Source: Pseudomonas lalkuanensis (GTDB lineage: Bacteria; Pseudomonadota; Gammaproteobacteria; Pseudomonadales; Pseudomonadaceae). Taken from it: a stretch of DNA of 64,000 nucleotides. The notes below the pieces were generated by a model. That model made no database searches, had not been told where the DNA came from, and was given only the letters and a program-made list of their open reading frames with translations. A program made the translations under genes and the position numbers. The first letter of the stretch is position 1. Each line of letters begins with the position of its first letter. Positions 1 through 64,000 of the stretch are shown here, piece after piece. The stretch covers positions 5,188,001-5,252,000 of the forward strand of contig NZ_CP043311.1 in assembly GCF_008807375.1 (NCBI RefSeq). Reading direction: 5' to 3'.

Positions 1-772
1 ATTCGCGCAGGGCGTACTTGAGGTCGGTGGAAACCTCGAAGGCATGCTTATGGGAGTTATCGTCCAGGCTGTCGAGCAGGGCAACGCCACCTTCGGCAGG
101 CAATACCGACTGGCTGCCGGCCAGTGCCGCCAGGGCGCGCAACAGCTTGTCGTCGCGCGGGCCGAACAGGTCGGGCAGTTTGAAGCTGAGCAGCGCCTTG
201 CGCCCCCACTTGCTGCGTTCGATCAGCAACCACTCTTCATGGTGCACTAGCAGCACCCAACGCGGCGGGTGGTCGTCGGCGAACAGGCGGCGGCTGAGGG
301 TTTCTTCCCAATCGCTGTCGGCCTGGCGGCTTTTGCTCTGGCTGTCGGGCGTCTGCGGTTTGAGCTGCAGCGGGCCTAGATCCTCGTCATCCATCCCGGC
401 GATGGCCGCGGCGATCACCAGTAGCGGCTGGTGCTTGGCGTCACGGTAGGTGGCCAGCACCGGCAGTTCGCCATCGGCCAAGGCGAGGTTTTCCGGGGCC
501 AGTTGGTAGCCGATGGCTTGCAGCAACGGCTGCACCATATCGATAAACAGGCTGGCACGGTCGCTGGCTTTGCGCTCGCTGAGGAAGCGCTGGCGGGCGC
601 GGAAGTAGCCATTGGCACCAGAGGCGGTACGCAGACGAGAAACAGGGCTATCAGCACCCTGCTCTTTCCACTGGTCGAACAGGGGCTTGAGGTCTTTTTC
701 GAGGATCTCGTCCAGGTAGTGCTGGCTGTAAAACTCGTTGGCGTTGGTCAGGCCGGCAATGGCAAAACTCAT
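1..772 (-). CDS. N-terminal part of a DNA methyltransferase-like protein (DrmMI candidate), cut by window edge
   Basis: An open frame runs from an ATG at 772, preceded by a GGAAGG ribosome site, to the window edge without a stop (about 257 residues). It begins MSFAIAGLTNANEFYSQHYL. The style (NEFYSxHYL, then a region like RLRTASGANGYFRARQRFL) resembles the N-terminus of large class I SAM-dependent adenine methyltransferases encoded beside SNF2 helicases. The catalytic NPPY motif would lie beyond the window, so methyltransferase activity is inferred and not seen. It follows the helicase gene by 13 bases and is surely co-transcribed. A class 1 DISARM drmMI is the leading idea; another Eco57I-type defence methylase is possible. 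Confidence 0.6.
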   Translation of the reverse strand, partial: MSFAIAGLTNANEFYSQHYLDEILEKDLKPLFDQWKEQGADSPVSRLRTASGANGYFRARQRFLSERKASDRASLFIDMVQPLLQAIGYQLAPENLALADGELPVLATYRDAKHQPLLVIAAAIAGMDDEDLGPLQLKPQTPDSQSKSRQADSDWEETLSRRLFADDHPPRWVLLVHHEEWLLIERSKWGRKALLSFKLPDLFGPRDDKLLRALAALAGSQSVLPAEGGVALLDSLDDNSHKHAFEVSTDLKYALRE

Positions 773-785
773 GGGTATTCCTTCC

Positions 786-3659
786 TTACGCCATCAGGGC
801 GGCGACGACGGTGAACTGGGCGCGATCGTCCAGTTGCAGGGTGTCGCGTATCCATTGCTGGTAGTTGTTGAACAGCTCGGCGGTGTCGCTTTCCTTTTGT
901 TTGCGCTTGGCCGCATTGACCTGTTCGATGCCCTTGGCGAAATCCAGCTCCAGTTGGGCGGTGTGTTTGTCCTGCAGGGCTTTCAGCTTGCTAAGCTCGC
1001 GGTCCAGCCGTGATCTGCAATCAACGTCGAAGGCCTGCTTGATCGGCTTAAGGTGCTGCTGGGCGGCCTGAATCACGCCTGGCAGCGCCGCTTGCAGAGC
1101 GCGGGCTTCCGGTGCGTTGCCATCGTTGGCGCGGATATTGGCGCCGCTGCCGAGGTTGCCGGCCAGGCCGGTGCGCTGCAGCGCATCCTCCAGGCTGAGC
1201 ACACCCTGAACTTGCCCGGAGGCATTGAGCTGAACGCCCATCCACTCAGCCAGCACAGCCTGGCCACGGCGGTTGGGCACCTGGGCCAGCACCAGCACGA
1301 TGGCCTCGCCGACATTCAGCCCCTGAGCCACACGCAGAAGCGGTGCGCGCTGACGACCGAACAGGGCCATCAGCTTGTAGTCGAGCCACTGGGCAATGGG
1401 GTGCAGCGCCCAGAGGTAATGCAGTTGCGGCCAAGCATTGGTGTCGCGGGCCTGGCGAATGGCGCCCTCGACAACGGTTTTGTCGGCACTCAGGGCGAAG
1501 GTGTTGTCCTCCGGCCACATCTCGCTGGCCAGGTCGCGCTTGAGCAGCTGCGCCAGATCACGACTGGGCTGGAAGCTCAGGGTCTTGCGCGCGTCGTCGT
1601 ATTTGACCGGCGGATAGTCACGCGGTGATTGCTCGGCCAACAGCCGCAGGGCATCACGCAGATACTGGTAGCTGTTGCCGAACAGACTGGTGAGTTCCTG
1701 CGTCGGCGCGCTGGCAGTCTGCACACTCTGCGCGGCGGCACTTTCCGCCTGAGTGGCACTGGCCCACAGCGCCTCGAAAGGATCAATATCATCGCCTGCC
1801 AGCAGCGCCTCGAAGGCTTCCAGGGTGGCATTGCCCTCGATGGCCTTGGCCACTTCGAGTTCTTCCAGTTCCTCGTCGTACAGCCCCATGAAGGCCGAGG
1901 GGTCGCCGATGTTCTTGGCGGCCTGTTCGTCCTTGTCGATGAGAATTTCCAAGTAACGCAGGTCACCACGAATGCGCTCGTGGCGTGGTTTGGTGAGCAG
2001 GTAGGCGATCTTGGGCGCACGGGTCTGGCCATAGCGGTCGACGCGGCCATTGCGCTGTTGGAACACCATCAGCGACCAGGAGATATCGAAGTGAATCAGG
2101 CGGTGCGCCTGATAGTGCAGGTTGAGACCTTCGGAGGCGACATCCGAGGCTATCAGCAGGCGCAGCGGAGAGTGGGTCTTGCCGAAGTCCTCGACGGTCT
2201 GCTGGATCTCCTGATCCGGCAACTGGCCATGCAGGATTGCGACCGTTTCGTTCTTCAACCCCAGGGCCTTGGGCAGTTCCTGTTGAAGGAACTTGAGGGT
2301 CTCTACCCGCTCGGTAAAGATCACCAGGCGGTCACTGGGTTCGCGGCTATCCCAGCGCCAGTGCTGGCCGCTGCGCAATTGCTCGATCAGGTGCTGGAAC
2401 TTGCTGAACTGCTGCGGACCGATGGCCTGCACCAGCCCTTGCAGGTCGCGCAGCCCTTCGAGGTCTGGATGCTGCGGGTCTTTATTCTCTAGTTTGCGGA
2501 TACGCTCCCTGAGTGTCTGCAGGCATGCCGCCGGCGAGGAGAACAGGGCCTTTTCCAGTACGGTGCGGAACAGCATGGCACCGTCGCGAGCGCCCGAGCC
2601 TTCACTATTCAGCTTGAGTTCGGCCAGGGCATCGAAGGCCAGGTTCTCCGCCGGGCTGCCTTCGGCGGCCAGACGGAAGACTTCGCGCTCGGGGAAGTCC
2701 TGCATCATCTGTTCGCGCACGTCTTTCTTGAAACGGCGGATGAACAGGTGCTCGACGTCATCACGTGTGTAGTCCGCACCAGACGGCAGCACCGTGGGAT
2801 CAAGCATGCGCATCAAGCTGGCAAAGCTGTCCTTCTTGCCGTTGTGCGGAGTAGCGGTGAGCAAGATCAGGGCATCGGAGCGCTGCGAGAGCAATTCGGC
2901 CAGTCGGTTGCTCTGGGTGCGGTTGCCCTTGTAGGAGACGTTGTGGGCCTCGTCGATGATGATCAGATCCCACCAGGCCTTTTCCAGGTAGTGGCGGTAC
3001 TCGCTGTCACGCTTGAGGGTATCGACCGAGATGATGGTCCGGTCGTAGTAGTTGAACGGGTTGTGATTGGCTGGAATGTCGCGGCGGATGCGCTGAATGC
3101 CAGCCGAATCCAGGCGGGTAAGCGGGATGGTAAAGCGATTCCAGAACTCCTGCTGGAACTGGCGCATCATGCTCTTGGTGGTAACCACCAAAATGCGTCG
3201 GGCCTTGCCGCGGCGCATCAGCTCGGCTGTGAGGATGCCGGCTTCGAGGGTTTTACCCAAACCAACGGTATCGGCAATCAACAGGCGCGGGCGCAGTTGC
3301 TCCAACACCCGCTGTGCCGGTTGCAGCTGAAATGGCAGCGCATCCATCACCGCATGCTGGCCGATCACCGCGGCACCGTTTTGCAATGCCGACTGGCGCA
3401 GCCGCGCTTCGATAAACAGGCGAGAGGCAGTAAAGGTGGGCGAATCGTCGTAGATCAGCTCGGTCTTGGCCGGGTCGATCAGAGTGATGTCTTCCAGCTC
3501 GGTAAGGAACAGCGCATGACGGTTGCGCACAGTTTCCGACACACCGATACAGGAGAGCTGCCAGCCGCCGAGGTTGCACTGGTCGGCGTTCTGGATGATC
3601 CACTCTTCATCGCGGATCAGCGCACGGGCGCCGGGGGCTGGGGCTTGGGTCAATTGCAT
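786..3659 (-). CDS. SNF2/HepA-type DNA helicase, DrmD candidate
   Basis: 957 aa. A superfamily 2 ATPase: Walker A TVGLGKT near residue 132, DEAH near 236 (IIIDEAHNV), motif III LLTATPH, and the C-terminal RecA lobe with SDVASEGLNL and the QRNGRVDRYGQT arginine-finger motif near 540. About 110 residues precede the ATPase core and about 330 follow it, the latter helical and acidic. The start ATG at 3659 is the only one preceding the conserved N-terminus. The gene is followed 13 bases later by a methyltransferase-like gene. In DISARM class 1, drmD precedes drmMI in this same order, but the family assignment rests on architecture and neighbourhood, not on an alignment. A 460-base leader carries a repeated operator-like element. 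Confidence 0.8.
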   Translation of the reverse strand: MQLTQAPAPGARALIRDEEWIIQNADQCNLGGWQLSCIGVSETVRNRHALFLTELEDITLIDPAKTELIYDDSPTFTASRLFIEARLRQSALQNGAAVIGQHAVMDALPFQLQPAQRVLEQLRPRLLIADTVGLGKTLEAGILTAELMRRGKARRILVVTTKSMMRQFQQEFWNRFTIPLTRLDSAGIQRIRRDIPANHNPFNYYDRTIISVDTLKRDSEYRHYLEKAWWDLIIIDEAHNVSYKGNRTQSNRLAELLSQRSDALILLTATPHNGKKDSFASLMRMLDPTVLPSGADYTRDDVEHLFIRRFKKDVREQMMQDFPEREVFRLAAEGSPAENLAFDALAELKLNSEGSGARDGAMLFRTVLEKALFSSPAACLQTLRERIRKLENKDPQHPDLEGLRDLQGLVQAIGPQQFSKFQHLIEQLRSGQHWRWDSREPSDRLVIFTERVETLKFLQQELPKALGLKNETVAILHGQLPDQEIQQTVEDFGKTHSPLRLLIASDVASEGLNLHYQAHRLIHFDISWSLMVFQQRNGRVDRYGQTRAPKIAYLLTKPRHERIRGDLRYLEILIDKDEQAAKNIGDPSAFMGLYDEELEELEVAKAIEGNATLEAFEALLAGDDIDPFEALWASATQAESAAAQSVQTASAPTQELTSLFGNSYQYLRDALRLLAEQSPRDYPPVKYDDARKTLSFQPSRDLAQLLKRDLASEMWPEDNTFALSADKTVVEGAIRQARDTNAWPQLHYLWALHPIAQWLDYKLMALFGRQRAPLLRVAQGLNVGEAIVLVLAQVPNRRGQAVLAEWMGVQLNASGQVQGVLSLEDALQRTGLAGNLGSGANIRANDGNAPEARALQAALPGVIQAAQQHLKPIKQAFDVDCRSRLDRELSKLKALQDKHTAQLELDFAKGIEQVNAAKRKQKESDTAELFNNYQQWIRDTLQLDDRAQFTVVAALMA

Positions 3660-4120
3660 GCTGCACCCTTGTCTGATTTCGTTAATCGACGACTATGGCT
3701 AAGGCTGCCGCCAGGTCATGCCTGGCCGACAAACCAAAATTGGTGGAGAAAGAGAAAGCGCTGCCTGCTCATTGCTCATCCTTGATAGCCTTTTAGTGGC
3801 CCACTGCGGAGGTCGTCACGTTAGCTACGCGCTCCCGCTCGGTAAAGCAGGGTATCGCGAAATTTTCCTTTTCCAGCAGACACTTTCAGCTACTCACCAG
3901 ATCGGAGCGAGCTGCACTCCGGCCTTCCTTGGCCTAGCCCCCCTTTCCTACCCGACTCCTTTCAAGCACAACGGCAAGATATGTCGCCCGATTGGACACG
4001 CCAATATTGGGCGTCCATACAGGTCAACTTACGGCGCAGGTCTATAGAGCGGGGCAGGCGATAGGGGCCGCGGTGAGCTGAGCGCGGCTGCTCGTATGTA
4101 AACTTTCAGTACAGGCTAAC
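3660..4120. other. Intergenic leader of the helicase operon
   Basis: About 460 bases with no convincing gene. It contains one of three related promoter/operator elements (3976-4030), about 320 bases upstream of the helicase start. Another half-site-like TACAGG occurs near 4112, just beyond the end of the NYN gene. Short open frames here have no ribosome site or recognisable product. Confidence 0.6.
3976..4030 (-). promoter_or_regulatory. Repeated operator-like element, copy 1
   Basis: Closely matches the element at 15498-15554: GATATGTCGC, then GGACAC, CCAAT(A)ATGG-like core, GGGCGT, and ATACAGGT(A/C)AACTT in the same order and spacing. In this copy the centre CCAATATTGG is a perfect palindrome, enclosed by GGAC and GTCC. 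It lies upstream of the helicase gene. Function as an operator is inferred from its position upstream of island operons and its similarity to the element beside the WYL regulator. Confidence 0.55.
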
Positions 4121-4939
4121 TCACCCCATCACCATGTCGGACGCGGACTCACCGACCTGCTCCTCCCTCGGAGCCAATGCAACTGACCAATGCCCTCCCG
4201 GCTCCTGTATCGACACGAGCAGGTCGTAGGTTTTGATCATGTCGAGCAAGCCGGAGTGGCCGTACGTCTTGGGTGAAAACGCAGGGTCCGTGCGCTTGAG
4301 GTATTGCCCCAATGCCCCCAGTGCCACCTTTCCTTCACTGGTGTCGCTGGCAAGTAACGATACTGCCTCGACTACGAAACGAGGTCTGCGCTTCACTGGT
4401 GACTTCGGCGGGTCCTGTCTTACCGGTTCGGGCTTCACGCAGGCCTCTGACCTGGTGACAGTTCTTCCCGCTGCAACAGTGGCGGAGTCCGCCGCCTCTG
4501 GGCGAATCCACTCGAAAAACTGATCGCTGGCGTTGCGCAAAGCATCAGGCGTCTTGGGCTCACCAACAATACAGACCGTTGCGCCACGCTCGCGTAGCTT
4601 CCGACAAAGGTAGGCAAAGTCGGAGTCGCTCGTGACAAGGCAGAAGGTGTCCGCCCGCCGATCGAATAGCGCCTCCAATGCATCAAGCGCTAGCGCGATA
4701 TCGGCGGTGTTCTTACCGGCGGCGTATTGGTACTGCAGGCAAGGTGTAAACGCCTGACGCACGAGTGCGTCCTGCCAGCGACTTCCCAGCGTTGCGGGGT
4801 TGCCGTAGCCGCGACGGAGAACAACGCGACCAAACTGCGCTACTACTCGTAGTGCATGTTCGAGAATCTCAGGGGAAACATTATCGCAGTCGACCAACAC
4901 GGCAACGCGAGTGTCGCTAATGGATTGGTGCTGGCTCAT
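4121..4939 (-). CDS. NYN-domain (LabA/PIN-like) protein with C-terminal LOTUS/OST-HTH-like domain
   Basis: 272 aa from the ATG at 4939, preceded by AAGGATGCAAGG; a GTG 18 bases upstream is an alternative. The NYN nuclease fold is shown by VAVLVDCDN near the N-terminus, an acidic DIALALDALEAL stretch and VTSDSDFAYL, which supply the acidic metal-binding residues. After a proline-rich linker, a C-terminal segment (KVALGALGQYLKRTDPAF, then YGHSGLLDMI) matches LOTUS/OST-HTH RNA-binding domains. This architecture is typical of predicted RNases. The gene lies 169 bases downstream of two glycine-zipper genes that follow Zorya, all on one strand, so it could be a passenger or accessory effector. Confidence 0.85.
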   Translation of the reverse strand: MSQHQSISDTRVAVLVDCDNVSPEILEHALRVVAQFGRVVLRRGYGNPATLGSRWQDALVRQAFTPCLQYQYAAGKNTADIALALDALEALFDRRADTFCLVTSDSDFAYLCRKLRERGATVCIVGEPKTPDALRNASDQFFEWIRPEAADSATVAAGRTVTRSEACVKPEPVRQDPPKSPVKRRPRFVVEAVSLLASDTSEGKVALGALGQYLKRTDPAFSPKTYGHSGLLDMIKTYDLLVSIQEPGGHWSVALAPREEQVGESASDMVMG

Positions 4940-5108
4940 CCTTGCATCCTTGAACACTTCACGGCCAAAGCAGGGGCCGAGTGCACTGACTTGTGGATTT
5001 AGATCATGTCGAGATTTGGAAACGCCGGTTAGGAGCAGCGAAGAAACGGCTCATTCAATAGGTTTGCTCCATGCGACGGAGTTCCGTGAACCCTTGATGC
5101 GCAATCGA

Positions 5109-5996
5109 TTACCCCTTCTGCTCGATCAACTCCGTCGCCAAGGCAATTACTCGCACGCGCTCCAAGGCCAGCGATGTCGGAAGCTTTCCGGCATTGACCA
5201 AGTCCACCATTCGCCTCGCTGCGTCTTGCTCCAGTACACCTGCGGCCAAGGTTAGGGCTATCAGTTGGCTCAGCTCGACTTTCTCATCTAGCGGCGCACG
5301 TGCGGTCTCCAGATCCATGAGGCGTTGCGTCTGACGCTCGATGAATGCCTTGCGCAGCCGGTCCTGCTCGCTCCCGGAACGGACCAATTTTGCGATTCCG
5401 TAGCCGGCCGCGCCCATCACGGCGGCCGAGCCGATCACCCAGCCCACAGGTGTTGTGGTGACGAAGACGCCACCCAGCATTCCCGCCAGGCTCGTTGAAC
5501 CGAGCAAGGTGGTAGCCCCCGCTGCACCGGCGATGGAGCCAGCAGCAGCCACACCAGCCGCTGCACCTCCGGCTGCTGCAAGATGCTCGCCCGCCAGCCC
5601 GAGCTTGTCCCGTCCACGCATTTTTTCGACAGCCTGCTTAATCGCTACCTCGTCCGGCGCTCCACTCTCAGGTTTAGCCTCTGAGATTGCAGGTTTTCTC
5701 AGCAGCGCTTGCGCTTTCTGCCTTGCCTCGATCATCGCTTTTTGGCTGGTCATACCAGCCTCCTTCAAGCGCTCACCCACCCGCTGAATCTCTTCACTTT
5801 CCAGGGATTGCTTGGCTTTTTCGACTGCACTGGCACAACCCTCAGCAACCGAGGCCGCTGCCTTTGTTGTCAATGCCGAGGTGGTCTCCGCCGTTTTTTC
5901 TAGGAGCAACTTCGCTCTTGGCAACTCCGCCACCAGGCGCTCTTGAGCAATCTGACGCGCCTTTTTGATACGGTCGAGGTACGAATCGTTCGTCAT
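5109..5996 (-). CDS. Unknown protein with long helical N-terminus and glycine-zipper membrane segment
   Basis: 295 aa, starting at the ATG at 5996 (MTNDSYLDRIKKARQ) with GAGG eight bases upstream; an in-frame TTG at 6014 overlaps the preceding gene. Residues 1-110 are charged and helical, with the look of a coiled coil. About residues 140-205 are a Gly/Ala-rich hydrophobic zipper (GGAAAGVAAAGSIAGAAGA, then VGWVIGSAAVMGAAGYG) that could form a membrane hairpin. The C-terminal 80 residues are helical (tellurite-resistance TerB-like folds look similar, but this is not established). Translation is probably coupled to the upstream 161-aa gene. No family was recognised. Confidence 0.7.
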   Translation of the reverse strand: MTNDSYLDRIKKARQIAQERLVAELPRAKLLLEKTAETTSALTTKAAASVAEGCASAVEKAKQSLESEEIQRVGERLKEAGMTSQKAMIEARQKAQALLRKPAISEAKPESGAPDEVAIKQAVEKMRGRDKLGLAGEHLAAAGGAAAGVAAAGSIAGAAGATTLLGSTSLAGMLGGVFVTTTPVGWVIGSAAVMGAAGYGIAKLVRSGSEQDRLRKAFIERQTQRLMDLETARAPLDEKVELSQLIALTLAAGVLEQDAARRMVDLVNAGKLPTSLALERVRVIALATELIEQKG

Positions 5997-6006
5997 ACTC
6001 ACGGCC

Positions 6007-6492
6007 TCAACCAACGAGGAAGTAGTCTTTGACCGACAGGAAGATCTCCTGGATCAGTTCGAAGAATTTCTTGGCCAGGTGGGCTACCGCGACATATGGG
6101 TCGGAAGGGATTCCACCTGCGTCAATGGTGGCGCCAACCGCTGCCCCATAGAGCATGGAAAGGGCGGTAGAAAGCGGCGCCAGCATTGCCCCAAGGAAAG
6201 GGATACCCGCAATCAGCGCACCCACTGCAGCACCAAGCGCGATTCCGATGGTGAGATTGGGATTAGCCTTCAAGAACTCGAAAATCTTCACCACGACAAT
6301 TTTGCCGATAGCCACAACCTCTCCGGCGATCGTCCTGGTCATTCCCCACACGCCTTCGAGACGGGTCATTATCTCAGGCGGGATTCCGCGGTTAAGCCCG
6401 ATCACCAGCACATCGTCCAATTGTTCTCGACTGACTTCTGCATTCAGCAGCGTCAGCTCAAACATGCCCCGCTCCTTGGTCAGTTCCGCCAT
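6007..6492 (-). CDS. Small glycine-zipper membrane protein of unknown function
   Basis: 161 aa. A soluble N-terminal region (about 65 residues) precedes a strongly hydrophobic, glycine-rich segment (LTIGIALGAAVGALIAGIPF, then LYGAAVGATIDAGG) resembling a membrane hairpin or pore-like zipper, then a short amphipathic C-terminus. It starts 37 bases after zorD ends and is followed by the other glycine-zipper gene, suggesting co-transcription with Zorya. No family was recognised. It might be an additional membrane component of the locus or an unrelated passenger. Confidence 0.7.
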   Translation of the reverse strand: MAELTKERGMFELTLLNAEVSREQLDDVLVIGLNRGIPPEIMTRLEGVWGMTRTIAGEVVAIGKIVVVKIFEFLKANPNLTIGIALGAAVGALIAGIPFLGAMLAPLSTALSMLYGAAVGATIDAGGIPSDPYVAVAHLAKKFFELIQEIFLSVKDYFLVG

Positions 6493-6528
6493 CGTCTGTT
6501 CCTATTTATTTTTTGTGTATGAGGCCAG

Positions 6529-9500
6529 TCAAAGCCCCATGGAATGAATCATCTCGCTTTCGCTGACCGCTTCAGGTGTCACCACAGCATCCTTGAGCAT
6601 CAACTTGCCCCGTAACAGGCGATCAAGGTGCACATCAAACGAATCGAACTGCGGGTGCGTCACTGCGGGCAGGTGAATGAATACATCCTTCTGCTGCCCA
6701 ATCCGATAGACCCGGTCAGAAGCCTGCGCCTCTTTTGCCGGATTCCAATGGCGCTCCAGATGCACCACATGGTTGGCGCCCACAACCGTCAGGCCGACTC
6801 CAGCAGCCACGGGCGACATGATCAACAGATTGAAGCCTGGTTGTGCCTCGAAAGCCGCAATCAGCTTTTTACGGGTCATATCTTCGGCCTTGGTGGCCAC
6901 AGCCTTGGTGTCACCGTTGATGATGGCCACATCCAAGCCATAGATCTGATCGAGCCACAGTTTCAAAACCCGCTGCAAACGCTTGGTCATCATGAACAGG
7001 ATGACCTTCTCACCCTTGCCACGAATTTCATCCAACTGACTCAGCATCACAGCCAGCTTTCCCGACTCCATCATCAACTGACGGGCATGCTGAGCATCTC
7101 TGCTATAGAGCGATGCCTCATCATCGAGACGGGGGTGTAGAGAGATCGAGCGCAATTGCGTCAAAGCCGCCAAAGCAGTTCCGCGCATGTCTTCGGCACT
7201 GGCTCGACGGGCACGATAGTTGTTGAGTACCTCGTCGTAGGTCTGCAATTGCAGGCCCCGCATAGCGGTGCCCAGCTCTGGAGCAAAGTGCTGAAGCCCT
7301 CGATTCACCTGCTCCACGCCACTTCGGATGGTCTTGCTCGGCAAACCCTTAAGCTGATCTTCTTTCACGCGGCGCAGCATGAAAGTACCCACCGCCTTGC
7401 GGAGCTGCTCGCCCAGGCGCGAACGAACCTCATCGCGCTCATGCTCCTCAGCCACAAGAATGGGTTTGATCCAGGTATCCCGATACGTCTCCCAACTGCC
7501 CAGCAGACCTGGCTGAGCAGTATCCATCAGGCACCAGAAGTCCCCCAGACTGTTCTCCACCGGCGTACCAGTGGCCAACAATTTGAAGTCAGCCTTGAGG
7601 CCTTTGGCTGCGCGCGTCTGGAGCGCGTTGGGGTTCTTGATGTTCTGGGCTTCGTCGAAGATGACTATCCCCCAGTCAATTCGGCACAGCGAAAACTGGT
7701 AGTCGCGCAAAGTCTGGTAAGTGGTCAGAACCAGACGCCGATCCATATCGAGTCGATGGACACCCGCTTCAGGCCCGACGGTAAGCGCATAGCGGATGCT
7801 CTGCTCATCCATCATGCCGTTCTCATCGGCAAGCGAAGTCAGCTGTACCGATTCACGCTCAGCGCCTTGAACCCGAAAGCGGCCTAGATCACGCCCCGAT
7901 TGCAGCACCACGACATCACGGAATGGAATGCTGTTGAAGGTCTTGCCGACTTCGTCCTCCCAGTTCTCAAGCAAACTGAGCGGTGCGACAACTAGTATCG
8001 GCTTCTGAGGTTTGTCTGCCGTGCGCTGTCCTGCTAGGTATTCGCCTACGGCGACCAGCGACATGTAGGTCTTGCCCAATCCCATGTCATCGGCCAGAAG
8101 ACTCCCCTGCAGGCGATAGAGATCGCCATGATCATCCTGCAAGGCCACCCTCAGCAGCTTGAGCATCCACTCGATCCCCTCCCTCTGGTGCGGAAAGGGC
8201 TGCCTGGCATAGGCGGCCCACTCAGGTGCCTGAGGTGATGCTGCCCGGTTCGCCTTCTGCAACAAGGCCGCGTTGATCTCGTCAGCATCCTTCAGGATGA
8301 CGCCGACCTTCTCCTTGGGCTCTTCGAATCCTGTTTCGTCCGGTGTACCTGGCTCGACCGCTGCCGAATGCTCCAGGTGTTTACGCACCTGGTTCAGTTG
8401 CTGTTCTACGTGTAAGGCATCCGCAATATCGATGACTTCCCCTGCGAAGCTCAGACTCGAGGCCCCCTGTTCTCTGGCGGCCTGCAACACTTCCTCAAAG
8501 CGCTGCAGCTCCTCCGGGGACTGGATCAGCTTGCTGATGATCTCTGGCGGTGCCGGTCGCTTGTCCAGGGCGAACCAGTCGTTCTTGTTGGCATCCAGGC
8601 TGCCAAAGTCCATGTGCTGCAACTTACCGATGCCTGCCACCCGCACGGAAAAGCCCACATCGAGATTGACCAGCGCAGCGTCCAGGAAAGCACTTGGCGA
8701 GGCAATGAACTCGGCCACACGCTCCGCCGGGATACGTTTGTTGCCCAGCACCTCGCGAATTCCCGCCATTCTGGCCTGATCCAACAGGACTACCCTGTTG
8801 TCGATTCGCATGACGCCACCGTCGCCATTCAGCTCCAGCTGCGCCCAGCGCTTTTCCAGTTGATCAGGCGTGGAGCCATCACCCAAGCTGGGGCAAAGCA
8901 TCAGACTGCCATCAGGTAAACGCGTAGCCGTCACGCCTACTTTGTCCGGCACCACCACATCCAACCGTTCAAAATGGCTCAGATCGATTCGCATGCCGCT
9001 GCGTGCCGCAGTCTGAAGCTCAGCCATCAGTCGCAGATTAGCGGCCTCACCACGCAGCTCTGGCGCCATTGACTCATGCCGTTCCCAGGCCATCATCCCC
9101 ATCAACTCGGCCGGCGTGAGCCAATAGCACTCGGTACTGGTGAGATAGAGATAAGGGCCCTTGCGGTTGAACGCCGCCACTCCCTCCGACATCTCGGCAG
9201 TGATACCTACCCGAAAGCTGCTGTTGCCAGTGCGCCCGCTGATGGAAGTCAGAAAGCGGCCAGGGAAGCGTCTGGGCAACCGCAGAATTTCGGCCTGCTC
9301 GAGATCCATACCGGCGACGTCTTCAGCACCGATATGAAAGCCATTGGCGGTCGGCTCCGCGATCCCCTGCTCAGCCAGCATGTTCAATGCGATCAGCTGG
9401 ATCTTCTGCAGGGCGTTGCCCTTCCCCTCATGCAACGCCTTGAAGCTTTGCACGGGCAAGTAGAAGTTCACCCCGTTGGAGTCTGGTGTAGCCAGGAAAC

Positions 9501-9567
9501 CATCGAGAGTACTGAGGGCTACGTCGCGCTCGCCGATGAATGACTTGAGAAAATCCAGTAGGAGCAT
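6529..9567 (-). CDS. zorD: Zorya type I protein ZorD, SNF2 helicase
   Basis: 1012 aa. The N-terminal half (about 450 residues) is the ZorD-specific region. The SNF2 ATPase follows: DDMGLGKTYMS (Walker A near residue 495), FDEAQNIKN (a DEAQ box near 637), LLATGTPVEN, and in the second lobe SDRVYRIGQQKDV near 954. ZorD acts on phage DNA inside the cell; published work on E. coli Zorya shows it degrades DNA on activation. It starts 9 bases after zorC ends. Its place as the last of four genes after a MotA-like, a MotB-like and an EH_Signature gene makes the assignment firm. Confidence 0.93.
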   Translation of the reverse strand: MLLLDFLKSFIGERDVALSTLDGFLATPDSNGVNFYLPVQSFKALHEGKGNALQKIQLIALNMLAEQGIAEPTANGFHIGAEDVAGMDLEQAEILRLPRRFPGRFLTSISGRTGNSSFRVGITAEMSEGVAAFNRKGPYLYLTSTECYWLTPAELMGMMAWERHESMAPELRGEAANLRLMAELQTAARSGMRIDLSHFERLDVVVPDKVGVTATRLPDGSLMLCPSLGDGSTPDQLEKRWAQLELNGDGGVMRIDNRVVLLDQARMAGIREVLGNKRIPAERVAEFIASPSAFLDAALVNLDVGFSVRVAGIGKLQHMDFGSLDANKNDWFALDKRPAPPEIISKLIQSPEELQRFEEVLQAAREQGASSLSFAGEVIDIADALHVEQQLNQVRKHLEHSAAVEPGTPDETGFEEPKEKVGVILKDADEINAALLQKANRAASPQAPEWAAYARQPFPHQREGIEWMLKLLRVALQDDHGDLYRLQGSLLADDMGLGKTYMSLVAVGEYLAGQRTADKPQKPILVVAPLSLLENWEDEVGKTFNSIPFRDVVVLQSGRDLGRFRVQGAERESVQLTSLADENGMMDEQSIRYALTVGPEAGVHRLDMDRRLVLTTYQTLRDYQFSLCRIDWGIVIFDEAQNIKNPNALQTRAAKGLKADFKLLATGTPVENSLGDFWCLMDTAQPGLLGSWETYRDTWIKPILVAEEHERDEVRSRLGEQLRKAVGTFMLRRVKEDQLKGLPSKTIRSGVEQVNRGLQHFAPELGTAMRGLQLQTYDEVLNNYRARRASAEDMRGTALAALTQLRSISLHPRLDDEASLYSRDAQHARQLMMESGKLAVMLSQLDEIRGKGEKVILFMMTKRLQRVLKLWLDQIYGLDVAIINGDTKAVATKAEDMTRKKLIAAFEAQPGFNLLIMSPVAAGVGLTVVGANHVVHLERHWNPAKEAQASDRVYRIGQQKDVFIHLPAVTHPQFDSFDVHLDRLLRGKLMLKDAVVTPEAVSESEMIHSMGL

Positions 9568-9576
9568 GGGAGCGAC

Positions 9577-11565
9577 TCACTGTTGTTGGTCGTAGACCTC
9601 AAGGTCTTTTTGTGCAGTCTTCGTCAGGTGCCATCCGAAGTTTGAATCCTGGACACACATCCCTTTGAGAGGCCCATAGAGAATCTGATTGATTTCCCGA
9701 GCCTCGACCTCCAGAACGTTTGCGGCATAGCGAACCTTATCGCCCGGGTTATCGGCAAAGTAGCGCAGGACCTTCAGAGCGGAAGGCTTGAGACTGACAA
9801 TTCGCTTGATACCGTCACTAACGGTCGAAGCCTCATTCCGTGGCGACTGATTAATCGTCGCAGGCGTTGCTGTGGAGGCAGCCAAAACCTTGTCGCCAAC
9901 CGGACTATCGACCGAGGCAGCTCTTTCCAATACAGGTTCAGCTGGGACAGATCGTGGTGCTCTTGAGTCCCGATCCCCACGCGCAACAGTCGAACTGGCG
10001 AAGGCAGTCTGCACAGCCCTCGGACTCACTGGGGAAGGCACCACTGTGCGCTTGGCCTTGACCACAGGAATACCGAACCTGCGCAGCTGTAACTGATAGT
10101 CCTCCCGGCTCAGCAGTTGCTCGACATCCACCTCAATGCCGTTATCAGCCAGGAAGGCGAATACTTTGTTCTGCCAGGTGTACGGCGTATGCACAAAAGC
10201 ATCGTAAGGCAGCCCCGGATACAGCTTCTCGTAAGTCGCCGGAATCGTGTTGATCAGGTCGAAGTGACTGAAGTTGTTGCGCTCATAGGTGCGCAGCGAC
10301 TCGCCCGGCGCCGCCAGATAAACCCAGATTTTGAAACTGTGGGAGCCCTCCACCAGGTGAAAGTCGCCGCAATCGAGGTAGATGACGGCCTTGTCGCTCA
10401 TCTGTCCGTCCATGCTGGCGAAGCTGGTCTTCACCTCCGTACCGAGAATGCGCTTCACCGAATGCTTGGCCCGCGCCCCCAGCAACAGTCGGGTATTGCG
10501 GATCAGCTTCAGTTTGAACAAGCCCTCCAGGAACCGCTTGCGCGCAGGGAACATGCGCTGGAGATCGTCATTTCGAGACTCAATGCCGTACTGTTCAACC
10601 GCCTGTAGGAACAACCGCAAATCTTCCTTGGACAGCCAGCCACGCACCTTGCTGATGCGCTCCTCGCCCAGAGGCTTCCACCATTCGCGGAAGTTCTGCG
10701 CTGAGCTGGCGATGCGCGGATCGCCAGCCAGACTGAGGATGAAGTCTTGCCAGACATTGCCGGGTTCGTCCCCTGCGCGGTCGATCATGATCTCCAGTGC
10801 GGCATGGCCGATGCGCTTATCGCCCTCATAGGGAGCCTTGCTCACCGAGGGTTTGAGCAGTTCGTCGAGCACCTCATCCCATTCCCCGGGCTGCAGTTGG
10901 CGTAGCACTTCGAGATAGAAGTGAGCGCGACAAATATCGCCATAGCGCCCAACATCGAACCCACTCAAACCAAAGGCTTCGAAGGTCTTGGCCAGTTCAC
11001 TACCCTGCTCACGCACTGTCTTCGCCAGGATCAGAGGGCCATCCAGCGTCAGTAGCCACTCCCCTTCCCGGTTCAGGGTTGCGAGCGGGTCGGTGCCGAG
11101 TGCCTGGCGTCGCGCCGGCAAACGCTGGAGCTGGTCCAACAGATGCAGTTCCAGTCGACCACGTAAGCTGCTCTCCAGCTGTTTGTCGCGCTCGTCCAGG
11201 CGATCGAAATGGCGGAAGTACAGTTGAATCAGCTGGATCATCGTCAGTCGGCTAAGGCGCGGCTGCTGGTGCTCGATCAGCGCATCGAGCATTCGCGCAT
11301 TGAACAGCCGGGAGCCGATAACCTCGTCATGCAACCACAGCCAAGTCAGCGCCCTCGCGCCAAGCCGGCGCCCAAGCAACTCCTTGAGCCCGTCGAAACG
11401 CCCGCTGCTGGCCATGTCACGAAATCGCGCGAGCATTCGTTCGAACGCATCACTACCACCCACCTTGGCCTTCATGCGGTTGGCCTTTTCCACCAGTCGC
11501 ACCCAACCCTCGATGACCGCAGGCGACCAATCACCAGGGCGGTTATCGATTGGCGGCAGATTCAT
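9577..11565 (-). CDS. zorC: Zorya type I protein ZorC (EH_Signature domain)
   Basis: 662 aa, beginning MNLPPIDNRPGDWSPAVIEG. It has a largely helical body; the stretch AKHSVKRILGTEVKTSF and the EGSHSFKIWVYLAAPG region are typical of EH_Signature proteins. A Pro/Ser-rich linker near residues 515-590 leads to a small winged-helix-like C-terminal domain (VLRYFADNPGDKVRYAANVL). Its start overlaps the end of zorB by four bases (ATGA). ZorC is the DNA-associated component unique to type I systems. Identification rests on this domain style and on the gene order zorA-B-C-D. Confidence 0.9.
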   Translation of the reverse strand: MNLPPIDNRPGDWSPAVIEGWVRLVEKANRMKAKVGGSDAFERMLARFRDMASSGRFDGLKELLGRRLGARALTWLWLHDEVIGSRLFNARMLDALIEHQQPRLSRLTMIQLIQLYFRHFDRLDERDKQLESSLRGRLELHLLDQLQRLPARRQALGTDPLATLNREGEWLLTLDGPLILAKTVREQGSELAKTFEAFGLSGFDVGRYGDICRAHFYLEVLRQLQPGEWDEVLDELLKPSVSKAPYEGDKRIGHAALEIMIDRAGDEPGNVWQDFILSLAGDPRIASSAQNFREWWKPLGEERISKVRGWLSKEDLRLFLQAVEQYGIESRNDDLQRMFPARKRFLEGLFKLKLIRNTRLLLGARAKHSVKRILGTEVKTSFASMDGQMSDKAVIYLDCGDFHLVEGSHSFKIWVYLAAPGESLRTYERNNFSHFDLINTIPATYEKLYPGLPYDAFVHTPYTWQNKVFAFLADNGIEVDVEQLLSREDYQLQLRRFGIPVVKAKRTVVPSPVSPRAVQTAFASSTVARGDRDSRAPRSVPAEPVLERAASVDSPVGDKVLAASTATPATINQSPRNEASTVSDGIKRIVSLKPSALKVLRYFADNPGDKVRYAANVLEVEAREINQILYGPLKGMCVQDSNFGWHLTKTAQKDLEVYDQQQ

Positions 11566-12305
11566 TGGCCGGAGTTCCCAAGCAAGGTCTTAACCGCCTC
11601 ATAGTCAGCGCTCTGTGGCCGACGGATAGTGAATCGGATGTCGATGCGACGATTCAGCCGATAGTCTTCTTCACCATCCTGCTGTTTGCTCACGGGGCGA
11701 GTCTCGGCATAGCCGCTGACCGAGAACAGCGGTTCGCCATCCTGGTTACTCAATCTGTTTAGGCGCTCTGCCTCGGGCATCTCATTGCTCCAGAACTGCC
11801 AGAGCGAGATTGCGCGAAATGTCGAAAGCCCCCAGTTGCCCTTCCCCATAAAGCCAGGAAACGGACGGTTGTCCGTATGGCCTTCGATAAAGATGGTATC
11901 GAGGTAGTTGACTCGGTCGTCCTGGCTGATCACCTGGTTGATGACCTCACCGATCTCCAGTGCTGTCTGCTGGTAACGCGGCTGGATCTCGAAAGCGCCG
12001 GTATCAAAACCAAGTAACTCGTTTGGAATGCGCAGCACCGTATGATTTTCGCTGACCTCCACCTTGATGCCACGCTGCCGCAGCTTCTCGACTGCCTCAT
12101 CGAGAATCTGTTGCCGTACCGTTTCTGCCTTTTTCAGTTGCTCAACCTGCTGATCGAAGTCCGCGCTCTTCTCCATCAACTGAAGAATCAGGACAACCGA
12201 AGCGAGGATAAAGAGCACCAGCAGCGCCGACATGATGTCCACGAAGGACTTCCAATACGGATCCTCATCCTCCATCGGAGCGTCATGGGATTTACGCCAG
12301 CGCAT
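11562..12305 (-). CDS. zorB: Zorya protein ZorB, MotB/OmpA-like peptidoglycan-anchored stator
   Basis: 247 aa. A single N-terminal membrane helix (SFVDIMSALLVLFILASVVL) carries an aspartate (D23) at the position of the proton-relay Asp in MotB-type stators. A coiled linker leads to an OmpA_C peptidoglycan-binding domain with EGHTDNRPF, a NWGLSTFRA helix, VSGYAETRP and NRRIDIRF. The start overlaps the zorA stop by one base and the end overlaps zorC by four, so the three are translationally coupled. Confidence 0.95.
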   Translation of the reverse strand: MRWRKSHDAPMEDEDPYWKSFVDIMSALLVLFILASVVLILQLMEKSADFDQQVEQLKKAETVRQQILDEAVEKLRQRGIKVEVSENHTVLRIPNELLGFDTGAFEIQPRYQQTALEIGEVINQVISQDDRVNYLDTIFIEGHTDNRPFPGFMGKGNWGLSTFRAISLWQFWSNEMPEAERLNRLSNQDGEPLFSVSGYAETRPVSKQQDGEEDYRLNRRIDIRFTIRRPQSADYEAVKTLLGNSGQ

Positions 12306-14650
12306 CAGCGGGCCTCCAGTTCATCGACCACATTGCTGATTGCCTGCACTGCCGCATGCATCTGGTTGGCAAAGCTCATGGTCTCTTTGTTCCACTGGTC
12401 CATGCGCTCATGCACTTGATCGCGTACCTCGTTGGAGTAGCTACGCAGCCACTGTTCGGCCTGCTGCTCAACACCTTGCACCTGGCTACGCAAGGCCTCG
12501 CCCAGGGCGGTGAACTCGCCACGCACGCCTGCGAGGAACTCCTGCTGGTGGCTCCTCATTTCGCCAAATCCATTGCGCGCCTCGCTGGCGGCCTGTTCGA
12601 AACGTTGCGCGCCATCCAACAGAGCACCTTGAAGTTGCGCCAAGGCAGAGGCCTGGCTGTGCAATTGGCTAGCCAGCTGAGCATTCTGCTCACCTGCGGA
12701 CTCGATGCGCTGCGTCACGCTTTCCAGACGCTGACCGAGCAATTCGGCCGCCTGGCGAACATTGGTCGAGAGCAGGCCGAGTTGGTTGGCGCTGCTGTCC
12801 ATATGTCGGCTGCTGGCGGCGGCCGCGTCGCTGGCTTGCTGCAGGCGGCCCATCAGTTGCTGATGCTGCTCAGCCATCTGCCGGCTCTGTTGCTGAGTCG
12901 TCTGCACAGCCGTGGCAATGCCTTCCAGAAGCACCTGCTGCTGCGCGGCCATGTTCTCCAGTTGCTCATTGAAGCGTTGCTGCCGCGACTGCTCGCGCTG
13001 CTCCGCTTGCTGACCATGACCCGTCATCTGCTCATTGAAGCTGCCCAACAACTTGCCGACCGACTCCTCCAAGGCCCTCTGCTGCGCGGCGGCAGCTTCG
13101 GCGATGGCACCGATCTGCTGCTGGCTGGCCTGCCCAAGGCTGCCGATCAATTGCTGCTGCTGGGCCAGCGCGGCGGCCTGTTGTTGCTCATGGCGCTGGG
13201 CGCGTTCTTGCTCCCGCGTTTCTGCCGCCCCCATCTGCGAATCCAGCTGGGAGTTCAGCGTCATCATCAATCGGGAGAACACTTTCTCCAGATTGCCGTG
13301 TCGTTCATTGCCGGCCTCCGCCATGGCCTGCAGCTGCTCACGGCTGGCACTGGCGAACTTCTCCAGCATCGCGGACTGGCTCGCGCCAGCCTCGGCCAGC
13401 GTGCGCTCGAACATCGCCTGGCGCTCCTCATCCCGTCTTTGCGCGGAGCTGAGTTGTGTATCCAGTTGGCCAGTCAATCCGCTCATTAGCTCGCCGAATC
13501 GCGTCTCCAGCTGCTGCTGACGCTGATCTGACGAAGCAGAAAGTCGCTCCATCTGGGCCTGAAACTCGCCGCTCTGCTGGCGGGCAGCCTCCTGTTGACG
13601 CCCCTGTTGATCACTCAGGGTATGGAACAGCTGATTGAGCCGCTCCGTCATGCCGCCCACGGCGGCATTCACATCTGCGGCGGCCTGTTGCATCAGATTG
13701 CCTTGCTCGCGCCCTGCCGAGGTCAGGCCCTGCGTGAAGTTGCTCACCAGTTGTTCCAGCACCTGGGTGGATTGCTGACCGGCGGTGCTGACAAGCGTCT
13801 GAATGGCAGGTGCCATGATATTGTTCAACGCATCGGTGAGTGCTGTCTGCATCGCCTCGTTCATGCCCACGAGACTTTCCTGCAGGCGCTCGCCGATACG
13901 TTCGTGCAACTCCTGCAGGGCCACTTTGCTCTCGCGACTGTAGTCGGCGATGTGCACCAGCGACTGCTCGGCGGGGATCAGCGGATACAGCGCATCGATC
14001 CGGTGCTGCAGATCCTGTATGCGCCCTAACGCCCAGCGCTCGGTGATCTTCTCGATCAGGTTCAGTAGCAGGCTGAATCCCACACCCCATACCGACGCCA
14101 TGAAAGCAACTGCTGCACCCTGGATCATCACGGAGATGCCTGCCCGCAATTGATCGACACCCGCGCTACTCTCCAGCTTCAAATTCTGCAAGCCGATGGT
14201 CAGGCCCACGAACGTCGCCAGCACGCCCAGGCCTACCAGCAAACCAGGCAGAGAACCGAAGAAGCGGCTTCCGCTCAGGCCAGGCGCAAGCGTTCGCGCA
14301 TTGAAAAAATGCTCGGCATCTAGGGTATTGAACAGATGCTTGTGATCACTGGAGCTGACCAAGCTGTCGTCGAACTCATGCCATAGCGCACCGATTAGTT
14401 TGACCTTGAGCCCGAGTGCTTTCTGCAATGTCTCTCGACGATTCAGCGCCAAGTTTTCACGGCTCTGCCCGGCGATCAGGTTGTTCAGCGCTCGCATACG
14501 CGCCTTGAAGCTCCGCCCGCTGACTATCAACGAGATTACCGAGTAGGTGAAAAGGGCTGCCATGATCAGCCAGAACACGACACCCAGGGCTTCGGTACTG
14601 CCCCCCTTCAGCAAGGAAAAGTTGGGCAACAAGTGATTCAGAAATTCCAT
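12305..14650 (-). CDS. zorA: Zorya protein ZorA, MotA/ExbB-like proton channel with long cytoplasmic tail
   Basis: 781 aa. Membrane helix 1 lies at about residues 21-43, helices 2 and 3 at about 138-160 (GVLATFVGLTIGLQ) and 173-198 (GAAVAFMASVWGVGF), matching the MotA/TolQ/ExbB fold. From about residue 230 to the end runs an exceptionally Gln/Ala-rich helical tail, with many QQQ runs and repeated Q/A/E heptads. In the ZorAB structure the ZorA tails bundle into a long intracellular shaft that carries the signal from the envelope to ZorC/D. First gene of the operon; its start lies 32 bases downstream of an hsd remnant. The ribosome site (GGACC) is weak. Confidence 0.95.
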   Translation of the reverse strand: MEFLNHLLPNFSLLKGGSTEALGVVFWLIMAALFTYSVISLIVSGRSFKARMRALNNLIAGQSRENLALNRRETLQKALGLKVKLIGALWHEFDDSLVSSSDHKHLFNTLDAEHFFNARTLAPGLSGSRFFGSLPGLLVGLGVLATFVGLTIGLQNLKLESSAGVDQLRAGISVMIQGAAVAFMASVWGVGFSLLLNLIEKITERWALGRIQDLQHRIDALYPLIPAEQSLVHIADYSRESKVALQELHERIGERLQESLVGMNEAMQTALTDALNNIMAPAIQTLVSTAGQQSTQVLEQLVSNFTQGLTSAGREQGNLMQQAAADVNAAVGGMTERLNQLFHTLSDQQGRQQEAARQQSGEFQAQMERLSASSDQRQQQLETRFGELMSGLTGQLDTQLSSAQRRDEERQAMFERTLAEAGASQSAMLEKFASASREQLQAMAEAGNERHGNLEKVFSRLMMTLNSQLDSQMGAAETREQERAQRHEQQQAAALAQQQQLIGSLGQASQQQIGAIAEAAAAQQRALEESVGKLLGSFNEQMTGHGQQAEQREQSRQQRFNEQLENMAAQQQVLLEGIATAVQTTQQQSRQMAEQHQQLMGRLQQASDAAAASSRHMDSSANQLGLLSTNVRQAAELLGQRLESVTQRIESAGEQNAQLASQLHSQASALAQLQGALLDGAQRFEQAASEARNGFGEMRSHQQEFLAGVRGEFTALGEALRSQVQGVEQQAEQWLRSYSNEVRDQVHERMDQWNKETMSFANQMHAAVQAISNVVDELEAR

Positions 14651-14681
14651 GACGTAGGTCCGATGGGATCAGCGTAAAGGT

Positions 14682-14820
14682 TTAAGCCACGGCCTGCTCG
14701 ACGAGCACGCTGGTCAGCTGTTGATAGAGTTGGCAGGCGCGGGGCAGGCGGTTTTTTGGCGATGGCCGGCGAGATGAATTTGCTGCAGATGTCTCGTTCC
14801 GAGAGCGACTTCTTGTCCAT
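14682..14820 (-). pseudogene. Deletion scar joining an HsdR-like N-terminus to an HsdS-like C-terminus
   Basis: From the ATG at 14820 the frame reads MDKKSLSERDICSKFISPAI, the characteristic beginning of type I restriction HsdR subunits. Within a few codons the family match stops. In a second frame the sequence then reads CQLYQQLTSVLVEQAVA and ends with TAA at 14682, which resembles the C-terminal end of HsdS subunits. The simplest reading is a large internal deletion from early hsdR to late hsdS, leaving a 139-base remnant directly upstream of zorA. The HsdR part is strong; the HsdS part is less certain. Confidence 0.65.
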
Positions 14821-14822
14821 GT

Positions 14823-15077
14823 TCAAATCCTAAGCAGCATGAAAAGCCATGCCATCCCATACGGGTGATTCGGGCTACGGCTAGACAGCAGCAAGGAATG
14901 GACACGCGTCTCGGATCGCTCGGAAACGCTGATGAGGGGCCATCCCTGAGGTACTGCGGCCTGCCATGATTCGACTGCGATCACAATATCCACCAGCTTT
15001 TCATGGGTAAAGATCGGAAACCATCCAGATGGAACTTTTTGCGCGAACGGTTGTTTGCAGGTCGAAAACTCAAGCAA
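14823..15077 (-). CDS. Unrecognised 84-aa protein overlapping the DUF4258 gene
   Basis: 84 aa from a TTG at 15077 that overlaps the stop region of the DUF4258 gene by eight bases, an arrangement typical of translational coupling. The protein (MLEFSTCKQPFAQKVPSGWF...) has no recognised family and no membrane segment. Its stop falls just before the hsdR-like start. A coupled partner of a toxin-like gene could be an antitoxin, but nothing in the sequence shows this. It could also be a chance reading frame. Confidence 0.4.
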   Translation of the reverse strand: MLEFSTCKQPFAQKVPSGWFPIFTHEKLVDIVIAVESWQAAVPQGWPLISVSERSETRVHSLLLSSRSPNHPYGMAWLFMLLRI

Positions 15078-15399
15078 CTAGTGACTCGCCATGTCGCCAA
15101 TCAACTCGCCTGTAATGGCGGCTCCCTGGCTTGTTGGCGCAAAACACTGCTTGGCGATGCCCCACCGTGATGACCTGGTCGTCCTTTACTACCACGTAGC
15201 TGTTTCGGGCCTTCTCAGCCAATTGCCGCTCGGTGGCCGTCAGACCGAGCAGCATCTGCCGGAAATGCGCCCGGTCGAAGTAGTACACCCGAGCACCTCG
15301 GTTCCAGGTCAGGCACCCAAAGACGATCAGCCATTCGATCTGCTGCATGCGGATGCCACGCTGACTGCAACGCTGCACGGCATGTGCGCTGAGTTCCAT
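15070..15399 (-). CDS. DUF4258-like small protein (toxin-like)
   Basis: 109 aa, start at 15399 with AGGAG ten bases upstream. It shows the DUF4258 layout: an N-terminal SAHAVQRCSQRGI helix, a hydrophobic IEWLIVFGCL strand/helix, Arg-Val-Tyr-Tyr-Phe, and a terminal strand VVVKDDQVITVGHR. DUF4258 proteins share a fold with RelE/BrnT-like toxins and are common in mobile islands. It lies downstream of a repeated operator-like element (15498-15554) and may be the first gene of a transcript leading towards zorA. Confidence 0.6.
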   Translation of the reverse strand: MELSAHAVQRCSQRGIRMQQIEWLIVFGCLTWNRGARVYYFDRAHFRQMLLGLTATERQLAEKARNSYVVVKDDQVITVGHRQAVFCANKPGSRHYRRVDWRHGESLVA

Positions 15400-15497
15400 T
15401 GCCCTGCTCCTCTGCCGATGTCGGTCCGCGGCCGGTCAGGTTGGTCATCCGTGACCGGCGGGCTCCGTCCCTGCCCACATCCGGCGGGCACATCTGC

Positions 15498-15554
15498 AGG
15501 ATATGTCGCGTTACTGGACACACCAATAATGGGCGTTCATACAGGTAAACTTTT
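15498..15554 (-). promoter_or_regulatory. Repeated operator-like element, copy 2
   Basis: Same order of blocks as copy 1 at 3976: AGGATATGTCGCG, GGACAC, CCAATAATGG, GGGCGT, TTCATACAGGTAAACTT. It lies about 100 bases upstream of the DUF4258 gene, the first gene on the minus strand leading to zorABCD. The right end ACAGGTAAA is also shared with the palindrome next to the WYL regulator gene. The proposed role is binding of that regulator; binding has not been shown. Confidence 0.6.
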
Positions 15555-15637
15555 CAGGCGGGCTTGGGTGGTGAAACCGGGCAAAGACACACAGCAGCAA
15601 GTCTACACCGACGCATGCGTCAACTTTTGGTTCGGGC

Positions 15638-16285
15638 TCAGCCGAGGCTGGCGAGCCAGGGCTCGACGATGCGTTTGCGCTGGTCGAGGTTCAACGTGGC
15701 CACGCCCCCCTTCACCAGTGCCGTCTTGTCTCCCGTGTGCGGGTTGATGACGTAGGTGCCAATGCTTGGCAACGTGTTGGGATTACCACTCCAGCCCAGA
15801 TTGAATGCAGCCAGCTTGGGGAACCAGAACTGGCTGGTGTAGGGCAGATTGTCATGAATCCACCAGGCCAGCGGGGTCCAGTCGCCCTCCTGGTCATACC
15901 AGGGCAGCAACGCCGGAACCACGATACAGACGGTGGCCCCCAGGTAGCCGTCAGCATCGGGGTAATCCCAGATGTGTGAGGCGTAGTTCTTCTCGTTGGA
16001 GGCGCAGCTGTACTGGTTGTTGTTCTCGGCGCCTTTGGCATTGACTGCCGGAGCGCGATAGGCCGAACGGATAACAAGTCGACCGAAGCGGTCCTGCAAC
16101 GGCTCCAGCAGTTGTTCGCAAAGCTGGCGCCCCGCTTCAATGGCCCGATCCGGATAATCCGGAATGTTGGGAATACCCTCAATCTGGCTGATTTCCGAAT
16201 AGAGGAAATCGCGCATATAGAAATGGGTGGAAAGTTTCACCCGGCCTAGATCTTCCAGCGCCTTGACGGTGGTGGGTTTATTCAT
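15638..16285 (-). CDS. M15-like peptidase/carboxypeptidase-fold protein
   Basis: 215 aa from the ATG at 16285 (MNKPTTVKALEDLGRVKLST); its first base region overlaps the previous stop by four bases (ATGA). The motif FYMRDFLYSEI near the N-terminus, LVIRSAYRAPAVN in the middle, then ASHIWDYPDADGYLGATV, where a His and an Asp sit as in the zinc site of M15/VanY-type peptidases, and WWIHDNLPY with a candidate third ligand, all fit that fold. There is no signal peptide. Peptidase activity is inferred. It is the last gene of the rmuC operon. Confidence 0.6.
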   Translation of the reverse strand: MNKPTTVKALEDLGRVKLSTHFYMRDFLYSEISQIEGIPNIPDYPDRAIEAGRQLCEQLLEPLQDRFGRLVIRSAYRAPAVNAKGAENNNQYSCASNEKNYASHIWDYPDADGYLGATVCIVVPALLPWYDQEGDWTPLAWWIHDNLPYTSQFWFPKLAAFNLGWSGNPNTLPSIGTYVINPHTGDKTALVKGGVATLNLDQRKRIVEPWLASLG

Positions 16286-16665
16286 TGGGTTACATCCCTG
16301 TGGGCAAGTATTGGTTGTAGATGACTCGTCGCTGCCGCATACAAGTAGCCGGGAGGAAGAGCGATGCGCCCATCCCAACGGCCATCATTGTCCAGGTCCC
16401 GATCAGAGCCACCTTTGTCGTAGTCCCAACGGCGATCATTATCGACATCGCGGTCCGAACCACCCGCTCCGTAATCCCAACGTCCATCATTATCGAGATC
16501 ACGGTCGCTACCGCCCTTATCATGGTCCCAGTGGCCATCGTTATCGACATCGCGATCCGAACCGCCACGACCAAAATCCCAGCGACCGTCATTGTCCAAA
16601 TCGTGGTCTTCGGCCTGAGCGAATGCACAGAGTGCTAACGTCAGCAGCAGGACGAGCGCGCGCAT
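16282..16665 (-). CDS. Secreted Asp/Asn-rich repeat protein, probable calcium binder
   Basis: 127 aa. A clear signal peptide (MRALVLLLTLALCAFAQA) is followed by five consecutive 17-residue repeats of the form D-x-D-N-D-G-x-W-D...GGSDR, with alternating DLDND and DVDND versions. DxDNDG resembles EF-hand loops and thrombospondin type 3 repeats, so calcium binding outside the cytoplasm is likely. The start is one base after the rmuC stop, and the end overlaps the peptidase start by four bases, making a tight three-gene operon. It is odd for a secreted protein to sit beside cytoplasmic RmuC. Confidence 0.75.
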   Translation of the reverse strand: MRALVLLLTLALCAFAQAEDHDLDNDGRWDFGRGGSDRDVDNDGHWDHDKGGSDRDLDNDGRWDYGAGGSDRDVDNDRRWDYDKGGSDRDLDNDGRWDGRIALPPGYLYAAATSHLQPILAHRDVTQ

Positions 16666-16666
16666 T

Positions 16667-18241
16667 TCAGACTTCCTCAGGCTCCGGCTCATGTTCGAGC
16701 AGGTTGAGCTCAAGATCGGCTCTATCGACCCACTCCTCGGTAATCTCGCCCTTCACTGCCACGCCCAACTGGCGGAAATCGCTGACCTGTTTGACCAGGT
16801 TGCCTTTGCCATGCACCAGTTGGTCGCAGGCCTTCTTGTAAGCGTCCTGAGCTTTTTCCAGGCTTTTACCCACCCCATCCATGCTGCCGAGGAAGGTGCG
16901 CAGCTTGTCGTAGACCTTGGCCGCGCGCTCGGCCAGTTCCGCGGTGTGCTTGTTCTGGTCTTCGAAGCGCCACAGCTGGCGCACGATGTTCAGGCTCGTC
17001 AGCAAGGTGGTCGGCGTGGCAACCAGCACGTTCAGCTCGATGGCCTTCTGGAACAGGGTCTCATCAGCCTTGAGCGCCTCGACGAAGGCCGATTCGATCG
17101 GCACGAACATGAAGACCATCTCCGGAGCATTCAACCCAGGCAGGTCGAAGTAGTGCCGGTCAGAAAGCTCCTTGATGCGCTGGCCGACGGCCGCCACATG
17201 CTCGGCCAGGGCTACGCGTCGCTCGGTGTCATCCTCGGCGTTGATGTAACGGGTGTAGGAGTTGAGCGACACCTTGGCGTCGATGATCAGGTGCTTGCCC
17301 TGCGGCAGGTGGACGATCACGTCCGGGCGCTTGCGACCCTCTTCATCGGTGAAACTGACCTCGCGCTCGAAGTCGCTACCCTGGATCAGCCCTGAGCGCT
17401 CCAGCACGTTTTCCAGGATCAGCTCACCCCAATTGCCTTGAGCCTTCTTCTGACCCTTGAGGGCGGTCGTCAGGTCCTGGGCCTCCTGGGTAATCTGACG
17501 GTTGAGCTCTTTCAGGTGCAGCAGCTCTTGCGTCAGCGCGGCTTGCTGTTGAACGTCCTTGTGGTGGATGTCCTCAACCTTGGTGCGGAAACCTTCGATT
17601 TGCTCGCGGAAAGGTTTGAGCAGTGCATCGAGAGACTGCTGGCTGTGCTGCGAGAAGGCTTGGCCCTTGGCTTCGAAAATCTGCCCCGCCAGTTGCTCGA
17701 ATTCCAGCTTGAGCTGATCGCGGCTCTCCTTGAGCAGCTGTTGCTGTTCGGCGAAATGCTGTTGCTTCTGCTCCAGGGTGCTGCTCAGGGTGGCGTGCTC
17801 CTTGGACAGGTTGGCGAACTTTTCCTGCAGCACCTCACGGCTGTTTTGTTGGCGCTCATGGGTCTGTTTGAGTTCCTCATGTTGCTGCAACAGCTGTGCA
17901 TGCTGGGCCCGTGCGGCGCTGGCCTGACTCTGCGCCTCCGCAAGTTTGGTGCCGAGCTGCTTCAGCTCATCCCGAATCCCGGTCGTTTCCTCCTGGGCGT
18001 ATCCGACCTGGCGTTGCAGTTGCTCCACATGCGCCTTCTCCGCCCGCGCGGCAGCGGTCAGCTCGCGCAATTCCAGCTCCTGCTGCTGGCTGATGGCGCG
18101 CTGCTGATCGAGCAGCACCTGGCAATCCTGCAGCCCAGCCTGCGCCTCTCGCCGACGCATCAACTGCCAGAACAGAGCTACGCCCAAGGCCAGCACCAAG
18201 GCAACTGCGAGTACCCACAAAGACATTCCGATATCGTTCAC
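16667..18241 (-). CDS. rmuC: DNA recombination protein RmuC
   Basis: 524 aa from a GTG at 18241, seven bases after AAGGAGA; an ATG at 18226 is the alternative. An N-terminal membrane helix (LWVLAVALVLALGVALFW) is followed by a long coiled coil to about residue 230 and then the RmuC domain with KGQKKAQGNWGELILENVLE, RPDVIVHLP and IIDAKVSLNSY. The latter is a restriction endonuclease-like D...K core. RmuC limits recombination at inverted repeats. A chromosomal rmuC normally sits elsewhere; this copy is in an island operon with a secreted repeat protein and an M15-like protein, so it may be a second, defence-linked paralogue. Confidence 0.92.
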   Translation of the reverse strand: MNDIGMSLWVLAVALVLALGVALFWQLMRRREAQAGLQDCQVLLDQQRAISQQQELELRELTAAARAEKAHVEQLQRQVGYAQEETTGIRDELKQLGTKLAEAQSQASAARAQHAQLLQQHEELKQTHERQQNSREVLQEKFANLSKEHATLSSTLEQKQQHFAEQQQLLKESRDQLKLEFEQLAGQIFEAKGQAFSQHSQQSLDALLKPFREQIEGFRTKVEDIHHKDVQQQAALTQELLHLKELNRQITQEAQDLTTALKGQKKAQGNWGELILENVLERSGLIQGSDFEREVSFTDEEGRKRPDVIVHLPQGKHLIIDAKVSLNSYTRYINAEDDTERRVALAEHVAAVGQRIKELSDRHYFDLPGLNAPEMVFMFVPIESAFVEALKADETLFQKAIELNVLVATPTTLLTSLNIVRQLWRFEDQNKHTAELAERAAKVYDKLRTFLGSMDGVGKSLEKAQDAYKKACDQLVHGKGNLVKQVSDFRQLGVAVKGEITEEWVDRADLELNLLEHEPEPEEV

Positions 18242-18295
18242 AGCTTCTCTCCTTCTGCTCACCTGCCGATTATGGCTGGCTTGAATGACACCACC

Positions 18296-18353
18296 AGGAT
18301 ATGTAGCGTAGAGCGACGCATCCACGGTGTTTACCCGTACAGGTAAAGTTTTC
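18296..18353. promoter_or_regulatory. Repeated operator-like element, copy 3, with palindrome, between rmuC and the WYL gene
   Basis: Aligned to copies 1 and 2: AGGATATGTAGCG at the left and TACAGGTAAAGTT at the right. Here the right part is a perfect inverted repeat TTTACC-N6-GGTAAA at 18330-18347. It lies between the divergent rmuC operon and the WYL regulator gene, 24 bases before the latter's start. WYL regulators of the BrxR/CapW type commonly repress their own promoter through inverted repeats, so this is a candidate autoregulatory operator. Confidence 0.65.
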
Positions 18354-18370
18354 GAGCAGATGGAGAAGCC

Positions 18371-19246
18371 ATGAAGCGCAAGCAATCGATCGAATCAGTA
18401 CGCTGGGATCTGGCATTACGCTATCGCCTGATCGAGACGGTGGCCTGGTGGGAAGGCCGGCTGACAACGGGACACCTGATACAGAGCTTTGGTATCAGCC
18501 GGCAACAGGCATCCAAGGACATCAACACCTACATCAGCGAGCATGCGCCGAAAAACCTGACATATGACAAGCACCTGAAGGGGTACGTACCCAGCAAGCA
18601 GTTCAAGCCCCTGTTCATTGATGACAGCGCCAGCGCCTACCTGCACCTGCTCAATCAGAACCACGACCGCGCCCCGCATATCGAGGGTCTGGCCCTGGCC
18701 TACGCCCACACCGAGGTGCTGCGGGTCCCGGATCGCTCGGTCAAGCCCGAGGTGCTCCGTCCCATTCTGCGTGCTTGCCGCGAAGGACTACGTCTGGAGT
18801 GCGAATATGTGTCCTTCACCACCCCAGACGGCGAAGCCCGCCTGATCGCTCCGCACACTCTGGTCTTCACCGGCATGCGCTGGCATGTACGCGCCTACTG
18901 TGAGAAGAACCGTGATTACCGAGACTTTGTCCTGAGCCGCTTCAGGGGCACCCCGGAACTCATTGACGACGTATCCGCAAATACCCGCGAGCAGGACGGC
19001 GGCTGGAATAGCCTGGTTAAGGTCATCATCGAACCGGACTCGCGCCTGAAGCCCGATCAGAAAGTCATCATCGAAAACGACTTCGGCATGCTCAACGGAC
19101 AACTGGTGATCGACACCAGAGGTGCACTGGTGCAGTACGTTCTTCAGCGCTACCAGATTGACCCAACCAAGGTGCATGCCAAAGCCACGGCGCAGCAGAT
19201 CGTGGTGGCGAACCTGGATGAACTTCGTTCCTGGTTGTATCAGTGA
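18371..19246 (+). CDS. WYL-domain transcriptional regulator, BrxR/CapW-like
   Basis: 291 aa. A winged helix (residues about 15-75: WWEGRLTTGHLIQSFGISRQ) is followed by a WYL domain with LECEYVSFTTPDGEARLIAP, LVFTGMRWHVRAYCEKNRDY and RDFVLSRFRG, then a WCX-like C-terminal extension. The total length and order fit the BrxR/CapW family, which represses phage-defence operons until a ligand is sensed. It starts 24 bases after a palindrome in the divergent promoter, so autoregulation plus control of the rmuC operon is likely. Related elements upstream of other operons suggest a wider regulon. An inverted repeat GTTTGT-N6-ACAAAC follows the gene at 19266-19283. Confidence 0.9.
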   Translation: MKRKQSIESVRWDLALRYRLIETVAWWEGRLTTGHLIQSFGISRQQASKDINTYISEHAPKNLTYDKHLKGYVPSKQFKPLFIDDSASAYLHLLNQNHDRAPHIEGLALAYAHTEVLRVPDRSVKPEVLRPILRACREGLRLECEYVSFTTPDGEARLIAPHTLVFTGMRWHVRAYCEKNRDYRDFVLSRFRGTPELIDDVSANTREQDGGWNSLVKVIIEPDSRLKPDQKVIIENDFGMLNGQLVIDTRGALVQYVLQRYQIDPTKVHAKATAQQIVVANLDELRSWLYQ

Positions 19247-19324
19247 CTAGCTAATGCAGGCGAAAGTTTGTTTACCTACAAACAACCGACTAGAGCGGAA
19301 CTTAGCCGCCGATTGTGCTGAGTT

Positions 19325-19531
19325 TTAGAGACGCGGTGCTAGCCACTGCTTGAACCGGGCGACTAGCACTTCGAGTTCTTTAGCCGGGCGCCGCTCAATC
19401 TGCCTTGAGCCACAACCGGGGCATTGCTCGACCCAATCATTGGGAGACAGTTCATCACTGCGAGGCACCACGGTGCGCCGCCACTGACAGGCTGGACATT
19501 GCAGGACGAAAGGACGCATGGGAATAGGCAT
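19325..19531 (-). CDS. Small zinc-ribbon protein, paralogue of the one at 25187
   Basis: 68 aa with two CPxC knuckles (CPACQWRRT and CPGCGSRQIERR) separated by about 25 residues, followed by a helical C-terminus. GGAG lies eight bases before the start. It resembles the 70-aa protein at 25187-25399 throughout (both begin MPIP, share the two knuckles, then ERRxA). It is the last gene on the minus strand, 76 bases after the YaaW-like gene, so the dynamin/patatin operon is bracketed by the two paralogues. The role is unknown. Confidence 0.75.
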   Translation of the reverse strand: MPIPMRPFVLQCPACQWRRTVVPRSDELSPNDWVEQCPGCGSRQIERRPAKELEVLVARFKQWLAPRL

Positions 19532-19607
19532 TCGACGCTCTCCGATGTGCGAATGCCTGTCACCTTGCCCTGGCAGCGCGACAAAATAGGCCGCGCCGAA
19601 TACAAGA

Positions 19608-20369
19608 TTAACCGGGGTGCCGAGTCTCCAAGCGGATCAAGGCAATCAGCACTACGCAAGGGACGGTGATGCGTAAGGCGGGACCTGTAAGGCTGTAGGC
19701 TCCCCAGATACTTCCCAAGGCCAAGCCAATGGGCCCCAAGGCTACCGAGGCCCCGCGGCTCGCCAGGAACTGTGCAGCTCCAGCGGCGGCGCTTCCCATG
19801 GACATTCCGGTGAACACCGCACCAGCTCCAAAGGCAGAGCTGGCCATCGCAGCGGTCAGCACCTGTGCCACCGTAACTCCGGTATCGGTTGCTCCCATAA
19901 CCGCCTCTCGCAAGGCAGCGATCTGCTCTCGGCCAGGCATCCCCTCAACCTTGAGAGCACGACGCAAACTCTCAAGCTCATCGGTAGAAAGCTTGTCCCA
20001 GAGAGTCTCAAGTAGTTGAACCAGTACGCGACGCTCAAGTTCGACAATTGAATCCCCGTCTTGGCGCTTCCCTTTGAGGTGATCGAGCACGTCGACTACG
20101 ATCGACGGCCAAGCGGCACCTTCGGAACGCAATAGGTTAACAACGCTGTTACCTCCGAAATGCAAGAGTTCACTGACCAACAGCGCCAACGTCGCCGTCG
20201 AGTAATCACCCTGAGCCTTCGCCTGAACCAACGCCTTGCAATTGCCGGCAGACAACATCAGGCGCCCCTTACCACCGTCGGTGATGTAGTCCACCAAAAG
20301 ATCGAGATACACCCTGTCTGCTTTGGCCAACAGCTGTTGCAATGCCTGGGCCCCGCTTTCGTCACTCAT
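19608..20369 (-). CDS. YaaW/UPF0174-like membrane-associated protein
   Basis: 253 aa. The N-terminal half is helical and includes ELLHFGGNSVVNLLRSEG, closely like the ELxHFGGxSxxNxLR signature of E. coli YaaW (UPF0174/DUF3944). The C-terminal half is a Gly/Ala-rich hydrophobic zipper (FGAGAVFTGMSMGSAAAGA) and ends ALRITVPCVVLIALIRL, matching YaaW's AYRVTIPAV ending. The biochemical role of the family is unknown; membrane insertion is likely from the zipper. The gene starts 9 bases after patatin ends. In this operon it may supply a membrane-active component. Confidence 0.8.
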   Translation of the reverse strand: MSDESGAQALQQLLAKADRVYLDLLVDYITDGGKGRLMLSAGNCKALVQAKAQGDYSTATLALLVSELLHFGGNSVVNLLRSEGAAWPSIVVDVLDHLKGKRQDGDSIVELERRVLVQLLETLWDKLSTDELESLRRALKVEGMPGREQIAALREAVMGATDTGVTVAQVLTAAMASSAFGAGAVFTGMSMGSAAAGAAQFLASRGASVALGPIGLALGSIWGAYSLTGPALRITVPCVVLIALIRLETRHPG

Positions 20370-20378
20370 TGCCTACCT

Positions 20379-21455
20379 CTACTTCAACTTCGCCATGGCA
20401 TCCGCCAGTGCTTTATCGGCATGGACATTTTCCTGCTCGGCAACCCCCAGTGCAGCTTCAGAGGTACGTAACTCATTTCGGCTCCTTTGAGCGTCCATGA
20501 CTCTACCTACGCAAGCCTTAGTGTCGCGATAGCCCTGCTCGATCCAGGAGGGAATCTTTTCAGCGTCAAATCCGAGTAGATCCCGTGCACCACTCAGCGG
20601 CCCGGTGGCACGATTGAGTGTTTCTCCGGGGCGGATTTCCAAGATTGTGGCGCCAGGAAAGTCCTGTCGGCTCCATGGAGAGCCATCACTGAGGTGAGTA
20701 ACGATGATCAGATTGCAGCCAGCCTCCAGCAATGGAGCAATCGGGGTATTACCCTGCATGGTCTGCCAGCCACCCTGGCCACCATCGGAGTAACGTTGGC
20801 CGTTGCTCATCCGCGCCTTGAATAGCACCGGAATTGCAGCAGAGGCCAACAGGACTTTCTTTCGCTCTTCCGAAGGCAGGGATTGGATATGCACAAAGTC
20901 GGAGTTCGGCGTATTGGCAAACCCCAGTTCAGCCTTGAACGCCGATAGCAGGTCAGCCACGCCGCCATTGCTCTTGTAAAGCGAGACATACAGCGGCAGG
21001 CCCTTTTCCAGCTCCTCAGAGACCAGGTACTCATCCATCAAGGCCTTGAGCGGCTTGTCGTCGAGCACGCTGTCTTCAAGAAATTCCAGCCACTCGGGCA
21101 GTTCATAGCCCAGCCGCTGGGCAATCTCCTGAGCCGCAGATACTGCTCCCAGCGCCAGCCCGGCCCCCTGAAGACGCAGACCCGCAGCCGCCAGCAGCAC
21201 CAAATAGCCCGGAACCTTCATATTCAGCGGAGACTGCCTGGCCAGGCGTCCCCAAAGCTCTTCCAGGCGCGCGATGGCTACATCCAGTGACGGCGAAGAA
21301 GCCAGCACACCGCCGTTCAAAGCGCCGATACTGGCCCCGGAAACCGCGTCGATGCGAGTGCCCAGCTCACGCAAGGCCTTGAGCACACCGACCTGGTAGG
21401 CGCCCTTGGCACCGCCACCGGACAGGACCAAGCCGACCTTCATTGCCTCAGCCAT
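20379..21455 (-). CDS. Patatin-like phospholipase
   Basis: 358 aa with all patatin elements: the oxyanion loop LSGGGAKGAYQVGVL, the nucleophile elbow SGASIGALNG (Ser42) and the catalytic Asp in YSDGGQGGW. No signal peptide or beta-barrel is present, so it is a cytoplasmic acyl hydrolase expected to attack membrane lipids. A strong GGAGG ribosome site precedes the ATG at 21455, which overlaps the upstream gene by eight bases. Patatins serve as membrane-damaging effectors in several anti-phage systems such as CBASS CapV. Here no cyclase is adjacent; the neighbours are a dynamin GTPase and a YaaW-like protein. Confidence 0.93.
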   Translation of the reverse strand: MAEAMKVGLVLSGGGAKGAYQVGVLKALRELGTRIDAVSGASIGALNGGVLASSPSLDVAIARLEELWGRLARQSPLNMKVPGYLVLLAAAGLRLQGAGLALGAVSAAQEIAQRLGYELPEWLEFLEDSVLDDKPLKALMDEYLVSEELEKGLPLYVSLYKSNGGVADLLSAFKAELGFANTPNSDFVHIQSLPSEERKKVLLASAAIPVLFKARMSNGQRYSDGGQGGWQTMQGNTPIAPLLEAGCNLIIVTHLSDGSPWSRQDFPGATILEIRPGETLNRATGPLSGARDLLGFDAEKIPSWIEQGYRDTKACVGRVMDAQRSRNELRTSEAALGVAEQENVHADKALADAMAKLK

Positions 21456-22359
21456 TCTGCACCTCCGTAAACAGCTCGCTGATCAAGGTCTCCGTGAAGC
21501 GTTGCGCGGAACCCAGTCGCGGGACCTGCAGCGGGAGATCCTGCGGTTGCTGGGAAACCACGAAACTAAACGGGTTGCGCTCAGGGTCGGCCCAATCGCC
21601 CAGGTACCCCAAGGCATCGCTGGCATCAGCCAGCACATGCCGCCCCTGCGGCCGCGCCAGCCAGCGCTCGCGGGTACCGATTCGTTCTCCCACGCTCAAG
21701 CCGGCGTCCTTACTCAACTGGACAATGGCCCGGTTAGCCAGCAGCTCCAGTTGCTTTTGGCGCTCCTGTCCAGTCACCCGTAGGCAATGGTCACCGAACG
21801 CTCCCCAACGCAGTTCCTCGAGTGCCGCATAACAGCGCCCAGATAGCGAGAAGCTACTGAAGCGGCCAGCAGCCCACTTACTGAAAACCTCATCGAGTTG
21901 GAGCTGCGCTTGCTGCAAGCTGCCGATCCGAACAACTTCCTGCTCCAGTGCGCTGCACCGATCCCCCAGCCGCTGGGATAACAGCTCCAATCTTTGGCGG
22001 GTTTCAACTGCGTAGCCAGCGATCTTGGCGACATCCAGCTGCAGCGCATTTACCCGCTGATTCACCCTGACGATGGTGTGATTGCTTTTCGCCAGGGATT
22101 CGCTCAGCTCCTTGAGCCACTGCAAAGCCCCCTCCACGCTATCGGTTAAGCTGGCGTTGATCTCCGCCTGATGTCGCGCTCCCTGCCCAGTAAACCCGTC
22201 GTACAGGCGCGAGAAGAAGGCAGTTCGCCCTGCGATATAGCGCTGGCGCTCGCGAGCTACGTCGATACCGTTGGCGAAATCGACAACGAACTTTTCCGGC
22301 AGGCAAGTGAGCAATTGGCAGATTTCAGAATGCTGGTTCAGTGCGTTGGCATCACTCAT
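21448..22359 (-). CDS. Helical partner protein of the dynamin/patatin operon, unknown
   Basis: 303 aa, almost wholly helical with coiled-coil-like stretches (residues about 60-160, including NQRVNALQLDVAKIAGYAVE) and no membrane segment. A more compact part contains AGRFSSFSLSGRCYAALEEL. The start overlaps the dynamin end by four bases (ATGA) and the end overlaps patatin by eight, so all three are translationally coupled. In E. coli the dynamin-like crfC (yjdA) is followed by yjcZ, a protein of similar size; whether this is a YjcZ relative needs an alignment. A linker between GTPase and lipase is one possible role. Confidence 0.8.
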   Translation of the reverse strand: MSDANALNQHSEICQLLTCLPEKFVVDFANGIDVARERQRYIAGRTAFFSRLYDGFTGQGARHQAEINASLTDSVEGALQWLKELSESLAKSNHTIVRVNQRVNALQLDVAKIAGYAVETRQRLELLSQRLGDRCSALEQEVVRIGSLQQAQLQLDEVFSKWAAGRFSSFSLSGRCYAALEELRWGAFGDHCLRVTGQERQKQLELLANRAIVQLSKDAGLSVGERIGTRERWLARPQGRHVLADASDALGYLGDWADPERNPFSFVVSQQPQDLPLQVPRLGSAQRFTETLISELFTEVQNG

Positions 22360-24764
22360 GCCACAGCCTCCTCGATAGAGGGTTGGACGTCGTTCTTGAG
22401 TTCTTCGCTGTCCCTCTGGATTGCCGGCACATTGCGCTTGAGGCCAGCAAGCCGCTGAGCCAGGGCTTGCTGTTCATCCCGGCTGTTTTGCTTATCAAGG
22501 AGGCTTTGCGCCAAGTCACTACGGATGTTTTCCAAGGTGTACTTGAGCTGCTCGAAGAACTGGTGAACACCGGTCTCCAAAGGCGCCTTGATAGTGACGC
22601 TGGTCGTTTCGAGTAGCTCCTCGAACAACATGTCAACCGAGCCATTGATTCTTTTCTTGATTTTATTGATATCGACCTCGAAGTAGCCCTCGGTTGTCTC
22701 GTAGGACTCCCACCCCCAGTCGGACGTATTAAACCAGCTGCAAATGGTCCCCCACGCCCCACTACTGCGGCGGTAGCGCGTTACAGGGCGACGCCTGCTG
22801 TCGATCACCTCTCCCAACAACTCACTTGCAGAGTATTTAAAGCTAAGCGGAGCGGTATCCGGAAGCCGAATATCGACTGCAAAACCGCTTCGGTTAAAAC
22901 GCTCATTGAGCGCTTTGATCAATTCGTTTGCTTCACCTTTGATATTCTGAGAAAAACTTTCTCGAAACTTTCCAAGCAAAATCTCGATATCGTGCGCCAT
23001 GATCTTTTCGCCGTCAGCGATTATTTTCTGAACGCCGTTCTCAATCGCTTTGACCAGTGTTTCAGCTTCTTCCTTACTGCTGAGAGCAATCAACGGATGG
23101 CTCTCGTCAAACTCATAACCGAAGCCCTCCCGGTCACGCTCGGGAAAACCCCAAAAAGCCCTGAATAGGCTCCTAACACCCATTGGCGACAAGCTTTTTT
23201 GCGCGTCTGCACGTGCCTTCGCCTGCTTCTTTTCGCTCGCTTTCCCAGCCTTGAATTCAGCCTCGATTTCCCCTTCGATGCCTTTTCGAATGGCATCGAA
23301 GATTTCCCCCATTTCGGTATGGATTTCTTCCAGTACCTTCTTAGCCTTCTCCTGGCTTTCCGACTCCAAGCTTTTGACCTGCTCGACGTCATTGAGCAGA
23401 GAATTAATCTGCTCCTCGAGTTCCAGGGAGCTCTTAGCCAGCGCAGTGTCACGAACCTCCAAGAAGCGGTTGAGCCGGGAAGCGATATCCACCAGCTTTG
23501 AAGCCGCGGAGGCGATAGCAAGCGTTGCAGCTTGCCCATGGGCCATGCGGATCACGTTATCCAATGGGGCGCTAAACAGGGATTTCTTCCATAGCATGTC
23601 AGCCCTGCGCAGGACTTCTTCGGCATTATCAATGGACTCTTCCCAGCCCATTCCTAGAACCAACTCACCGAAATCAGCCACCCAAGCATGGTCAGCGGAC
23701 AGGCCTCGACCATTAGCGAGCTCATGGCGGGCGCGATTAGCCAGGTACCCCCAACGCGACGAAACGGGAAATACGTGCTCACGCTTTAGCCGCCTACCCA
23801 TCAAGGTATCGGCGACAAACGCCTGGATCTGTTCAGCACTGTCGCCATGTCGATCCTTCTGGTCAAACTTGTTGACCACCGCGTACATACGACCACGACA
23901 AGTCTCAGAAATGATCTCCAGCTCCTGACGCACCTGCTCATCGGCCTCTGACTTGAGCTGGGTGAAATCGAGGACGGCCAACACTGCAGAAGCCTTCTTC
24001 AATTGATCCTGCAGCATCTTGCGCAGATGTGGCTGACCGGATTCATTGGGCCCAGGAGTATCAAGAAGGGTTAGACGGCCGCCCGCCTCTGTCATCTCGC
24101 TCAAATGAGCGAAGCGCACTTCGATAACCGGCAGCTCATGAACGTTGCCATAGCTGGAAAACGGAAACTCCACGTCTAGTGCTGCGGACAAGCGCACCAG
24201 ATCATTAAGGTTCTTGAGGAAATCGAAAATCGCTTCAGGCCCCTCATAGCGGTTTCCGAATCGTTCCTGCCGCTGGATCATGCCCAATAACTCAAGCATG
24301 TCATCGGTATGTTCGAGACTATCCAGGGCTTGCTGACCGGCTGGGCTGCGACAAACCTCATACAACTGGCCAAGCAGGTCGTTGATGGGGGCATTATTGT
24401 CCAGACGCAGCAACGGCTCGAGCTGCTCGGGGGTATGGCGTATCAGGGTCGGCAGAGCGGTCATTGGGCGATTGCGATTCGGCAGCACTTCGGTACCGAC
24501 AATCGCGTTGATGGTGGTGGACTTACCGGCCTTCATGGTCCCTACGACCGCCAACACCATCTCCAGGCTTTCCAGCTTGGCCCGCTCACCACGCAACATC
24601 TCGATGTCCTTGCCGATCGTGTCGCGAGAGAACGTCTGGTGTCCGCCATCCTGTTCCTCGACCACCACGCCAGGCTCAGCCTGCATCCGCTCAAGCAGGT
24701 CGATTTCCACATCCAGAAGCCTGCGTGCTTCCTCCTGAAGAATGGTGATGCTGTTTTCGTGCAT
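22356..24764 (-). CDS. CrfC (YjdA)-like dynamin-family GTPase
   Basis: 802 aa from the ATG at 24764, preceded by AAGGAGATGAC. The GTPase domain is close to E. coli CrfC: GTMKAGKSTTINAIVGTEVL (P-loop at about residues 75-83), NRNRPMTALPTLIRHTP (switch), LLDTPGPNESGQPH (G3) and VVNKFDQKDRH (G4). Then come a long helical region (about 430-560), a mid segment with FRAFWGFPERDREGFGYEF that could be a membrane-touching paddle, and a helical C-terminus. E. coli CrfC binds the replication clamp and affects chromosome positioning. Here it heads an operon with a helical protein, patatin and a YaaW-like protein, a context that points to membrane-linked defence. Confidence 0.9.
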   Translation of the reverse strand: MHENSITILQEEARRLLDVEIDLLERMQAEPGVVVEEQDGGHQTFSRDTIGKDIEMLRGERAKLESLEMVLAVVGTMKAGKSTTINAIVGTEVLPNRNRPMTALPTLIRHTPEQLEPLLRLDNNAPINDLLGQLYEVCRSPAGQQALDSLEHTDDMLELLGMIQRQERFGNRYEGPEAIFDFLKNLNDLVRLSAALDVEFPFSSYGNVHELPVIEVRFAHLSEMTEAGGRLTLLDTPGPNESGQPHLRKMLQDQLKKASAVLAVLDFTQLKSEADEQVRQELEIISETCRGRMYAVVNKFDQKDRHGDSAEQIQAFVADTLMGRRLKREHVFPVSSRWGYLANRARHELANGRGLSADHAWVADFGELVLGMGWEESIDNAEEVLRRADMLWKKSLFSAPLDNVIRMAHGQAATLAIASAASKLVDIASRLNRFLEVRDTALAKSSLELEEQINSLLNDVEQVKSLESESQEKAKKVLEEIHTEMGEIFDAIRKGIEGEIEAEFKAGKASEKKQAKARADAQKSLSPMGVRSLFRAFWGFPERDREGFGYEFDESHPLIALSSKEEAETLVKAIENGVQKIIADGEKIMAHDIEILLGKFRESFSQNIKGEANELIKALNERFNRSGFAVDIRLPDTAPLSFKYSASELLGEVIDSRRRPVTRYRRSSGAWGTICSWFNTSDWGWESYETTEGYFEVDINKIKKRINGSVDMLFEELLETTSVTIKAPLETGVHQFFEQLKYTLENIRSDLAQSLLDKQNSRDEQQALAQRLAGLKRNVPAIQRDSEELKNDVQPSIEEAVA

Positions 24765-25186
24765 GTCATCTCCTTGAACGTAGCCCCTTTCCCGAGGCCA
24801 ACGAATTACGGGCGAGCTGTATCGGTAGAACGCCAGAACAGTTCGATCCTGATATCCCAGCATCGCGCTGAAGGCCTACTGCCAACGCGCGATAGGTAGA
24901 AGCAAAAAAATAAGTTGGAGAGTTTGGTGATGCTGCTGGGCACGCTAATTAATCGCCGGGGAGCCAATTCCATTGGATGAGCAGCTTGGGGGGAACTCGC
25001 CTACCTCATCGAGTTAGGGGAAGCCAGGACCAAGCCAACACATCGTATCCTTCAATATTGGGATTGCTTTAGCTTGCTGGAGGTTGTCCAGCACATCTCG
25101 TCAGCCGATTGGCGCCAGAGGGAAAGCAAGCCTACCTCGGCGGATGGCTTTTTGCCATGCAACAAAAGCCTCGAATTCGCAGCCGG
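24765..25186. other. Intergenic leader of the dynamin operon
   Basis: About 420 bases, lower in GC than the surrounding genes, between the second zinc-ribbon gene and the dynamin start. No gene was found. An A-rich stretch near 24903 and several AT-rich blocks could hold the promoter of the dynamin operon, but no consensus is clear enough to mark. Confidence 0.5.
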
Positions 25187-25399
25187 TCAACCTCTATCAA
25201 GTCCGAAAATCCGTTCGATCCTGGCCCTGAGGATCTCGGTCTGAGAAGCCGACCGCCGCTCCAATATGTCGTATCCGCAGTGCGGACACTTGGCATACCA
25301 GTCTCGCCCCATAATCAGTGCGTCACTGAGCGGGATGATGGTCTTTTTCCAGAAGCAACGGGGACAGCAAAGCGTGTAGGGCATCGGAGGTATAGGCAT
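25187..25399 (-). CDS. Small zinc-ribbon protein, paralogue of the one at 19325
   Basis: 70 aa: CCPRCFWKKTIIPLSDAL, then CPHCGYDILERRSASQ, giving two Cys pairs for one zinc, and a short basic helix at the end. It aligns end to end with the 68-aa protein at 19325. It precedes the dynamin operon on the same strand, with a 420-base gap, and is divergent from the AAA+ module across a region rich in inverted repeats. Duplicated zinc ribbons on both sides of a module suggest either a shared adaptor or a past duplication of the flank. Confidence 0.7.
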   Translation of the reverse strand: MPIPPMPYTLCCPRCFWKKTIIPLSDALIMGRDWYAKCPHCGYDILERRSASQTEILRARIERIFGLDRG

Positions 25400-25443
25400 G
25401 ACGTCGCTCGCAAAGACTGGACGAGGAGAATTTGCCAGAGCGC

Positions 25444-25583
25444 TGCGACGAGATATGTCGCAATAGCATCAGACTCCGCGTTGGTCTGCACTCACCGCAT
25501 GACCCTAGCGACGCTGCGACTTAAAACTCCTGACGTTCGGTTCAACGTGAACGGGCGAACCACATAGCGACGCATTTTGTCGC
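25444..25583. promoter_or_regulatory. Divergent regulatory region with two GCGAC-N7-GTCGC inverted repeats
   Basis: TGCGAC-N7-GTCGCA lies at 25444-25462 and GCGAC-N7-GTCGC at 25567-25583, with two direct half-sites GCGAC at 25508 and 25516 between. The first includes GATATGTCGC, also found in the island elements at 3979 and 15501. The region separates the zinc-ribbon gene (minus) from the AAA+ operon (plus, start 25628). These are candidate operators for one of the two WYL regulators, most simply the one encoded at the end of the AAA+ operon. Confidence 0.6.
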
Positions 25584-25627
25584 AAGCCTGATTCATCCTC
25601 CTTGCACAGTAGTGAAAGGAGCCGCTC

Positions 25628-26014
25628 ATGGATCGCCACATCAAGGAATCGCTCGAATCGCTGTTGCTGGAATCCGGTAACAGCAAACGCTTGGGCAAAC
25701 GCATCATCGCTCTGGCTGGATTTCTAAGCCCAACGGCAATCCCCGAGGACATTCGCCAGCAACTAGGTGCCCTCTCTCGCCTGCAGATTCAACAGGACGC
25801 ATTCGACTCCCTGCTGGAGCCCGTCGCCCTGATGGCCCGGTCGGGCACCGTGCAGAACTTGGACAGCGAGGTCAGTCGACTGATGATTGCCAGTCTGGAG
25901 CAAACACGAAAGAACATCAGCGACATAGAAGGCATCAGCTATGCCGAGCTGATCACTTGGCTGGTAGAGCTTGCTCAAGCTCGCAAAATCATCCGCGTCA
26001 AATCGGGTACTTGA
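25628..26014 (+). CDS. Unknown small helical protein, first gene of AAA+ module
   Basis: 128 aa, ATG at 25628 after AAGGAG. It is predicted all-helical with mixed charge (MDRHIKESLESLLLESGNSK...), with no membrane segment, metal ligands or known motif. It is followed after 11 bases by a second unknown gene and then by a double-AAA+ ATPase. No family was recognised. Its position and small size suit an adaptor or substrate-recognition subunit for the ATPase, but this is only inference. Confidence 0.7.
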   Translation: MDRHIKESLESLLLESGNSKRLGKRIIALAGFLSPTAIPEDIRQQLGALSRLQIQQDAFDSLLEPVALMARSGTVQNLDSEVSRLMIASLEQTRKNISDIEGISYAELITWLVELAQARKIIRVKSGT

Positions 26015-26025
26015 GGAGCACTGCC

Positions 26026-26667
26026 ATGCATTCGCTCCCGCGCGAGCTCCCGCAGCCGCTGAAACTACGTGTCCTGGACTTCCCCAGCCGCCACGAGACG
26101 CTTTACAGCCGCCATGCCGCCAATCAGAGCCGGAGCCTAGAGTCCGGCCATCTGGACTTCGTGGTCCAAGCCCCCCTGGATCACCTAAGTAACGGCGACT
26201 CCACCGCTCCAGTCATCTTCCTCGACCCCTATCCGGTGACGCGGCAATTACCGCGCCATGGCTATCAACTGGTCTACACACCCACGCAGGGGTGTGCGGA
26301 CTTTCACATGTGGTCCGGCCGAGTGATCGACAATCTGCGCCATGCCTTGTTGGGAGACCTGCTGGTGAGCGCGGACTACCTCAACTTCTTGGAGATGCTC
26401 AGGGACAACCAGAGCCGCCAGCTTCGCTACGAGCTAATCGACTGTGAAACGCCGACGAAAGTGCCCTATCAGCAACTGCTTGGGCTGCGTTTCAAAACGC
26501 TGTTCGCGATGGTGCTCGCACCGGACAACCTATCCATCCGTTATTGGTCACTGCTCGCCAACGCTTTGTCGGTCATGAATCCCGACCTTAAAAGCTTTGC
26601 CTTGGGTATGCAGCCCTCGCCCAGGATGGTTCCCCAGCTACTTCTGCTCGGCGAACCAGAACTCTGA
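26026..26667 (+). CDS. Unknown 213-aa protein, second gene of AAA+ module
   Basis: The start is placed at the ATG at 26026, preceded by GAGGAG, rather than at an earlier in-frame start within the previous gene. The protein is mixed alpha/beta (LDFVVQAPLDHL, VIFLDPYPVTRQLPRHGYQL, VPYQQLLGLRFKTLFAMVLA) without a signal peptide or recognised motif. Spacing is 11 bases to the gene before and 26 to the AAA+ gene after. No function can be assigned. Confidence 0.7.
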   Translation: MHSLPRELPQPLKLRVLDFPSRHETLYSRHAANQSRSLESGHLDFVVQAPLDHLSNGDSTAPVIFLDPYPVTRQLPRHGYQLVYTPTQGCADFHMWSGRVIDNLRHALLGDLLVSADYLNFLEMLRDNQSRQLRYELIDCETPTKVPYQQLLGLRFKTLFAMVLAPDNLSIRYWSLLANALSVMNPDLKSFALGMQPSPRMVPQLLLLGEPEL

Positions 26668-26693
26668 CCTGCCCCCTGACACTAGGAGCCACC

Positions 26694-28841
26694 ATGTGCA
26701 GTAAGACCGTCCGCGCCGCGGGACCGCACTCTGATGACATCAGCCCGCTCACCCTGAGCTGGATCTTTACCTTGATGCTCGACCTGGGCGGACACCGGCA
26801 ACTAATTGGCGACCGGGGATTCAACGACGACGCCCTCGCCCACGAATTGGGTGTAGCGGAGCTGGAGGAACAGTTCGAAGGGAGGCACTTCAGTTTCGAT
26901 GAGGATGAAGAGGACGAACCGCGCCCAAAGCGCGCGAGGAGCTTCCGACAGCAAGCAGTTGCCCGCCTGAAGACCGAACAACGTCTTTTCCTGCACGATT
27001 TTCCTACCCCGAGCTATCCAGACAATCTGGGGGAGAACCTCTTCCAACTGACGCAGTTGATTGGCCTGGACGAGATTGATCGAGCCCTGCTTGGCTTTTG
27101 CGTGCTCATGCACAGCGACGCGCTGCTGGAAGAAGCCACTGACCAGCTCGGCCAGGTCGGATTCAACCGGACGCTGCGCGTGCTCTCAACCTTGCTCAGC
27201 TACCCACCAGAGGCAATCAGGCGACACCTCTCCGCCGATAGCGCGCTGGTACGCACCGGTCTCATCGAAGTAAGCATGACTCGCACCTACCGCTCGGGCC
27301 TCATAGACCGCCTGGGTATTGGAAACAAAGACCTCCTTCAGGACTTGCGTTTTCACAAAGGCTCCCCCATTGGGCTGTTCCAAAGCGCATTCCGTAGGGC
27401 TCCTAAAGGAGAGCTCTCTGCGGAAGACTATCGCCATTTGGCGCTCCCACTGTCCATTGCGCGCCCTTATCTAAAACGGGCGCTCACGGAGGGAACGCCA
27501 GGGGTCAATGTGCTGATCTATGGCCCGCCAGGAACCGGTAAGAGCCAACTGACCCGCCTGCTGGCAAGCGAACTGAGCGCTGAACTCTACGAGATCGCCT
27601 GCACCAACGGAGACGGTGACCCCATCGACAGCCGCGGACGCCTTTGCGCGCTACGTACGGCCATGGGAATTCTCAATCAGCAGGCGACACTGCTGGTGCT
27701 TGACGAGATCGAAGACCTGTTCAGCGAGCCGGGGACCTTCTCCCCTGACCAAGGCAATCGCAAGGGCTGGATCAACCGAATGCTGGAGGAGAATTCGCTG
27801 CCATGTTTCTGGCTGACCAACAATATCCAAGCCCTGGACAATGCTTATATCCGTCGCTTCGACCTGCTATTAGAACTCGAGAATCCGCCCAAGGCCGAGC
27901 GTGAACGGATCATCCGCAAATCCGGCGGTCAGCTCACCGCCGCCCTGATCCAACGTATGGCCGGCCACGAACATCTCACACCGGCAGTAGTCACTCGCGC
28001 GCTGCGAGTAGCCGAAAGCGTGCGTGTAACCTCCGACGCGCCCGCCATGGACCAGGCCGTCGAATACCTTGTGGACGCCACCCTGCAGGCACAGGGCTTC
28101 GATAAGCTCGCGCGAATACAGGAACAACAGCTTCCGGCCTTTTACTCACCGGAGCAGAGCAATACCGATGTTCCACTAGCAGGGCTTCTGGAGGGCTTGC
28201 AGCACAATCGCGACGCAAGGCTGTGTTTCTACGGTCCACCAGGCACCGGCAAGACCGCGTTCGGTCACTGGCTGGCGAGGGAAATTGGACGACCACTACT
28301 GATCAAGCGCGTCTCCGATCTCGTATCGCCCTACATTGGCATGACCGAGAAGAATCTTGCCCGTGCCTTTCAACAGGCGCGAGAGGACGATGCCGTCCTG
28401 CTCTTGGACGAAGTAGATAGTTTCCTTCAGGAACGTCGCCATGCACGGCATTCCTGGGAGATCACCGCTGTGAACGAAATGCTGATGCAGATGGAAAACC
28501 ACCGCGGCCTTCTCATCGCCTCGACCAACCTCATGGACGATCTGGACCAAGCGGCACTGCGCCGCTTCGACCTGAAAATCAGCTTTGGCTACCTGCGCCC
28601 AGAGCAGGCCAGTGAGCTGCTTCATCTGCACCTGGAACAGATGGGACTCGACACCTCCAATACCGAACTGGATGTGAAAGTAAAACGGCTTGAGCGCCTG
28701 ACACCTGGCGATTTCGCCACTCTCGCCCGCCGGGCCCGCTTCAGGCCCTTTGCTGATGCCGATGCGTATTACCACGCCCTGCTTTCGGAGCTGGCACTCA
28801 AGGAAGCACCACCGTCACGCCCCATAGGCTTCGTACACTGA
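26694..28841 (+). CDS. Double-AAA+ ATPase (CDC48/FtsH-like modules)
   Basis: 715 aa. About 260 N-terminal residues, with an acidic stretch (FDEDEEDEPRPKRARSF), precede AAA domain 1 (GPPGTGKSQ near 280, LLVLDEIEDLF, NAYIRRFDLLLEL) and AAA domain 2 (GPPGTGKTAFG near 516, LLLDEVDSFLQERR, ALRRFDLKISF). Both domains keep Walker A, Walker B and an arginine near the sensor region, so both could be active. There is no protease domain or membrane segment. It is likely an unfoldase or remodeller acting with the two small upstream proteins, in an operon that probably ends with a WYL regulator 101 bases downstream. Confidence 0.9.
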   Translation: MCSKTVRAAGPHSDDISPLTLSWIFTLMLDLGGHRQLIGDRGFNDDALAHELGVAELEEQFEGRHFSFDEDEEDEPRPKRARSFRQQAVARLKTEQRLFLHDFPTPSYPDNLGENLFQLTQLIGLDEIDRALLGFCVLMHSDALLEEATDQLGQVGFNRTLRVLSTLLSYPPEAIRRHLSADSALVRTGLIEVSMTRTYRSGLIDRLGIGNKDLLQDLRFHKGSPIGLFQSAFRRAPKGELSAEDYRHLALPLSIARPYLKRALTEGTPGVNVLIYGPPGTGKSQLTRLLASELSAELYEIACTNGDGDPIDSRGRLCALRTAMGILNQQATLLVLDEIEDLFSEPGTFSPDQGNRKGWINRMLEENSLPCFWLTNNIQALDNAYIRRFDLLLELENPPKAERERIIRKSGGQLTAALIQRMAGHEHLTPAVVTRALRVAESVRVTSDAPAMDQAVEYLVDATLQAQGFDKLARIQEQQLPAFYSPEQSNTDVPLAGLLEGLQHNRDARLCFYGPPGTGKTAFGHWLAREIGRPLLIKRVSDLVSPYIGMTEKNLARAFQQAREDDAVLLLDEVDSFLQERRHARHSWEITAVNEMLMQMENHRGLLIASTNLMDDLDQAALRRFDLKISFGYLRPEQASELLHLHLEQMGLDTSNTELDVKVKRLERLTPGDFATLARRARFRPFADADAYYHALLSELALKEAPPSRPIGFVH

Positions 28842-28942
28842 TGAGACGGAAGCAGGCCGCCCCTTCACGAATGGCCAGTTGCCATATATCAGAGACTGTC
28901 GCCATCCTATGCACTTCCAAGGACTGACAAGGACGCCGGACA

Positions 28943-29953
28943 TTGCCCGCTACATCCACCCGCAGAACACTCAGCCGCCAGTGGGAGTTGCTCAAGCTGC
29001 TGCCAAACCGAGCCCCTGGCATCACTGCCTCCGAAATCCTCGCACGCTTGGAGGACTCCGGACACAGTACTTCCAAGCGCACAGTCGAGCGCGACTTAAT
29101 CGAGCTCTCCCAGATATTCCCCTTGCAATGCAATGACAAGGGCACGCCCTACGGCTGGTACTGGACCCCAGGTCAATCCAGCGAGCTGCCCGGCATCACT
29201 TTGGGTGAGGCGCTTACGTTAAGTTTGGTGGAAGACAGCATCAGACCATTGATTCCCGGGTTCATGCTGAAAAGCCTGGAGCCCCGCTTCAATCAGGCAC
29301 GAAACAAACTTCAAGCATTGAGTGATGAAAGTGCCTCGGCTCGCTGGGTGGACAAAGTGGCAAGCGTACAGCCGACCCTCAGCGTGATGCCGCCTGAGAT
29401 CAACCAGGAGCATCTGGAGACTGTCCAGATGGCGCTACTCGACGACAGGCAGATCTCCAGTCGTTACTACTCAGCCCATAAGAACCTGACCCACGAGCTA
29501 ACCCTCAACCCCCTGGGTCTAGTGCAGAGAGGTCAGGTCACCTATCTGGTGGGCAGCGCGGAACCTTTCGACGATGTGCGCCTGTTTGTGCTGCATCGGT
29601 TCGAGTATGCAAAGCTTCTGGAGTCACCAGCGAAGAAGCCTGCCGGCTTCAGTCTTCAGCAATACATTGAAAGTGGCGCCATGCAATTTGGTATTCCGCG
29701 GCAGATTCAGTTACACGCCTGGGTAAGTGACAGCCTGGCTCGGCTGCTCCACGAAACCCCGCTGTCTGCGGACATGACACTGACGCATCAGGAAGACGGA
29801 GCATCCCTCACGGCTACCGTGAACGATACCTGGGAGTTGAAGTGGTGGATTCTTTCCCATGCCGGCTCGATCCAGGTGCATGAGCCAATCGAGCTACGCC
29901 GAGAGCTCCGAGCACGCATGACATCCGGACTGAGCTTGCACGAGACGGACTGA
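28943..29953 (+). CDS. WYL-domain transcriptional regulator
   Basis: 336 aa from a TTG at 28943, the only start in a frame opened by TGA at 28925, with AAGGACG upstream. An HTH (ITASEILARLEDSGHSTSKR, then TVERDLIELS) is followed by a helical linker and a WYL domain (RQISSRYYSAHKNLTHELTL, NPLGLVQRGQVTYLVGSA, VRLFVLHRFEYAKLL) and a C-terminal WCX-like domain. It belongs to a different branch from the regulator at 18371. It ends the AAA+ module and is a candidate for binding the inverted repeats at 25444-25583. Confidence 0.88.
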   Translation: MPATSTRRTLSRQWELLKLLPNRAPGITASEILARLEDSGHSTSKRTVERDLIELSQIFPLQCNDKGTPYGWYWTPGQSSELPGITLGEALTLSLVEDSIRPLIPGFMLKSLEPRFNQARNKLQALSDESASARWVDKVASVQPTLSVMPPEINQEHLETVQMALLDDRQISSRYYSAHKNLTHELTLNPLGLVQRGQVTYLVGSAEPFDDVRLFVLHRFEYAKLLESPAKKPAGFSLQQYIESGAMQFGIPRQIQLHAWVSDSLARLLHETPLSADMTLTHQEDGASLTATVNDTWELKWWILSHAGSIQVHEPIELRRELRARMTSGLSLHETD

Positions 29954-30110
29954 CTCAGTGCCTTACGCCCGGCATCAGATGTGTCGAAGCTAGAGACAGC
30001 CCTGCCCCACATTCCCTGCATGAGCGATAGGCAAGAATGCCCAAGCGGCCGTAAAGAAAACCGGCAGGAATCAATGAAAGACATTTGCTACACTCGGATA
30101 CCGATGAATA

Positions 30111-30126
30111 CTGTATATTCATACAG
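30111..30126 (+). promoter_or_regulatory. LexA-type SOS box upstream of the DUF5131 gene
   Basis: CTGTATATTCATACAG matches the CTGT-N8-ACAG LexA consensus with an AT-rich centre. It ends 11 bases before the ATG at 30138 and overlaps the ribosome-site region, a place where a repressor would block expression. It suggests that the DUF5131 gene is induced by DNA damage. Confidence 0.65.
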
Positions 30127-30137
30127 GAAAATGTGCG

Positions 30138-30890
30138 ATGAGCAGCTACTCAGCCATTGAATGGACAGAGCAAACATGGAACCCGGTGACTGGCTGCACC
30201 AAGGTATCCCCCGGCTGCAAGCATTGCTATGCCGAAGTGATGGCGGCGCGCTTACAGGCGATGGGCGCGGCCGGTTATGAGGATGGCTTTGCCCTGCGCC
30301 TGATGCCTGAGCGCCTAGAGCAGCCATTGCGCCGGAAGAAGCCGACACTCTACTTCGTCAACTCGATGAGCGACCTCTTCCACGAAGAGGTCCCGGACAG
30401 CTTCATCGACCAGGTGATGGATACGATCACCCGAACACCACAGCATTCCTACCAGATACTAACCAAGCGAGCGTCCAGATTACCGGAGTACTTTGGTAGC
30501 CGACCGGTACCGAGCAACATCTGGTTAGGGGTATCGGTCGAAGACCGTAAGTACGGTTTGCCGCGTATTGATGAACTTCGCAAGGTTGGGGCGACTATCC
30601 GCTTCTTATCCGTTGAGCCACTGCTCGAGGATCTTGGCGAGATGAATCTTTCTGGCATGGACTGGGTTATCGTCGGCGGCGAATCCGGAGCGAAGGCGCG
30701 GCCCATGAAGCCGGAATGGGCGATCAACGTCAAACGGCAGTGCGCCGAGGCCGAGGTGGCTTTCTTTTTCAAGCAATGGGGCGGATGGGGCGCGGACGGC
30801 GTCAAGCGTAACAAGAAAGCCAACGGCCGTTTGCTCAATGGCCGTCTCTATGACGAGTATCCGATTATCCCTACCGTTTCGGCTGAGTGA
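30138..30890 (+). CDS. DUF5131 (phage Gp37/Gp68 family) three-Cys protein
   Basis: 250 aa. It carries the family's N-terminal signature IEWTEQTWNPVTGCTKVSPG followed by CKHCYAE, giving a C-x6-C-x2-C cluster that resembles the iron-sulfur motif of radical-SAM proteins. Downstream are FVNSMSDLFHEEVP, NIWLGVSVED, IRFLSVEPLLEDLG and WVIVGGESGAKARPM, all family-typical. Catalytic activity is unproven for the family. A LexA box overlaps its leader. Its last 20 bases overlap the convergent tcmP gene; DUF5131 and TcmP commonly occur as partners. Confidence 0.92.
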   Translation: MSSYSAIEWTEQTWNPVTGCTKVSPGCKHCYAEVMAARLQAMGAAGYEDGFALRLMPERLEQPLRRKKPTLYFVNSMSDLFHEEVPDSFIDQVMDTITRTPQHSYQILTKRASRLPEYFGSRPVPSNIWLGVSVEDRKYGLPRIDELRKVGATIRFLSVEPLLEDLGEMNLSGMDWVIVGGESGAKARPMKPEWAINVKRQCAEAEVAFFFKQWGGWGADGVKRNKKANGRLLNGRLYDEYPIIPTVSAE

Positions 30891-31707
30891 CCCGAGCCAG
30901 CTTGGCTGCCAGCGCTTTCGCTTTTGGGTTGGAGACTGAAAAGTAGAAAAGGAACAGCACTCCTGCGTTCCGAGTAAGCCGCGTGGGCTCTTCGACATGC
31001 GCGAAGATCTCTCTTAGACGCATTGTCACAAATTGGATTATCGCCTCGTAATCCGAGCGTTGTGAACGGACTTCTTGCTCACCAAAGAGATCGTCTATCA
31101 GCGGCTGGCTTGGGGCATAGCATGCATTTTTCCACTCCGAAGTCCCCAACAACCGCTCAATGCACGGCCTCCACTCCTCTCTAGGGCCATCTTGAGGTAG
31201 AAGGCGCAGCAACGTTGAGATCGGAAACAGCATCCATAGGTCCACTTTCTGTGTACTTGCAATGACCTCAAGCGTGCTCCAATTGACCGCAGTACTGTAA
31301 GGGTCAAGAAAGATGACTGCCCGATCTCGCCCCCTCAGTCTTCGGCAGAAGCGGGTGACAAACTCATTGGCGTCGAGCTGGGTAATATGAATCACCTTGT
31401 CAGGGTACTCGGCGCGAAGCTCTTCTAGCGCTTGCACATGCTCAAGCTTCAAGTCGTTGAAGTGGTACTCATGGAACACATCCTTGCAGTCGAGCGCGCG
31501 CCGTACTGAGCCCCTGAGCGCCTCCAGCTCCAAAAGAGGATCCGAGCTCAAGTCGTCGTCATCACGTTGACCTGTCCCCGCAAACGCATCGACATAGTGC
31601 AGAGTAAACGGCTGGTTCTTCAGTGCTGTGGTGTAGATCTTGAGGTAGCTTTCCAGCCGCTCAAGTTTAATGCGCGTCCACTCACCACCAAACGAATGCT
31701 TAACCAT
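30871..31707 (-). CDS. tcmP: Three-Cys-motif partner protein TcmP, copy 1
   Basis: 278 aa, start taken at the ATG at 31707 (MVKHSFGGEWTRIKLERLES) with GAGGCGGGG upstream; an ATG six codons earlier is the alternative. The Rossmann-like core LHYVDAFAGTGQ resembles SAM-methyltransferase motif I, and AVIFLDPYSTAVNW resembles motif IV (DPY). These features are typical of TcmP (TIGR04474). It is convergent with DUF5131 copy 1 and overlaps it by 20 bases. The substrate is unknown. Confidence 0.85.
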   Translation of the reverse strand: MVKHSFGGEWTRIKLERLESYLKIYTTALKNQPFTLHYVDAFAGTGQRDDDDLSSDPLLELEALRGSVRRALDCKDVFHEYHFNDLKLEHVQALEELRAEYPDKVIHITQLDANEFVTRFCRRLRGRDRAVIFLDPYSTAVNWSTLEVIASTQKVDLWMLFPISTLLRLLPQDGPREEWRPCIERLLGTSEWKNACYAPSQPLIDDLFGEQEVRSQRSDYEAIIQFVTMRLREIFAHVEEPTRLTRNAGVLFLFYFSVSNPKAKALAAKLARVTQPKR

Positions 31708-31856
31708 AGCCCCGCCTCGAATCATTCATCCTTAATGCATCGAGCAGCCAACGATGCCCCGTATGTCGCGCCATAAACCGCCAATGGCTTGCTGGCATTT
31801 TGACTTCCTTCACGTCAACACCCTAACATCAAGCCCTTACAGGGAGTAAGGGTGCT

Positions 31857-32237
31857 ATGAGCACACAAACGCGCATCGAATGGACAGAAATGACCTGGAA
31901 CCCCATCGTGGGTCGCACGAAGGTCTCACCCGCTTGCAAAAATTGCCATGCAGAGAACATGGTGCGGCGTGTTCAGGCCATGGGCTCCTACACCCCGCCC
32001 TCCGATGCCTGGCTTGGTGGAGCAATGGAGGACAGGGCATACGGAATTCCACGGATGGATTACCTGCGCCAAGTTCCGGCGGCCATTCGCTTGCTCCCAA
32101 CTGCCCTCCGACTCGAAGACTTATACCGGCTCGATCTCACTGACATCCACAGGGTGATCGTCGGCGGAAAGTCAGAAAACAGTGCCAGACAAATGAAGCA
32201 GAAGTGGGCCGAAATCCCGCTGCTGCAGCTCGCCTGA
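31857..32237 (+). pseudogene. Eroded DUF5131 copy 2
   Basis: 126 aa, half the normal length. The start (RIEWTEMTWNPIVGRTKVSP) matches the family, but the first cysteine of the three-Cys cluster is Arg. A central block of about 80 residues is missing, jumping from VQAMGSYTPP to DAWLGGAMEDRAYGIPR. The SVEPLLED stretch is corrupted, and the end is truncated after IVGGKSENSARQM. The reading frame stays open, so the RNA may still be translated, but the protein should not bind a cluster. It lies 18 bases before an intact tcmP copy. Confidence 0.75.
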
Positions 32238-32255
32238 GAAATGTAGGAAGCGTCG

Positions 32256-33542
32256 ATGGCCAAGGACAACGAGAAATACATCTGGGACTGGCAAACACGC
32301 ACCTTCCCGGTAATTGACCCGCATAGCAAGGTCAAGCACCAGATTATCAGCGAGTACCTGCAGTCTTATGTCCAGGTCCTGATGCGGAATGCTCTTATCC
32401 CAGAGCTGCGTTTGTCTATCGTGGACGGCTTCTGCGGTGGTGGTCAGTACCATGACCTCGACGGCGAAGCCCATTTTGGCTCTCCGCTGATTGCTCTAGA
32501 GGCTGTACGAGCCGCAGAAACACTGATCAATGTGAACCGAACGCAACCACGGGTAGTTCGAACTCAGAATTTTTTTGTCGATGTAAAGCAGAGCAACATC
32601 GATTGCCTACGCGCCGTATTGACCGCGCAGGGCCTTGGGCAACGTATCAATCGTGATGTATTTCTAACCTGCTCAGACTTTACCCAAGCACTGCCGGCAA
32701 TAACACAGCGCATTAAGGACTTTGGCCACGGTGGGCGGGCACTGTTTCTTCTGGATCAGTACGCCTATGGCGACGTGCCTTTTTCGTCCATCAAATCGAT
32801 CTTTAGCCGTTTCAAGAATGCAGAGGTGCTACTGACTTTTAACGTCGATGCGCTGATCACCTACCTTGCCGACCGCAAACCAAACCGGAAAGCAATTGCC
32901 AACATTAACCTGGAACAACACATTCCTTGGAGTGAGCTGGCCGCCCTCAAGGCCACCCAGAAGCACGAGTGGCAGTACCTGATTCAACGCTGCCTCTCCA
33001 AAGGAATCCTGATCGAAAGCGGCGCGCAGTTCATGACCGTTTTTTTCATCACACCGTTGGGTGCCAACCCACGCACGTACTGGTTCATCCACTTGGCGAA
33101 CCAGTACCGGGCCAACGACGTGATGAAGTCAATCCATTGGCGCCATGGTAACCAGTTTTCGCACTTGCTCTCACCGTCGCTGTTTGTCGGCTATGACGCC
33201 AACCGAGATGTACAGGTAACGCATCAGCAAGACTTGCTGCTCGGAGAAGAGCACCACTTTGATGGCGCCACCCACGAGCGCATTTGTACCGAGCTTTCCG
33301 AGCTGCTGCCGCAGCTCTTATACAAGCAACGTGAGCAGACGTTTGAGGCACTGATGCACAGCGTGGCGAACTTCACCATGGCCGACGAAGAAGTGGTGAA
33401 GCGCTCATTGAATGTCGCCGTGTCCAACCAAGACCTTGAAGTGCGCGACAAGGATGGCAGGTCTAAGCGGCGAAAAGGTGAAAGCATCAAACTCAGCGAC
33501 GTGATCACCGCACCGGCGCAAAGCACCTTCTTTTTCCTCTAA
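32256..33542 (+). CDS. tcmP: Three-Cys-motif partner protein TcmP, copy 2
   Basis: 428 aa after AGGAAG. YIWDWQTRTFPVIDPHSKVK and LRLSIVDGFCGGGQYHD at the N-terminus are typical of the longer TcmP subfamily; GGRALFLLDQYAYGDVPF supplies a motif IV-like loop. The C-terminal third is basic and ends with RSKRRKGESIKLSDVI. It follows a degenerate DUF5131 copy on the same strand. It is clearly divergent from copy 1 (278 aa), so the two pairs were probably acquired separately rather than by a recent duplication. Confidence 0.85.
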   Translation: MAKDNEKYIWDWQTRTFPVIDPHSKVKHQIISEYLQSYVQVLMRNALIPELRLSIVDGFCGGGQYHDLDGEAHFGSPLIALEAVRAAETLINVNRTQPRVVRTQNFFVDVKQSNIDCLRAVLTAQGLGQRINRDVFLTCSDFTQALPAITQRIKDFGHGGRALFLLDQYAYGDVPFSSIKSIFSRFKNAEVLLTFNVDALITYLADRKPNRKAIANINLEQHIPWSELAALKATQKHEWQYLIQRCLSKGILIESGAQFMTVFFITPLGANPRTYWFIHLANQYRANDVMKSIHWRHGNQFSHLLSPSLFVGYDANRDVQVTHQQDLLLGEEHHFDGATHERICTELSELLPQLLYKQREQTFEALMHSVANFTMADEEVVKRSLNVAVSNQDLEVRDKDGRSKRRKGESIKLSDVITAPAQSTFFFL

Positions 33543-33776
33543 GCCTGCTCAGTAGGAGGCCTACCCTTCCAGCAATAATCCCGAGATGCTGCGGGAATTG
33601 CCTGTGCTAACTGCCGCCCCCCAAGCGGATGAATGTGCAAGCCCTGAGAACTTCCGTATTCAGCGCTTCAAGAATCGTGAGGACCGGATCCTGAGCTATT
33701 TAACCACCACCACGGATCGCACGCCCGCCTGCAGACTTGCAAGCGGTAGCCCCTTTTCCATCTGAGGATCACGACA

Positions 33777-34415
33777 TTGGAAAGCCTCTTTCACGGCCCC
33801 TACTTCGACTACGTCATGGACATGGAGCCTCTTCGCTCTGCCGAGTACTTCTGCAAGGGATCCTCCGCGATGCTGTTCAAGCGCGACGGTCGACTATGGC
33901 GCCTGACTAAGGACTGCTGTGGGCACAGTTTTCTGTCCCAGCAGTCGTCGAAGGGCAACCCCAACGTTGTCCGGATCATTCATGACTTCGGCCCTGTCGC
34001 TCCCTGTGATGATGACGTCGATGAAGAGTGCTATTGGCTAGCCGAGGTGGAGCGACTCGAAGATATTGACCCAGATTCTCCCACAGGCCAGCGCCTATCG
34101 AAGCTCCTTTCATCTCTCACTGACGATGAGCCTGTTGAGCGAGGGCAGATCCCGAGCTTTATTGAAGCCTGCAGGGCGACACGCGATGCCAACCCGGATC
34201 TTGCCGGGCTCCTCGAAACGCTGATCAAGGCTGCGGAGTATGTGAAACACGGGAATGGTGATCTCGACGCCAACCTGTCGAACATCATGCGCCGACCTGG
34301 ATGCGGTACCCTCGTATGGAGCGATCCGCTCTATGGAGCTCTGGCAATTATGAGCAGCGAAGAAGAAGCCCGCGTCGCCGCTATCAAGCAGAGATTACAG
34401 ACCGTTCAGGCTTGA
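33777..34415 (+). CDS. Unknown protein, remotely protein-kinase-like
   Basis: 212 aa from a TTG at 33777 with GAGG eight bases upstream. The order SSAMLFKRDGRLWRLTKD, NPNVVRIIHDFG, CYWLAEVERLEDID and finally DLDANLSNIMRRPGCGTLVW then SDPL is reminiscent of a small kinase-like fold (a Lys strand, a hinge, then an N...DP loop). But the HRD-type motif is degenerate, so this is a structural guess only. There is no close neighbour on either side, and no family was recognised with confidence. Confidence 0.6.
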   Translation: MESLFHGPYFDYVMDMEPLRSAEYFCKGSSAMLFKRDGRLWRLTKDCCGHSFLSQQSSKGNPNVVRIIHDFGPVAPCDDDVDEECYWLAEVERLEDIDPDSPTGQRLSKLLSSLTDDEPVERGQIPSFIEACRATRDANPDLAGLLETLIKAAEYVKHGNGDLDANLSNIMRRPGCGTLVWSDPLYGALAIMSSEEEARVAAIKQRLQTVQA

Positions 34416-35081
34416 AGAGCAGTCCTCCACTCCTGTGGCGCAATCCAGTCAGATTTAACCGGGGCCGCAACCATGAAGCCCATCGCCCTGACGCGTCAAA
34501 TACGTGCGGTCCCAGCACATCCCGGCTGCGGGGCCAGCCGCCAACTAACGTAAAGCAAAGCCCATCGAGCAGCGACCGATCACTACGGATGCAGCCTGAA
34601 ATCTATGCAGGCTAAACATTGCAAGCCACTCGGGCCAACCCGGTACCATATCAAGCGCACCAGTCAACATCACATCGTCATTCAGCTAGGTCAGCAGAAT
34701 CCTAGTCGAGCCTCCTGGCGTTCTGGCTCGGGCGCGCCCTAGCCTCGCTGACATCGCAGTAAGTTTGCCATTCGCATGTAGACACAGCGGACAGCTCCCC
34801 CTCGAAGCCTGGATGCGGCGCTAGGGTGTGCCATCCATACCGAGGATCTTCGGCACGAGACGAACCTTTATTCTGCTCTCCATGACCGCACCCTCAGTCG
34901 AAGGACCGCCTTTGGACGTGCCTGTACGCGGGGACCTTTAATCGGCGTTGGTGTCCTACCGTTGAGCCGCCGAAGGGACAAGCCAATGGGACAAGCGACC
35001 TTGCAGGAGCCCACAACAGCTGCCATATGAAAGCACAATGCCAGCCCAGTGCCGTAGCCAACTCCCACCCGGAGTCCCGTC
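34416..35081. other. Intergenic region without recognisable gene
   Basis: About 660 bases between the kinase-like gene and the LuxR-type regulator. No open frame with a credible start and product, and no repeats or RNA genes, were seen. Composition is mixed. It could be a decayed remnant at the edge of the defence island. Confidence 0.5.
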
Positions 35082-36185
35082 ATGCCCAAACCGACCATGC
35101 AGACAACTTATGATGAGCTGGTGAAGCTCTGCTATGAGTGCGTGCTGGACGAGAGCAAATGGCATGAGCTGTTAACCAATCTCATGCAGGCATCCGGTCG
35201 GCAGCAGGGCGGAATCCTGTATAAATTCGAGCATTCTTCCGTCGGGCAGATCTCAGACGTCAGCTGCTTTGATCCGGCCATCGTCGGTCCATACAACGAG
35301 TACTATTGCGAACTTGATCCGGGTCGCCTTTACGTGCCCCAGCAGGAAGTTGGCCGCTGGTACAACGACTTCCTCGACTTTGGCATCAAAGCCATTGGGC
35401 GAAGCCCCTATTATCAGGAGTTCCATCGCCTCACCGGGCTAGGGAACATCTCGTGCGTAAAGCTATACGAGGGCGAATCCTCACAGGCGTTTCTTTCGCT
35501 GCTCACCAACTGGGACTCCAAGCTCCCCAATGATCGACAGCAAGCGTTGCTCTACCGGATCTCTCCCCACCTGACCACAGCCGGCCGCATGTCCGAGCGT
35601 ATCCAACGCCTGGAGTTGCAGTTGGCCAAGCGTGACCTGCTGCTGGATCAGCACACGGCGCCTCTCTGGCTGGTGGATGGCGAGAGCCGGGTGGTTTATT
35701 GCAACCAGGCCGCCACGCAGCGCATGAACCAGGTCGGCTTCGCCCTCCATGAAACGTTCGGGCGGCTGAACTGCACGCATCAGGAAATTGACCTGCACGC
35801 CCGGGTTCGCCAGGCCAGTGGTACGTGCGGTCCGCAGCGTGCCGGGTGGCTCAGGCTGACCGGGCCGCAAGCCGGGGATCTGCTGATCACCCCGGTTCCG
35901 GCGGAGGCGCCTTTCAACCGCTACTTCCAGAAGCCTCTGGTCCTGCTGGCGTTGCTGGACAATCAGCCGCAATCCAACCTGTTGGCCGACATCTTCCACC
36001 TAAGCCCTGCCGAACAACGCCTGGCCGAACTCCTGGCCCTGGGCAACACCCCGGAAGCCTGTGCGGGGCGCTTGAACGTCTCCATCAATACCGTGCGCAC
36101 TCACCTGCGGACACTGTTCCGCAAGACGGACACCAGCCGGCAGGCAGACCTGGTGAAGCTGTTCGCCCGGCTCAGGCGCGGGTGA
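35082..36185 (+). CDS. LuxR-family transcriptional regulator with PAS-like middle domain
   Basis: 367 aa, ATG at 35082 with GGAG eight bases upstream. The N-terminal 190 residues are a sensor-like domain; residues about 205-230 (APLWLVDGESRVVYCNQAA) resemble a PAS core. The C-terminal LuxR HTH is clear: LSPAEQRLAELLALGNTPEA, then RLNVSINTVRTHLRTLFRKT. There is no receiver domain. It is convergent with the RTX gene, 22 bases apart, but the sequence does not show whether it controls that gene. Confidence 0.88.
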   Translation: MPKPTMQTTYDELVKLCYECVLDESKWHELLTNLMQASGRQQGGILYKFEHSSVGQISDVSCFDPAIVGPYNEYYCELDPGRLYVPQQEVGRWYNDFLDFGIKAIGRSPYYQEFHRLTGLGNISCVKLYEGESSQAFLSLLTNWDSKLPNDRQQALLYRISPHLTTAGRMSERIQRLELQLAKRDLLLDQHTAPLWLVDGESRVVYCNQAATQRMNQVGFALHETFGRLNCTHQEIDLHARVRQASGTCGPQRAGWLRLTGPQAGDLLITPVPAEAPFNRYFQKPLVLLALLDNQPQSNLLADIFHLSPAEQRLAELLALGNTPEACAGRLNVSINTVRTHLRTLFRKTDTSRQADLVKLFARLRRG

Positions 36186-36207
36186 TGCGCCTGAGCCGTC
36201 TGGCTTG

Positions 36208-39200
36208 CTAGGCGAACATTTGCACGTCGCTCGCAGCGAGGCTCGCTACTCCGGCAAGGGTTACCACTGCCTGTGCATTGCCATTGGCGGTGGCATCAGC
36301 GTCGTAGTAGAGGGTCTGGTTGCTTTGGTTGAACAGCAGCATGGCACCGGCCTGTTCGGTTTGAGTGCCAGTCACATTGGCCATTACGCCGGGATCCCCT
36401 GGAGCTTGGCCCTGCAGGTTGAAGATGGTGCTATTCAAGGCCAGATGATCTTCACCCGAGGTGAAGTCGGTTATGAAGTCGATATTGCTGGCGCCGGGCG
36501 CAGTCGAGAAACGGAAAATATCGTTGCCCAGGCCACCAGTCAGCGTGTCGTTTCCGCCGCGTCCATCAAGGTCGTCATTTCCAGCCAGAGCGTTAAGTGA
36601 GTCGTTGCCGTTGAGGCCGATTATCACGTCGTCGCCGGCAGTCGCGTTGAAGCCGGGCAGGTTGTTGCGCGTCCACACTGTTCCGTCGGCGAAGCGGAAC
36701 TCTTGTACGCCAGCCTCAAAGCCGTTAGTGCCAGTGCTGAACTGACCGGAAACGGTCAGCATCCTGCCGTTGGCGAAGGTGACGATAAGGTCATTACCAC
36801 TGCGCGAAACCTGCAGGCTAGTCGGATCGATGCCGGAGGCGAACTCGACCACATTCGTGTCGGCGGCTGTCGAGTTGTCTTTGGCATCACTGATGCGAAG
36901 GGAGCCAGTCCCATCGCCGACGCGGTAGGTGTCACTACCTGAGCCGCCAGACAGGTATAAGGTGACCCAATAGTCGCTATTCATCGAGCGAGTATCGATG
37001 GTGTCGTTCCCATTTCCACCGTCCAGATACCCAAAACGATTACCGCTGGCTGTCAGCAGGTCGTCGCCGTCATCACCGCCAAGCGACAAATAGCCGAAAC
37101 CAGTGGCAATCAGCACATCGTTGCCATCACCGCCAGAAGCACTTTCATAAACAGACCATGAGCCGTTGCCGACATCGAGCGTGTCGATGCCAGCGCGGCC
37201 ATACAGGGTATCAACGTCGTTGCCGCCGTTGAGTGTGTCGTCTCCGTCGCCGCCATCCAGCGTGTCGTTGCCATCGTTGCCGTTGAGGATGTCGTTACCA
37301 CCGAGGCCGTTGATTTCCTCGTTACGGGCATCGCCGCTGAGTGTGTCGTCCCCTGCGGTACCGTTGAGGATTGGCAAGTGATCGTAGATGGCCGTTCTGT
37401 CCCACGTCGTACCATCGGCGAAGCGGAACTCTTGTACGCCAGCCTCAAAGCCGTTAGTGCCAGTGCTGAACTGACCGGAAACGGTCAGCATCCTGCCGTT
37501 GGCGAAGGTGACGATAAGGTCATTACCACTGCGCGAAACCTGCAGGCTAGCCGGATCGATGCCGGAGGCGAACTCGACCACATTCGTGTCGGCGGCTGTC
37601 GAGTTGTCTTTGGCATCACTGATGCGAAGGGAGCCAGTCCCATCGCCGACGCGGTAGGTGTCACTACCTGAGCCGCCAGACAGGTATAAGGTGACCCAAT
37701 AGTCGCTATTCATCGAGCGAGTATCGATGGTGTCGTTCCCATTTCCACCGTCCAGATACCCAAAACGATTACCGCTGGCTGTCAGCAGGTCGTCGCCGTC
37801 ATCACCGCCAAGCGACAAATAGCCGAAACCAGTGGCAATCAGCACATCGTTGCCATCACCGCCAGAAGCACTTTCATAAACAGACCATGAGCCGTTGCCG
37901 ACATCGAGCGTGTCGATGCCAGCGCGGCCATACAGGGTATCAACGTCGTTGCCGCCGTTGAGTGTGTCGTCTCCGTCGCCGCCATCCAGCGTGTCGTTGC
38001 CATCGTTGCCGTTGAGGATGTCGTTACCACCGAGGCCGTTGATTTCCTCGTTACGGGCATCGCCGTTGAGTGTGTCGTCCCCTGCGGTACCGTTGAGGAT
38101 TGGCAAGTGATCGTAGATGGCCGTTCTGTCCCACGTCGTACCATCGGCGAAGCGGAACTCTTGCACGCCAGCCTCGAAGCCGTTAGTGCCAGTGCTGAAC
38201 TGACCGGAAACGGTCAGCATCCTGCCGTTGGTGAAGGTGACGATAAGGTCATTACCACTGCGCGAAACCTGCAGGCTAGCCGGATCGATGCCGGAGGCGA
38301 ACTCGACCACATTCGTGTCGGCGGCTGTCGAGTTGTCTTTGGCATCACTGATGCGAAGGGAGCCAGTCCCATCTCCGACGCGGTAGGTGTCACTACCTGA
38401 GCCGCCAGACAGGTATAAGGTGACCCAATAGTCGCTATTCATCGAGCGAGTATCGATGGTGTCGTTCCCATTTCCACCGTCCAGATACCCAAAACGATTA
38501 CCGCTGGCTGTCAGCAGGTCGTCGCCGTCATCACCGCCAAGCGACAAATAGCCGAAACCAGTGGCAATCAGCACATCGTTGCCATCACCGCCAGAAGCAC
38601 TTTCATAAACAGACCATGAGCCGTTGCCGACATCGAGCGTGTCGATGCCAGCGCGGCCATACAGGGTATCAACGTCGTTGCCGCCGTTGAGTGTGTCGTC
38701 TCCGTCGCCGCCATCCAGCGTGTCGTTGCCGTCACTCCCATCAAGGGTATCGCTGCTGGCATAGCCATTCAGGATGTCGGCGCCGCCGAAGCCGCGAATC
38801 ACATCCTGGAAAGCGGTGCCATCCAGCACATTGTTGTTGGCGTCACCATCGAACTGATTAATCAGTTGAGCAACGGGCGCGGTGGCGACACTGGCCACTG
38901 ATTCGAGTGCGCCGCTACCATCCGTGAAGCTGGCGACTACTCGCACATACTTGCCAAGCAGCGAGCTGCTCAGCACTAGTGTGCTACCGGTGGTGCCGGC
39001 TATGGCCACCCAATCGCTGCTGCCGTTGTCCGAGAGCTGCCACTGGTAGCTGATGGCGCCCACTCCTTCAGCGTCGGATAGCGTGTTGTTGGCCGTCAGC
39101 GTTTGGGTTTCGGTAGCGGCGCCGGTGATGTTCACGCCTCCGAGCGGCGCATCATTGACCGCCACCAGGTCCAGGCTGGCCGAGGTGCTGACGCTGGTGA

Positions 39201-41586
39201 TGCCATCGCTGATCATCACGGCAAAGTTCACCACGCCATTGCGATTGGGGGCCGGGGTGAAGGTCCAGTTACCACCACCCTGATCGGCCAGCACGCCATC
39301 TGCAGGATCGACGCTGACACTCTGCAAGCTGAGTACATCGCCCAGATCGATATCGATGGCATTGGCCAGCAGTTGATCTGCGCTGAAGCTGTAGGCCAGA
39401 TCTTCGGTGCCGGCCGCCAACGAGACGGGCCCGCTGACGGTGGGAGCATCGTTGCTATTGCCCACATTGAGACTGAAGTCAGCGCTGGCACTGAGGCCGC
39501 TGGCGTCGGTGGCGGTGACGCTCAGGTCGAGACTCCCCACATCGGCATTGCCCGGAGTGCCGCTGAAGGTCCGGGTTGTGGTATCGAAACTCAGCCAGGT
39601 CGGCAGCGGGCTGCCATTGGCCAGGCTGGCGCTGTAGCTGAGGCTGTCACCGTCGACATCGCTGAAGGTGCCAGCCGGCACGCTGAAGCTGAACGGACTG
39701 TCTTCGTGGGCGCTCTGGTTGGCCAGCGCGTTGGTCAGAGTCGGTGCATCGTTGACGGCAGTCACTGAGATGCTGAGCGTGTTGGCGCTGGAGGCGAAGT
39801 CGGTTCCGTCTCCCACCTTGAAGCCGATGCTGGCGTAGGGGCTGCCGTTGCCATCCGCCGCCGGCACGTATCGCAACCGATCCGCGTCGAGATCGGCCCG
39901 GCTAACCACTTGGTCGACGGTAACAGCAAGCCAAGTGGTGCCATTGAACACTTGCAAGCTGCCCGTTCCAGGAAGAGCAGTGACCCGGACGGCGGCCAGC
40001 GGCGTGCCTTCCGAATCGTTGTAGCTTCCGAAGTCGCTGACGTGCAGTAGTACTGGGGTGTCTTCGAGGGTTGTCAGGCTGTCGTCGGTGGAGGTGGGCG
40101 CGATGTTGACGTTGCTACTGACTGCAGCCTTGAGCTGAGCGGTGTTCCAGACGGTGCCGTTGGCAAAGCGCACCCGGTCGATCTCGAAGTCGGTTCCCAG
40201 GTAGAAGTTCTGGATGGTGAGGGTTTCGCTGCTGGTGAGCACCTGCATGAGCAGGTCGCTGCCGCTGCGCAGGAATCGCAGGTTATCCGGGTTGAGTCCG
40301 GTCAGCTGCAGGGTGTCGACATCGTTAATGGCACCGCCGCTATTGTCGATCACATCATTGCCGGAGCCCGCGCTAAACAGGTAGGTGTCGCTTCCGCGCC
40401 GGCCCGCCATCCAGTCGTTGCCGCCTGCGCCATTCAGCACGTTAATGCCAGCGTTACCGGTCAGGCGATTGACCTCGGCGCTGCCGGTGCCGTTGAAGTT
40501 GCCGGTGCCGGTCAGCTCTAGATTTTCCAGGTTGGCGCCAAGGCTGTAACTGACCGCCGCGCGAACTGTGTCGTTGCCCTCGCCGACGGCCTCTTTGACA
40601 GTGTCACCTGCCTGGGCGACGACGTAGATGTCGTCGCCGCTGCCACCGGCCATGCTGTCGCTGTTAGCGCCACCATCGAGCAGGTCATTGCCTGCGCCGC
40701 CTTGCAAGGTGTCGGTTCCTGAACTGCCCATCAGGCTGTCGTTACCGTCGCCCCCTTGAAGCAGGTCATTACCCGAGCCGCCATCAAGCAGGTTGTTTCC
40801 GCTGTTGCCGATCAGGGTATTGGCCAGCGTATTGCCGGTACCGTTCAGATCCGCGCTGCCGAGCAGTGTCAGGCGCTCGATTTCGGCACCGAGGCTGTAG
40901 CTGATGCTGGCCTGCACCGTGTCGTTGCCGGCGCCGCTGGCCTCGATCACCACGTCGCCTGCGTCATCGACCACGTAGCTATCGTTGCCTAGGCCACCTT
41001 CCATGCGGTCCGCGCCACTGCCACCGTCAAGGCTGTCGTTGCCGCCATTACCAAACAGGATGTCGTTGCCACCTAGCCCCTGGAGCACGTCATCGGTGGG
41101 GCCGCCATTGATGGTATCGGCGCCTTCGGTTGGGGTGACAGGCGGTGAATACAGGTTCGCCAGGATTGTGCTGCTGGTCCAGCGACTACCATCGGCAAAC
41201 TGGATACGGTCTATGGCGAAGTCGGCGTTGAGGAAGTGTTGGCTGACGGTGAGGGTTTCGCCGGTAGCCAGGATGGTCAGGACCAGGTTCTGGCCGATGC
41301 GCTGCAGGCGAATGTCAGCTGCGTTGAGATTGAGTAGGCGGATGCTGTCGAGGTCGCCGGCAGCACCTCCGCTGTTATCGATCACGTCGTTGCCGTAGCC
41401 ACTGCCGAAAAGGTAGGTGTCGCTGCCGGCCCCGCCTATGAGCAGGTCGTTGCCGGTGCCACCGTCAAGGGTATCGTTGCCGGCGCTACCGATTAGTTGG
41501 TCATCTCCACCCAGGCCGTTGAGGGTGTCGTTCTTGTTGGTGCCGGTCAGGATGTTGGCACCGCCGTCTCCGATAAAAGTCGCCAT
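36208..41586 (-). CDS. Large RTX (hemolysin-type calcium-binding) protein
   Basis: 1792 aa from the ATG at 41586 (MATFIGDGGANILTGT). From N to C: blocks of GGxGxDxL nonapeptides with HCBP-related segments (to about residue 500), cadherin/dystroglycan-like domains (VNIAPTSTDDS, VNDAPTLTN, NDAPTVSG; about 500-900), three nearly identical 243-aa RTX repeats, and a serralysin-type C-terminal domain (LTGGLGNDIFRF, FTSGEDHLAL) ending DVQMFA, a type I secretion-like tail. No protease or lipase active site was noticed, so an adhesin or structural role is likely. No type I secretion genes are in the window. Confidence 0.9.
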   Translation of the reverse strand: MATFIGDGGANILTGTNKNDTLNGLGGDDQLIGSAGNDTLDGGTGNDLLIGGAGSDTYLFGSGYGNDVIDNSGGAAGDLDSIRLLNLNAADIRLQRIGQNLVLTILATGETLTVSQHFLNADFAIDRIQFADGSRWTSSTILANLYSPPVTPTEGADTINGGPTDDVLQGLGGNDILFGNGGNDSLDGGSGADRMEGGLGNDSYVVDDAGDVVIEASGAGNDTVQASISYSLGAEIERLTLLGSADLNGTGNTLANTLIGNSGNNLLDGGSGNDLLQGGDGNDSLMGSSGTDTLQGGAGNDLLDGGANSDSMAGGSGDDIYVVAQAGDTVKEAVGEGNDTVRAAVSYSLGANLENLELTGTGNFNGTGSAEVNRLTGNAGINVLNGAGGNDWMAGRRGSDTYLFSAGSGNDVIDNSGGAINDVDTLQLTGLNPDNLRFLRSGSDLLMQVLTSSETLTIQNFYLGTDFEIDRVRFANGTVWNTAQLKAAVSSNVNIAPTSTDDSLTTLEDTPVLLHVSDFGSYNDSEGTPLAAVRVTALPGTGSLQVFNGTTWLAVTVDQVVSRADLDADRLRYVPAADGNGSPYASIGFKVGDGTDFASSANTLSISVTAVNDAPTLTNALANQSAHEDSPFSFSVPAGTFSDVDGDSLSYSASLANGSPLPTWLSFDTTTRTFSGTPGNADVGSLDLSVTATDASGLSASADFSLNVGNSNDAPTVSGPVSLAAGTEDLAYSFSADQLLANAIDIDLGDVLSLQSVSVDPADGVLADQGGGNWTFTPAPNRNGVVNFAVMISDGITSVSTSASLDLVAVNDAPLGGVNITGAATETQTLTANNTLSDAEGVGAISYQWQLSDNGSSDWVAIAGTTGSTLVLSSSLLGKYVRVVASFTDGSGALESVASVATAPVAQLINQFDGDANNNVLDGTAFQDVIRGFGGADILNGYASSDTLDGSDGNDTLDGGDGDDTLNGGNDVDTLYGRAGIDTLDVGNGSWSVYESASGGDGNDVLIATGFGYLSLGGDDGDDLLTASGNRFGYLDGGNGNDTIDTRSMNSDYWVTLYLSGGSGSDTYRVGDGTGSLRISDAKDNSTAADTNVVEFASGIDPASLQVSRSGNDLIVTFTNGRMLTVSGQFSTGTNGFEAGVQEFRFADGTTWDRTAIYDHLPILNGTAGDDTLNGDARNEEINGLGGNDILNGNDGNDTLDGGDGDDTLNGGNDVDTLYGRAGIDTLDVGNGSWSVYESASGGDGNDVLIATGFGYLSLGGDDGDDLLTASGNRFGYLDGGNGNDTIDTRSMNSDYWVTLYLSGGSGSDTYRVGDGTGSLRISDAKDNSTAADTNVVEFASGIDPASLQVSRSGNDLIVTFANGRMLTVSGQFSTGTNGFEAGVQEFRFADGTTWDRTAIYDHLPILNGTAGDDTLSGDARNEEINGLGGNDILNGNDGNDTLDGGDGDDTLNGGNDVDTLYGRAGIDTLDVGNGSWSVYESASGGDGNDVLIATGFGYLSLGGDDGDDLLTASGNRFGYLDGGNGNDTIDTRSMNSDYWVTLYLSGGSGSDTYRVGDGTGSLRISDAKDNSTAADTNVVEFASGIDPTSLQVSRSGNDLIVTFANGRMLTVSGQFSTGTNGFEAGVQEFRFADGTVWTRNNLPGFNATAGDDVIIGLNGNDSLNALAGNDDLDGRGGNDTLTGGLGNDIFRFSTAPGASNIDFITDFTSGEDHLALNSTIFNLQGQAPGDPGVMANVTGTQTEQAGAMLLFNQSNQTLYYDADATANGNAQAVVTLAGVASLAASDVQMFA
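36690..38730 (-). repeat. Three near-identical 729-bp tandem repeats inside the RTX gene
   Basis: The same sequence recurs at exactly 729-base spacing (for example GAAGCGGAACTCTTG at 36691, 37420 and, with one change, 38149), giving 243 residues per copy. Only scattered single-base differences separate the copies (such as Ser/Asn in DDTLSGD and Ala/Thr in TNGRML). Such uniformity at the DNA level implies recent duplication or ongoing gene conversion. Copy number may vary between strains. Confidence 0.9.
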
Positions 41587-42129
41587 GGCAGCCCTCTGCA
41601 GAACTAGTAGCACACTGACGCTTTGAATCTAGGGAGCGGCCAGATCTCTTCCCTCACTCATTTGAATGAGCTGGAAGGCCGTTTGTCAGATACGCCTTGA
41701 GCGGCGTACTAGCCCAGCCCAGATGGGACCAGGGTGCCTTCTGCCCCGTTCAGCTATCAAGTCAGCAATAGCGATGAGGTTGCGAGGTCCATGCGCTTAA
41801 CGGCGGAGAAGCTCAGTAGCCGGCGAACGATCACTCCAGTGGCTTCCGCCCACAGACTGACCATGTTGCGGTGTCGTGGCCGTCCCGTTTAGCCAGCTGG
41901 ACACAGCGAGCTCAGCTCACCAGTTCAAATCCCATTAACGGATTTGAACTGAAGAAATGCCCCACTCCACCGCCACAAGGTCTCCCTGAAATCGGCGATT
42001 AATTTTGATGCGCCCTTGACGCTCGCAAATAACTTCCTATCTTTGAGCACTGAGAAAGCCAGACAGCATCGGACCTCGGCCCGACCCAGGCTTGATCCCC
42101 AAGGCGCTGAAGATCCGATCGCGAAACAG
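41587..42129. other. Intergenic leader of the RTX gene
   Basis: About 540 bases without a credible gene. It contains the upstream region of the RTX gene (AGAGGG ribosome site before the ATG) and no recognised promoter. It is followed by a tRNA/tmRNA-end-like sequence. Confidence 0.5.
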
Positions 42130-42154
42130 AGGTCGGATCCCCCCGGCTCCACCA
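42130..42154 (+). other. tRNA/tmRNA 3'-end-like sequence, possible attachment-site remnant
   Basis: AGGTCGGATC followed by CCCCCGGCTCCACCA resembles the T-arm, acceptor strand and encoded CCA end of a tRNA or tmRNA, but no matching 5' part (a GGAGCCG-like acceptor strand) is visible upstream and the T-stem pairs poorly. A Rho-independent terminator follows 13 bases later, as after real tRNA/tmRNA genes. Integrative elements often leave such 3'-end fragments at their borders, so this may mark an island edge. Confidence 0.45.
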
Positions 42155-42166
42155 AAAACCACGACT

Positions 42167-42204
42167 AAGCCCCTGATTTTCCTAGTGAATTTCGGGGGCT
42201 TTTT
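42167..42204 (+). terminator. Rho-independent terminator after the tRNA-like end
   Basis: AAGCCCC and GGGGCTT arms around a 21-base AT-rich loop, followed by TTTT on the plus strand. There is no intact plus-strand gene upstream, supporting the idea that it was carried with an RNA gene fragment. Confidence 0.65.
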
Positions 42205-42325
42205 CGTTTCGGTCTTGATGAGTCGAAGAATTGCCGAAATGCCTGCCCGGGACGTACCACGTCCCAGACATTCGAAGCAACCTCGCAAGAGGGCCATACC
42301 CCGCCCTCTCGGCAGCTATGCCTGC

Positions 42326-43234
42326 TTACTTCTTCGGCAGTCTGCGGCCGGTCGGCATGTGCAGGTAGGACATCACGCTCTCAGTCAGTTCGGTGGCCAG
42401 TTTCACCGCTTCCTTGTTGCGTGCCATGACGCCTGCCACCAGTGCTTCTACCAGAGCGAGCACGGCGATATTGGAGCTGGTCAAAACCGGGTGATCGGCG
42501 GGAGCGAACAGGACGTGTTCGGCAATGTTGCTCAGCGGCGAGGCAGGTGAGTCAGTGATTGCCAGCACCTTGGCGCCGCGCTCCATGGCGAAGCGCGCCA
42601 GTTGCAGGGTGTCGAGGGAGTAGCGCGGCAGGGAAATGGCCAGCAGCACATCCTGCTGGGTGATGGCCGCCAGCCGATAGGCGGCGTTTTCGTTACCACC
42701 CTCCATGCTGATGGCGATTGCGTCAGCACAGAATGGCGTCAGCGTAGCGGCAGCCAGACCGGCCATATAGGCACTGTTGCCAAAGCCTAGGACAAAGATC
42801 TTGCGCGCCTTGATCAGGCTGTCGACAAAGGCTTCGAAGGCCGTTTCCGGGTTGTTGGAGCCTGCGTTGCCGAGGTTGACGCTGGCACTGCGTATCTGCT
42901 CATGCAGGCCGAATTCGCCACCGGCGCGTTGCTCAAGTTCACTGCGCAGCTTGTCGACCGGAGAAACCATTTGCTGCAACGTCGCGACCAATTCGGTCTT
43001 CAGACCGGTATAGCCCCCCAGGTTCATCACCCTGGCCAGGCGATTGACCGCTGAAGGCGAGGTGCCGGTCTCCAGGGCCAGTTCCTCGATGGTCAGGGTC
43101 GCGGCCTTCAGCGGATGACGCAGGATGAAGTCGGCGACCTTGCGCAGAGACGGCTGCAAGTCCGGCGCAAGCTCCGTCAATTTGCGCATCACCGGAGCGG
43201 CATAGACCGTTGCGTTCTTGGGGTCGGTAGGCAT
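42326..43234 (-). CDS. MurR/RpiR-family transcriptional regulator with SIS domain
   Basis: 302 aa. An N-terminal RpiR HTH (LRKVADFILRHPLKAATLTI, then EELALETGTSPSAVNRLARV) is followed by a SIS domain (about 130-260; KIFVLGFGNSAYMAGLAAAT, DVLLAISLPRYSLDTLQLAR, VLAITDSPASPLSNIAEHVL). SIS domains usually bind sugar phosphates, but RpiR proteins also regulate amino-acid catabolism. It is encoded downstream of an aot-like ABC operon, in the place where P. aeruginosa has argR. Inverted repeats upstream of that operon are candidate targets. Confidence 0.9.
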   Translation of the reverse strand: MPTDPKNATVYAAPVMRKLTELAPDLQPSLRKVADFILRHPLKAATLTIEELALETGTSPSAVNRLARVMNLGGYTGLKTELVATLQQMVSPVDKLRSELEQRAGGEFGLHEQIRSASVNLGNAGSNNPETAFEAFVDSLIKARKIFVLGFGNSAYMAGLAAATLTPFCADAIAISMEGGNENAAYRLAAITQQDVLLAISLPRYSLDTLQLARFAMERGAKVLAITDSPASPLSNIAEHVLFAPADHPVLTSSNIAVLALVEALVAGVMARNKEAVKLATELTESVMSYLHMPTGRRLPKK

Positions 43235-43407
43235 GGGTAATCAGCGCTTCTGAAAGTGTCTGGGAGGCGCAAGCATCCGGCTTGGCCAACCTGCATGAGT
43301 CGGGCTGAAGTGTATCCGAAGCCGGCGGGGCAGATGCGCGGCCTTGCCAGATATCTCGCGAGGATCCCCCTCAGGCCGCTACCGCGCGCCGCCCATCCGG
43401 CCCGACG

Positions 43408-44172
43408 CTATTTCAGGCTGCCGGAAAGGAACTGTTTGAGACGGTCGGACTGAGGATTGGCCAGCACTTCCTTCGGGCAACCGCGCTCTTCCACCAGGCC
43501 CTTGTGCAGGAACACCAGCTGGTTGGACACCTCACGGGCGAAGCCCATTTCGTGCGTCACCACCACCATGGTGCGGCCTTCCACGGCCAGGTCCTTCATC
43601 ACCTTCAGCACTTCGCCCACCAGCTCCGGGTCCAGCGCCGAGGTGGGTTCGTCGAACAGCATCACCTCCGGCTCCATGGCCAGGGCACGGGCGATGGCCA
43701 CGCGCTGCTGCTCACCGCCGGACATGTGCGCCGGGTAGGCATCCTTGCGATGGGCCACGCCCACCTTGGCCAGGTAGTGCTCGGCCTTTTCGATGGCTTC
43801 CTTCTTCGGCACGCCGAGCACATGCACGGGCGCTTCGATCACGTTCTCCAGGGCGCTCATGTGCGACCACAGGTTGAAGTGCTGGAACACCATCGCCAGG
43901 CGCGAGCGCATGCGCTGCAGCTGCTTGGGATCGGACGCCTTCAGGCCGCCGGACTTGTCGGCCTTCAGCTTGAGTTCCTCATTGTTGAGCTTGATAGAAC
44001 CGCCATGGGGCTGCTCCAGCATGTTGATGCAGCGCAGGAAGGTACTTTTGCCCGAGCCGCTGGAGCCGATGAGGCTGATGACGTCGCCGGCCCTGGCCGC
44101 CAGGGACACGCCCTTGAGCACTTCGTGGCTGCCGTAGCGTTTGTGGAGGTTGTCGATTTCGAGTTTGTACAT
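43408..44172 (-). CDS. Amino-acid ABC transporter ATP-binding protein (HisP/AotP-like)
   Basis: 254 aa. Walker [12 protein letters not shown]-loop MVFQHFNLW, signature [15 protein letters not shown], Walker [16 protein letters not shown] and H-loop VVTHEMGFA are all intact. It matches the ATPases of basic amino-acid importers (HisP, AotP). It is the fifth gene of an operon ordered binding protein, permease, permease, desuccinylase-like, ATPase, identical to aotJQMOP of P. aeruginosa. The different regulator and the presence of the desuccinylase suggest import of a modified (acylated) amino acid. Confidence 0.93.
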
Positions 44173-44190
44173 GGCGGTAGCCTCGTCAAT

Positions 44191-45303
44191 TCAGTCGCTG
44201 AGCAGGCGACCGTGGCGAATGGGAATACGGCCGGCGACCTTGGCCAGCCACAGGCCAGGCTGGGCGAAGCGCAGGCGCTCGCGGGCGTAGACGATGCCGT
44301 CGGTGCTGGCCAGGACCACGCTGCGACGATCACTGATCGGATCGATCACTTCGAACAAGGGGTCTCCCACCTTGACTCGCGCTCCGAGCGGCTGGAGAAA
44401 ACTCACGACGCCGGGATGTGGCGCACAGGCGTACTGCGCGCCGGCAAAGGGCGTGGCTTCGCAGCGACTTTCCGGCGCCTCAGGCCAATCACCTTCGATC
44501 AGTCCCTGTTCGGCGAGGAAAGCGAGAATGGCCTGGGCACTGGCCTCGGCCTGTTCCCGGCCGGTATCGGCCATGCCACGCAATTCGATGGTGGTGGCCA
44601 CGCAGGCTGAAGGAATATTCGCTGCCGGGAATCGCTCGGCCAGGCGCAGCCAGGGCGCCGCGCAGGCTTCATCGAAGGCATTGCCGCCACAGCTGTCGGC
44701 CAGTAGCGCGACACCGGCATCCAGGTGCGCGGCCAGGCTGCGCAGGACTGGCCAGTGCGGGGGCAGCGCATAGAGCAGCATGATCGACTCGAAATCGCAG
44801 TGAAGGTCGAGCACCAGGTCGGCATCGCAAGCCTGCCGCAACAGCAGACGGCGCAGGGCGTCGAGTGGTGAAGTGGCTGCTGGCAATGCATCGATGGCCG
44901 TGCGCATCAGGCTGCGAATCAACTTCACGTTGTCGCTCGCGTCGCTGCCAAGACGGCCTTCGAGTTGGGATGCAACCATCTCGGCCAGTTCCGGGAATTC
45001 CCGATTGAAGTTCTGCCCACTGGCGAAATCGAAACGGCCCTGATGGGTCGCCTGAATCATCTGCGCCAGGCCGATCGGATTGGCCACCGGGACCAGTTCG
45101 ATCACGCCGGCCAGGCGACCTTGCTCTTCAAGTTCGCTCAGCAGGCGCTTGAGTTCGACGGCCACGCGCATGCCGGGCAGTTCGTCGGCATGCAGTGACG
45201 CCTGGATGTAGGCCTTGCGTGGTCCGCTGCCAAAGCGAAAGAGCGACAGGCTCCGCTCGGTCCCCGGGGCACTCCAGGGCAGGCTGTACTGGATGTGTTG
45301 CAT
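44191..45303 (-). CDS. Succinylglutamate desuccinylase/aspartoacylase-family protein (AotO-like)
   Basis: 370 aa. Zinc-binding HADELPG near residue 38 and DLHCD near 165 match the HxxE...H pattern of the AstE/AspA amidohydrolases; NPIGLAQMIQ and NFNREFPEL are also typical. A C-terminal beta-rich domain (VSFLQPLGARVKVGDPLFEV) resembles a lipoyl-like cap. No signal peptide. It would release amino acids from N-acyl conjugates in the cytoplasm. The gene is 10 bases after the permease gene and 18 before the ATPase gene. Confidence 0.88.
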   Translation of the reverse strand: MQHIQYSLPWSAPGTERSLSLFRFGSGPRKAYIQASLHADELPGMRVAVELKRLLSELEEQGRLAGVIELVPVANPIGLAQMIQATHQGRFDFASGQNFNREFPELAEMVASQLEGRLGSDASDNVKLIRSLMRTAIDALPAATSPLDALRRLLLRQACDADLVLDLHCDFESIMLLYALPPHWPVLRSLAAHLDAGVALLADSCGGNAFDEACAAPWLRLAERFPAANIPSACVATTIELRGMADTGREQAEASAQAILAFLAEQGLIEGDWPEAPESRCEATPFAGAQYACAPHPGVVSFLQPLGARVKVGDPLFEVIDPISDRRSVVLASTDGIVYARERLRFAQPGLWLAKVAGRIPIRHGRLLSD

Positions 45304-45313
45304 GCGGAAGTCC

Positions 45314-46012
45314 TCAGTGCTTTCTCGGTGCCAGGTACGCCAGCCAGCGGCACTCGGCCAGCTTGAACAGACGCACCAGGATGAAGGTCAGGGCCAGGTA
45401 GAAAACACCGGCAGTGATGAAGGCCTCGAACGGCAAATAGAAGCGCGCGTTGACCGTGCGCGCGGCGCCGGTGATGTCGATCAGGGTGACGATGGACGCC
45501 AGGCTGGTGGTGTGCAGCATCATGATGACTTCGTTGCTGTACTGCGGCAGCGCACGGCGCAGGGCCGACGGCAGCAGGATGCGGCGATAGAGTCCGGCGC
45601 GGGACATGCCCACGGCCTTGGCCGCCTCGATCTCGCCATGGGCCGTTGTCTTCAAGCTGCCGGCGAGGATTTCCGCGGTGTAGGCGCTGGTGTTGATGGC
45701 AAAGGCCAGGCAGGCGCAGAAGGTCGCATTGGACAGGTAGGGCCAGAGCGCGCTCTCGCGCACGGATTCGAACTGGGCCAGGCCGTAGTAGATGAGGAAC
45801 AGCTGCACCAGCATCGGCGTGCCGCGGATCACATAGGTGTAGAGCCACGCCGGAGCGTTCAGCCACGGCGAGCGGGAGACCCGCATCAACCCCAGTGGCA
45901 TGGCCAGTGCCAGGCCGATTGCCAGTGAGACCAGAAGAATTGAAAGGGTTACCAGGACACCATTGAAGTAAAGCGGCAGGTTGGCCCAGATAAGGTCGTA
46001 GTCGAAGTTCAT
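45314..46012 (-). CDS. Amino-acid ABC transporter permease (HisM/AotM-like)
   Basis: 232 aa with about five membrane helices (residues 13-40 LPLYFNGVLVTLSILLVSLA, and later segments) and the EAA loop EIEAAKAVGMSRAGLYRRIL that contacts the ATPase. AWLYTYVIRGTPMLVQLFLI is typical of the HisM subfamily. It is 16 bases after the first permease gene and pairs with it as the heterodimeric membrane core. Confidence 0.93.
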   Translation of the reverse strand: MNFDYDLIWANLPLYFNGVLVTLSILLVSLAIGLALAMPLGLMRVSRSPWLNAPAWLYTYVIRGTPMLVQLFLIYYGLAQFESVRESALWPYLSNATFCACLAFAINTSAYTAEILAGSLKTTAHGEIEAAKAVGMSRAGLYRRILLPSALRRALPQYSNEVIMMLHTTSLASIVTLIDITGAARTVNARFYLPFEAFITAGVFYLALTFILVRLFKLAECRWLAYLAPRKH

Positions 46013-46028
46013 GGGTTCGCACCTGTAC

Positions 46029-46733
46029 TCACAGAAGGGCGGCTCTTGTGCCGACCGAGAAATGCCTTTCCAGGTAGCGCAGCGTCAGCAGGGACAGACT
46101 GGTCAGCACCAGGTAAAGCCCCGCCACGGTCAGGAAGAACGTAAAGGGCTCATGGGTCGCATCCGCTGCATTCTTGGCCTTGAACATCATGTCCTGCAGG
46201 CCGATCACCGAAATCAGTGCGGTGGATTTGGTCAGCACCAGCCAGTTGTTGGTGAAACCGGGAATCGCCAGGCGGATCATCTGCGGCACCAGGATGCGGA
46301 AGAACACCTTGGCCCCGCTCATGCCGTGAGCCAGGCCCGCCTCGCCCTGCCCCTTCGGAATCGCCATGAAGGCGCCACGGAAAGTTTCGGACAGGTACGC
46401 CCCGAAGATGAAGCCGAGGGTGCAGACACCGGCGACAAAGGGATTGATGTCGATGTACCCGGGGTGACCGAACAAGGGTGCCACCCGGTTCACCAGGTCC
46501 TGGCCGCCATAGAAGATCAGCAGGATCAGCACCAGATCAGGGAGACCACGAACCAGCGTGGCGTAGCTTTCGCCAAGCAGCGCCAGCCACTTCAGCGGAG
46601 ACAGCCGACACGCCGCCCCGACAAGGCCCAGGACAATCGCCAGGGCCATGGACGTCAGGGCCAGGCCCAGGGTCAGCCAGGCACCATCGAGAATGGTCGG
46701 GCCGTAGCCGTGGAGCATGATCAGAGTCCTCAT
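46029..46733 (-). CDS. Amino-acid ABC transporter permease (HisQ/AotQ-like)
   Basis: 234 aa. Membrane helices include LGLALTSMALAIVLGLVGAA and LVLILLIFYGGQDLV; the EAA-type loop is KGQGEAGLAHGMSGAKVFFR. SYATLVRGLPDLVLILLIFY is the family signature. It lies 75 bases after the binding-protein gene; that gap contains a short direct repeat (CGATGCGCTGGA, 46742-46765). Confidence 0.92.
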   Translation of the reverse strand: MRTLIMLHGYGPTILDGAWLTLGLALTSMALAIVLGLVGAACRLSPLKWLALLGESYATLVRGLPDLVLILLIFYGGQDLVNRVAPLFGHPGYIDINPFVAGVCTLGFIFGAYLSETFRGAFMAIPKGQGEAGLAHGMSGAKVFFRILVPQMIRLAIPGFTNNWLVLTKSTALISVIGLQDMMFKAKNAADATHEPFTFFLTVAGLYLVLTSLSLLTLRYLERHFSVGTRAALL

Positions 46734-46808
46734 GCGATGCGCTGGACGATGCGCTGGACGATGCGCGGAAAGTCGAGAAAGAGCGCCTCTGTCAAAGAGG
46801 CGCCGGCG

Positions 46809-47585
46809 TCACTCGCCGTAGATGTCGAACGCGAAGTACTTGGCTTGCACCTGCTGGTACTTGCCGTTGGCACGGATGGCATCGATGGCGGCATTGAAGC
46901 GCGCGACGTTCGCGCTATCGCCTTTGCGAAAGGCAATCCCGGCCCCTTTGCCGAAGTAGTTGGGGTCGCTGAAGTCCGGACCAACCAGGGCAAACCCCTT
47001 GCCCGTCGGCGTTTTGATAAAGCCTTCGTCGATATTGATGATGTCGGCCAGGGTGGCGTCCAGACGCCCGGCGGCAAGATCGAGGAAGGCCTCGTTCTGC
47101 GAGGCGTAACGCACCACTTCGATGCCCGCCGATTCAAATCGATCGGTCGCGTAGCGGTCGTAGGTCGAGGCGCGCTGCACACCGACCTTCTTGCCTTTGA
47201 GGTCGACCAGCGGATCATTGATCACGGAGCCGGCCTTCATCGCCAGCTTGCCTGGGGTGTGGTAGTACTTTTTGCTGAAATCCACGGATTTCAGGCGGTC
47301 TTCGGTAATCGACATCGAAGACAGCACCGCATCGACCTTGCGCACCTTCAACGACGGGATCAGCCCATCGAACTCCTGCTCGACCCATTCACACTTGATC
47401 TTCATTTCGGCGCACAGGGCATTGCCGATGTCGTAGTCGAAGCCGCTGATGTTGCCTTCCGTGGTCTTGAAGCCGAAGGGCGGGTAGGCCGCTTCGATAC
47501 CGATGCGCAGGGTGTCCTCGCCGGCTTGGGCCAGGGTGCTGAAGGCGGCCAGCGCCAGGGTGCCTAGAAGTACGATCTTGTTCAT
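46809..47585 (-). CDS. Periplasmic amino-acid-binding protein (AotJ/HisJ-like)
   Basis: 258 aa with a signal peptide (MNKIVLLGTLALAAFSTLAQA). The mature start EDTLRIGIEAAYPPFGFKTT and GFDYDIGNALCAEM, CEWVEQEFDGLIPSL and the hinge GKKVGVQRASTYDRY are typical of lysine/arginine/ornithine/histidine-binding proteins. It is the first gene of the operon and probably the most expressed. The specificity cannot be read from sequence; the AotO-like gene hints at conjugated basic amino acids. Two inverted repeats lie 186-232 bases upstream. Confidence 0.93.
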   Translation of the reverse strand: MNKIVLLGTLALAAFSTLAQAGEDTLRIGIEAAYPPFGFKTTEGNISGFDYDIGNALCAEMKIKCEWVEQEFDGLIPSLKVRKVDAVLSSMSITEDRLKSVDFSKKYYHTPGKLAMKAGSVINDPLVDLKGKKVGVQRASTYDRYATDRFESAGIEVVRYASQNEAFLDLAAGRLDATLADIINIDEGFIKTPTGKGFALVGPDFSDPNYFGKGAGIAFRKGDSANVARFNAAIDAIRANGKYQQVQAKYFAFDIYGE

Positions 47586-48078
47586 CTTGTTGACTCCTTG
47601 AGGGGGCGTTTGGGGATCGAAGCCTGAAAAACGCCCTGAGTAGCGCTTTTCGAGGACAGCGTTGGCTCAAGCGTGGCGTCAGACGGCGCCACATCCTTGC
47701 GAACCTTGTGAGTAGGGGGGCCCGACCTGGAAAGGTTGGCCGGGTCGATTGCTTGAGCTGTGCATATGAATGACATGTTTTGTGTCAGCATGCAACACAA
47801 TGACACTACAAATGTCACATGATCGGTCCGGGAGACCGCATGACGCGCTTCGCACCACCGGCGATGCGCGCGCGGTCCAGATCACTCCGTTGGTTTCCAG
47901 GGCACGCTCCGATTCAACAACCGAGGCCGGGTCGCCTCGGCCCAAACACCAGCCCCGGCCTGACTTCGAAGCCCCCACCTCCGAACGGCGAACTTATACA
48001 TACAAATGGAAATGCCAATTTTCGCCGGCCGATCTACCGTTACCCATTGGTAGTCCCAGACAAGTGGCAAGGCGAGTT
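47586..48078. other. Divergent intergenic region between the aot-like operon and a small membrane-protein gene
   Basis: About 490 bases. It contains the operator pair at 47771-47817 and otherwise no gene: the plus-strand open frame upstream of 48079 has no plausible start or product. The promoter of the ABC operon is expected between 47600 and 47820. Confidence 0.55.
47771..47817. promoter_or_regulatory. Two identical TGACA-N7-TGTCA inverted repeats upstream of the aot-like operon
   Basis: TGACA-N7-TGTCA occurs at 47771-47787 and again at 47801-47817, 30 bases centre to centre, or about three helical turns. The paired, same-face spacing is typical for cooperative binding by a dimeric regulator. 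The RpiR-type regulator encoded at the end of the operon is the natural candidate. Confidence 0.7.
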
Positions 48079-48438
48079 ATGGCTTGGCAACAATGCCCCG
48101 TATGTCATGGCAGCCGCGCCATCAAGAAGGACGGCCGCACTGTCGAGTGCCGCTACTGCCGAGGCCTGGGGCGGGTGTACGACTGTCCGCCGAAGCCGTC
48201 TTCCGGTGGGCTGTTGTTCATGACGCTCCTGCAGGTAACGGCGTCCCTCGGGGCTGGCTACCTGGCGGTCACCTACACCAGGCACTGGGAACAGATGCAC
48301 AGCCTGATCCTCGGTGTCATGGCCGCGGTTGCGGTCTACTGGGTGCTGACGCTGAAGGTGTTCCGCGAGCTGATCCTGCTGGGGTTGGCGCTGGCGATCC
48401 TGTATCAGCTGTACCAGGCGTGGCTCATTCACTACTGA
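48079..48438 (+). CDS. Small membrane protein with DnaJ-like CxxC zinc motif
   Basis: 119 aa from the ATG at 48079 (AAGGCGAG upstream). CPVCHGSRAIKKDGRTVECR followed by YCRGLGRVYDC gives CxxC pairs of the DnaJ zinc-finger style (CxxCxG). Then come two or three hydrophobic helices (LLFMTLLQVTASLGAGYLAV, LILGVMAAVAVYWVL, ELILLGLALAILYQLY). The upstream open frame is longer, but a start before 48079 would run through the ABC-operon promoter. Unknown function; similar zinc-finger-like membrane proteins are common in pseudomonads. Confidence 0.65.
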   Translation: MAWQQCPVCHGSRAIKKDGRTVECRYCRGLGRVYDCPPKPSSGGLLFMTLLQVTASLGAGYLAVTYTRHWEQMHSLILGVMAAVAVYWVLTLKVFRELILLGLALAILYQLYQAWLIHY

Positions 48439-48655
48439 CCCGCCTCTGACCGGGCACGTCCTGGCTGAGATCGCCCGTTTTCTCACCATCGCAACACTTG
48501 CCCCCTCTTCTCCTCCCGAGTAGTCCGAAACTCCCATGCCGCCTGGGAGTATCGGTCGATGCGCGCGCCCCCGGCTGTTCCTCATAGTGATGATCGGTTG
48601 CAAAAAAAGGGTCAACGGTCAGGCCTCGATGACCACCACTGCTCAGGAGAAAGCC

Positions 48656-51600
48656 ATGGCTATTACGACGACGGGCAGCCTTACAGTTCTTGATGAGACG
48701 GCGGGGTTGCAGAACTTCACCGCTACGCCAAGCGCTTTTGAAGACGCGAACGACACCGAAATTCTGTTGACGGCCCTGCCCTCGCTCTTCTCCAACCGTT
48801 TGACAGAACTCCTGGCCGGCACCGCAACGAATGCGGCCTTGAGTGGGTATACCGGTGCCGCGGGCAACACGGGCAGCAATGCGTTCACCATCAGCGCGGC
48901 GCCCGGCGCAAGCATTACCGATGTCAGCTTCGTCGACAGTTCTGGTGCAGCACTCAATGGGCTGGACAGCGGACTGGATACGCTCGATGGCACCAGCATC
49001 TTTCTCTATACCGATACGAGCAACAACAACATCCTGCTGGGCCGGGCCGGCGGCCCAACCGGCGCGATCGTGTTCGCTGCCTATATCGAAGAAACCGGAT
49101 CACCGGTCTCGGGCGGCAAGATCTGGACCGTGGAATACCAACCGCTCAAGCACCCGGACACCACCAATCCCGACGATGCCCTCAATCTGGCGAACAAGGT
49201 TTTCATTGGTACCAGTGAGGACCTGGTGTTCAGCCTGGCCAATGCACCCTCCGGTCAGAACCTGTTCCTGATGTTCACCACGGCGACCCCCACCGTTGTC
49301 GATGGCCGGATCACGGACCCCACCATCATCGCCACCGGCAAGAACCCCGCTGACCAGTCAGCGGGCGCCAACATTACGACTGGCGACACGATCAATACCA
49401 GCCAGGCGGGTGGCCCGACCACCTTCGGCACCAACAATCAGATGATCACGGAACAGGAGGGCATCCGCTTTACGTTCGTCACCGGCGCCAGGCAGGACCT
49501 GACCATTCCCAACCTGGATCAGAACGAAGCCGATCTCGAATCCAACATCGACTTTACCGCCGTCTTCAATGCGCGGTCGGCCAGCTTCGACGTCGTGCAA
49601 TTGCAAAGCGGCAAGACTGCCCAGGTAAAAATCAGCGCATTCACCACGGCAGCCGAACCTGGTGTGAACTTCATCAACGGCTATGCGGACGATACGTCGG
49701 TTGCAATCACCAATGTTCGAGTCATCAACATCAGCACCGGGCAGGTGATCGAGAACTCGAACGGCTCTGTGAATGATCCGGGCATTGTCATCACCTTCAC
49801 GGCTGCGGGGGTTGCAACGATCACCGGCGTCAAGGCCGGCTACAGGATCGAATACACCACAACGACGGATCACAACCGCGTGCTCGTCGAGAACGGCGCG
49901 GCCCTCGACGCCAAGGGCACTAACCACGCCGATTTCGATATCGGCGGCTTCAAGCTGACCCACGTCTCTACTGCCACCGCCGAAATCGGCTCCAAGCTGG
50001 TCTTCGAGGACGACGGGCCGTCAGCGAACGGCACCGCCGTGGCAGGAACCGTCGACGAGGACGGCCTGGCCGGAGGGATCGCCGGCGGCACCGGCGACGT
50101 GGCCGGCGTGGCCACCACCGCCAGCGGCAGCGTCACCGGTATCTTCCAGTCCGGCGCCGATGCGCCGCTGAGCTACTCCCTGTCCAGCGACACCAGCGGC
50201 TTGCCGGCGCTGACCTCGGGCGGCGTGGCGGTGACCTACAGCGTCGTCGGCAACACGCTCACCGCCTCGGCCGGCGCAGTCGACGTGTTCACCTTCAGCC
50301 TGACTGCGGCGGGCGCCTACAGCTTCACACTGCTCAAGGCCCTGGACCATGCCGCCGGTAACGACGAGAACGACATCACCCTCAACCTCGGTTCCCTGCT
50401 CCGGGCCACCGACGCCGATGGCGACACGGTGACGGCTGCCCCCGAGAAGCTGGTCATCACCGTCGACGACGACACCCCGACCGCGACCGGCGCCGCCGCA
50501 AGCGGCACCGTCGATGAGGACGGCCTGGCCGGAGGGATCGCCGGAGGCATCGGCGACGTGGCCGGCGCGGCCACCACCGCCAGCGGCAGCGTCACCGGTA
50601 TCTTCCAGTCCGGCGCCGATGCGCCGCTGAGCTATGCCCTGTCCAGCGACACCAGCGGCTTGCCGGCGCTGACCTCGGGCGGCGTGGCGGTGACCTACAG
50701 CGTCGTCGGCAACACGCTGACCGCCTCGGCCGGCGCGGTCGACGTGTTCACCTTCAGCCTGACCGCAGCGGGCGGCTACAGCTTCACGCTGCTCAAGGCC
50801 CTGGACCATGCCGCCGGTAACGACGAGAACGACATCACCCTCAACCTCGGTTCCCTGCTCCGGGCCACTGACGCCGATGGCGACACGGTGACGGCCGCCC
50901 CCGAGAAGCTGGTCATCACCGTTGACGACGACACCCCGACCGCGACTGGCGCCGCCGCAAGCGGCACCGTCGATGAGGACGGCCTGGCCGGAGGGATCGC
51001 CGGCGGCACCGGCGACGTGGCCGGCGCGGCCACCACCGCCAGCGGCAGCGTCACCGGTATCTTCCAGTCCGGTGCCGATGCGCCACTGAGCTATGCCCTG
51101 TCCAGCGACACCAGCGGCTTGCCGGCGCTGACCTCGGGCGGCGTGGCGGTGACCTACAGCGTCGTCGGCAACACGCTGACCGCCTCGGCTGGCGCAGTCG
51201 ACGTGTTCACCTTCAGCCTGACTGCGGCGGGGGCCTACAGCTTCACGCTGCTCAAGCCACTGGATCACGCAGCGGGCAATGACGAAAACGACATCACCCT
51301 CAACCTCGGTTCCCTGCTACGGGCCACCGACGCCGACGGCGACACGGTGACTGCCGCGCCCGAGAAGCTGGTCATCACCGTCGACGACGACACCCCGACG
51401 GCGACCGGCGCCGCCGCAAGCGGCACCGTCGATGAGGACGGCCTGGCCGGAGGGATCGCCGGCGGCACCGGCGACGTGGCCGGCGCGGCCACCACCGCCA
51501 GCGGCAGCGTCACTGGCATCTTCCAGTCCGGTGCCGATGCGCCACTAAGCTACTCCCTGTCCAGCAATACCAGCGGCCTTCCACAGACGCTGACTTCGGG

Positions 51601-54598
51601 CGGCGTGGCGGTGACCTACAGCGTCGTCGGCAACACGCTCACCGCCTCGGCCGGCGCGGTCGCTGTCTTCACCTTCAGCCTGACCGCAGCGGGCGCCTAC
51701 AGCTTTACGCTGCTCAAGGCCCTGGACCATGCCGCCGGTAACGACGAGAACGACATCACCCTCAACCTCGGTTCCCTGCTCCGGGCCACCGACGCCGATG
51801 GCGACACGGTGACAGCCGCGCCCGAGAAGCTGGTCATCACCGTCGACGACGACACCCCGACCGCGACTGGCGCCGCCGCAAGCGGCACCGTCGATGAGGA
51901 CGGCCTGGCCGGAGGGATCGCCGGAGGCATCGGCGACGTGGCCGGCGCGGCCACCACCGCCAGCGGCAGCGTCACCGGTATCTTCCAGTCCGGCGCCGAT
52001 GCGCCGCTGAGCTATGCCCTGTCCAGCGACACCAGCGGCTTGCCGGCGCTGACCTCGGGCGGCGTGGCGGTGACCTACAGCGTCGTCGGCAACACGCTGA
52101 CCGCCTCGGCCGGCGCGGTCGACGTGTTCACCTTCAGCCTGACCGCAGCGGGCGCCTACAGCTTCACGCTGCTCAAGGCCCTGGACCATGCCGCCGGTAA
52201 CGACGAGAACGACATCACCCTCAACCTCGGTTCCCTGCTCCGGGCCACCGACGCCGATGGCGACACTGTGACGGCTGCCCCCGAGAAGTTGGTCATCACC
52301 GTCGACGACGACACCCCGACCGCGACCGGCGCCGCCGCAAGCGGCACCGTCGATGAGGACGGCCTGGCCGGAGGGATCGCCGGCGGCACCGGCGACGTGG
52401 CCGGCGCGGCCACCACCGCCAGCGGCAGCGTCACTGGCATCTTCCAGTCCGGCGCCGATGCGCCGCTGAGCTATGCCCTGTCCAGCGACACCAGCGGCTT
52501 GCCGGCGCTGACCTCGGGCGGCGTGGCGGTGACCTACAGCGTCGTCGGCAACACGCTCACCGCCTCGGCTGGCGCGGTCGACGTGTTCACCTTCAGCCTG
52601 ACTGCGGCGGGGGCCTACAGCTTCACGCTGCTCAAGGCCCTGGATCACGCAGCGGGCAATGACGAGAACGACATCACCCTCAACCTCGGTTCCCTGCTGC
52701 AGGCCACCGACGCCGATGGCGACACGGTGACGGCTGCCCCCGAGAAGTTGGTCATCACCGTCGACGACGACACCCCGACGGCGACCGGCGCCGCCGCAAG
52801 CGGCACCGTCGATGAGGACGGCCTGGCCGGAGGGATCGCCGGCGGCACCGGCGACGTGGCCGGCGCGGCCACCACCGCCAGCGGCAGCGTCACTGGCATC
52901 TTCCAGTCCGGTGCCGATGCGCCACTGAGCTACTCCCTGTCCAGCAATACCAGCGGCCTTCCACAGACGCTGACTTCGGGCGGCGTGGCGGTGACCTACA
53001 GCGTCGTCGGCAACACGCTGACCGCCTCGGCCGGCGCGGTCGCTGTCTTCACCTTCAGCCTGACCGCTGCGGGCGCCTACGGCTTCACGCTGCTCAAGGC
53101 CCTGGACCATGCCGCCGGTAACGACGAAAACGACATCACCCTCAACCTCGGTTCGCTGCTGCAGGCCACTGACGCCGATGGCGACACGGTGACAGCCGCG
53201 CCCGAGAAGCTGGTCATCACCGTCGACGACGACACGCCGACGCTCGCATTCGGCAACCTGATCGGGACCGGTACCATCCTTCCCCAGTACGGGAACTGGA
53301 GCATGGCGGCCGGAGCCGACGGGCTGGGTGCAGCGGGTCTGGATATCTCGTTGGTCAATGGTCAGTTCACCCTTGTCAGGCCTGACAACACGACCACCAC
53401 CGGGACCGGCACGCTCAACGAGCAATCGCCCTCACCGGATGCCAATGGCGCGTACCACTTCGCAGGTAGCCTGACCGGCGATTTCGACAACAACGCGACA
53501 ACGGCCGATACCACCATCGACTACACCTTGACTGCCTTCGCCAATGGCACCTATGCATTGGATCTGGTGCAAGGCTTCAGTTCGACGATCGTCCTCAGCA
53601 GTGCCGACGGCTCGCTCGATGCCGGCGGCCCCGACCCTGTCCGCACATTGCTGATTCCCGAGCAGGACCCGCCGACCGTTCCTTCACCATCCGAGGAGAT
53701 CGTGTTCTTCGGCGTAAATGCGGGCACGACCGCAGCCCAGATATTGAGCGCCATCGTGCAGGGAGCGCCCGACCTCACGGAAGCGCAGATAGAAGGTGGC
53801 GGGTTCTCGTTCCTCGGCACGGCGGACATGAACGTCAGCACATCCGGCATCGGCGTCGGCAACAACAACCTGGATGGAAACGGGACGGCCGGCATCAATA
53901 GCGGCGACGAGAGTTTCGTCATCAATCCCGAGACCTTGCTGACGGCCATGAAGGTGTTCATCGACAACACGCTGCAGGGTTACAACCCGGCAACCGAAGA
54001 GCTGTACTACAGGGTCTTCTTCGAGGACGGCACGAGTTCGGCGCAGACGAAGGTTCTTGCCGCGGACCTGGCCTCCGAGGCAGGGAACCAGAAGTCTTTC
54101 CTCGTCCAGTGGGATGGCGCGAAGATGATCGACGCGGTTCAGCTCACGATGGGCCTGGGCGTGATCAAGGTGCCGGTGATCCAGTTCATCAAGCAGGTCG
54201 AGAACATGGCCAACGATATCCAGTTGGCCTTCAACGCAACGCTGACGGACAAGGATGGGGACACGGCGACGAGTACGTTCGACGCCAATCTGTTTGCGAA
54301 CGACCCGAACGACCAGCTCTTCGACTACAGGTTGGATGGAACGAGCGGTGAGCAGGATGCCTTCAACATCGATCTGTCGGCCGCCGAGAACCTGTACCAG
54401 GTCAACGGCTTCGATGTGGCGCCGGGTCTGCGGGACAAGCTGGTGCTCATTGGCGATGCGGGCGCGGTTGTCCAATCGATCGACAACACCGGCGCAAACA
54501 GCATCGTGACGATCGACGAGTCAGGCGCACAGACAACGACCATCACCGTGGTCGGAGTCGACCTCCTGAACACCGACATCTTCTTCGGCAGCGCGTGA
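48656..54598 (+). CDS. Giant repeat protein with DUF5801-like repeats, probable type I-secreted adhesin
   Basis: 1980 aa from the ATG at 48656, seven bases after AGGAG; earlier in-frame starts lack a ribosome site. Residues about 1-455 form a unique N-terminal region (including TPSAFEDANDTEILLTALPS). Seven 153-aa repeats follow, each with GTVDEDGLAGGIAGG, TYSVVGNTLTASAG and ENDITLNLGSLL and ending in DDDTPT. A unique C-terminal region of about 450 residues ends LLNTDIFFGSA. No signal peptide; the repeat type (DUF5801 repeats-in-toxin) is usual in large type I-secreted adhesins. A strong terminator follows the stop. Confidence 0.88.
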   Translation: MAITTTGSLTVLDETAGLQNFTATPSAFEDANDTEILLTALPSLFSNRLTELLAGTATNAALSGYTGAAGNTGSNAFTISAAPGASITDVSFVDSSGAALNGLDSGLDTLDGTSIFLYTDTSNNNILLGRAGGPTGAIVFAAYIEETGSPVSGGKIWTVEYQPLKHPDTTNPDDALNLANKVFIGTSEDLVFSLANAPSGQNLFLMFTTATPTVVDGRITDPTIIATGKNPADQSAGANITTGDTINTSQAGGPTTFGTNNQMITEQEGIRFTFVTGARQDLTIPNLDQNEADLESNIDFTAVFNARSASFDVVQLQSGKTAQVKISAFTTAAEPGVNFINGYADDTSVAITNVRVINISTGQVIENSNGSVNDPGIVITFTAAGVATITGVKAGYRIEYTTTTDHNRVLVENGAALDAKGTNHADFDIGGFKLTHVSTATAEIGSKLVFEDDGPSANGTAVAGTVDEDGLAGGIAGGTGDVAGVATTASGSVTGIFQSGADAPLSYSLSSDTSGLPALTSGGVAVTYSVVGNTLTASAGAVDVFTFSLTAAGAYSFTLLKALDHAAGNDENDITLNLGSLLRATDADGDTVTAAPEKLVITVDDDTPTATGAAASGTVDEDGLAGGIAGGIGDVAGAATTASGSVTGIFQSGADAPLSYALSSDTSGLPALTSGGVAVTYSVVGNTLTASAGAVDVFTFSLTAAGGYSFTLLKALDHAAGNDENDITLNLGSLLRATDADGDTVTAAPEKLVITVDDDTPTATGAAASGTVDEDGLAGGIAGGTGDVAGAATTASGSVTGIFQSGADAPLSYALSSDTSGLPALTSGGVAVTYSVVGNTLTASAGAVDVFTFSLTAAGAYSFTLLKPLDHAAGNDENDITLNLGSLLRATDADGDTVTAAPEKLVITVDDDTPTATGAAASGTVDEDGLAGGIAGGTGDVAGAATTASGSVTGIFQSGADAPLSYSLSSNTSGLPQTLTSGGVAVTYSVVGNTLTASAGAVAVFTFSLTAAGAYSFTLLKALDHAAGNDENDITLNLGSLLRATDADGDTVTAAPEKLVITVDDDTPTATGAAASGTVDEDGLAGGIAGGIGDVAGAATTASGSVTGIFQSGADAPLSYALSSDTSGLPALTSGGVAVTYSVVGNTLTASAGAVDVFTFSLTAAGAYSFTLLKALDHAAGNDENDITLNLGSLLRATDADGDTVTAAPEKLVITVDDDTPTATGAAASGTVDEDGLAGGIAGGTGDVAGAATTASGSVTGIFQSGADAPLSYALSSDTSGLPALTSGGVAVTYSVVGNTLTASAGAVDVFTFSLTAAGAYSFTLLKALDHAAGNDENDITLNLGSLLQATDADGDTVTAAPEKLVITVDDDTPTATGAAASGTVDEDGLAGGIAGGTGDVAGAATTASGSVTGIFQSGADAPLSYSLSSNTSGLPQTLTSGGVAVTYSVVGNTLTASAGAVAVFTFSLTAAGAYGFTLLKALDHAAGNDENDITLNLGSLLQATDADGDTVTAAPEKLVITVDDDTPTLAFGNLIGTGTILPQYGNWSMAAGADGLGAAGLDISLVNGQFTLVRPDNTTTTGTGTLNEQSPSPDANGAYHFAGSLTGDFDNNATTADTTIDYTLTAFANGTYALDLVQGFSSTIVLSSADGSLDAGGPDPVRTLLIPEQDPPTVPSPSEEIVFFGVNAGTTAAQILSAIVQGAPDLTEAQIEGGGFSFLGTADMNVSTSGIGVGNNNLDGNGTAGINSGDESFVINPETLLTAMKVFIDNTLQGYNPATEELYYRVFFEDGTSSAQTKVLAADLASEAGNQKSFLVQWDGAKMIDAVQLTMGLGVIKVPVIQFIKQVENMANDIQLAFNATLTDKDGDTATSTFDANLFANDPNDQLFDYRLDGTSGEQDAFNIDLSAAENLYQVNGFDVAPGLRDKLVLIGDAGAVVQSIDNTGANSIVTIDESGAQTTTITVVGVDLLNTDIFFGSA
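50050..53265 (+). repeat. Seven 459-462-bp tandem repeats within the adhesin gene
   Basis: The block GTCGA(C/T)GAGGACGGC recurs seven times near 50050, 50509, 50968, 51427, 51889, 52348 and 52807. Two variants alternate: copies 4 and 7 have SGLPQTLTSGG with three extra bases and AVAVFTF, the others SGLPALTSGG and AVDVFTF. Copies 2 and 5 share GGIGD. The pattern (2-3-4 resembling 5-6-7) suggests that a three-repeat block was duplicated as a unit. Confidence 0.9.
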
Positions 54599-54621
54599 CA
54601 CATCACCTGTGTCAGCGGAAG

Positions 54622-54655
54622 CGGGGGTGGCATGAACGCCACCCCCGTTTTTTTT
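54622..54655 (+). terminator. Rho-independent terminator of the adhesin gene
   Basis: A 10-bp perfect stem (CGGGGGTGGC / GCCACCCCCG) with a 6-base loop and eight T, 23 bases after the stop. Confidence 0.92.
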
Positions 54656-54708
54656 GCAGATCCCCGCGCGGCCCATCCACCATCGTCTGAGGACCGCCAA
54701 GAGTGAAC

Positions 54709-54736
54709 GACCTGGCCCCCCAAGGGGAGCCAGGTC
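54709..54736. terminator. Second hairpin between convergent genes
   Basis: Arms GACCTGGC / GCCAGGTC with an inner CCCC/GGGG pair and a short loop, followed by ATTTTCATT on the plus strand. It lies between the adhesin gene and the convergent regulator and may act in either direction. Confidence 0.6.
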
Positions 54737-54766
54737 ATTTTCATTGCGGAGGTCGGATCGGAAGGC

Positions 54767-55483
54767 TCAGTCCATTTCCACCCAGGTGGAATCCGGCGGC
54801 TCGCCACCGCTGGCGAGCCCGTGCTTCAGCGCGTACATCAGCAGGTCGACGCGATTGATGAGGTTCAGCTTGTGATAGATGCTGCTGAGATGGTTATGCA
54901 CCGTGTGCTCGCTGATGCCCAGGCGCGCGGCGATGCACATGTACTTGGCGGACGGGTCGCCCACGATGGCGCGAATCAGCTCCCTTTCGCGCAGGGTCAA
55001 CTGCGAGTACCGCGCACGTTCCGGGTCTGCATTCACGCGTACCTGTCCGGCCGCGGAATAGTTGGATAGCCCACCGGCCCAGGCCCGGTCCAGCCCGATA
55101 TCGCGGTGGTGAACCTTGATGATGGCGCGGATGATCGACTCCGTCGGGTCCTCCGCCAGCACGACGCCACGGGCACCGGCGTCTATCGCACGGGCAACGG
55201 GAACTGCCTCGTACAGCCCCTTGAGCAGCAGCACCTTCATCTCGTGTCTGCGGGCGAGCAGCGAGATGACGTCCAGCGGATCAAGGGCATCCGGGAAGAA
55301 GCTGAAGAAAATGACATTCGGGCGCAGCTGATCGGCACGATCCAGCGCATGGGCATAGGTACTGGCCTGGCCGCACACTTCCATCCGTGGCTTTCTGGCA
55401 TTGATCAAGTCGTGGAGGCCCATCAGGACGAGGGGACGACAATCGATCAGCATCACGCGTATCGGTTGAGTGCGGGATTGCAT
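54767..55483 (-). CDS. NarL/LuxR-type regulator with a receiver lacking the phospho-acceptor Asp
   Basis: 238 aa. The receiver-like domain starts PIRVMLIDCRPLVLMGLHDL, keeping only one acidic residue of the usual DD pair. At the phosphorylation strand it reads PNVIFFSFFPDALDP, where a Ser sits in place of the usual Asp. The C-terminal LuxR HTH is intact (LTLRERELIRAIVGDPSAKY, then RLGISEHTVHNHLSSIYHKL). No kinase is adjacent. It probably responds to a ligand or partner rather than phosphorylation. It is convergent with the adhesin gene and could regulate it, as similar orphan regulators do. Confidence 0.85.
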   Translation of the reverse strand: MQSRTQPIRVMLIDCRPLVLMGLHDLINARKPRMEVCGQASTYAHALDRADQLRPNVIFFSFFPDALDPLDVISLLARRHEMKVLLLKGLYEAVPVARAIDAGARGVVLAEDPTESIIRAIIKVHHRDIGLDRAWAGGLSNYSAAGQVRVNADPERARYSQLTLRERELIRAIVGDPSAKYMCIAARLGISEHTVHNHLSSIYHKLNLINRVDLLMYALKHGLASGGEPPDSTWVEMD

Positions 55484-55757
55484 TTACATTTTTCGCCCCC
55501 CTGACAGGTTGATTCGTCGTGCGGGGTCGCGCGAACGGATTGCCCTTGTTGTATAGGGGGAGGCGGGGCAGATTGCCAGCAGCTCCAGACGTCACGTTGA
55601 GTTGCCGGGACAAGCGGCCATCGGCCCTTCTGACCCGACGAACGGGCAATTTTTCGCCGTGAGTTGGCACGCTGGCGCAGCCTCCTGAAGGCGCCTCAAC
55701 TCATCCATGCGTACCGATCACAACGCGCCTCCCACCGATGCCCCGCTGGGGAAATGA
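55484..55757. other. Intergenic region upstream of the pseudo-receiver regulator
   Basis: About 270 bases between the regulator start and the SDR terminator. No gene was found. GGGGGAGGCGGGG near 55557 is the only notable low-complexity stretch. Confidence 0.45.
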
Positions 55758-55797
55758 ACGAAGCCCCTGAAGACCGAAGAATCTCCAGGGGCTTCGT
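55758..55797 (-). terminator. Terminator hairpin of the SDR gene
   Basis: A perfect 12-bp inverted repeat ACGAAGCCCCTG / CAGGGGCTTCGT with a 16-base loop, 22 bases beyond the SDR stop. The plus side is followed by CTTTCTT and the minus side by TCATTTCC. Confidence 0.7.
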
Positions 55798-55819
55798 CTT
55801 TCTTGCGGAATGGCGCGTA

Positions 55820-56650
55820 TCAGGCCTCGATGTCAGTGGACAGGGACAGCGCTTTCCAGGCCGCCACTTCGCCTTCCACCAGACAGTGCTTGTCGGCGAT
55901 TCGCTGCACCGCGTCACTGCCCAGGGCGAGGCGCTGCGGCGGGTTGGTGGCGTTCACCAGCGTCAGGATGGCACCGGCGAACTTGCTCGGATCACCCGGC
56001 TGGGCATGGTTGGCGCCCTCGGCGAAGCGGCGCATGGCGCCCACGGTTTCGTCGTAGTCCGCCAGCTCCAGGGCGGTCTTCACCAGGGATTGCTCATCGA
56101 GGAAATCGGTGCGGAAGAAGCCTGGCTCCACCACCGTGACCTTCACGCCCAGCGGCGCCAGTTCCTGGTGCAGCGCTTCGCTGATGCCTTCCACGGCGAA
56201 CTTGGTGGAGCCGTACACACCCCAGCCGTAGTAGGACTGGTAGCCGCCCAGGGAGGAGATGTTGATGACATGGCCGGAACGCTGGCGACGCATGTGCGGC
56301 AGCACGGCGCGGGTGACGTTGAGCAGGCCGAAGACGTTGGTCGCATAGATGCGCTCCACTTCCTGCGCGCTGGTTTCCTCCACGGCACCGAGAATGCCGT
56401 AGCCGGCGTTGTTGAGCAGCACATCGATGCGGCCGAAGCGCTTGATGCCCTCGGCCACCGCCTCATGGGCCTCGCTTTCGCGGGTCACGTCCAGGCGCAC
56501 GGCCAGCAGGTTGGGATGGTCGCCCAGGCGGGCAACGACGTCTTCCGGCTTGCGGGCGGTAGCGATTACCGCATCACCGGCCGCCAGGGCCTGTGCTGCG
56601 ATGAGGGCGCCGAAACCACGGGAAGCTCCAGTGATGAACCAGGTACGCAT
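55820..56650 (-). CDS. Short-chain dehydrogenase/reductase (classical SDR)
   Basis: 276 aa. NAD(P)-binding TGASRGFG at the N-terminus, NNAGYGILG, catalytic ISSLGGYQSYYGWGVYGSTK (Ser...YxxxK) and VEPGFFRTDF. TARKPEDV after the second strand suggests NADP preference. The full length is typical of ketoreductase-like SDRs acting on unknown small carbonyls. It is monocistronic, with its own terminator. Confidence 0.93.
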   Translation of the reverse strand: MRTWFITGASRGFGALIAAQALAAGDAVIATARKPEDVVARLGDHPNLLAVRLDVTRESEAHEAVAEGIKRFGRIDVLLNNAGYGILGAVEETSAQEVERIYATNVFGLLNVTRAVLPHMRRQRSGHVINISSLGGYQSYYGWGVYGSTKFAVEGISEALHQELAPLGVKVTVVEPGFFRTDFLDEQSLVKTALELADYDETVGAMRRFAEGANHAQPGDPSKFAGAILTLVNATNPPQRLALGSDAVQRIADKHCLVEGEVAAWKALSLSTDIEA

Positions 56651-56834
56651 AGCAACTCTCCTGTGTGGGAGCCCGCACCGCGCGGGCTTTCTGTTCGAGT
56701 TGCGCTCACTGTATGGCTGGAAGACTCTTGTGATAATCCCAAGAAAATCGCATGAGCCTGTGACCTGAATTCAGCAATCTTTCAAGGCGGTACTCCGCCC
56801 CCTACCCGATCGGCCTCATCCTGCTGGTGCGTGG

Positions 56835-56925
56835 GGTGGATGACGCTTTTTAGCCACCACCACAGTGCGGGGCTGGACGCCAATGGTGGAAATGAAGGGC
56901 GATTTCCACCCTACGGGACCGCTGC
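56835..56925. repeat. Interspersed GGGTGGATGACGCT-type repeat, copy 1
   Basis: GGGTGGATGACGCTTTTT near 56834 and TTTCCACCCTACGGG near 56911 are the two ends of a common pseudomonad intergenic repeat. A second copy in inverse orientation lies at 58164. It occupies much of the 330-base gap 56651-56979, which otherwise holds no gene. Confidence 0.55.
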
Positions 56926-56979
56926 GCGGCCCTTGGCAAATCAATTCGCCCCGACAGAATCAGCGGCTCAGCACGAGAA

Positions 56980-57444
56980 TCAGGTACGGAAGACGCCCGG
57001 CCCGGATTTCGGGGCCCGCGCGGTATCGCCCAGTTCGGCGGCGGAACGGTTGATGGCGTCCACGGCCTGGCGAGCGTGCTCGAAGGCATCGCGCATGCCA
57101 CCCAGGCGGCCGGACATGTCGGCCACGGCGTGCTGGATTTCCCCGCTGCCGGCCAGGGCCCGCGAACGCTCCGCCGCATTGCCCATGCGCCGGGCGATCT
57201 GGCGGATGGCCAGGTCGATCACGCTGTGGGCATCGGCCAGCACGCTCTGCGTCTGGCCGGCCAGCTTGCGCACCGCGTCGGCGTACTCGCCCAGGTTGCT
57301 CAACTGCGCCAGGTACCCGCCGTCCTTGTCCTGGTCTGCAGACTGACATTGCGCAGCAGCATGAAGGGAATTCCGTTCGAGGTATGGGTACAGCCGCGGT
57401 TCTCGGCGGCTTCCCTCTTGTGTCGGGAATCCCGGAGAGAACAT
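56980..57444 (-). CDS. Hypothetical 154-aa helical protein
   Basis: A single long helical region (LSNLGEYADAVRKLAGQTQS, then IDLAIRQIARRMGNAAERSR, SGRLGGMRDAFEHARQAVDA) looks like a real coiled protein, but the start at 57444 lacks a good ribosome site and the N-terminal 35 residues are atypical. It may be a truncated gene or may begin further in. No family recognised. Confidence 0.4.
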   Translation of the reverse strand: MFSPGFPTQEGSRREPRLYPYLERNSLHAAAQCQSADQDKDGGYLAQLSNLGEYADAVRKLAGQTQSVLADAHSVIDLAIRQIARRMGNAAERSRALAGSGEIQHAVADMSGRLGGMRDAFEHARQAVDAINRSAAELGDTARAPKSGPGVFRT

Positions 57445-57554
57445 CAGGGTGGGCGGCCTGCTCCTGGCCGGGAGAAATGGGTGACGTCCATGTCGCTTGA
57501 TTTCATTCTGCCATCAGATGTTTCGACAACGCCACATCTAAAAGTCGTTCTCGT

Positions 57555-57734
57555 TCACCCCCGGTGGGAATGCCGGAAGGCTTCCGCGTCATCCAGGGTG
57601 GTGTCGAACTGCGGATCGTCGGGGTCACGCTCCAGTTCCAGGTCGATGCAATCGGGGTCGATCAGCCAGCGCGGGAAGTCGTCCTGGACTGTCGCCTCTT
57701 GACCGGACACGCCGCTTCTTCTCTCACTACTCAT
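57555..57734 (-). CDS. Small acidic hypothetical protein
   Basis: 59 aa from the ATG at 57734 with GAGGTGCAGC upstream, which marks this start rather than an earlier in-frame one. The protein is Asp/Glu-rich (FPRWLIDPDCIDLELERDPD) and soluble. It lies 61 bases after the DUF3203 gene on the same strand. Function unknown. Confidence 0.55.
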   Translation of the reverse strand: MSSERRSGVSGQEATVQDDFPRWLIDPDCIDLELERDPDDPQFDTTLDDAEAFRHSHRG

Positions 57735-57795
57735 GCTGCACCTCATGAAAAGGCCAGGGCTCATGAATATTGGAGCGGCGCCCGCGTCGCTTCGT

Positions 57796-58032
57796 TCAGC
57801 CTTTCGTCCCACAGTTGCCGGGCGGCTGTTTGCGCGCGTCCCTGGCGCCGACGCCGATCAGCATCCGCGCCTGGGCGTCGCTGATCACGGCGTCGCCATC
57901 CACGCAGTGGATCACCGGTGCGTCGAGGGCTTCGTCGGTGCCGACGACCACCTGGTGGATGGGCAACTCAACCAGGTGGCTGTTGAGCAGCAGGCTGCAC
58001 AGGCCACGGTCCAGGTCGATGCTCACGATCAT
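57796..58032 (-). CDS. DUF3203-family small protein
   Basis: 78 aa from the ATG at 58032 (GAGGCAGCCGTC upstream). MIVSIDLDRGLCSLLLNSHL, then LPIHQVVVGTDE, VIHCVDGDAVISDAQARMLI and GARDAR follow the Pseudomonas DUF3203 pattern. Function unknown; the family is nearly restricted to pseudomonads and so supports the genus assignment. Confidence 0.75.
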   Translation of the reverse strand: MIVSIDLDRGLCSLLLNSHLVELPIHQVVVGTDEALDAPVIHCVDGDAVISDAQARMLIGVGARDARKQPPGNCGTKG

Positions 58033-58163
58033 GACGGCTGCCTCGCATTGATGGATGCATATCCCGGTAGAAGCGCAGGAACGGGCAAAGTTCAGCGGCA
58101 TTGATTGCGTAGGGAGGACGGCGCCTTTCTCGTCTACCAGATGGAGTCTGGCTGGAACGCGCT

Positions 58164-58189
58164 GGTGGATGAAAAGAGCGTCATCCACC
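58164..58189. repeat. Interspersed GGGTGGATGACGCT-type repeat, copy 2 (hairpin)
   Basis: A perfect 9-bp inverted repeat GGTGGATGA-N8-TCATCCACC. Read on the minus strand it gives the same GGGTGGATGACGCT core as the copy at 56834. Confidence 0.6.
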
Positions 58190-58380
58190 CTAGGTGCTGG
58201 CCTGCCACAACTCTCACCCCCAGCCCCTCTCCCAAAGGTAGGGGGGTGACTCGCGACGGCGAGGGAAAAATCATCCTGACGCCCACACGGGCCTGAAACC
58301 GGGCAGATTGGGTGGGGCAGCGACTCCGCCCCTTCAGGAGGCCGAGCGAAATCGTTGCAAAACTCAGCGAAGCGAAGTAA

Positions 58381-58707
58381 CAGCCGAAGGCTGGCCCGAA
58401 TGGCGTGCGCAGCGAGTCATGGGGACGAGCGGCATGGATGCCGCGAGAGGCGTGTGGGGCCATGGATGGCCCCTCTCGCCGTGCCCCCGGCGCAACGATG
58501 GAGGGGGCACCCCGGCGAAGCCGAGGCCGGATGCCGGGGCAGGCGTTCTGGTTCCTTTTTGTGGGCGGCATTCCGACGTTTGCAAAAGGGACTCGCCCGG
58601 CAAGGAGAAACCAGAAACATCCGCAGAACTCGGTAAGCAGCTTGGCTCGACGCTTTCCCGCCACACACCCACAAAAGCAAAGACGCCAGCCCTTGGCGGG
58701 GCTGGCG
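58381..58707. other. Hairpin-rich structured intergenic element
   Basis: Successive perfect or near-perfect inverted repeats: CAGCC-N3-GGCTG (58381-58393); GCGGCA-N4-TGCCGC (58429-58444); CGAGAGG...CCTCTCG enclosing GGGGCCAT-N2-ATGGCCCC (58444-58478); GTGCCCCC...GGGGGCAC (58481-58510); CCCCGGC...GCCGGGG (58510-58539); a CCTTTTTG...CAAAAGGG pair (about 58553-58590); CGCCAGCCC...GGGCTGGCG (58684-58707). Loops of ATGGAT recur. Similar intergenic elements with ATGGAT hairpins and a CTTTT/AAAAG pair are familiar in gammaproteobacteria; their role is unknown. Confidence 0.65.
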
Positions 58708-58872
58708 CCTGGAACAAGAAATCGGGGCCGGTGTGAGGGCACCGAACCCCGGTGGACGATGCAGCGATGCGAGCAGGATCGCAGCCCGGCCACAAGGATC
58801 TCCACCTCCCATACAGGCGAGAGGGAGTGCTAGGGAACTCTGGCGCCGATGGGCACCTTGCCTGGTGGCGGA

Positions 58873-60269
<1,397 letters not shown>

Positions 60270-60270
<1 letters not shown>

Positions 60271-61727
60271 TACCTGCGCCCCCCGGCGACCTTGAAGTTC
60301 AGGCAGATGCGCGTGCCTTCCCGCTCGCGGCTGGTCAGGCTGACCTTGCCGCCGAAGCGCTCCATGATCCGCTTGACCATCACCAGCCCGACACCGAGGC
60401 CGCCCTGCTTGGTGGTGTAGTAGGGCTTGAAGGCCATGGTTTCCTGCTTGCGCGTCATGCCCTGGCCGGTATCGGTGATGGCCAGCAGCAGGCGCTTGCC
60501 GGAGCTGTCGGGCTTGACCTCGATGCGCAGCAGGCCGCCGTTGGGCATGGCTTCGATGGCGTTGGCGAACAGGCTGTTGAGCACCTGCGCCAGCAGCACC
60601 CGGTGGCTGACCACCGCCGGCGCCGCCTCGGCGTGGAACTCCACCCGCACGCCGGAGTGACGGATCTGCTGATCGAAACCGTGCAGTGCCTCGCTGATCA
60701 CCGCCACCGGCTCCACCACCTCGACGTCGCCGGACAGCGGCCGCGCCGAGATCAGCAGCTCGCGCACCCACTTCGACATGCGGTCCACCTGGCTGATGAT
60801 GTCGGCGATGTTCTTCTGCACCGGCGGCGCCACCAGTTCCTGGGCGAGCTCGGCGCTGGAGCGGATCGACGCCAGCGGATTGCGCAGGCTGTGGGCCACG
60901 GCGGAAGACATCTCGCCGAGGGCGACGAAGGTCTCGTTGGCGATCAGCTGGCTCTGCTGCTGGGCCAGCAGCCCCTGGGCGCGCCGCACGATCCAGAACA
61001 GGCCGAAGTAGATCAGCCCGCCACCGATGGCAGTGGCCAGCCAGATCAGCACGAAGCCGCGCTGGATGCGCTGCACCAGGTCGCGGGGTTCCTTGTAGAT
61101 TTCCACCACCGACGCCACATTGCCCTGCTCGTCCAGCAGCGGGATGTAGTTCTCGATGAACAGGGTGCGCGGGGCGCGGAGGAATTTCTGCTCGCTGCGC
61201 CCGCCGGTGACCTCGTCGTAGCTGGTGGCCACCTGCTGCGGCGAAGAGAACGCCAGCTCCAGGTCGTCGTTGCCGCTCATGTCCCTCCCCACCAGCGCCG
61301 GGTTGGTGGACCAGACGATCACCCGGTCGGCGCCGTAGATATTGGCCAGCAGGGCATCGGGCAGCATCGCGATGTGATCGAGGAATTCATTGCGCGCCCG
61401 CTGCCGCGCTTCCAGCATGCTCTGCGGGTGGTGGCCGTCCTGGCGGGCGTCCAGCAACTCGCCCATGGTCATGCTCGGCGGCAGCGCCACGTGGCGGATT
61501 TCAGCCGAAGCGATGGACTGGATGAACTGTGAGCTGAGCATCGCATCGCGCTCGATGCTCTCGGTCACTACGAAGCGCGTGGAGATGATCCCAAGGCCGA
61601 TGGCCACGCTGGCGATCACCACCAGGCTGACCAGCGAGAACCAGCGCAACAGGTTGAACTGCGGCGGCGGGGAATCGCCGGTCTTGCCGATCGCGTACCT
61701 ATCCCGGATCACCGACAGAGCGCTCAT
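60270..61727 (-). CDS. Membrane sensor histidine kinase
   Basis: 485 aa from the ATG at 61727 with AGGAAGG upstream. Membrane helix 1 (about residues 28-50, FSLVSLVVIASVAIGLGII), a periplasmic sensor region of about 180 residues, membrane helix 2 (FVLIWLATAIGGGLIYFGLF), then HisKA with AVAHSLRNPLASIR (phospho-acceptor His) and an HATPase domain (LFANAIEAMPNG, ITDTGQGMTRKQ, GGLGVGLVMVKRIM). The stop overlaps the start of the NtrC-type regulator by one base. The signal is unknown. Confidence 0.92.
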
Positions 61728-62013
61728 GGAAACCTTCCTATGCGTTGCGTGATGGGTTCGTCCCGTCGTGCCAACCGGGCGGCCTTGGACGCTTGGAGCG
61801 GTGCATAAACCAGACCTGTTTTGCCCAGGCACCTCGAAAGCCCTCTAGCATGCGGATTCCCCGGTTTTCCCCGGGTTTTTCCCCACTCCCCCACCACCCC
61901 CAGATTCACCCAGTTCTGGGGGGACTCCCCCACCTCGACGGCAGCGTCGGCGACCTTTTTCGCCACGAGTGGAAGCCCTGAACGGCGCGGCCTGGCGAGG
62001 CGATTTCGCAACA
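61728..62013. other. Divergent regulatory region of the two-component genes and secreted-protein operon
   Basis: About 290 bases, C-rich on the plus strand, between the kinase start and the sigma54 promoter. It holds one strong inverted repeat (61897-61922) and no gene. Confidence 0.6.
61897..61922. promoter_or_regulatory. Inverted repeat upstream of the sigma54 promoter, candidate activator site
   Basis: CCCCCAGA-N10-TCTGGGGG, an 8-bp perfect inverted repeat centred about 105 bases upstream of the -24 element, in the range where NtrC-type activators bind. The divergently encoded response regulator is the expected ligand. Confidence 0.55.
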
Positions 62014-62030
62014 CTGGCACGCTCGTTGCG
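62014..62030 (+). promoter_or_regulatory. Canonical sigma54 (-24/-12) promoter
   Basis: CTGGCACG-N4-TTGCG, with GG and GC dinucleotides exactly ten bases apart, matches the RpoN consensus. It lies about 72 bases before the start at 62102 and is oriented towards the secreted-protein genes, divergent from a sigma54 activator gene. Confidence 0.85.
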
Positions 62031-62101
62031 GAGGGCCGGGCAGCCAGCCTGTGGCACAGCGAATCCGCAGCAAGGCGCCCACATTGCAAGAGGGAAAGCT
62101 C

Positions 62102-63463
62102 ATGCAACGCACACTCTCCAAGGCCACCACCTCGATCCTCCTCATCGTCGCGGCGGACCAGGCGCCCGCAGCCCTGTACGCCGTGGATCCCGGCCCCTAC
62201 AACCCCGACATCGGTTCCTTCGCCGCCTGGTACCAGGACACCCACGGCCGCACCCTTGACCTCTGTCTGTCGAAGACGGTCAGTTCACGGGTAGCCGGCG
62301 CTCCAGGTGCTCCCAGCTACATGTGCTCGCTGTTGCCGGAGCCGGGTGTCTACGACGACACGCAAGCGTTGGTGTTCCCCACCAACTTCCCGCCGGAAGC
62401 CTTCTGGTTCACCGCCGACGCCGCCATCGCCGATGCAGCCAGTGGCATCGACCTGTCGTACGGGGCCGCCATCGAAGCGGCCTTTGCCGTTGAAGAACCC
62501 GCGGAAGGCGATCAGATCAGCTTCGCGCGCATCCGTATCCGGGTGGATGTCCCCGCCATCGGCACCTACACCGTCACCCACCCCTATGGCGTGGAAGTCT
62601 TCGAAGTCACTGCCGCCGAGTTCGGCGCCGACGGTGGCCGCGCCATCAACATGACCCGCGACATCGGCATTGGTGCGCCGAAGACCTATGACGGCGCCCT
62701 GGGTGGCGACATCGGCCCGTTCCTGCGCAGCGTCAATGGCCCCTACATCGAGGTGAACCCGGAAACCAGCGCAACCGAACGCTTCATCGGCGACCCGAAC
62801 ATCAACGAGCCGGTCACCGGCAGCCCGTTCAACACCAACTACGTGCGCATCCAGGGCCCCGCTGGCATCGACCTGCGCACCAACCTGTTCGCCATCTCCG
62901 GCAAGCTCTCCGACGTGCAGCGCCCGACCCCGGTCATCGTCCAGCGCTCGACCTACTCGCGCGGCACCGGTGAAGCCGGTTCCAGCGCCCAGCAGGACGT
63001 CTTCGTGATGGCGCCGCCACCACCCGGTACGGCCCGCTATGACGACGCTGCGGGAGCCGCCGTGGCCATGACCGAGGCCAACGCCACCGGCAACTGGTAC
63101 GGCCAGTCCACGGGCAATCCTTCGACCCCGGCCAGCGTCACCATCCATGCCGACAACAGCATCGCCATCCCGGAAAACACGCCGACCGCTGTGAGCGCAC
63201 CGCTGGTGGATCTGGTTCGGATCCAGCGCGCCGAGTACAGCCTGAACTCCGGCCAACTGACCGTGGTGGCCAGCAGCAGCGACGAGACCAATCCGCCCAC
63301 GCTCACCGCCACGGCCAGCAGCGGCGCGAGCATCGGCTCGCTCACCGGCGACGGCGCGACCAGGACCCTGGTCACCGGCGTCACCCCCACCCCACCGGCA
63401 ACGGTCACCGTCACCTCGGGCAGCGGCGGCAGTGATACCGAAGAAGTGGTCATTCTTCCCTAA
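62102..63463 (+). CDS. Exported protein of unknown function, first of a tandem pair
   Basis: 453 aa from the ATG at 62102 (AGAGGG upstream; the frame opens earlier, but those starts lie over the promoter). A signal-like N-terminus with a probable cut after ALYA precedes VDPGPYNPDIGSFAAWYQDT. The first 280 residues (SYMCSLLPEPGVYDD, FARIRIRVDVPAIGTYTVTH, PYG) are shared with the next gene; the C-terminal 90 residues look like an Ig-type beta-sandwich ending in repeated Thr/Val strands. No catalytic motif was recognised. Expression should depend on RpoN and the adjacent NtrC-type regulator. Confidence 0.8.
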   Translation: MQRTLSKATTSILLIVAADQAPAALYAVDPGPYNPDIGSFAAWYQDTHGRTLDLCLSKTVSSRVAGAPGAPSYMCSLLPEPGVYDDTQALVFPTNFPPEAFWFTADAAIADAASGIDLSYGAAIEAAFAVEEPAEGDQISFARIRIRVDVPAIGTYTVTHPYGVEVFEVTAAEFGADGGRAINMTRDIGIGAPKTYDGALGGDIGPFLRSVNGPYIEVNPETSATERFIGDPNINEPVTGSPFNTNYVRIQGPAGIDLRTNLFAISGKLSDVQRPTPVIVQRSTYSRGTGEAGSSAQQDVFVMAPPPPGTARYDDAAGAAVAMTEANATGNWYGQSTGNPSTPASVTIHADNSIAIPENTPTAVSAPLVDLVRIQRAEYSLNSGQLTVVASSSDETNPPTLTATASSGASIGSLTGDGATRTLVTGVTPTPPATVTVTSGSGGSDTEEVVILP

Positions 63464-63502
63464 GCGAACCCGGAGCCGAGCGCTCAAGCGCCAGGAGGCA
63501 AC

Positions 63503-64000
63503 ATGAACAAGTGGCCCTGCCTGCTTCTCACAACCCTGGGTCTCGCCATCGAAGGTACTGACATGGCGGAGGCCGCCCTCGAGGCGGTCCACCCAGGCCC
63601 TTACACCGCATCTACCGGTTACTTTCCGCAGTGGTATCAGGACGGCGACGGCCTGAGCCTGGAACTCTGCCAATCCAGGGCGCTCAGCCCCACCGGCGGC
63701 TACATGTGCACCCTGCTGCCGGAACCAGGCCAGTTCGATGACCTGCAGCCGATGGTCTTCCCCAACAACTGGCCCGGCGAGCTGTTCTGGTACATGGCCG
63801 AGGCCAGCATCCCGGCCAACGCCGCCGGCTACGGACTGGAGGTCTACACCGCCGCCGTCGAAGCCGCCTTCGCCCTGGAAGTGCCCCGTGTCGGTGACCA
63901 GCAGAGCTTCGCGCGCATCCGTATCCGCGCCAACATCCCCGTGCCGGGAACCTACGTCGTCACCCACCCTTACGGCAGGGAGACCTTCACCGTGACCCCG
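63503..64000 (+). CDS. Exported protein paralogous to the preceding one, cut by window edge
   Basis: 166 residues are visible from an ATG with AGGAGG upstream, 39 bases after the first gene. A signal peptide (MNKWPCLLLTTLGLAIEG) is followed by VHPGPYTASTGYFPQWYQDG, YMCTLLPEPGQFDDLQPMVF and FARIRIRANIPVPGTYVVTH then PYG, aligning block by block with the previous protein. Two co-transcribed divergent copies suggest a heteromeric or functionally split exported factor. Function unknown. Confidence 0.8.
   Translation, partial: MNKWPCLLLTTLGLAIEGTDMAEAALEAVHPGPYTASTGYFPQWYQDGDGLSLELCQSRALSPTGGYMCTLLPEPGQFDDLQPMVFPNNWPGELFWYMAEASIPANAAGYGLEVYTAAVEAAFALEVPRVGDQQSFARIRIRANIPVPGTYVVTHPYGRETFTVTP

Follow-up and report, generated by a model that had tools for sequence, protein, structure and literature searches.

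In a 64,000-nucleotide stretch of Pseudomonas lalkuanensis DNA (contig NZ_CP043311.1, positions 5,188,001 to 5,252,000; hereafter the window), a compact operon encodes a dynamin-type GTPase related to RdcA (CrfC), its partner RdcB (YjcZ) and a patatin-like phospholipase, and these three genes recur together in the same order in distantly related hosts. We assign a probability of about 0.6 to the reading that RdcA, RdcB and the patatin form a three-protein membrane-attack module that protects against phages, to which a JukA sensor has been added in the window. Gene content, gene order, intact active-site motifs, co-inheritance of the three genes and defence neighbours at several copies are directly seen. 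As far as sequence can tell, the triad makes a good candidate for an immune system that attacks membranes and has gone unrecognised.

The operon lies on the minus strand. Read from position 25399 down to 19325, it comprises a small zinc-ribbon gene (25187..25399, 70 aa), the RdcA/CrfC-like GTPase (22356..24764, 802 aa, with an alternative longer start at 24863), RdcB/YjcZ (21448..22359, 303 aa), the patatin-like phospholipase (20379..21455, 358 aa), a YaaW/UPF0174-like JukA homologue as optional fourth gene (19608..20369, 253 aa) and an accessory zinc-ribbon gene with two CPxC motifs (19325..19531, 68 aa), which is paralogous to the upstream ribbon; both ribbons were read from the sequence. 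All frames are open. The dynamin and RdcB genes overlap by 4 nt and the RdcB and patatin genes by 8 nt, JukA follows the patatin after a gap of 9 nt, and the upstream ribbon sits 422 nt before the dynamin gene. The locus is an intact operon, as the initial annotation had observed in describing four overlapping or nearly touching genes. A WYL-domain gene (18371..19246, plus strand, 291 aa; Pfam WYL, E = 4.5e-14) is convergent with the operon and is a candidate regulator. A tRNA scan of the 64-kb window returned no tRNA genes.

The GTPase matches Pfam Dynamin_N (PF00350, E = 8e-17, 62.2 bits against a cut-off of 27) and the NCBIfam CrfC model PRK09866 (586.2 bits over residues 1-794, under the equivalog cut-off of 1146). 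By sequence it is a CrfC/RdcA homologue that falls outside the CrfC equivalog. Its nucleotide-binding motifs are intact (P-loop GTMKAGKST at residues 75-83, G2 Thr102, G3 DTPG at 235 and G4 NKFD at 298), and an Arg/Trp tip loop is found at about residues 658-687. BDLP, SynDLP and mitofusin are among the best fold matches of the predicted model, in which the tip is modelled at low confidence (pLDDT blocks of 33-57). With a Dynamin_N domain, motifs G1 to G4 and a dynamin-like predicted fold, the window RdcA belongs to the dynamin family, and its original description as a CrfC-like dynamin holds. The adjoining 303-aa protein, initially recorded only as helical, is a full-length YjcZ/RdcB (PF13990, 223.5 bits against 27, E = 4e-66, profile positions 1-272 of 272), the known partner of RdcA/CrfC. 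Taken together, the PF13990 and CrfC matches turn a dynamin with an unknown helical neighbour into one known functional pair. The RdcB model contains a predicted helix of about 104 residues (60-163). Comparison with solved structures gave coiled-coil-type matches only (best E = 0.0016), and Foldseek with the RdcB model as query gave no match at E <= 0.001.

According to the available passages of the E. coli study, RdcA forms dimers or oligomers, associates with RdcB and switches on the membrane-bound cyclase DgcE through direct contact. The model published there has GTP-bound RdcA unable to dock and the nucleotide-free form as the activator, so that GTP appears inhibitory (PMC6510439). Experiments in E. 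coli, where the core pair controls DgcE and biofilm, underlie the RdcA-RdcB binding, the GTP inhibition and the direct activation of a membrane enzyme (PMC6510439). The initial annotation had also proposed that the GTPase senses disturbance of the replication clamp, an idea that traces to one reported CrfC activity (PMC6374313, available text). RdcA may possibly be such a sensor; the RdcA/RdcB genetics, as given in the accessible passages, suggest instead that a membrane enzyme is activated directly and in a GTP-dependent manner (PMC6510439).

The patatin (PF01734, E = 2e-25, 90.7 bits against 27.7) carries the oxyanion motif GGGAKG at residues 13-18, Ser42 within GASIG and Asp224 within DGG. 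The Ser/Asp dyad reported at the outset is therefore intact in the window, and the motifs GGGxxGAY, GxSxG and DG(G/A) are present in 30 of 30 aligned triad rows (the window, the 28 relatives described below and one divergent locus, L152). These are the motifs of a patatin phospholipase, and lipase function is predicted from them. Among 388 phylum genomes, a search at E <= 1e-30 for the cassette-type patatin matched only the window's own, and hence none that lacks RdcAB.

For RdcA, RdcB and the patatin, PADLOC returned neither a full-length match nor a strong one specific to a system. The CBASS lipase model reached 25.5 bits on the window patatin against a cut-off of 200, and no cyclase was matched among the four operon proteins. 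In CBASS systems with a CapV-type patatin, the phospholipase has been proposed as a membrane-damaging effector. The window operon has the patatin phospholipase in common with these systems; unlike them, it has no cyclase, and the GTPase pair would take the place of nucleotide signalling. The single window dynamin also gave a partial match to LeoBC (37.9 bits) and a weak one to LeoA (19.7 bits), models which we take to belong to the system named Eleos. Eleos and other bacterial dynamin defences resemble the window in placing a dynamin-type GTPase in a defence setting. However, Eleos has a pair of dynamins, whereas the window encodes one dynamin together with RdcB and a patatin.

Relatives were collected with a profile built from 24 aligned RdcB proteins and run on one genome per GTDB species, which confirmed 113 RdcB relatives; the best 80 of these 113 (loci L010-L089) were analysed and fall into two groups. 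In the first (28 loci, L010-L037), RdcB is 40-67% identical to that of the window, and in all 28 a patatin gene follows rdcAB directly. Hosts are Pseudomonas, Gallionella, Chromatiaceae, Comamonadaceae, Aquaspirillum, Pantoea, Erwinia, Budvicia, Escherichia albertii and metagenome-assembled genomes of other labels. The second group of the best 80 consists of core rdcAB of Enterobacteriaceae (52 loci, L038-L089; RdcB 27-37% identical to that of the window). None of these 52 has a patatin after rdcAB; 47 are judgeable, with at least 1.1 kb downstream, and five (L041, L053, L059, L070 and L072) end within 314 nt of rdcB. The core pair shares two protein families and their order with the window, and its RdcA has G1 and G3 motifs identical to those of the triads in every row spanning them, among which are 18 core rows. 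It differs in its target, which is a cyclase, and in its RdcA, which in three aligned rows is without the equivalent of window residues 522-548 and without the WGxxC tip motif.

Spacing within the triads is tight. The rdcA/rdcB gap ranges from -13 to +17 nt, with overlap in 24 of 28, and the rdcB/patatin gap from -35 to +18 nt, with overlap in 23 of 28. Median pairwise identities of the three proteins across triad loci are 40%, 46% and 53%, RdcA being at 40%. Their distance matrices correlate at 0.83-0.90, a value reached in none of 2,000 permutations for any pair (n = 25 loci), which suggests that the cassette travels as a unit. Order and spacing kept at a median RdcA identity of 40%, together with the correlated distances, argue that the triad order is conserved beyond chance, for 28 loci that are partly non-independent (L011/L012 and L023/L024 are close copies).

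A more divergent triad is found in a genome of Pseudomonadaceae (G424, locus L152). The gene order is kept at an RdcB identity of 22% to the window's, and a database protein under the name Pseudomonas matsuisoli has the same sequence as this RdcB. Pfam finds Dynamin_N and Patatin at this locus, with YjcZ just under the cut-off (24.5 against 27). A WYL gene lies directly upstream of the triad, and the genes downstream read as hsdR, an ATPase, hsdM and hsdS, a reading and not a family call. RdcB of this type returned 34 database proteins at E <= 1e-5, itself included, with Pseudomonas, Alcanivoracaceae and Halomonas among the named sources; none was found in 364 class genomes.

The triad and core groups also differ in their companions. 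Both window ribbons match one iterated profile, which bears out the initial claim of related CPxC ribbons at the two operon ends. Among the best 80 of 113 relatives, a small ribbon gene accompanies 9 of 28 triad and 0 of 52 core loci (Fisher p = 3e-5, uncorrected for kinship), so the ribbon is a recurrent companion of the triad; it is also found near three JukA loci without a triad (L133, L137 and L139). In the same set, WYL genes occur at 14 of 28 triad and 7 of 52 core loci (Fisher p = 0.001, kinship likewise uncorrected). Both counts include four triad loci (L023, L024, L031 and L037) with less than 1.3 kb upstream of rdcA. The WYL type of the window recurs at the Pseudomonas triad loci L010, L013, L014 and L017 (858-932 bits). 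In the seven core loci (L038-L044), a WYL gene detected with a profile made for this analysis lies directly upstream of rdcA, confirmed at L038 by Pfam (24.5 bits against 21.8).

Defence genes surround the operon in the window. A complete type I Zorya system (ZorA1-D1) is located at 14650-6529, in agreement with the earlier identification of Zorya as a neighbour, and a DrmD/BrxH-like helicase, an IetA-like ATPase and a candidate matching PDC-M41A, which we take to be of the TcmP type, are also near. At the relatives, 164 flanking proteins of at least 220 aa were taken from 26 triad loci (L012 and L023 were left out as close copies), and 158 of them, six at locus ends having been dropped, were scanned against PADLOC at E <= 1e-15. 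They matched 143 and 35 families in the two halves of the scan, 25 families being listed for each half. The WYL family PDLC01457 was found in 13 of the 158 proteins (8 and 5 in the two halves), and the matches listed also include type I methylases and specificity subunits, mad2/mad3, BrxC, PglX, a type III methylase, JukB and a DRT-type reverse transcriptase. For the core group, 88 of 497 flank proteins from 9 of the 52 loci, hand-picked from a random draw of 20 loci, matched 22 families (mad3 in 7, mad8 in 4, WYL PDLC01652 in 2 and mad2 in 1; type I, II and IIG methylase models in 1 each), and PDLC01457 in 0 of 88. With a control sampled in this way, the contrast between triad and core flanks is taken as no more than supportive of a defence association. 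That a dynamin-patatin operon sits among defence genes, as first proposed, holds in the window and at several other loci.

The triad is patchily distributed. Within the genus group of the window it is present in 1 of 18 genomes. RdcB was found at E <= 0.001 in 6 of 398 family genomes: three have the full triad (the window, G658 and G614, the last probably the same genome as that of L013), one has the divergent form, and the two weak matches (L128 and L129) show no triad within their short loci. The YjcZ family occurs in 8 of 398 phylum genomes, 6 of them over the cut-off. With the E. albertii triad as query, at least 80% was covered in 2,426 of 5,426 complete E. coli genomes, in a RefSeq sample that is biased and by a measure of coverage that does not prove open frames; 3,370 of 3,371 places are chromosomal. 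All four E. coli regions that were read are island-type stretches, with an antirestriction gene and radC/yeeS-type and CbtA-type genes downstream, the latter two types also marking CP4-44 of K-12. Upstream, three have a GTPase gene (two of these with cah) and the fourth has iron-uptake genes. A tRNA-Ser gene borders three of the four copies, and a type I restriction-modification system is near one, the other regions carrying cah, an adhesion gene, or iron-uptake genes. CP4-44 itself contains no triad; flu, yeeR and yeeS occupy that slot. An island of O118 E. coli lists patatin-like phospholipases and rdcB among its genes (PMC13182975, in the part available).

Beyond chromosomes, RdcB matches 43 plasmid records, the weakest of which (about 30% identity, chromosome-sized) are probably core copies. 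Two plasmid copies were read: one triad is annotated whole, and in the other an insertion sequence interrupts the patatin gene. A search of plasmids for distant DNA similarity to the whole locus gave 38 records, none covering more than 80% of the query, with 3% covered in the 15 rows listed. RdcB matched no phage records, and none of 221 pattern matches in viral contigs was confirmed.

The fourth gene of the window has a different history. The 253-aa protein had been noted as YaaW/UPF0174-like; the gene is present as described and is better identified as JukA, a described jumbo-phage sensor. PADLOC PDLC04111 matches residues 10-249 with E = 3.7e-42 and 142.5 bits, for a model with no curated cut-off given, whereas NCBIfam PRK10236 reaches 52.8 bits, under its cut-off; since the JukA profile fits far better, an assignment to YaaW only was rejected. 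Against solved structures the best match had E = 0.18. JukA is the sensor of the jumbo-phage-killer system, whose diverse effectors include phospholipases (PMC13282480, available passages). The sensor component of Juk is, by sequence, present in the window, and the patatin next to it is a possible phospholipase effector of Juk. A PADLOC scan of 14 window proteins matched no JukB. At the relatives, a JukA gene comes after the patatin in just 3 of 28 triads (L017, L029 and L036, at 39-57 nt), with the L029 copy split over two reading frames and JukB following JukA at L036 (E = 4e-112). The proposal of a four-gene system was rejected on this count, while the co-occurrence expected of it is found for three genes, in all 28 loci. 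The JukA profile finds matches, many of them partial, in 60 of 398 family genomes, and 18 of 18 JukA regions read from 16 genomes of Pseudomonadaceae have neither RdcB nor patatin, with one RdcA match of 18 bits. From JukA at few triads and JukA regions without a triad we conclude that the Juk module has joined the triad in some lineages. What stands of the initial reading is a conserved GTPase-patatin operon among defence genes, without the four-gene unit and with a JukA half that was already known.

The arrangement in the window could be taken simply as a Juk system, in which JukA is the sensor, the patatin the effector and RdcAB a passenger or helper. JukA with phospholipase effectors is a reported class, whose available description does not mention RdcAB as a companion (PMC13282480), and the direct succession of phospholipase and JukA in the window, like the JukA-JukB pair behind the triad at L036, would fit it. 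We regard this as very unlikely, however: 25 of 28 triads show no JukA (L027, L035 and L037 of these have less than 1 kb left after the patatin), the 18 JukA regions read from Pseudomonadaceae have neither RdcB nor patatin, and in the loci read it is RdcAB that the patatin always accompanies. An unlikely alternative of another kind is a module for c-di-GMP signalling or envelope remodelling, with RdcAB acting on signalling and the cell surface, the patatin on lipid turnover, and islands merely collecting accessory genes. Such a role would agree with the regulation of DgcE and biofilm by core RdcAB (PMC6510439, available text) and with the presence of the cah autotransporter gene beside two E. 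coli copies out of the four read and beside one copy on a plasmid. Yet no diguanylate cyclase is labelled among the neighbours in six annotated regions, and the patchy accessory distribution and the WYL, restriction-modification and BREX neighbours in several families favour defence.

A defensive role might also be directed at plasmids, conjugation or rival islands instead of phages, the phospholipase killing cells or recipients for the benefit of the host or island. The location of the triad on chromosomal islands (tRNA-Ser at three of the four read) and on some plasmids would suit this, as would its absence from the phage collections searched. Restriction-modification, BREX, Zorya and Juk, the neighbours seen here, are known mainly as anti-phage systems, which argues against it in a general way and through nothing specific, and we consider it quite unlikely.

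In the membrane-attack module that we favour, RdcA with coiled-coil RdcB would bind the patatin and hold or assemble it according to the nucleotide state of RdcA. Infection, through a drop in GTP or a disturbance of the membrane, would lead RdcA-RdcB to cluster the patatin at the inner membrane, and the clustered enzyme would be switched on to hydrolyse phospholipids. This cutting could bring the infection to a halt, with the cell or phage membrane structures being sacrificed, the outcome being abortive infection or local membrane destruction. In the window, JukA might supply a second input from the early vesicles of jumbo phages, and the WYL gene may govern operon expression. That RdcAB gates the patatin and that the module defends against phages are both inferred; the patatin is proposed as the target of RdcAB by analogy to E. 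coli, where RdcAB docks on the membrane enzyme DgcE. The gating idea is readily testable, as E. coli RdcAB has been genetically dissected and mutants that fix the nucleotide state exist.

Core RdcAB may be a domesticated relic. In a tree of RdcA and RdcB that samples 18 of the 52 core loci and is rooted on the divergent triad, which has a very long branch, the core loci group as a single clade (100% SH-aLRT), to which the Budvicia triad attaches (100%), and with this rooting the core lies among the triads. A tree constrained to unite the other triads, with the core and the divergent triad opposed to them, is retained by the AU test (p = 0.074). For RdcB alone, with 12 of the 34 divergent RdcB proteins as outgroup, a like constraint is not rejected either (p = 0.697), the constrained tree scores higher, and the core joins the Pantoea and E. 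albertii triads instead. With neither alternative rejected, the statement that core RdcAB is certainly derived from triads was dropped. We hypothesise that the patatin was lost in the core lineage and RdcAB retargeted to DgcE, which is the simpler history if the divergent triads lie outside. More tentatively, and with a likelihood well short of even, RdcAB might be an ancient immune switch that uses GTP state or membrane contact to control a phospholipase and so forms a widespread unrecognised defence, E. coli RdcAB/CrfC being a domesticated remnant, deprived of its killer enzyme and retargeted to DgcE.

Judged from titles, abstract starts and passages, the open-licence literature gave no description of RdcA-RdcB-patatin as a system. 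The available main text of DefensePredictor contains no dynamin, patatin or GTPase term and its phospholipase passage concerns a CBASS-like system (PMC13092281), and a review, in its available part, mentions dynamins only in general (PMC12926258). The early remark that no described system has this composition therefore stands for the triad, which is new to the open-licence literature searched, and fails for the JukA half, whose phospholipase partners have been reported (PMC13282480, available passages). If our reading is true, almost every second complete E. coli genome among those searched would carry a membrane-attack immune operon that has so far gone undescribed. A debated pair, assigned to replication as CrfC and to c-di-GMP signalling as RdcA, would then be explained as a recruited immune switch.

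The island that carries the triad, an operon of the dynamin-like GTPase RdcA, RdcB and a patatin, also holds a complete type I Zorya system on the minus strand (6529-14650), in which ZorA1, ZorB1, ZorC1 and ZorD1 are all matched very strongly by the PADLOC defence-system profiles. Two minus-strand genes lie directly downstream of Zorya (6492-6007 and 6014-5109); neither has a PADLOC match at 1e-5, and they may form an undescribed companion pair of the system. An SNF2-type helicase is encoded on the minus strand at 786-3659, with DrmD models as its closest matches (E 1.5e-96). Near the helicase is a 278-aa gene (4957-4121) for which no PADLOC match was found.

On the plus strand, an ATPase with an IetA-like match (26694-28841; E 8e-45) is followed by a WYL-domain regulator (28943-29953), and the two genes possibly constitute a separate defence module. 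A protein encoded within 30138-31725 matches the PDC-M41A candidate model (E 2e-77); we take it to be TcmP by name, and its neighbour presumably resembles a phage Gp37/Gp68-type (DUF5131) protein. From reading its sequence, we assume that the minus-strand product of 16667-18385, also within this island, is RmuC-like. The Pseudomonas Shield system reportedly employs an RmuC domain.

The surroundings and integrity of the triad vary in other genomes. In three Pantoea and Erwinia loci (L029, L032, L036), two long genes of about 655-880 aa stand directly upstream of rdcA, and for one of those in L036 the profile matches are to helicase-type models, among them PDC-M27C, DpdE and DrmD. In a copy on an Enterobacter plasmid (L150:10870-13404), an IS3-type insertion sequence interrupts the patatin; the RdcA and RdcB frames remain open despite the split. 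The RdcA reading frame of a MAG labelled Synergistaceae (L037:1290-6356) extends to 1,688 aa, which suggests a fusion or a duplicated dynamin.

The gene for the small two-CPxC zinc ribbon that flanks the triad operon also occurs near each of three triad-less loci of the jumbo-phage sensor homologue JukA (L133, L137, L139), and the ribbon may therefore accompany Pseudomonas defence islands more generally, as a small accessory gene.
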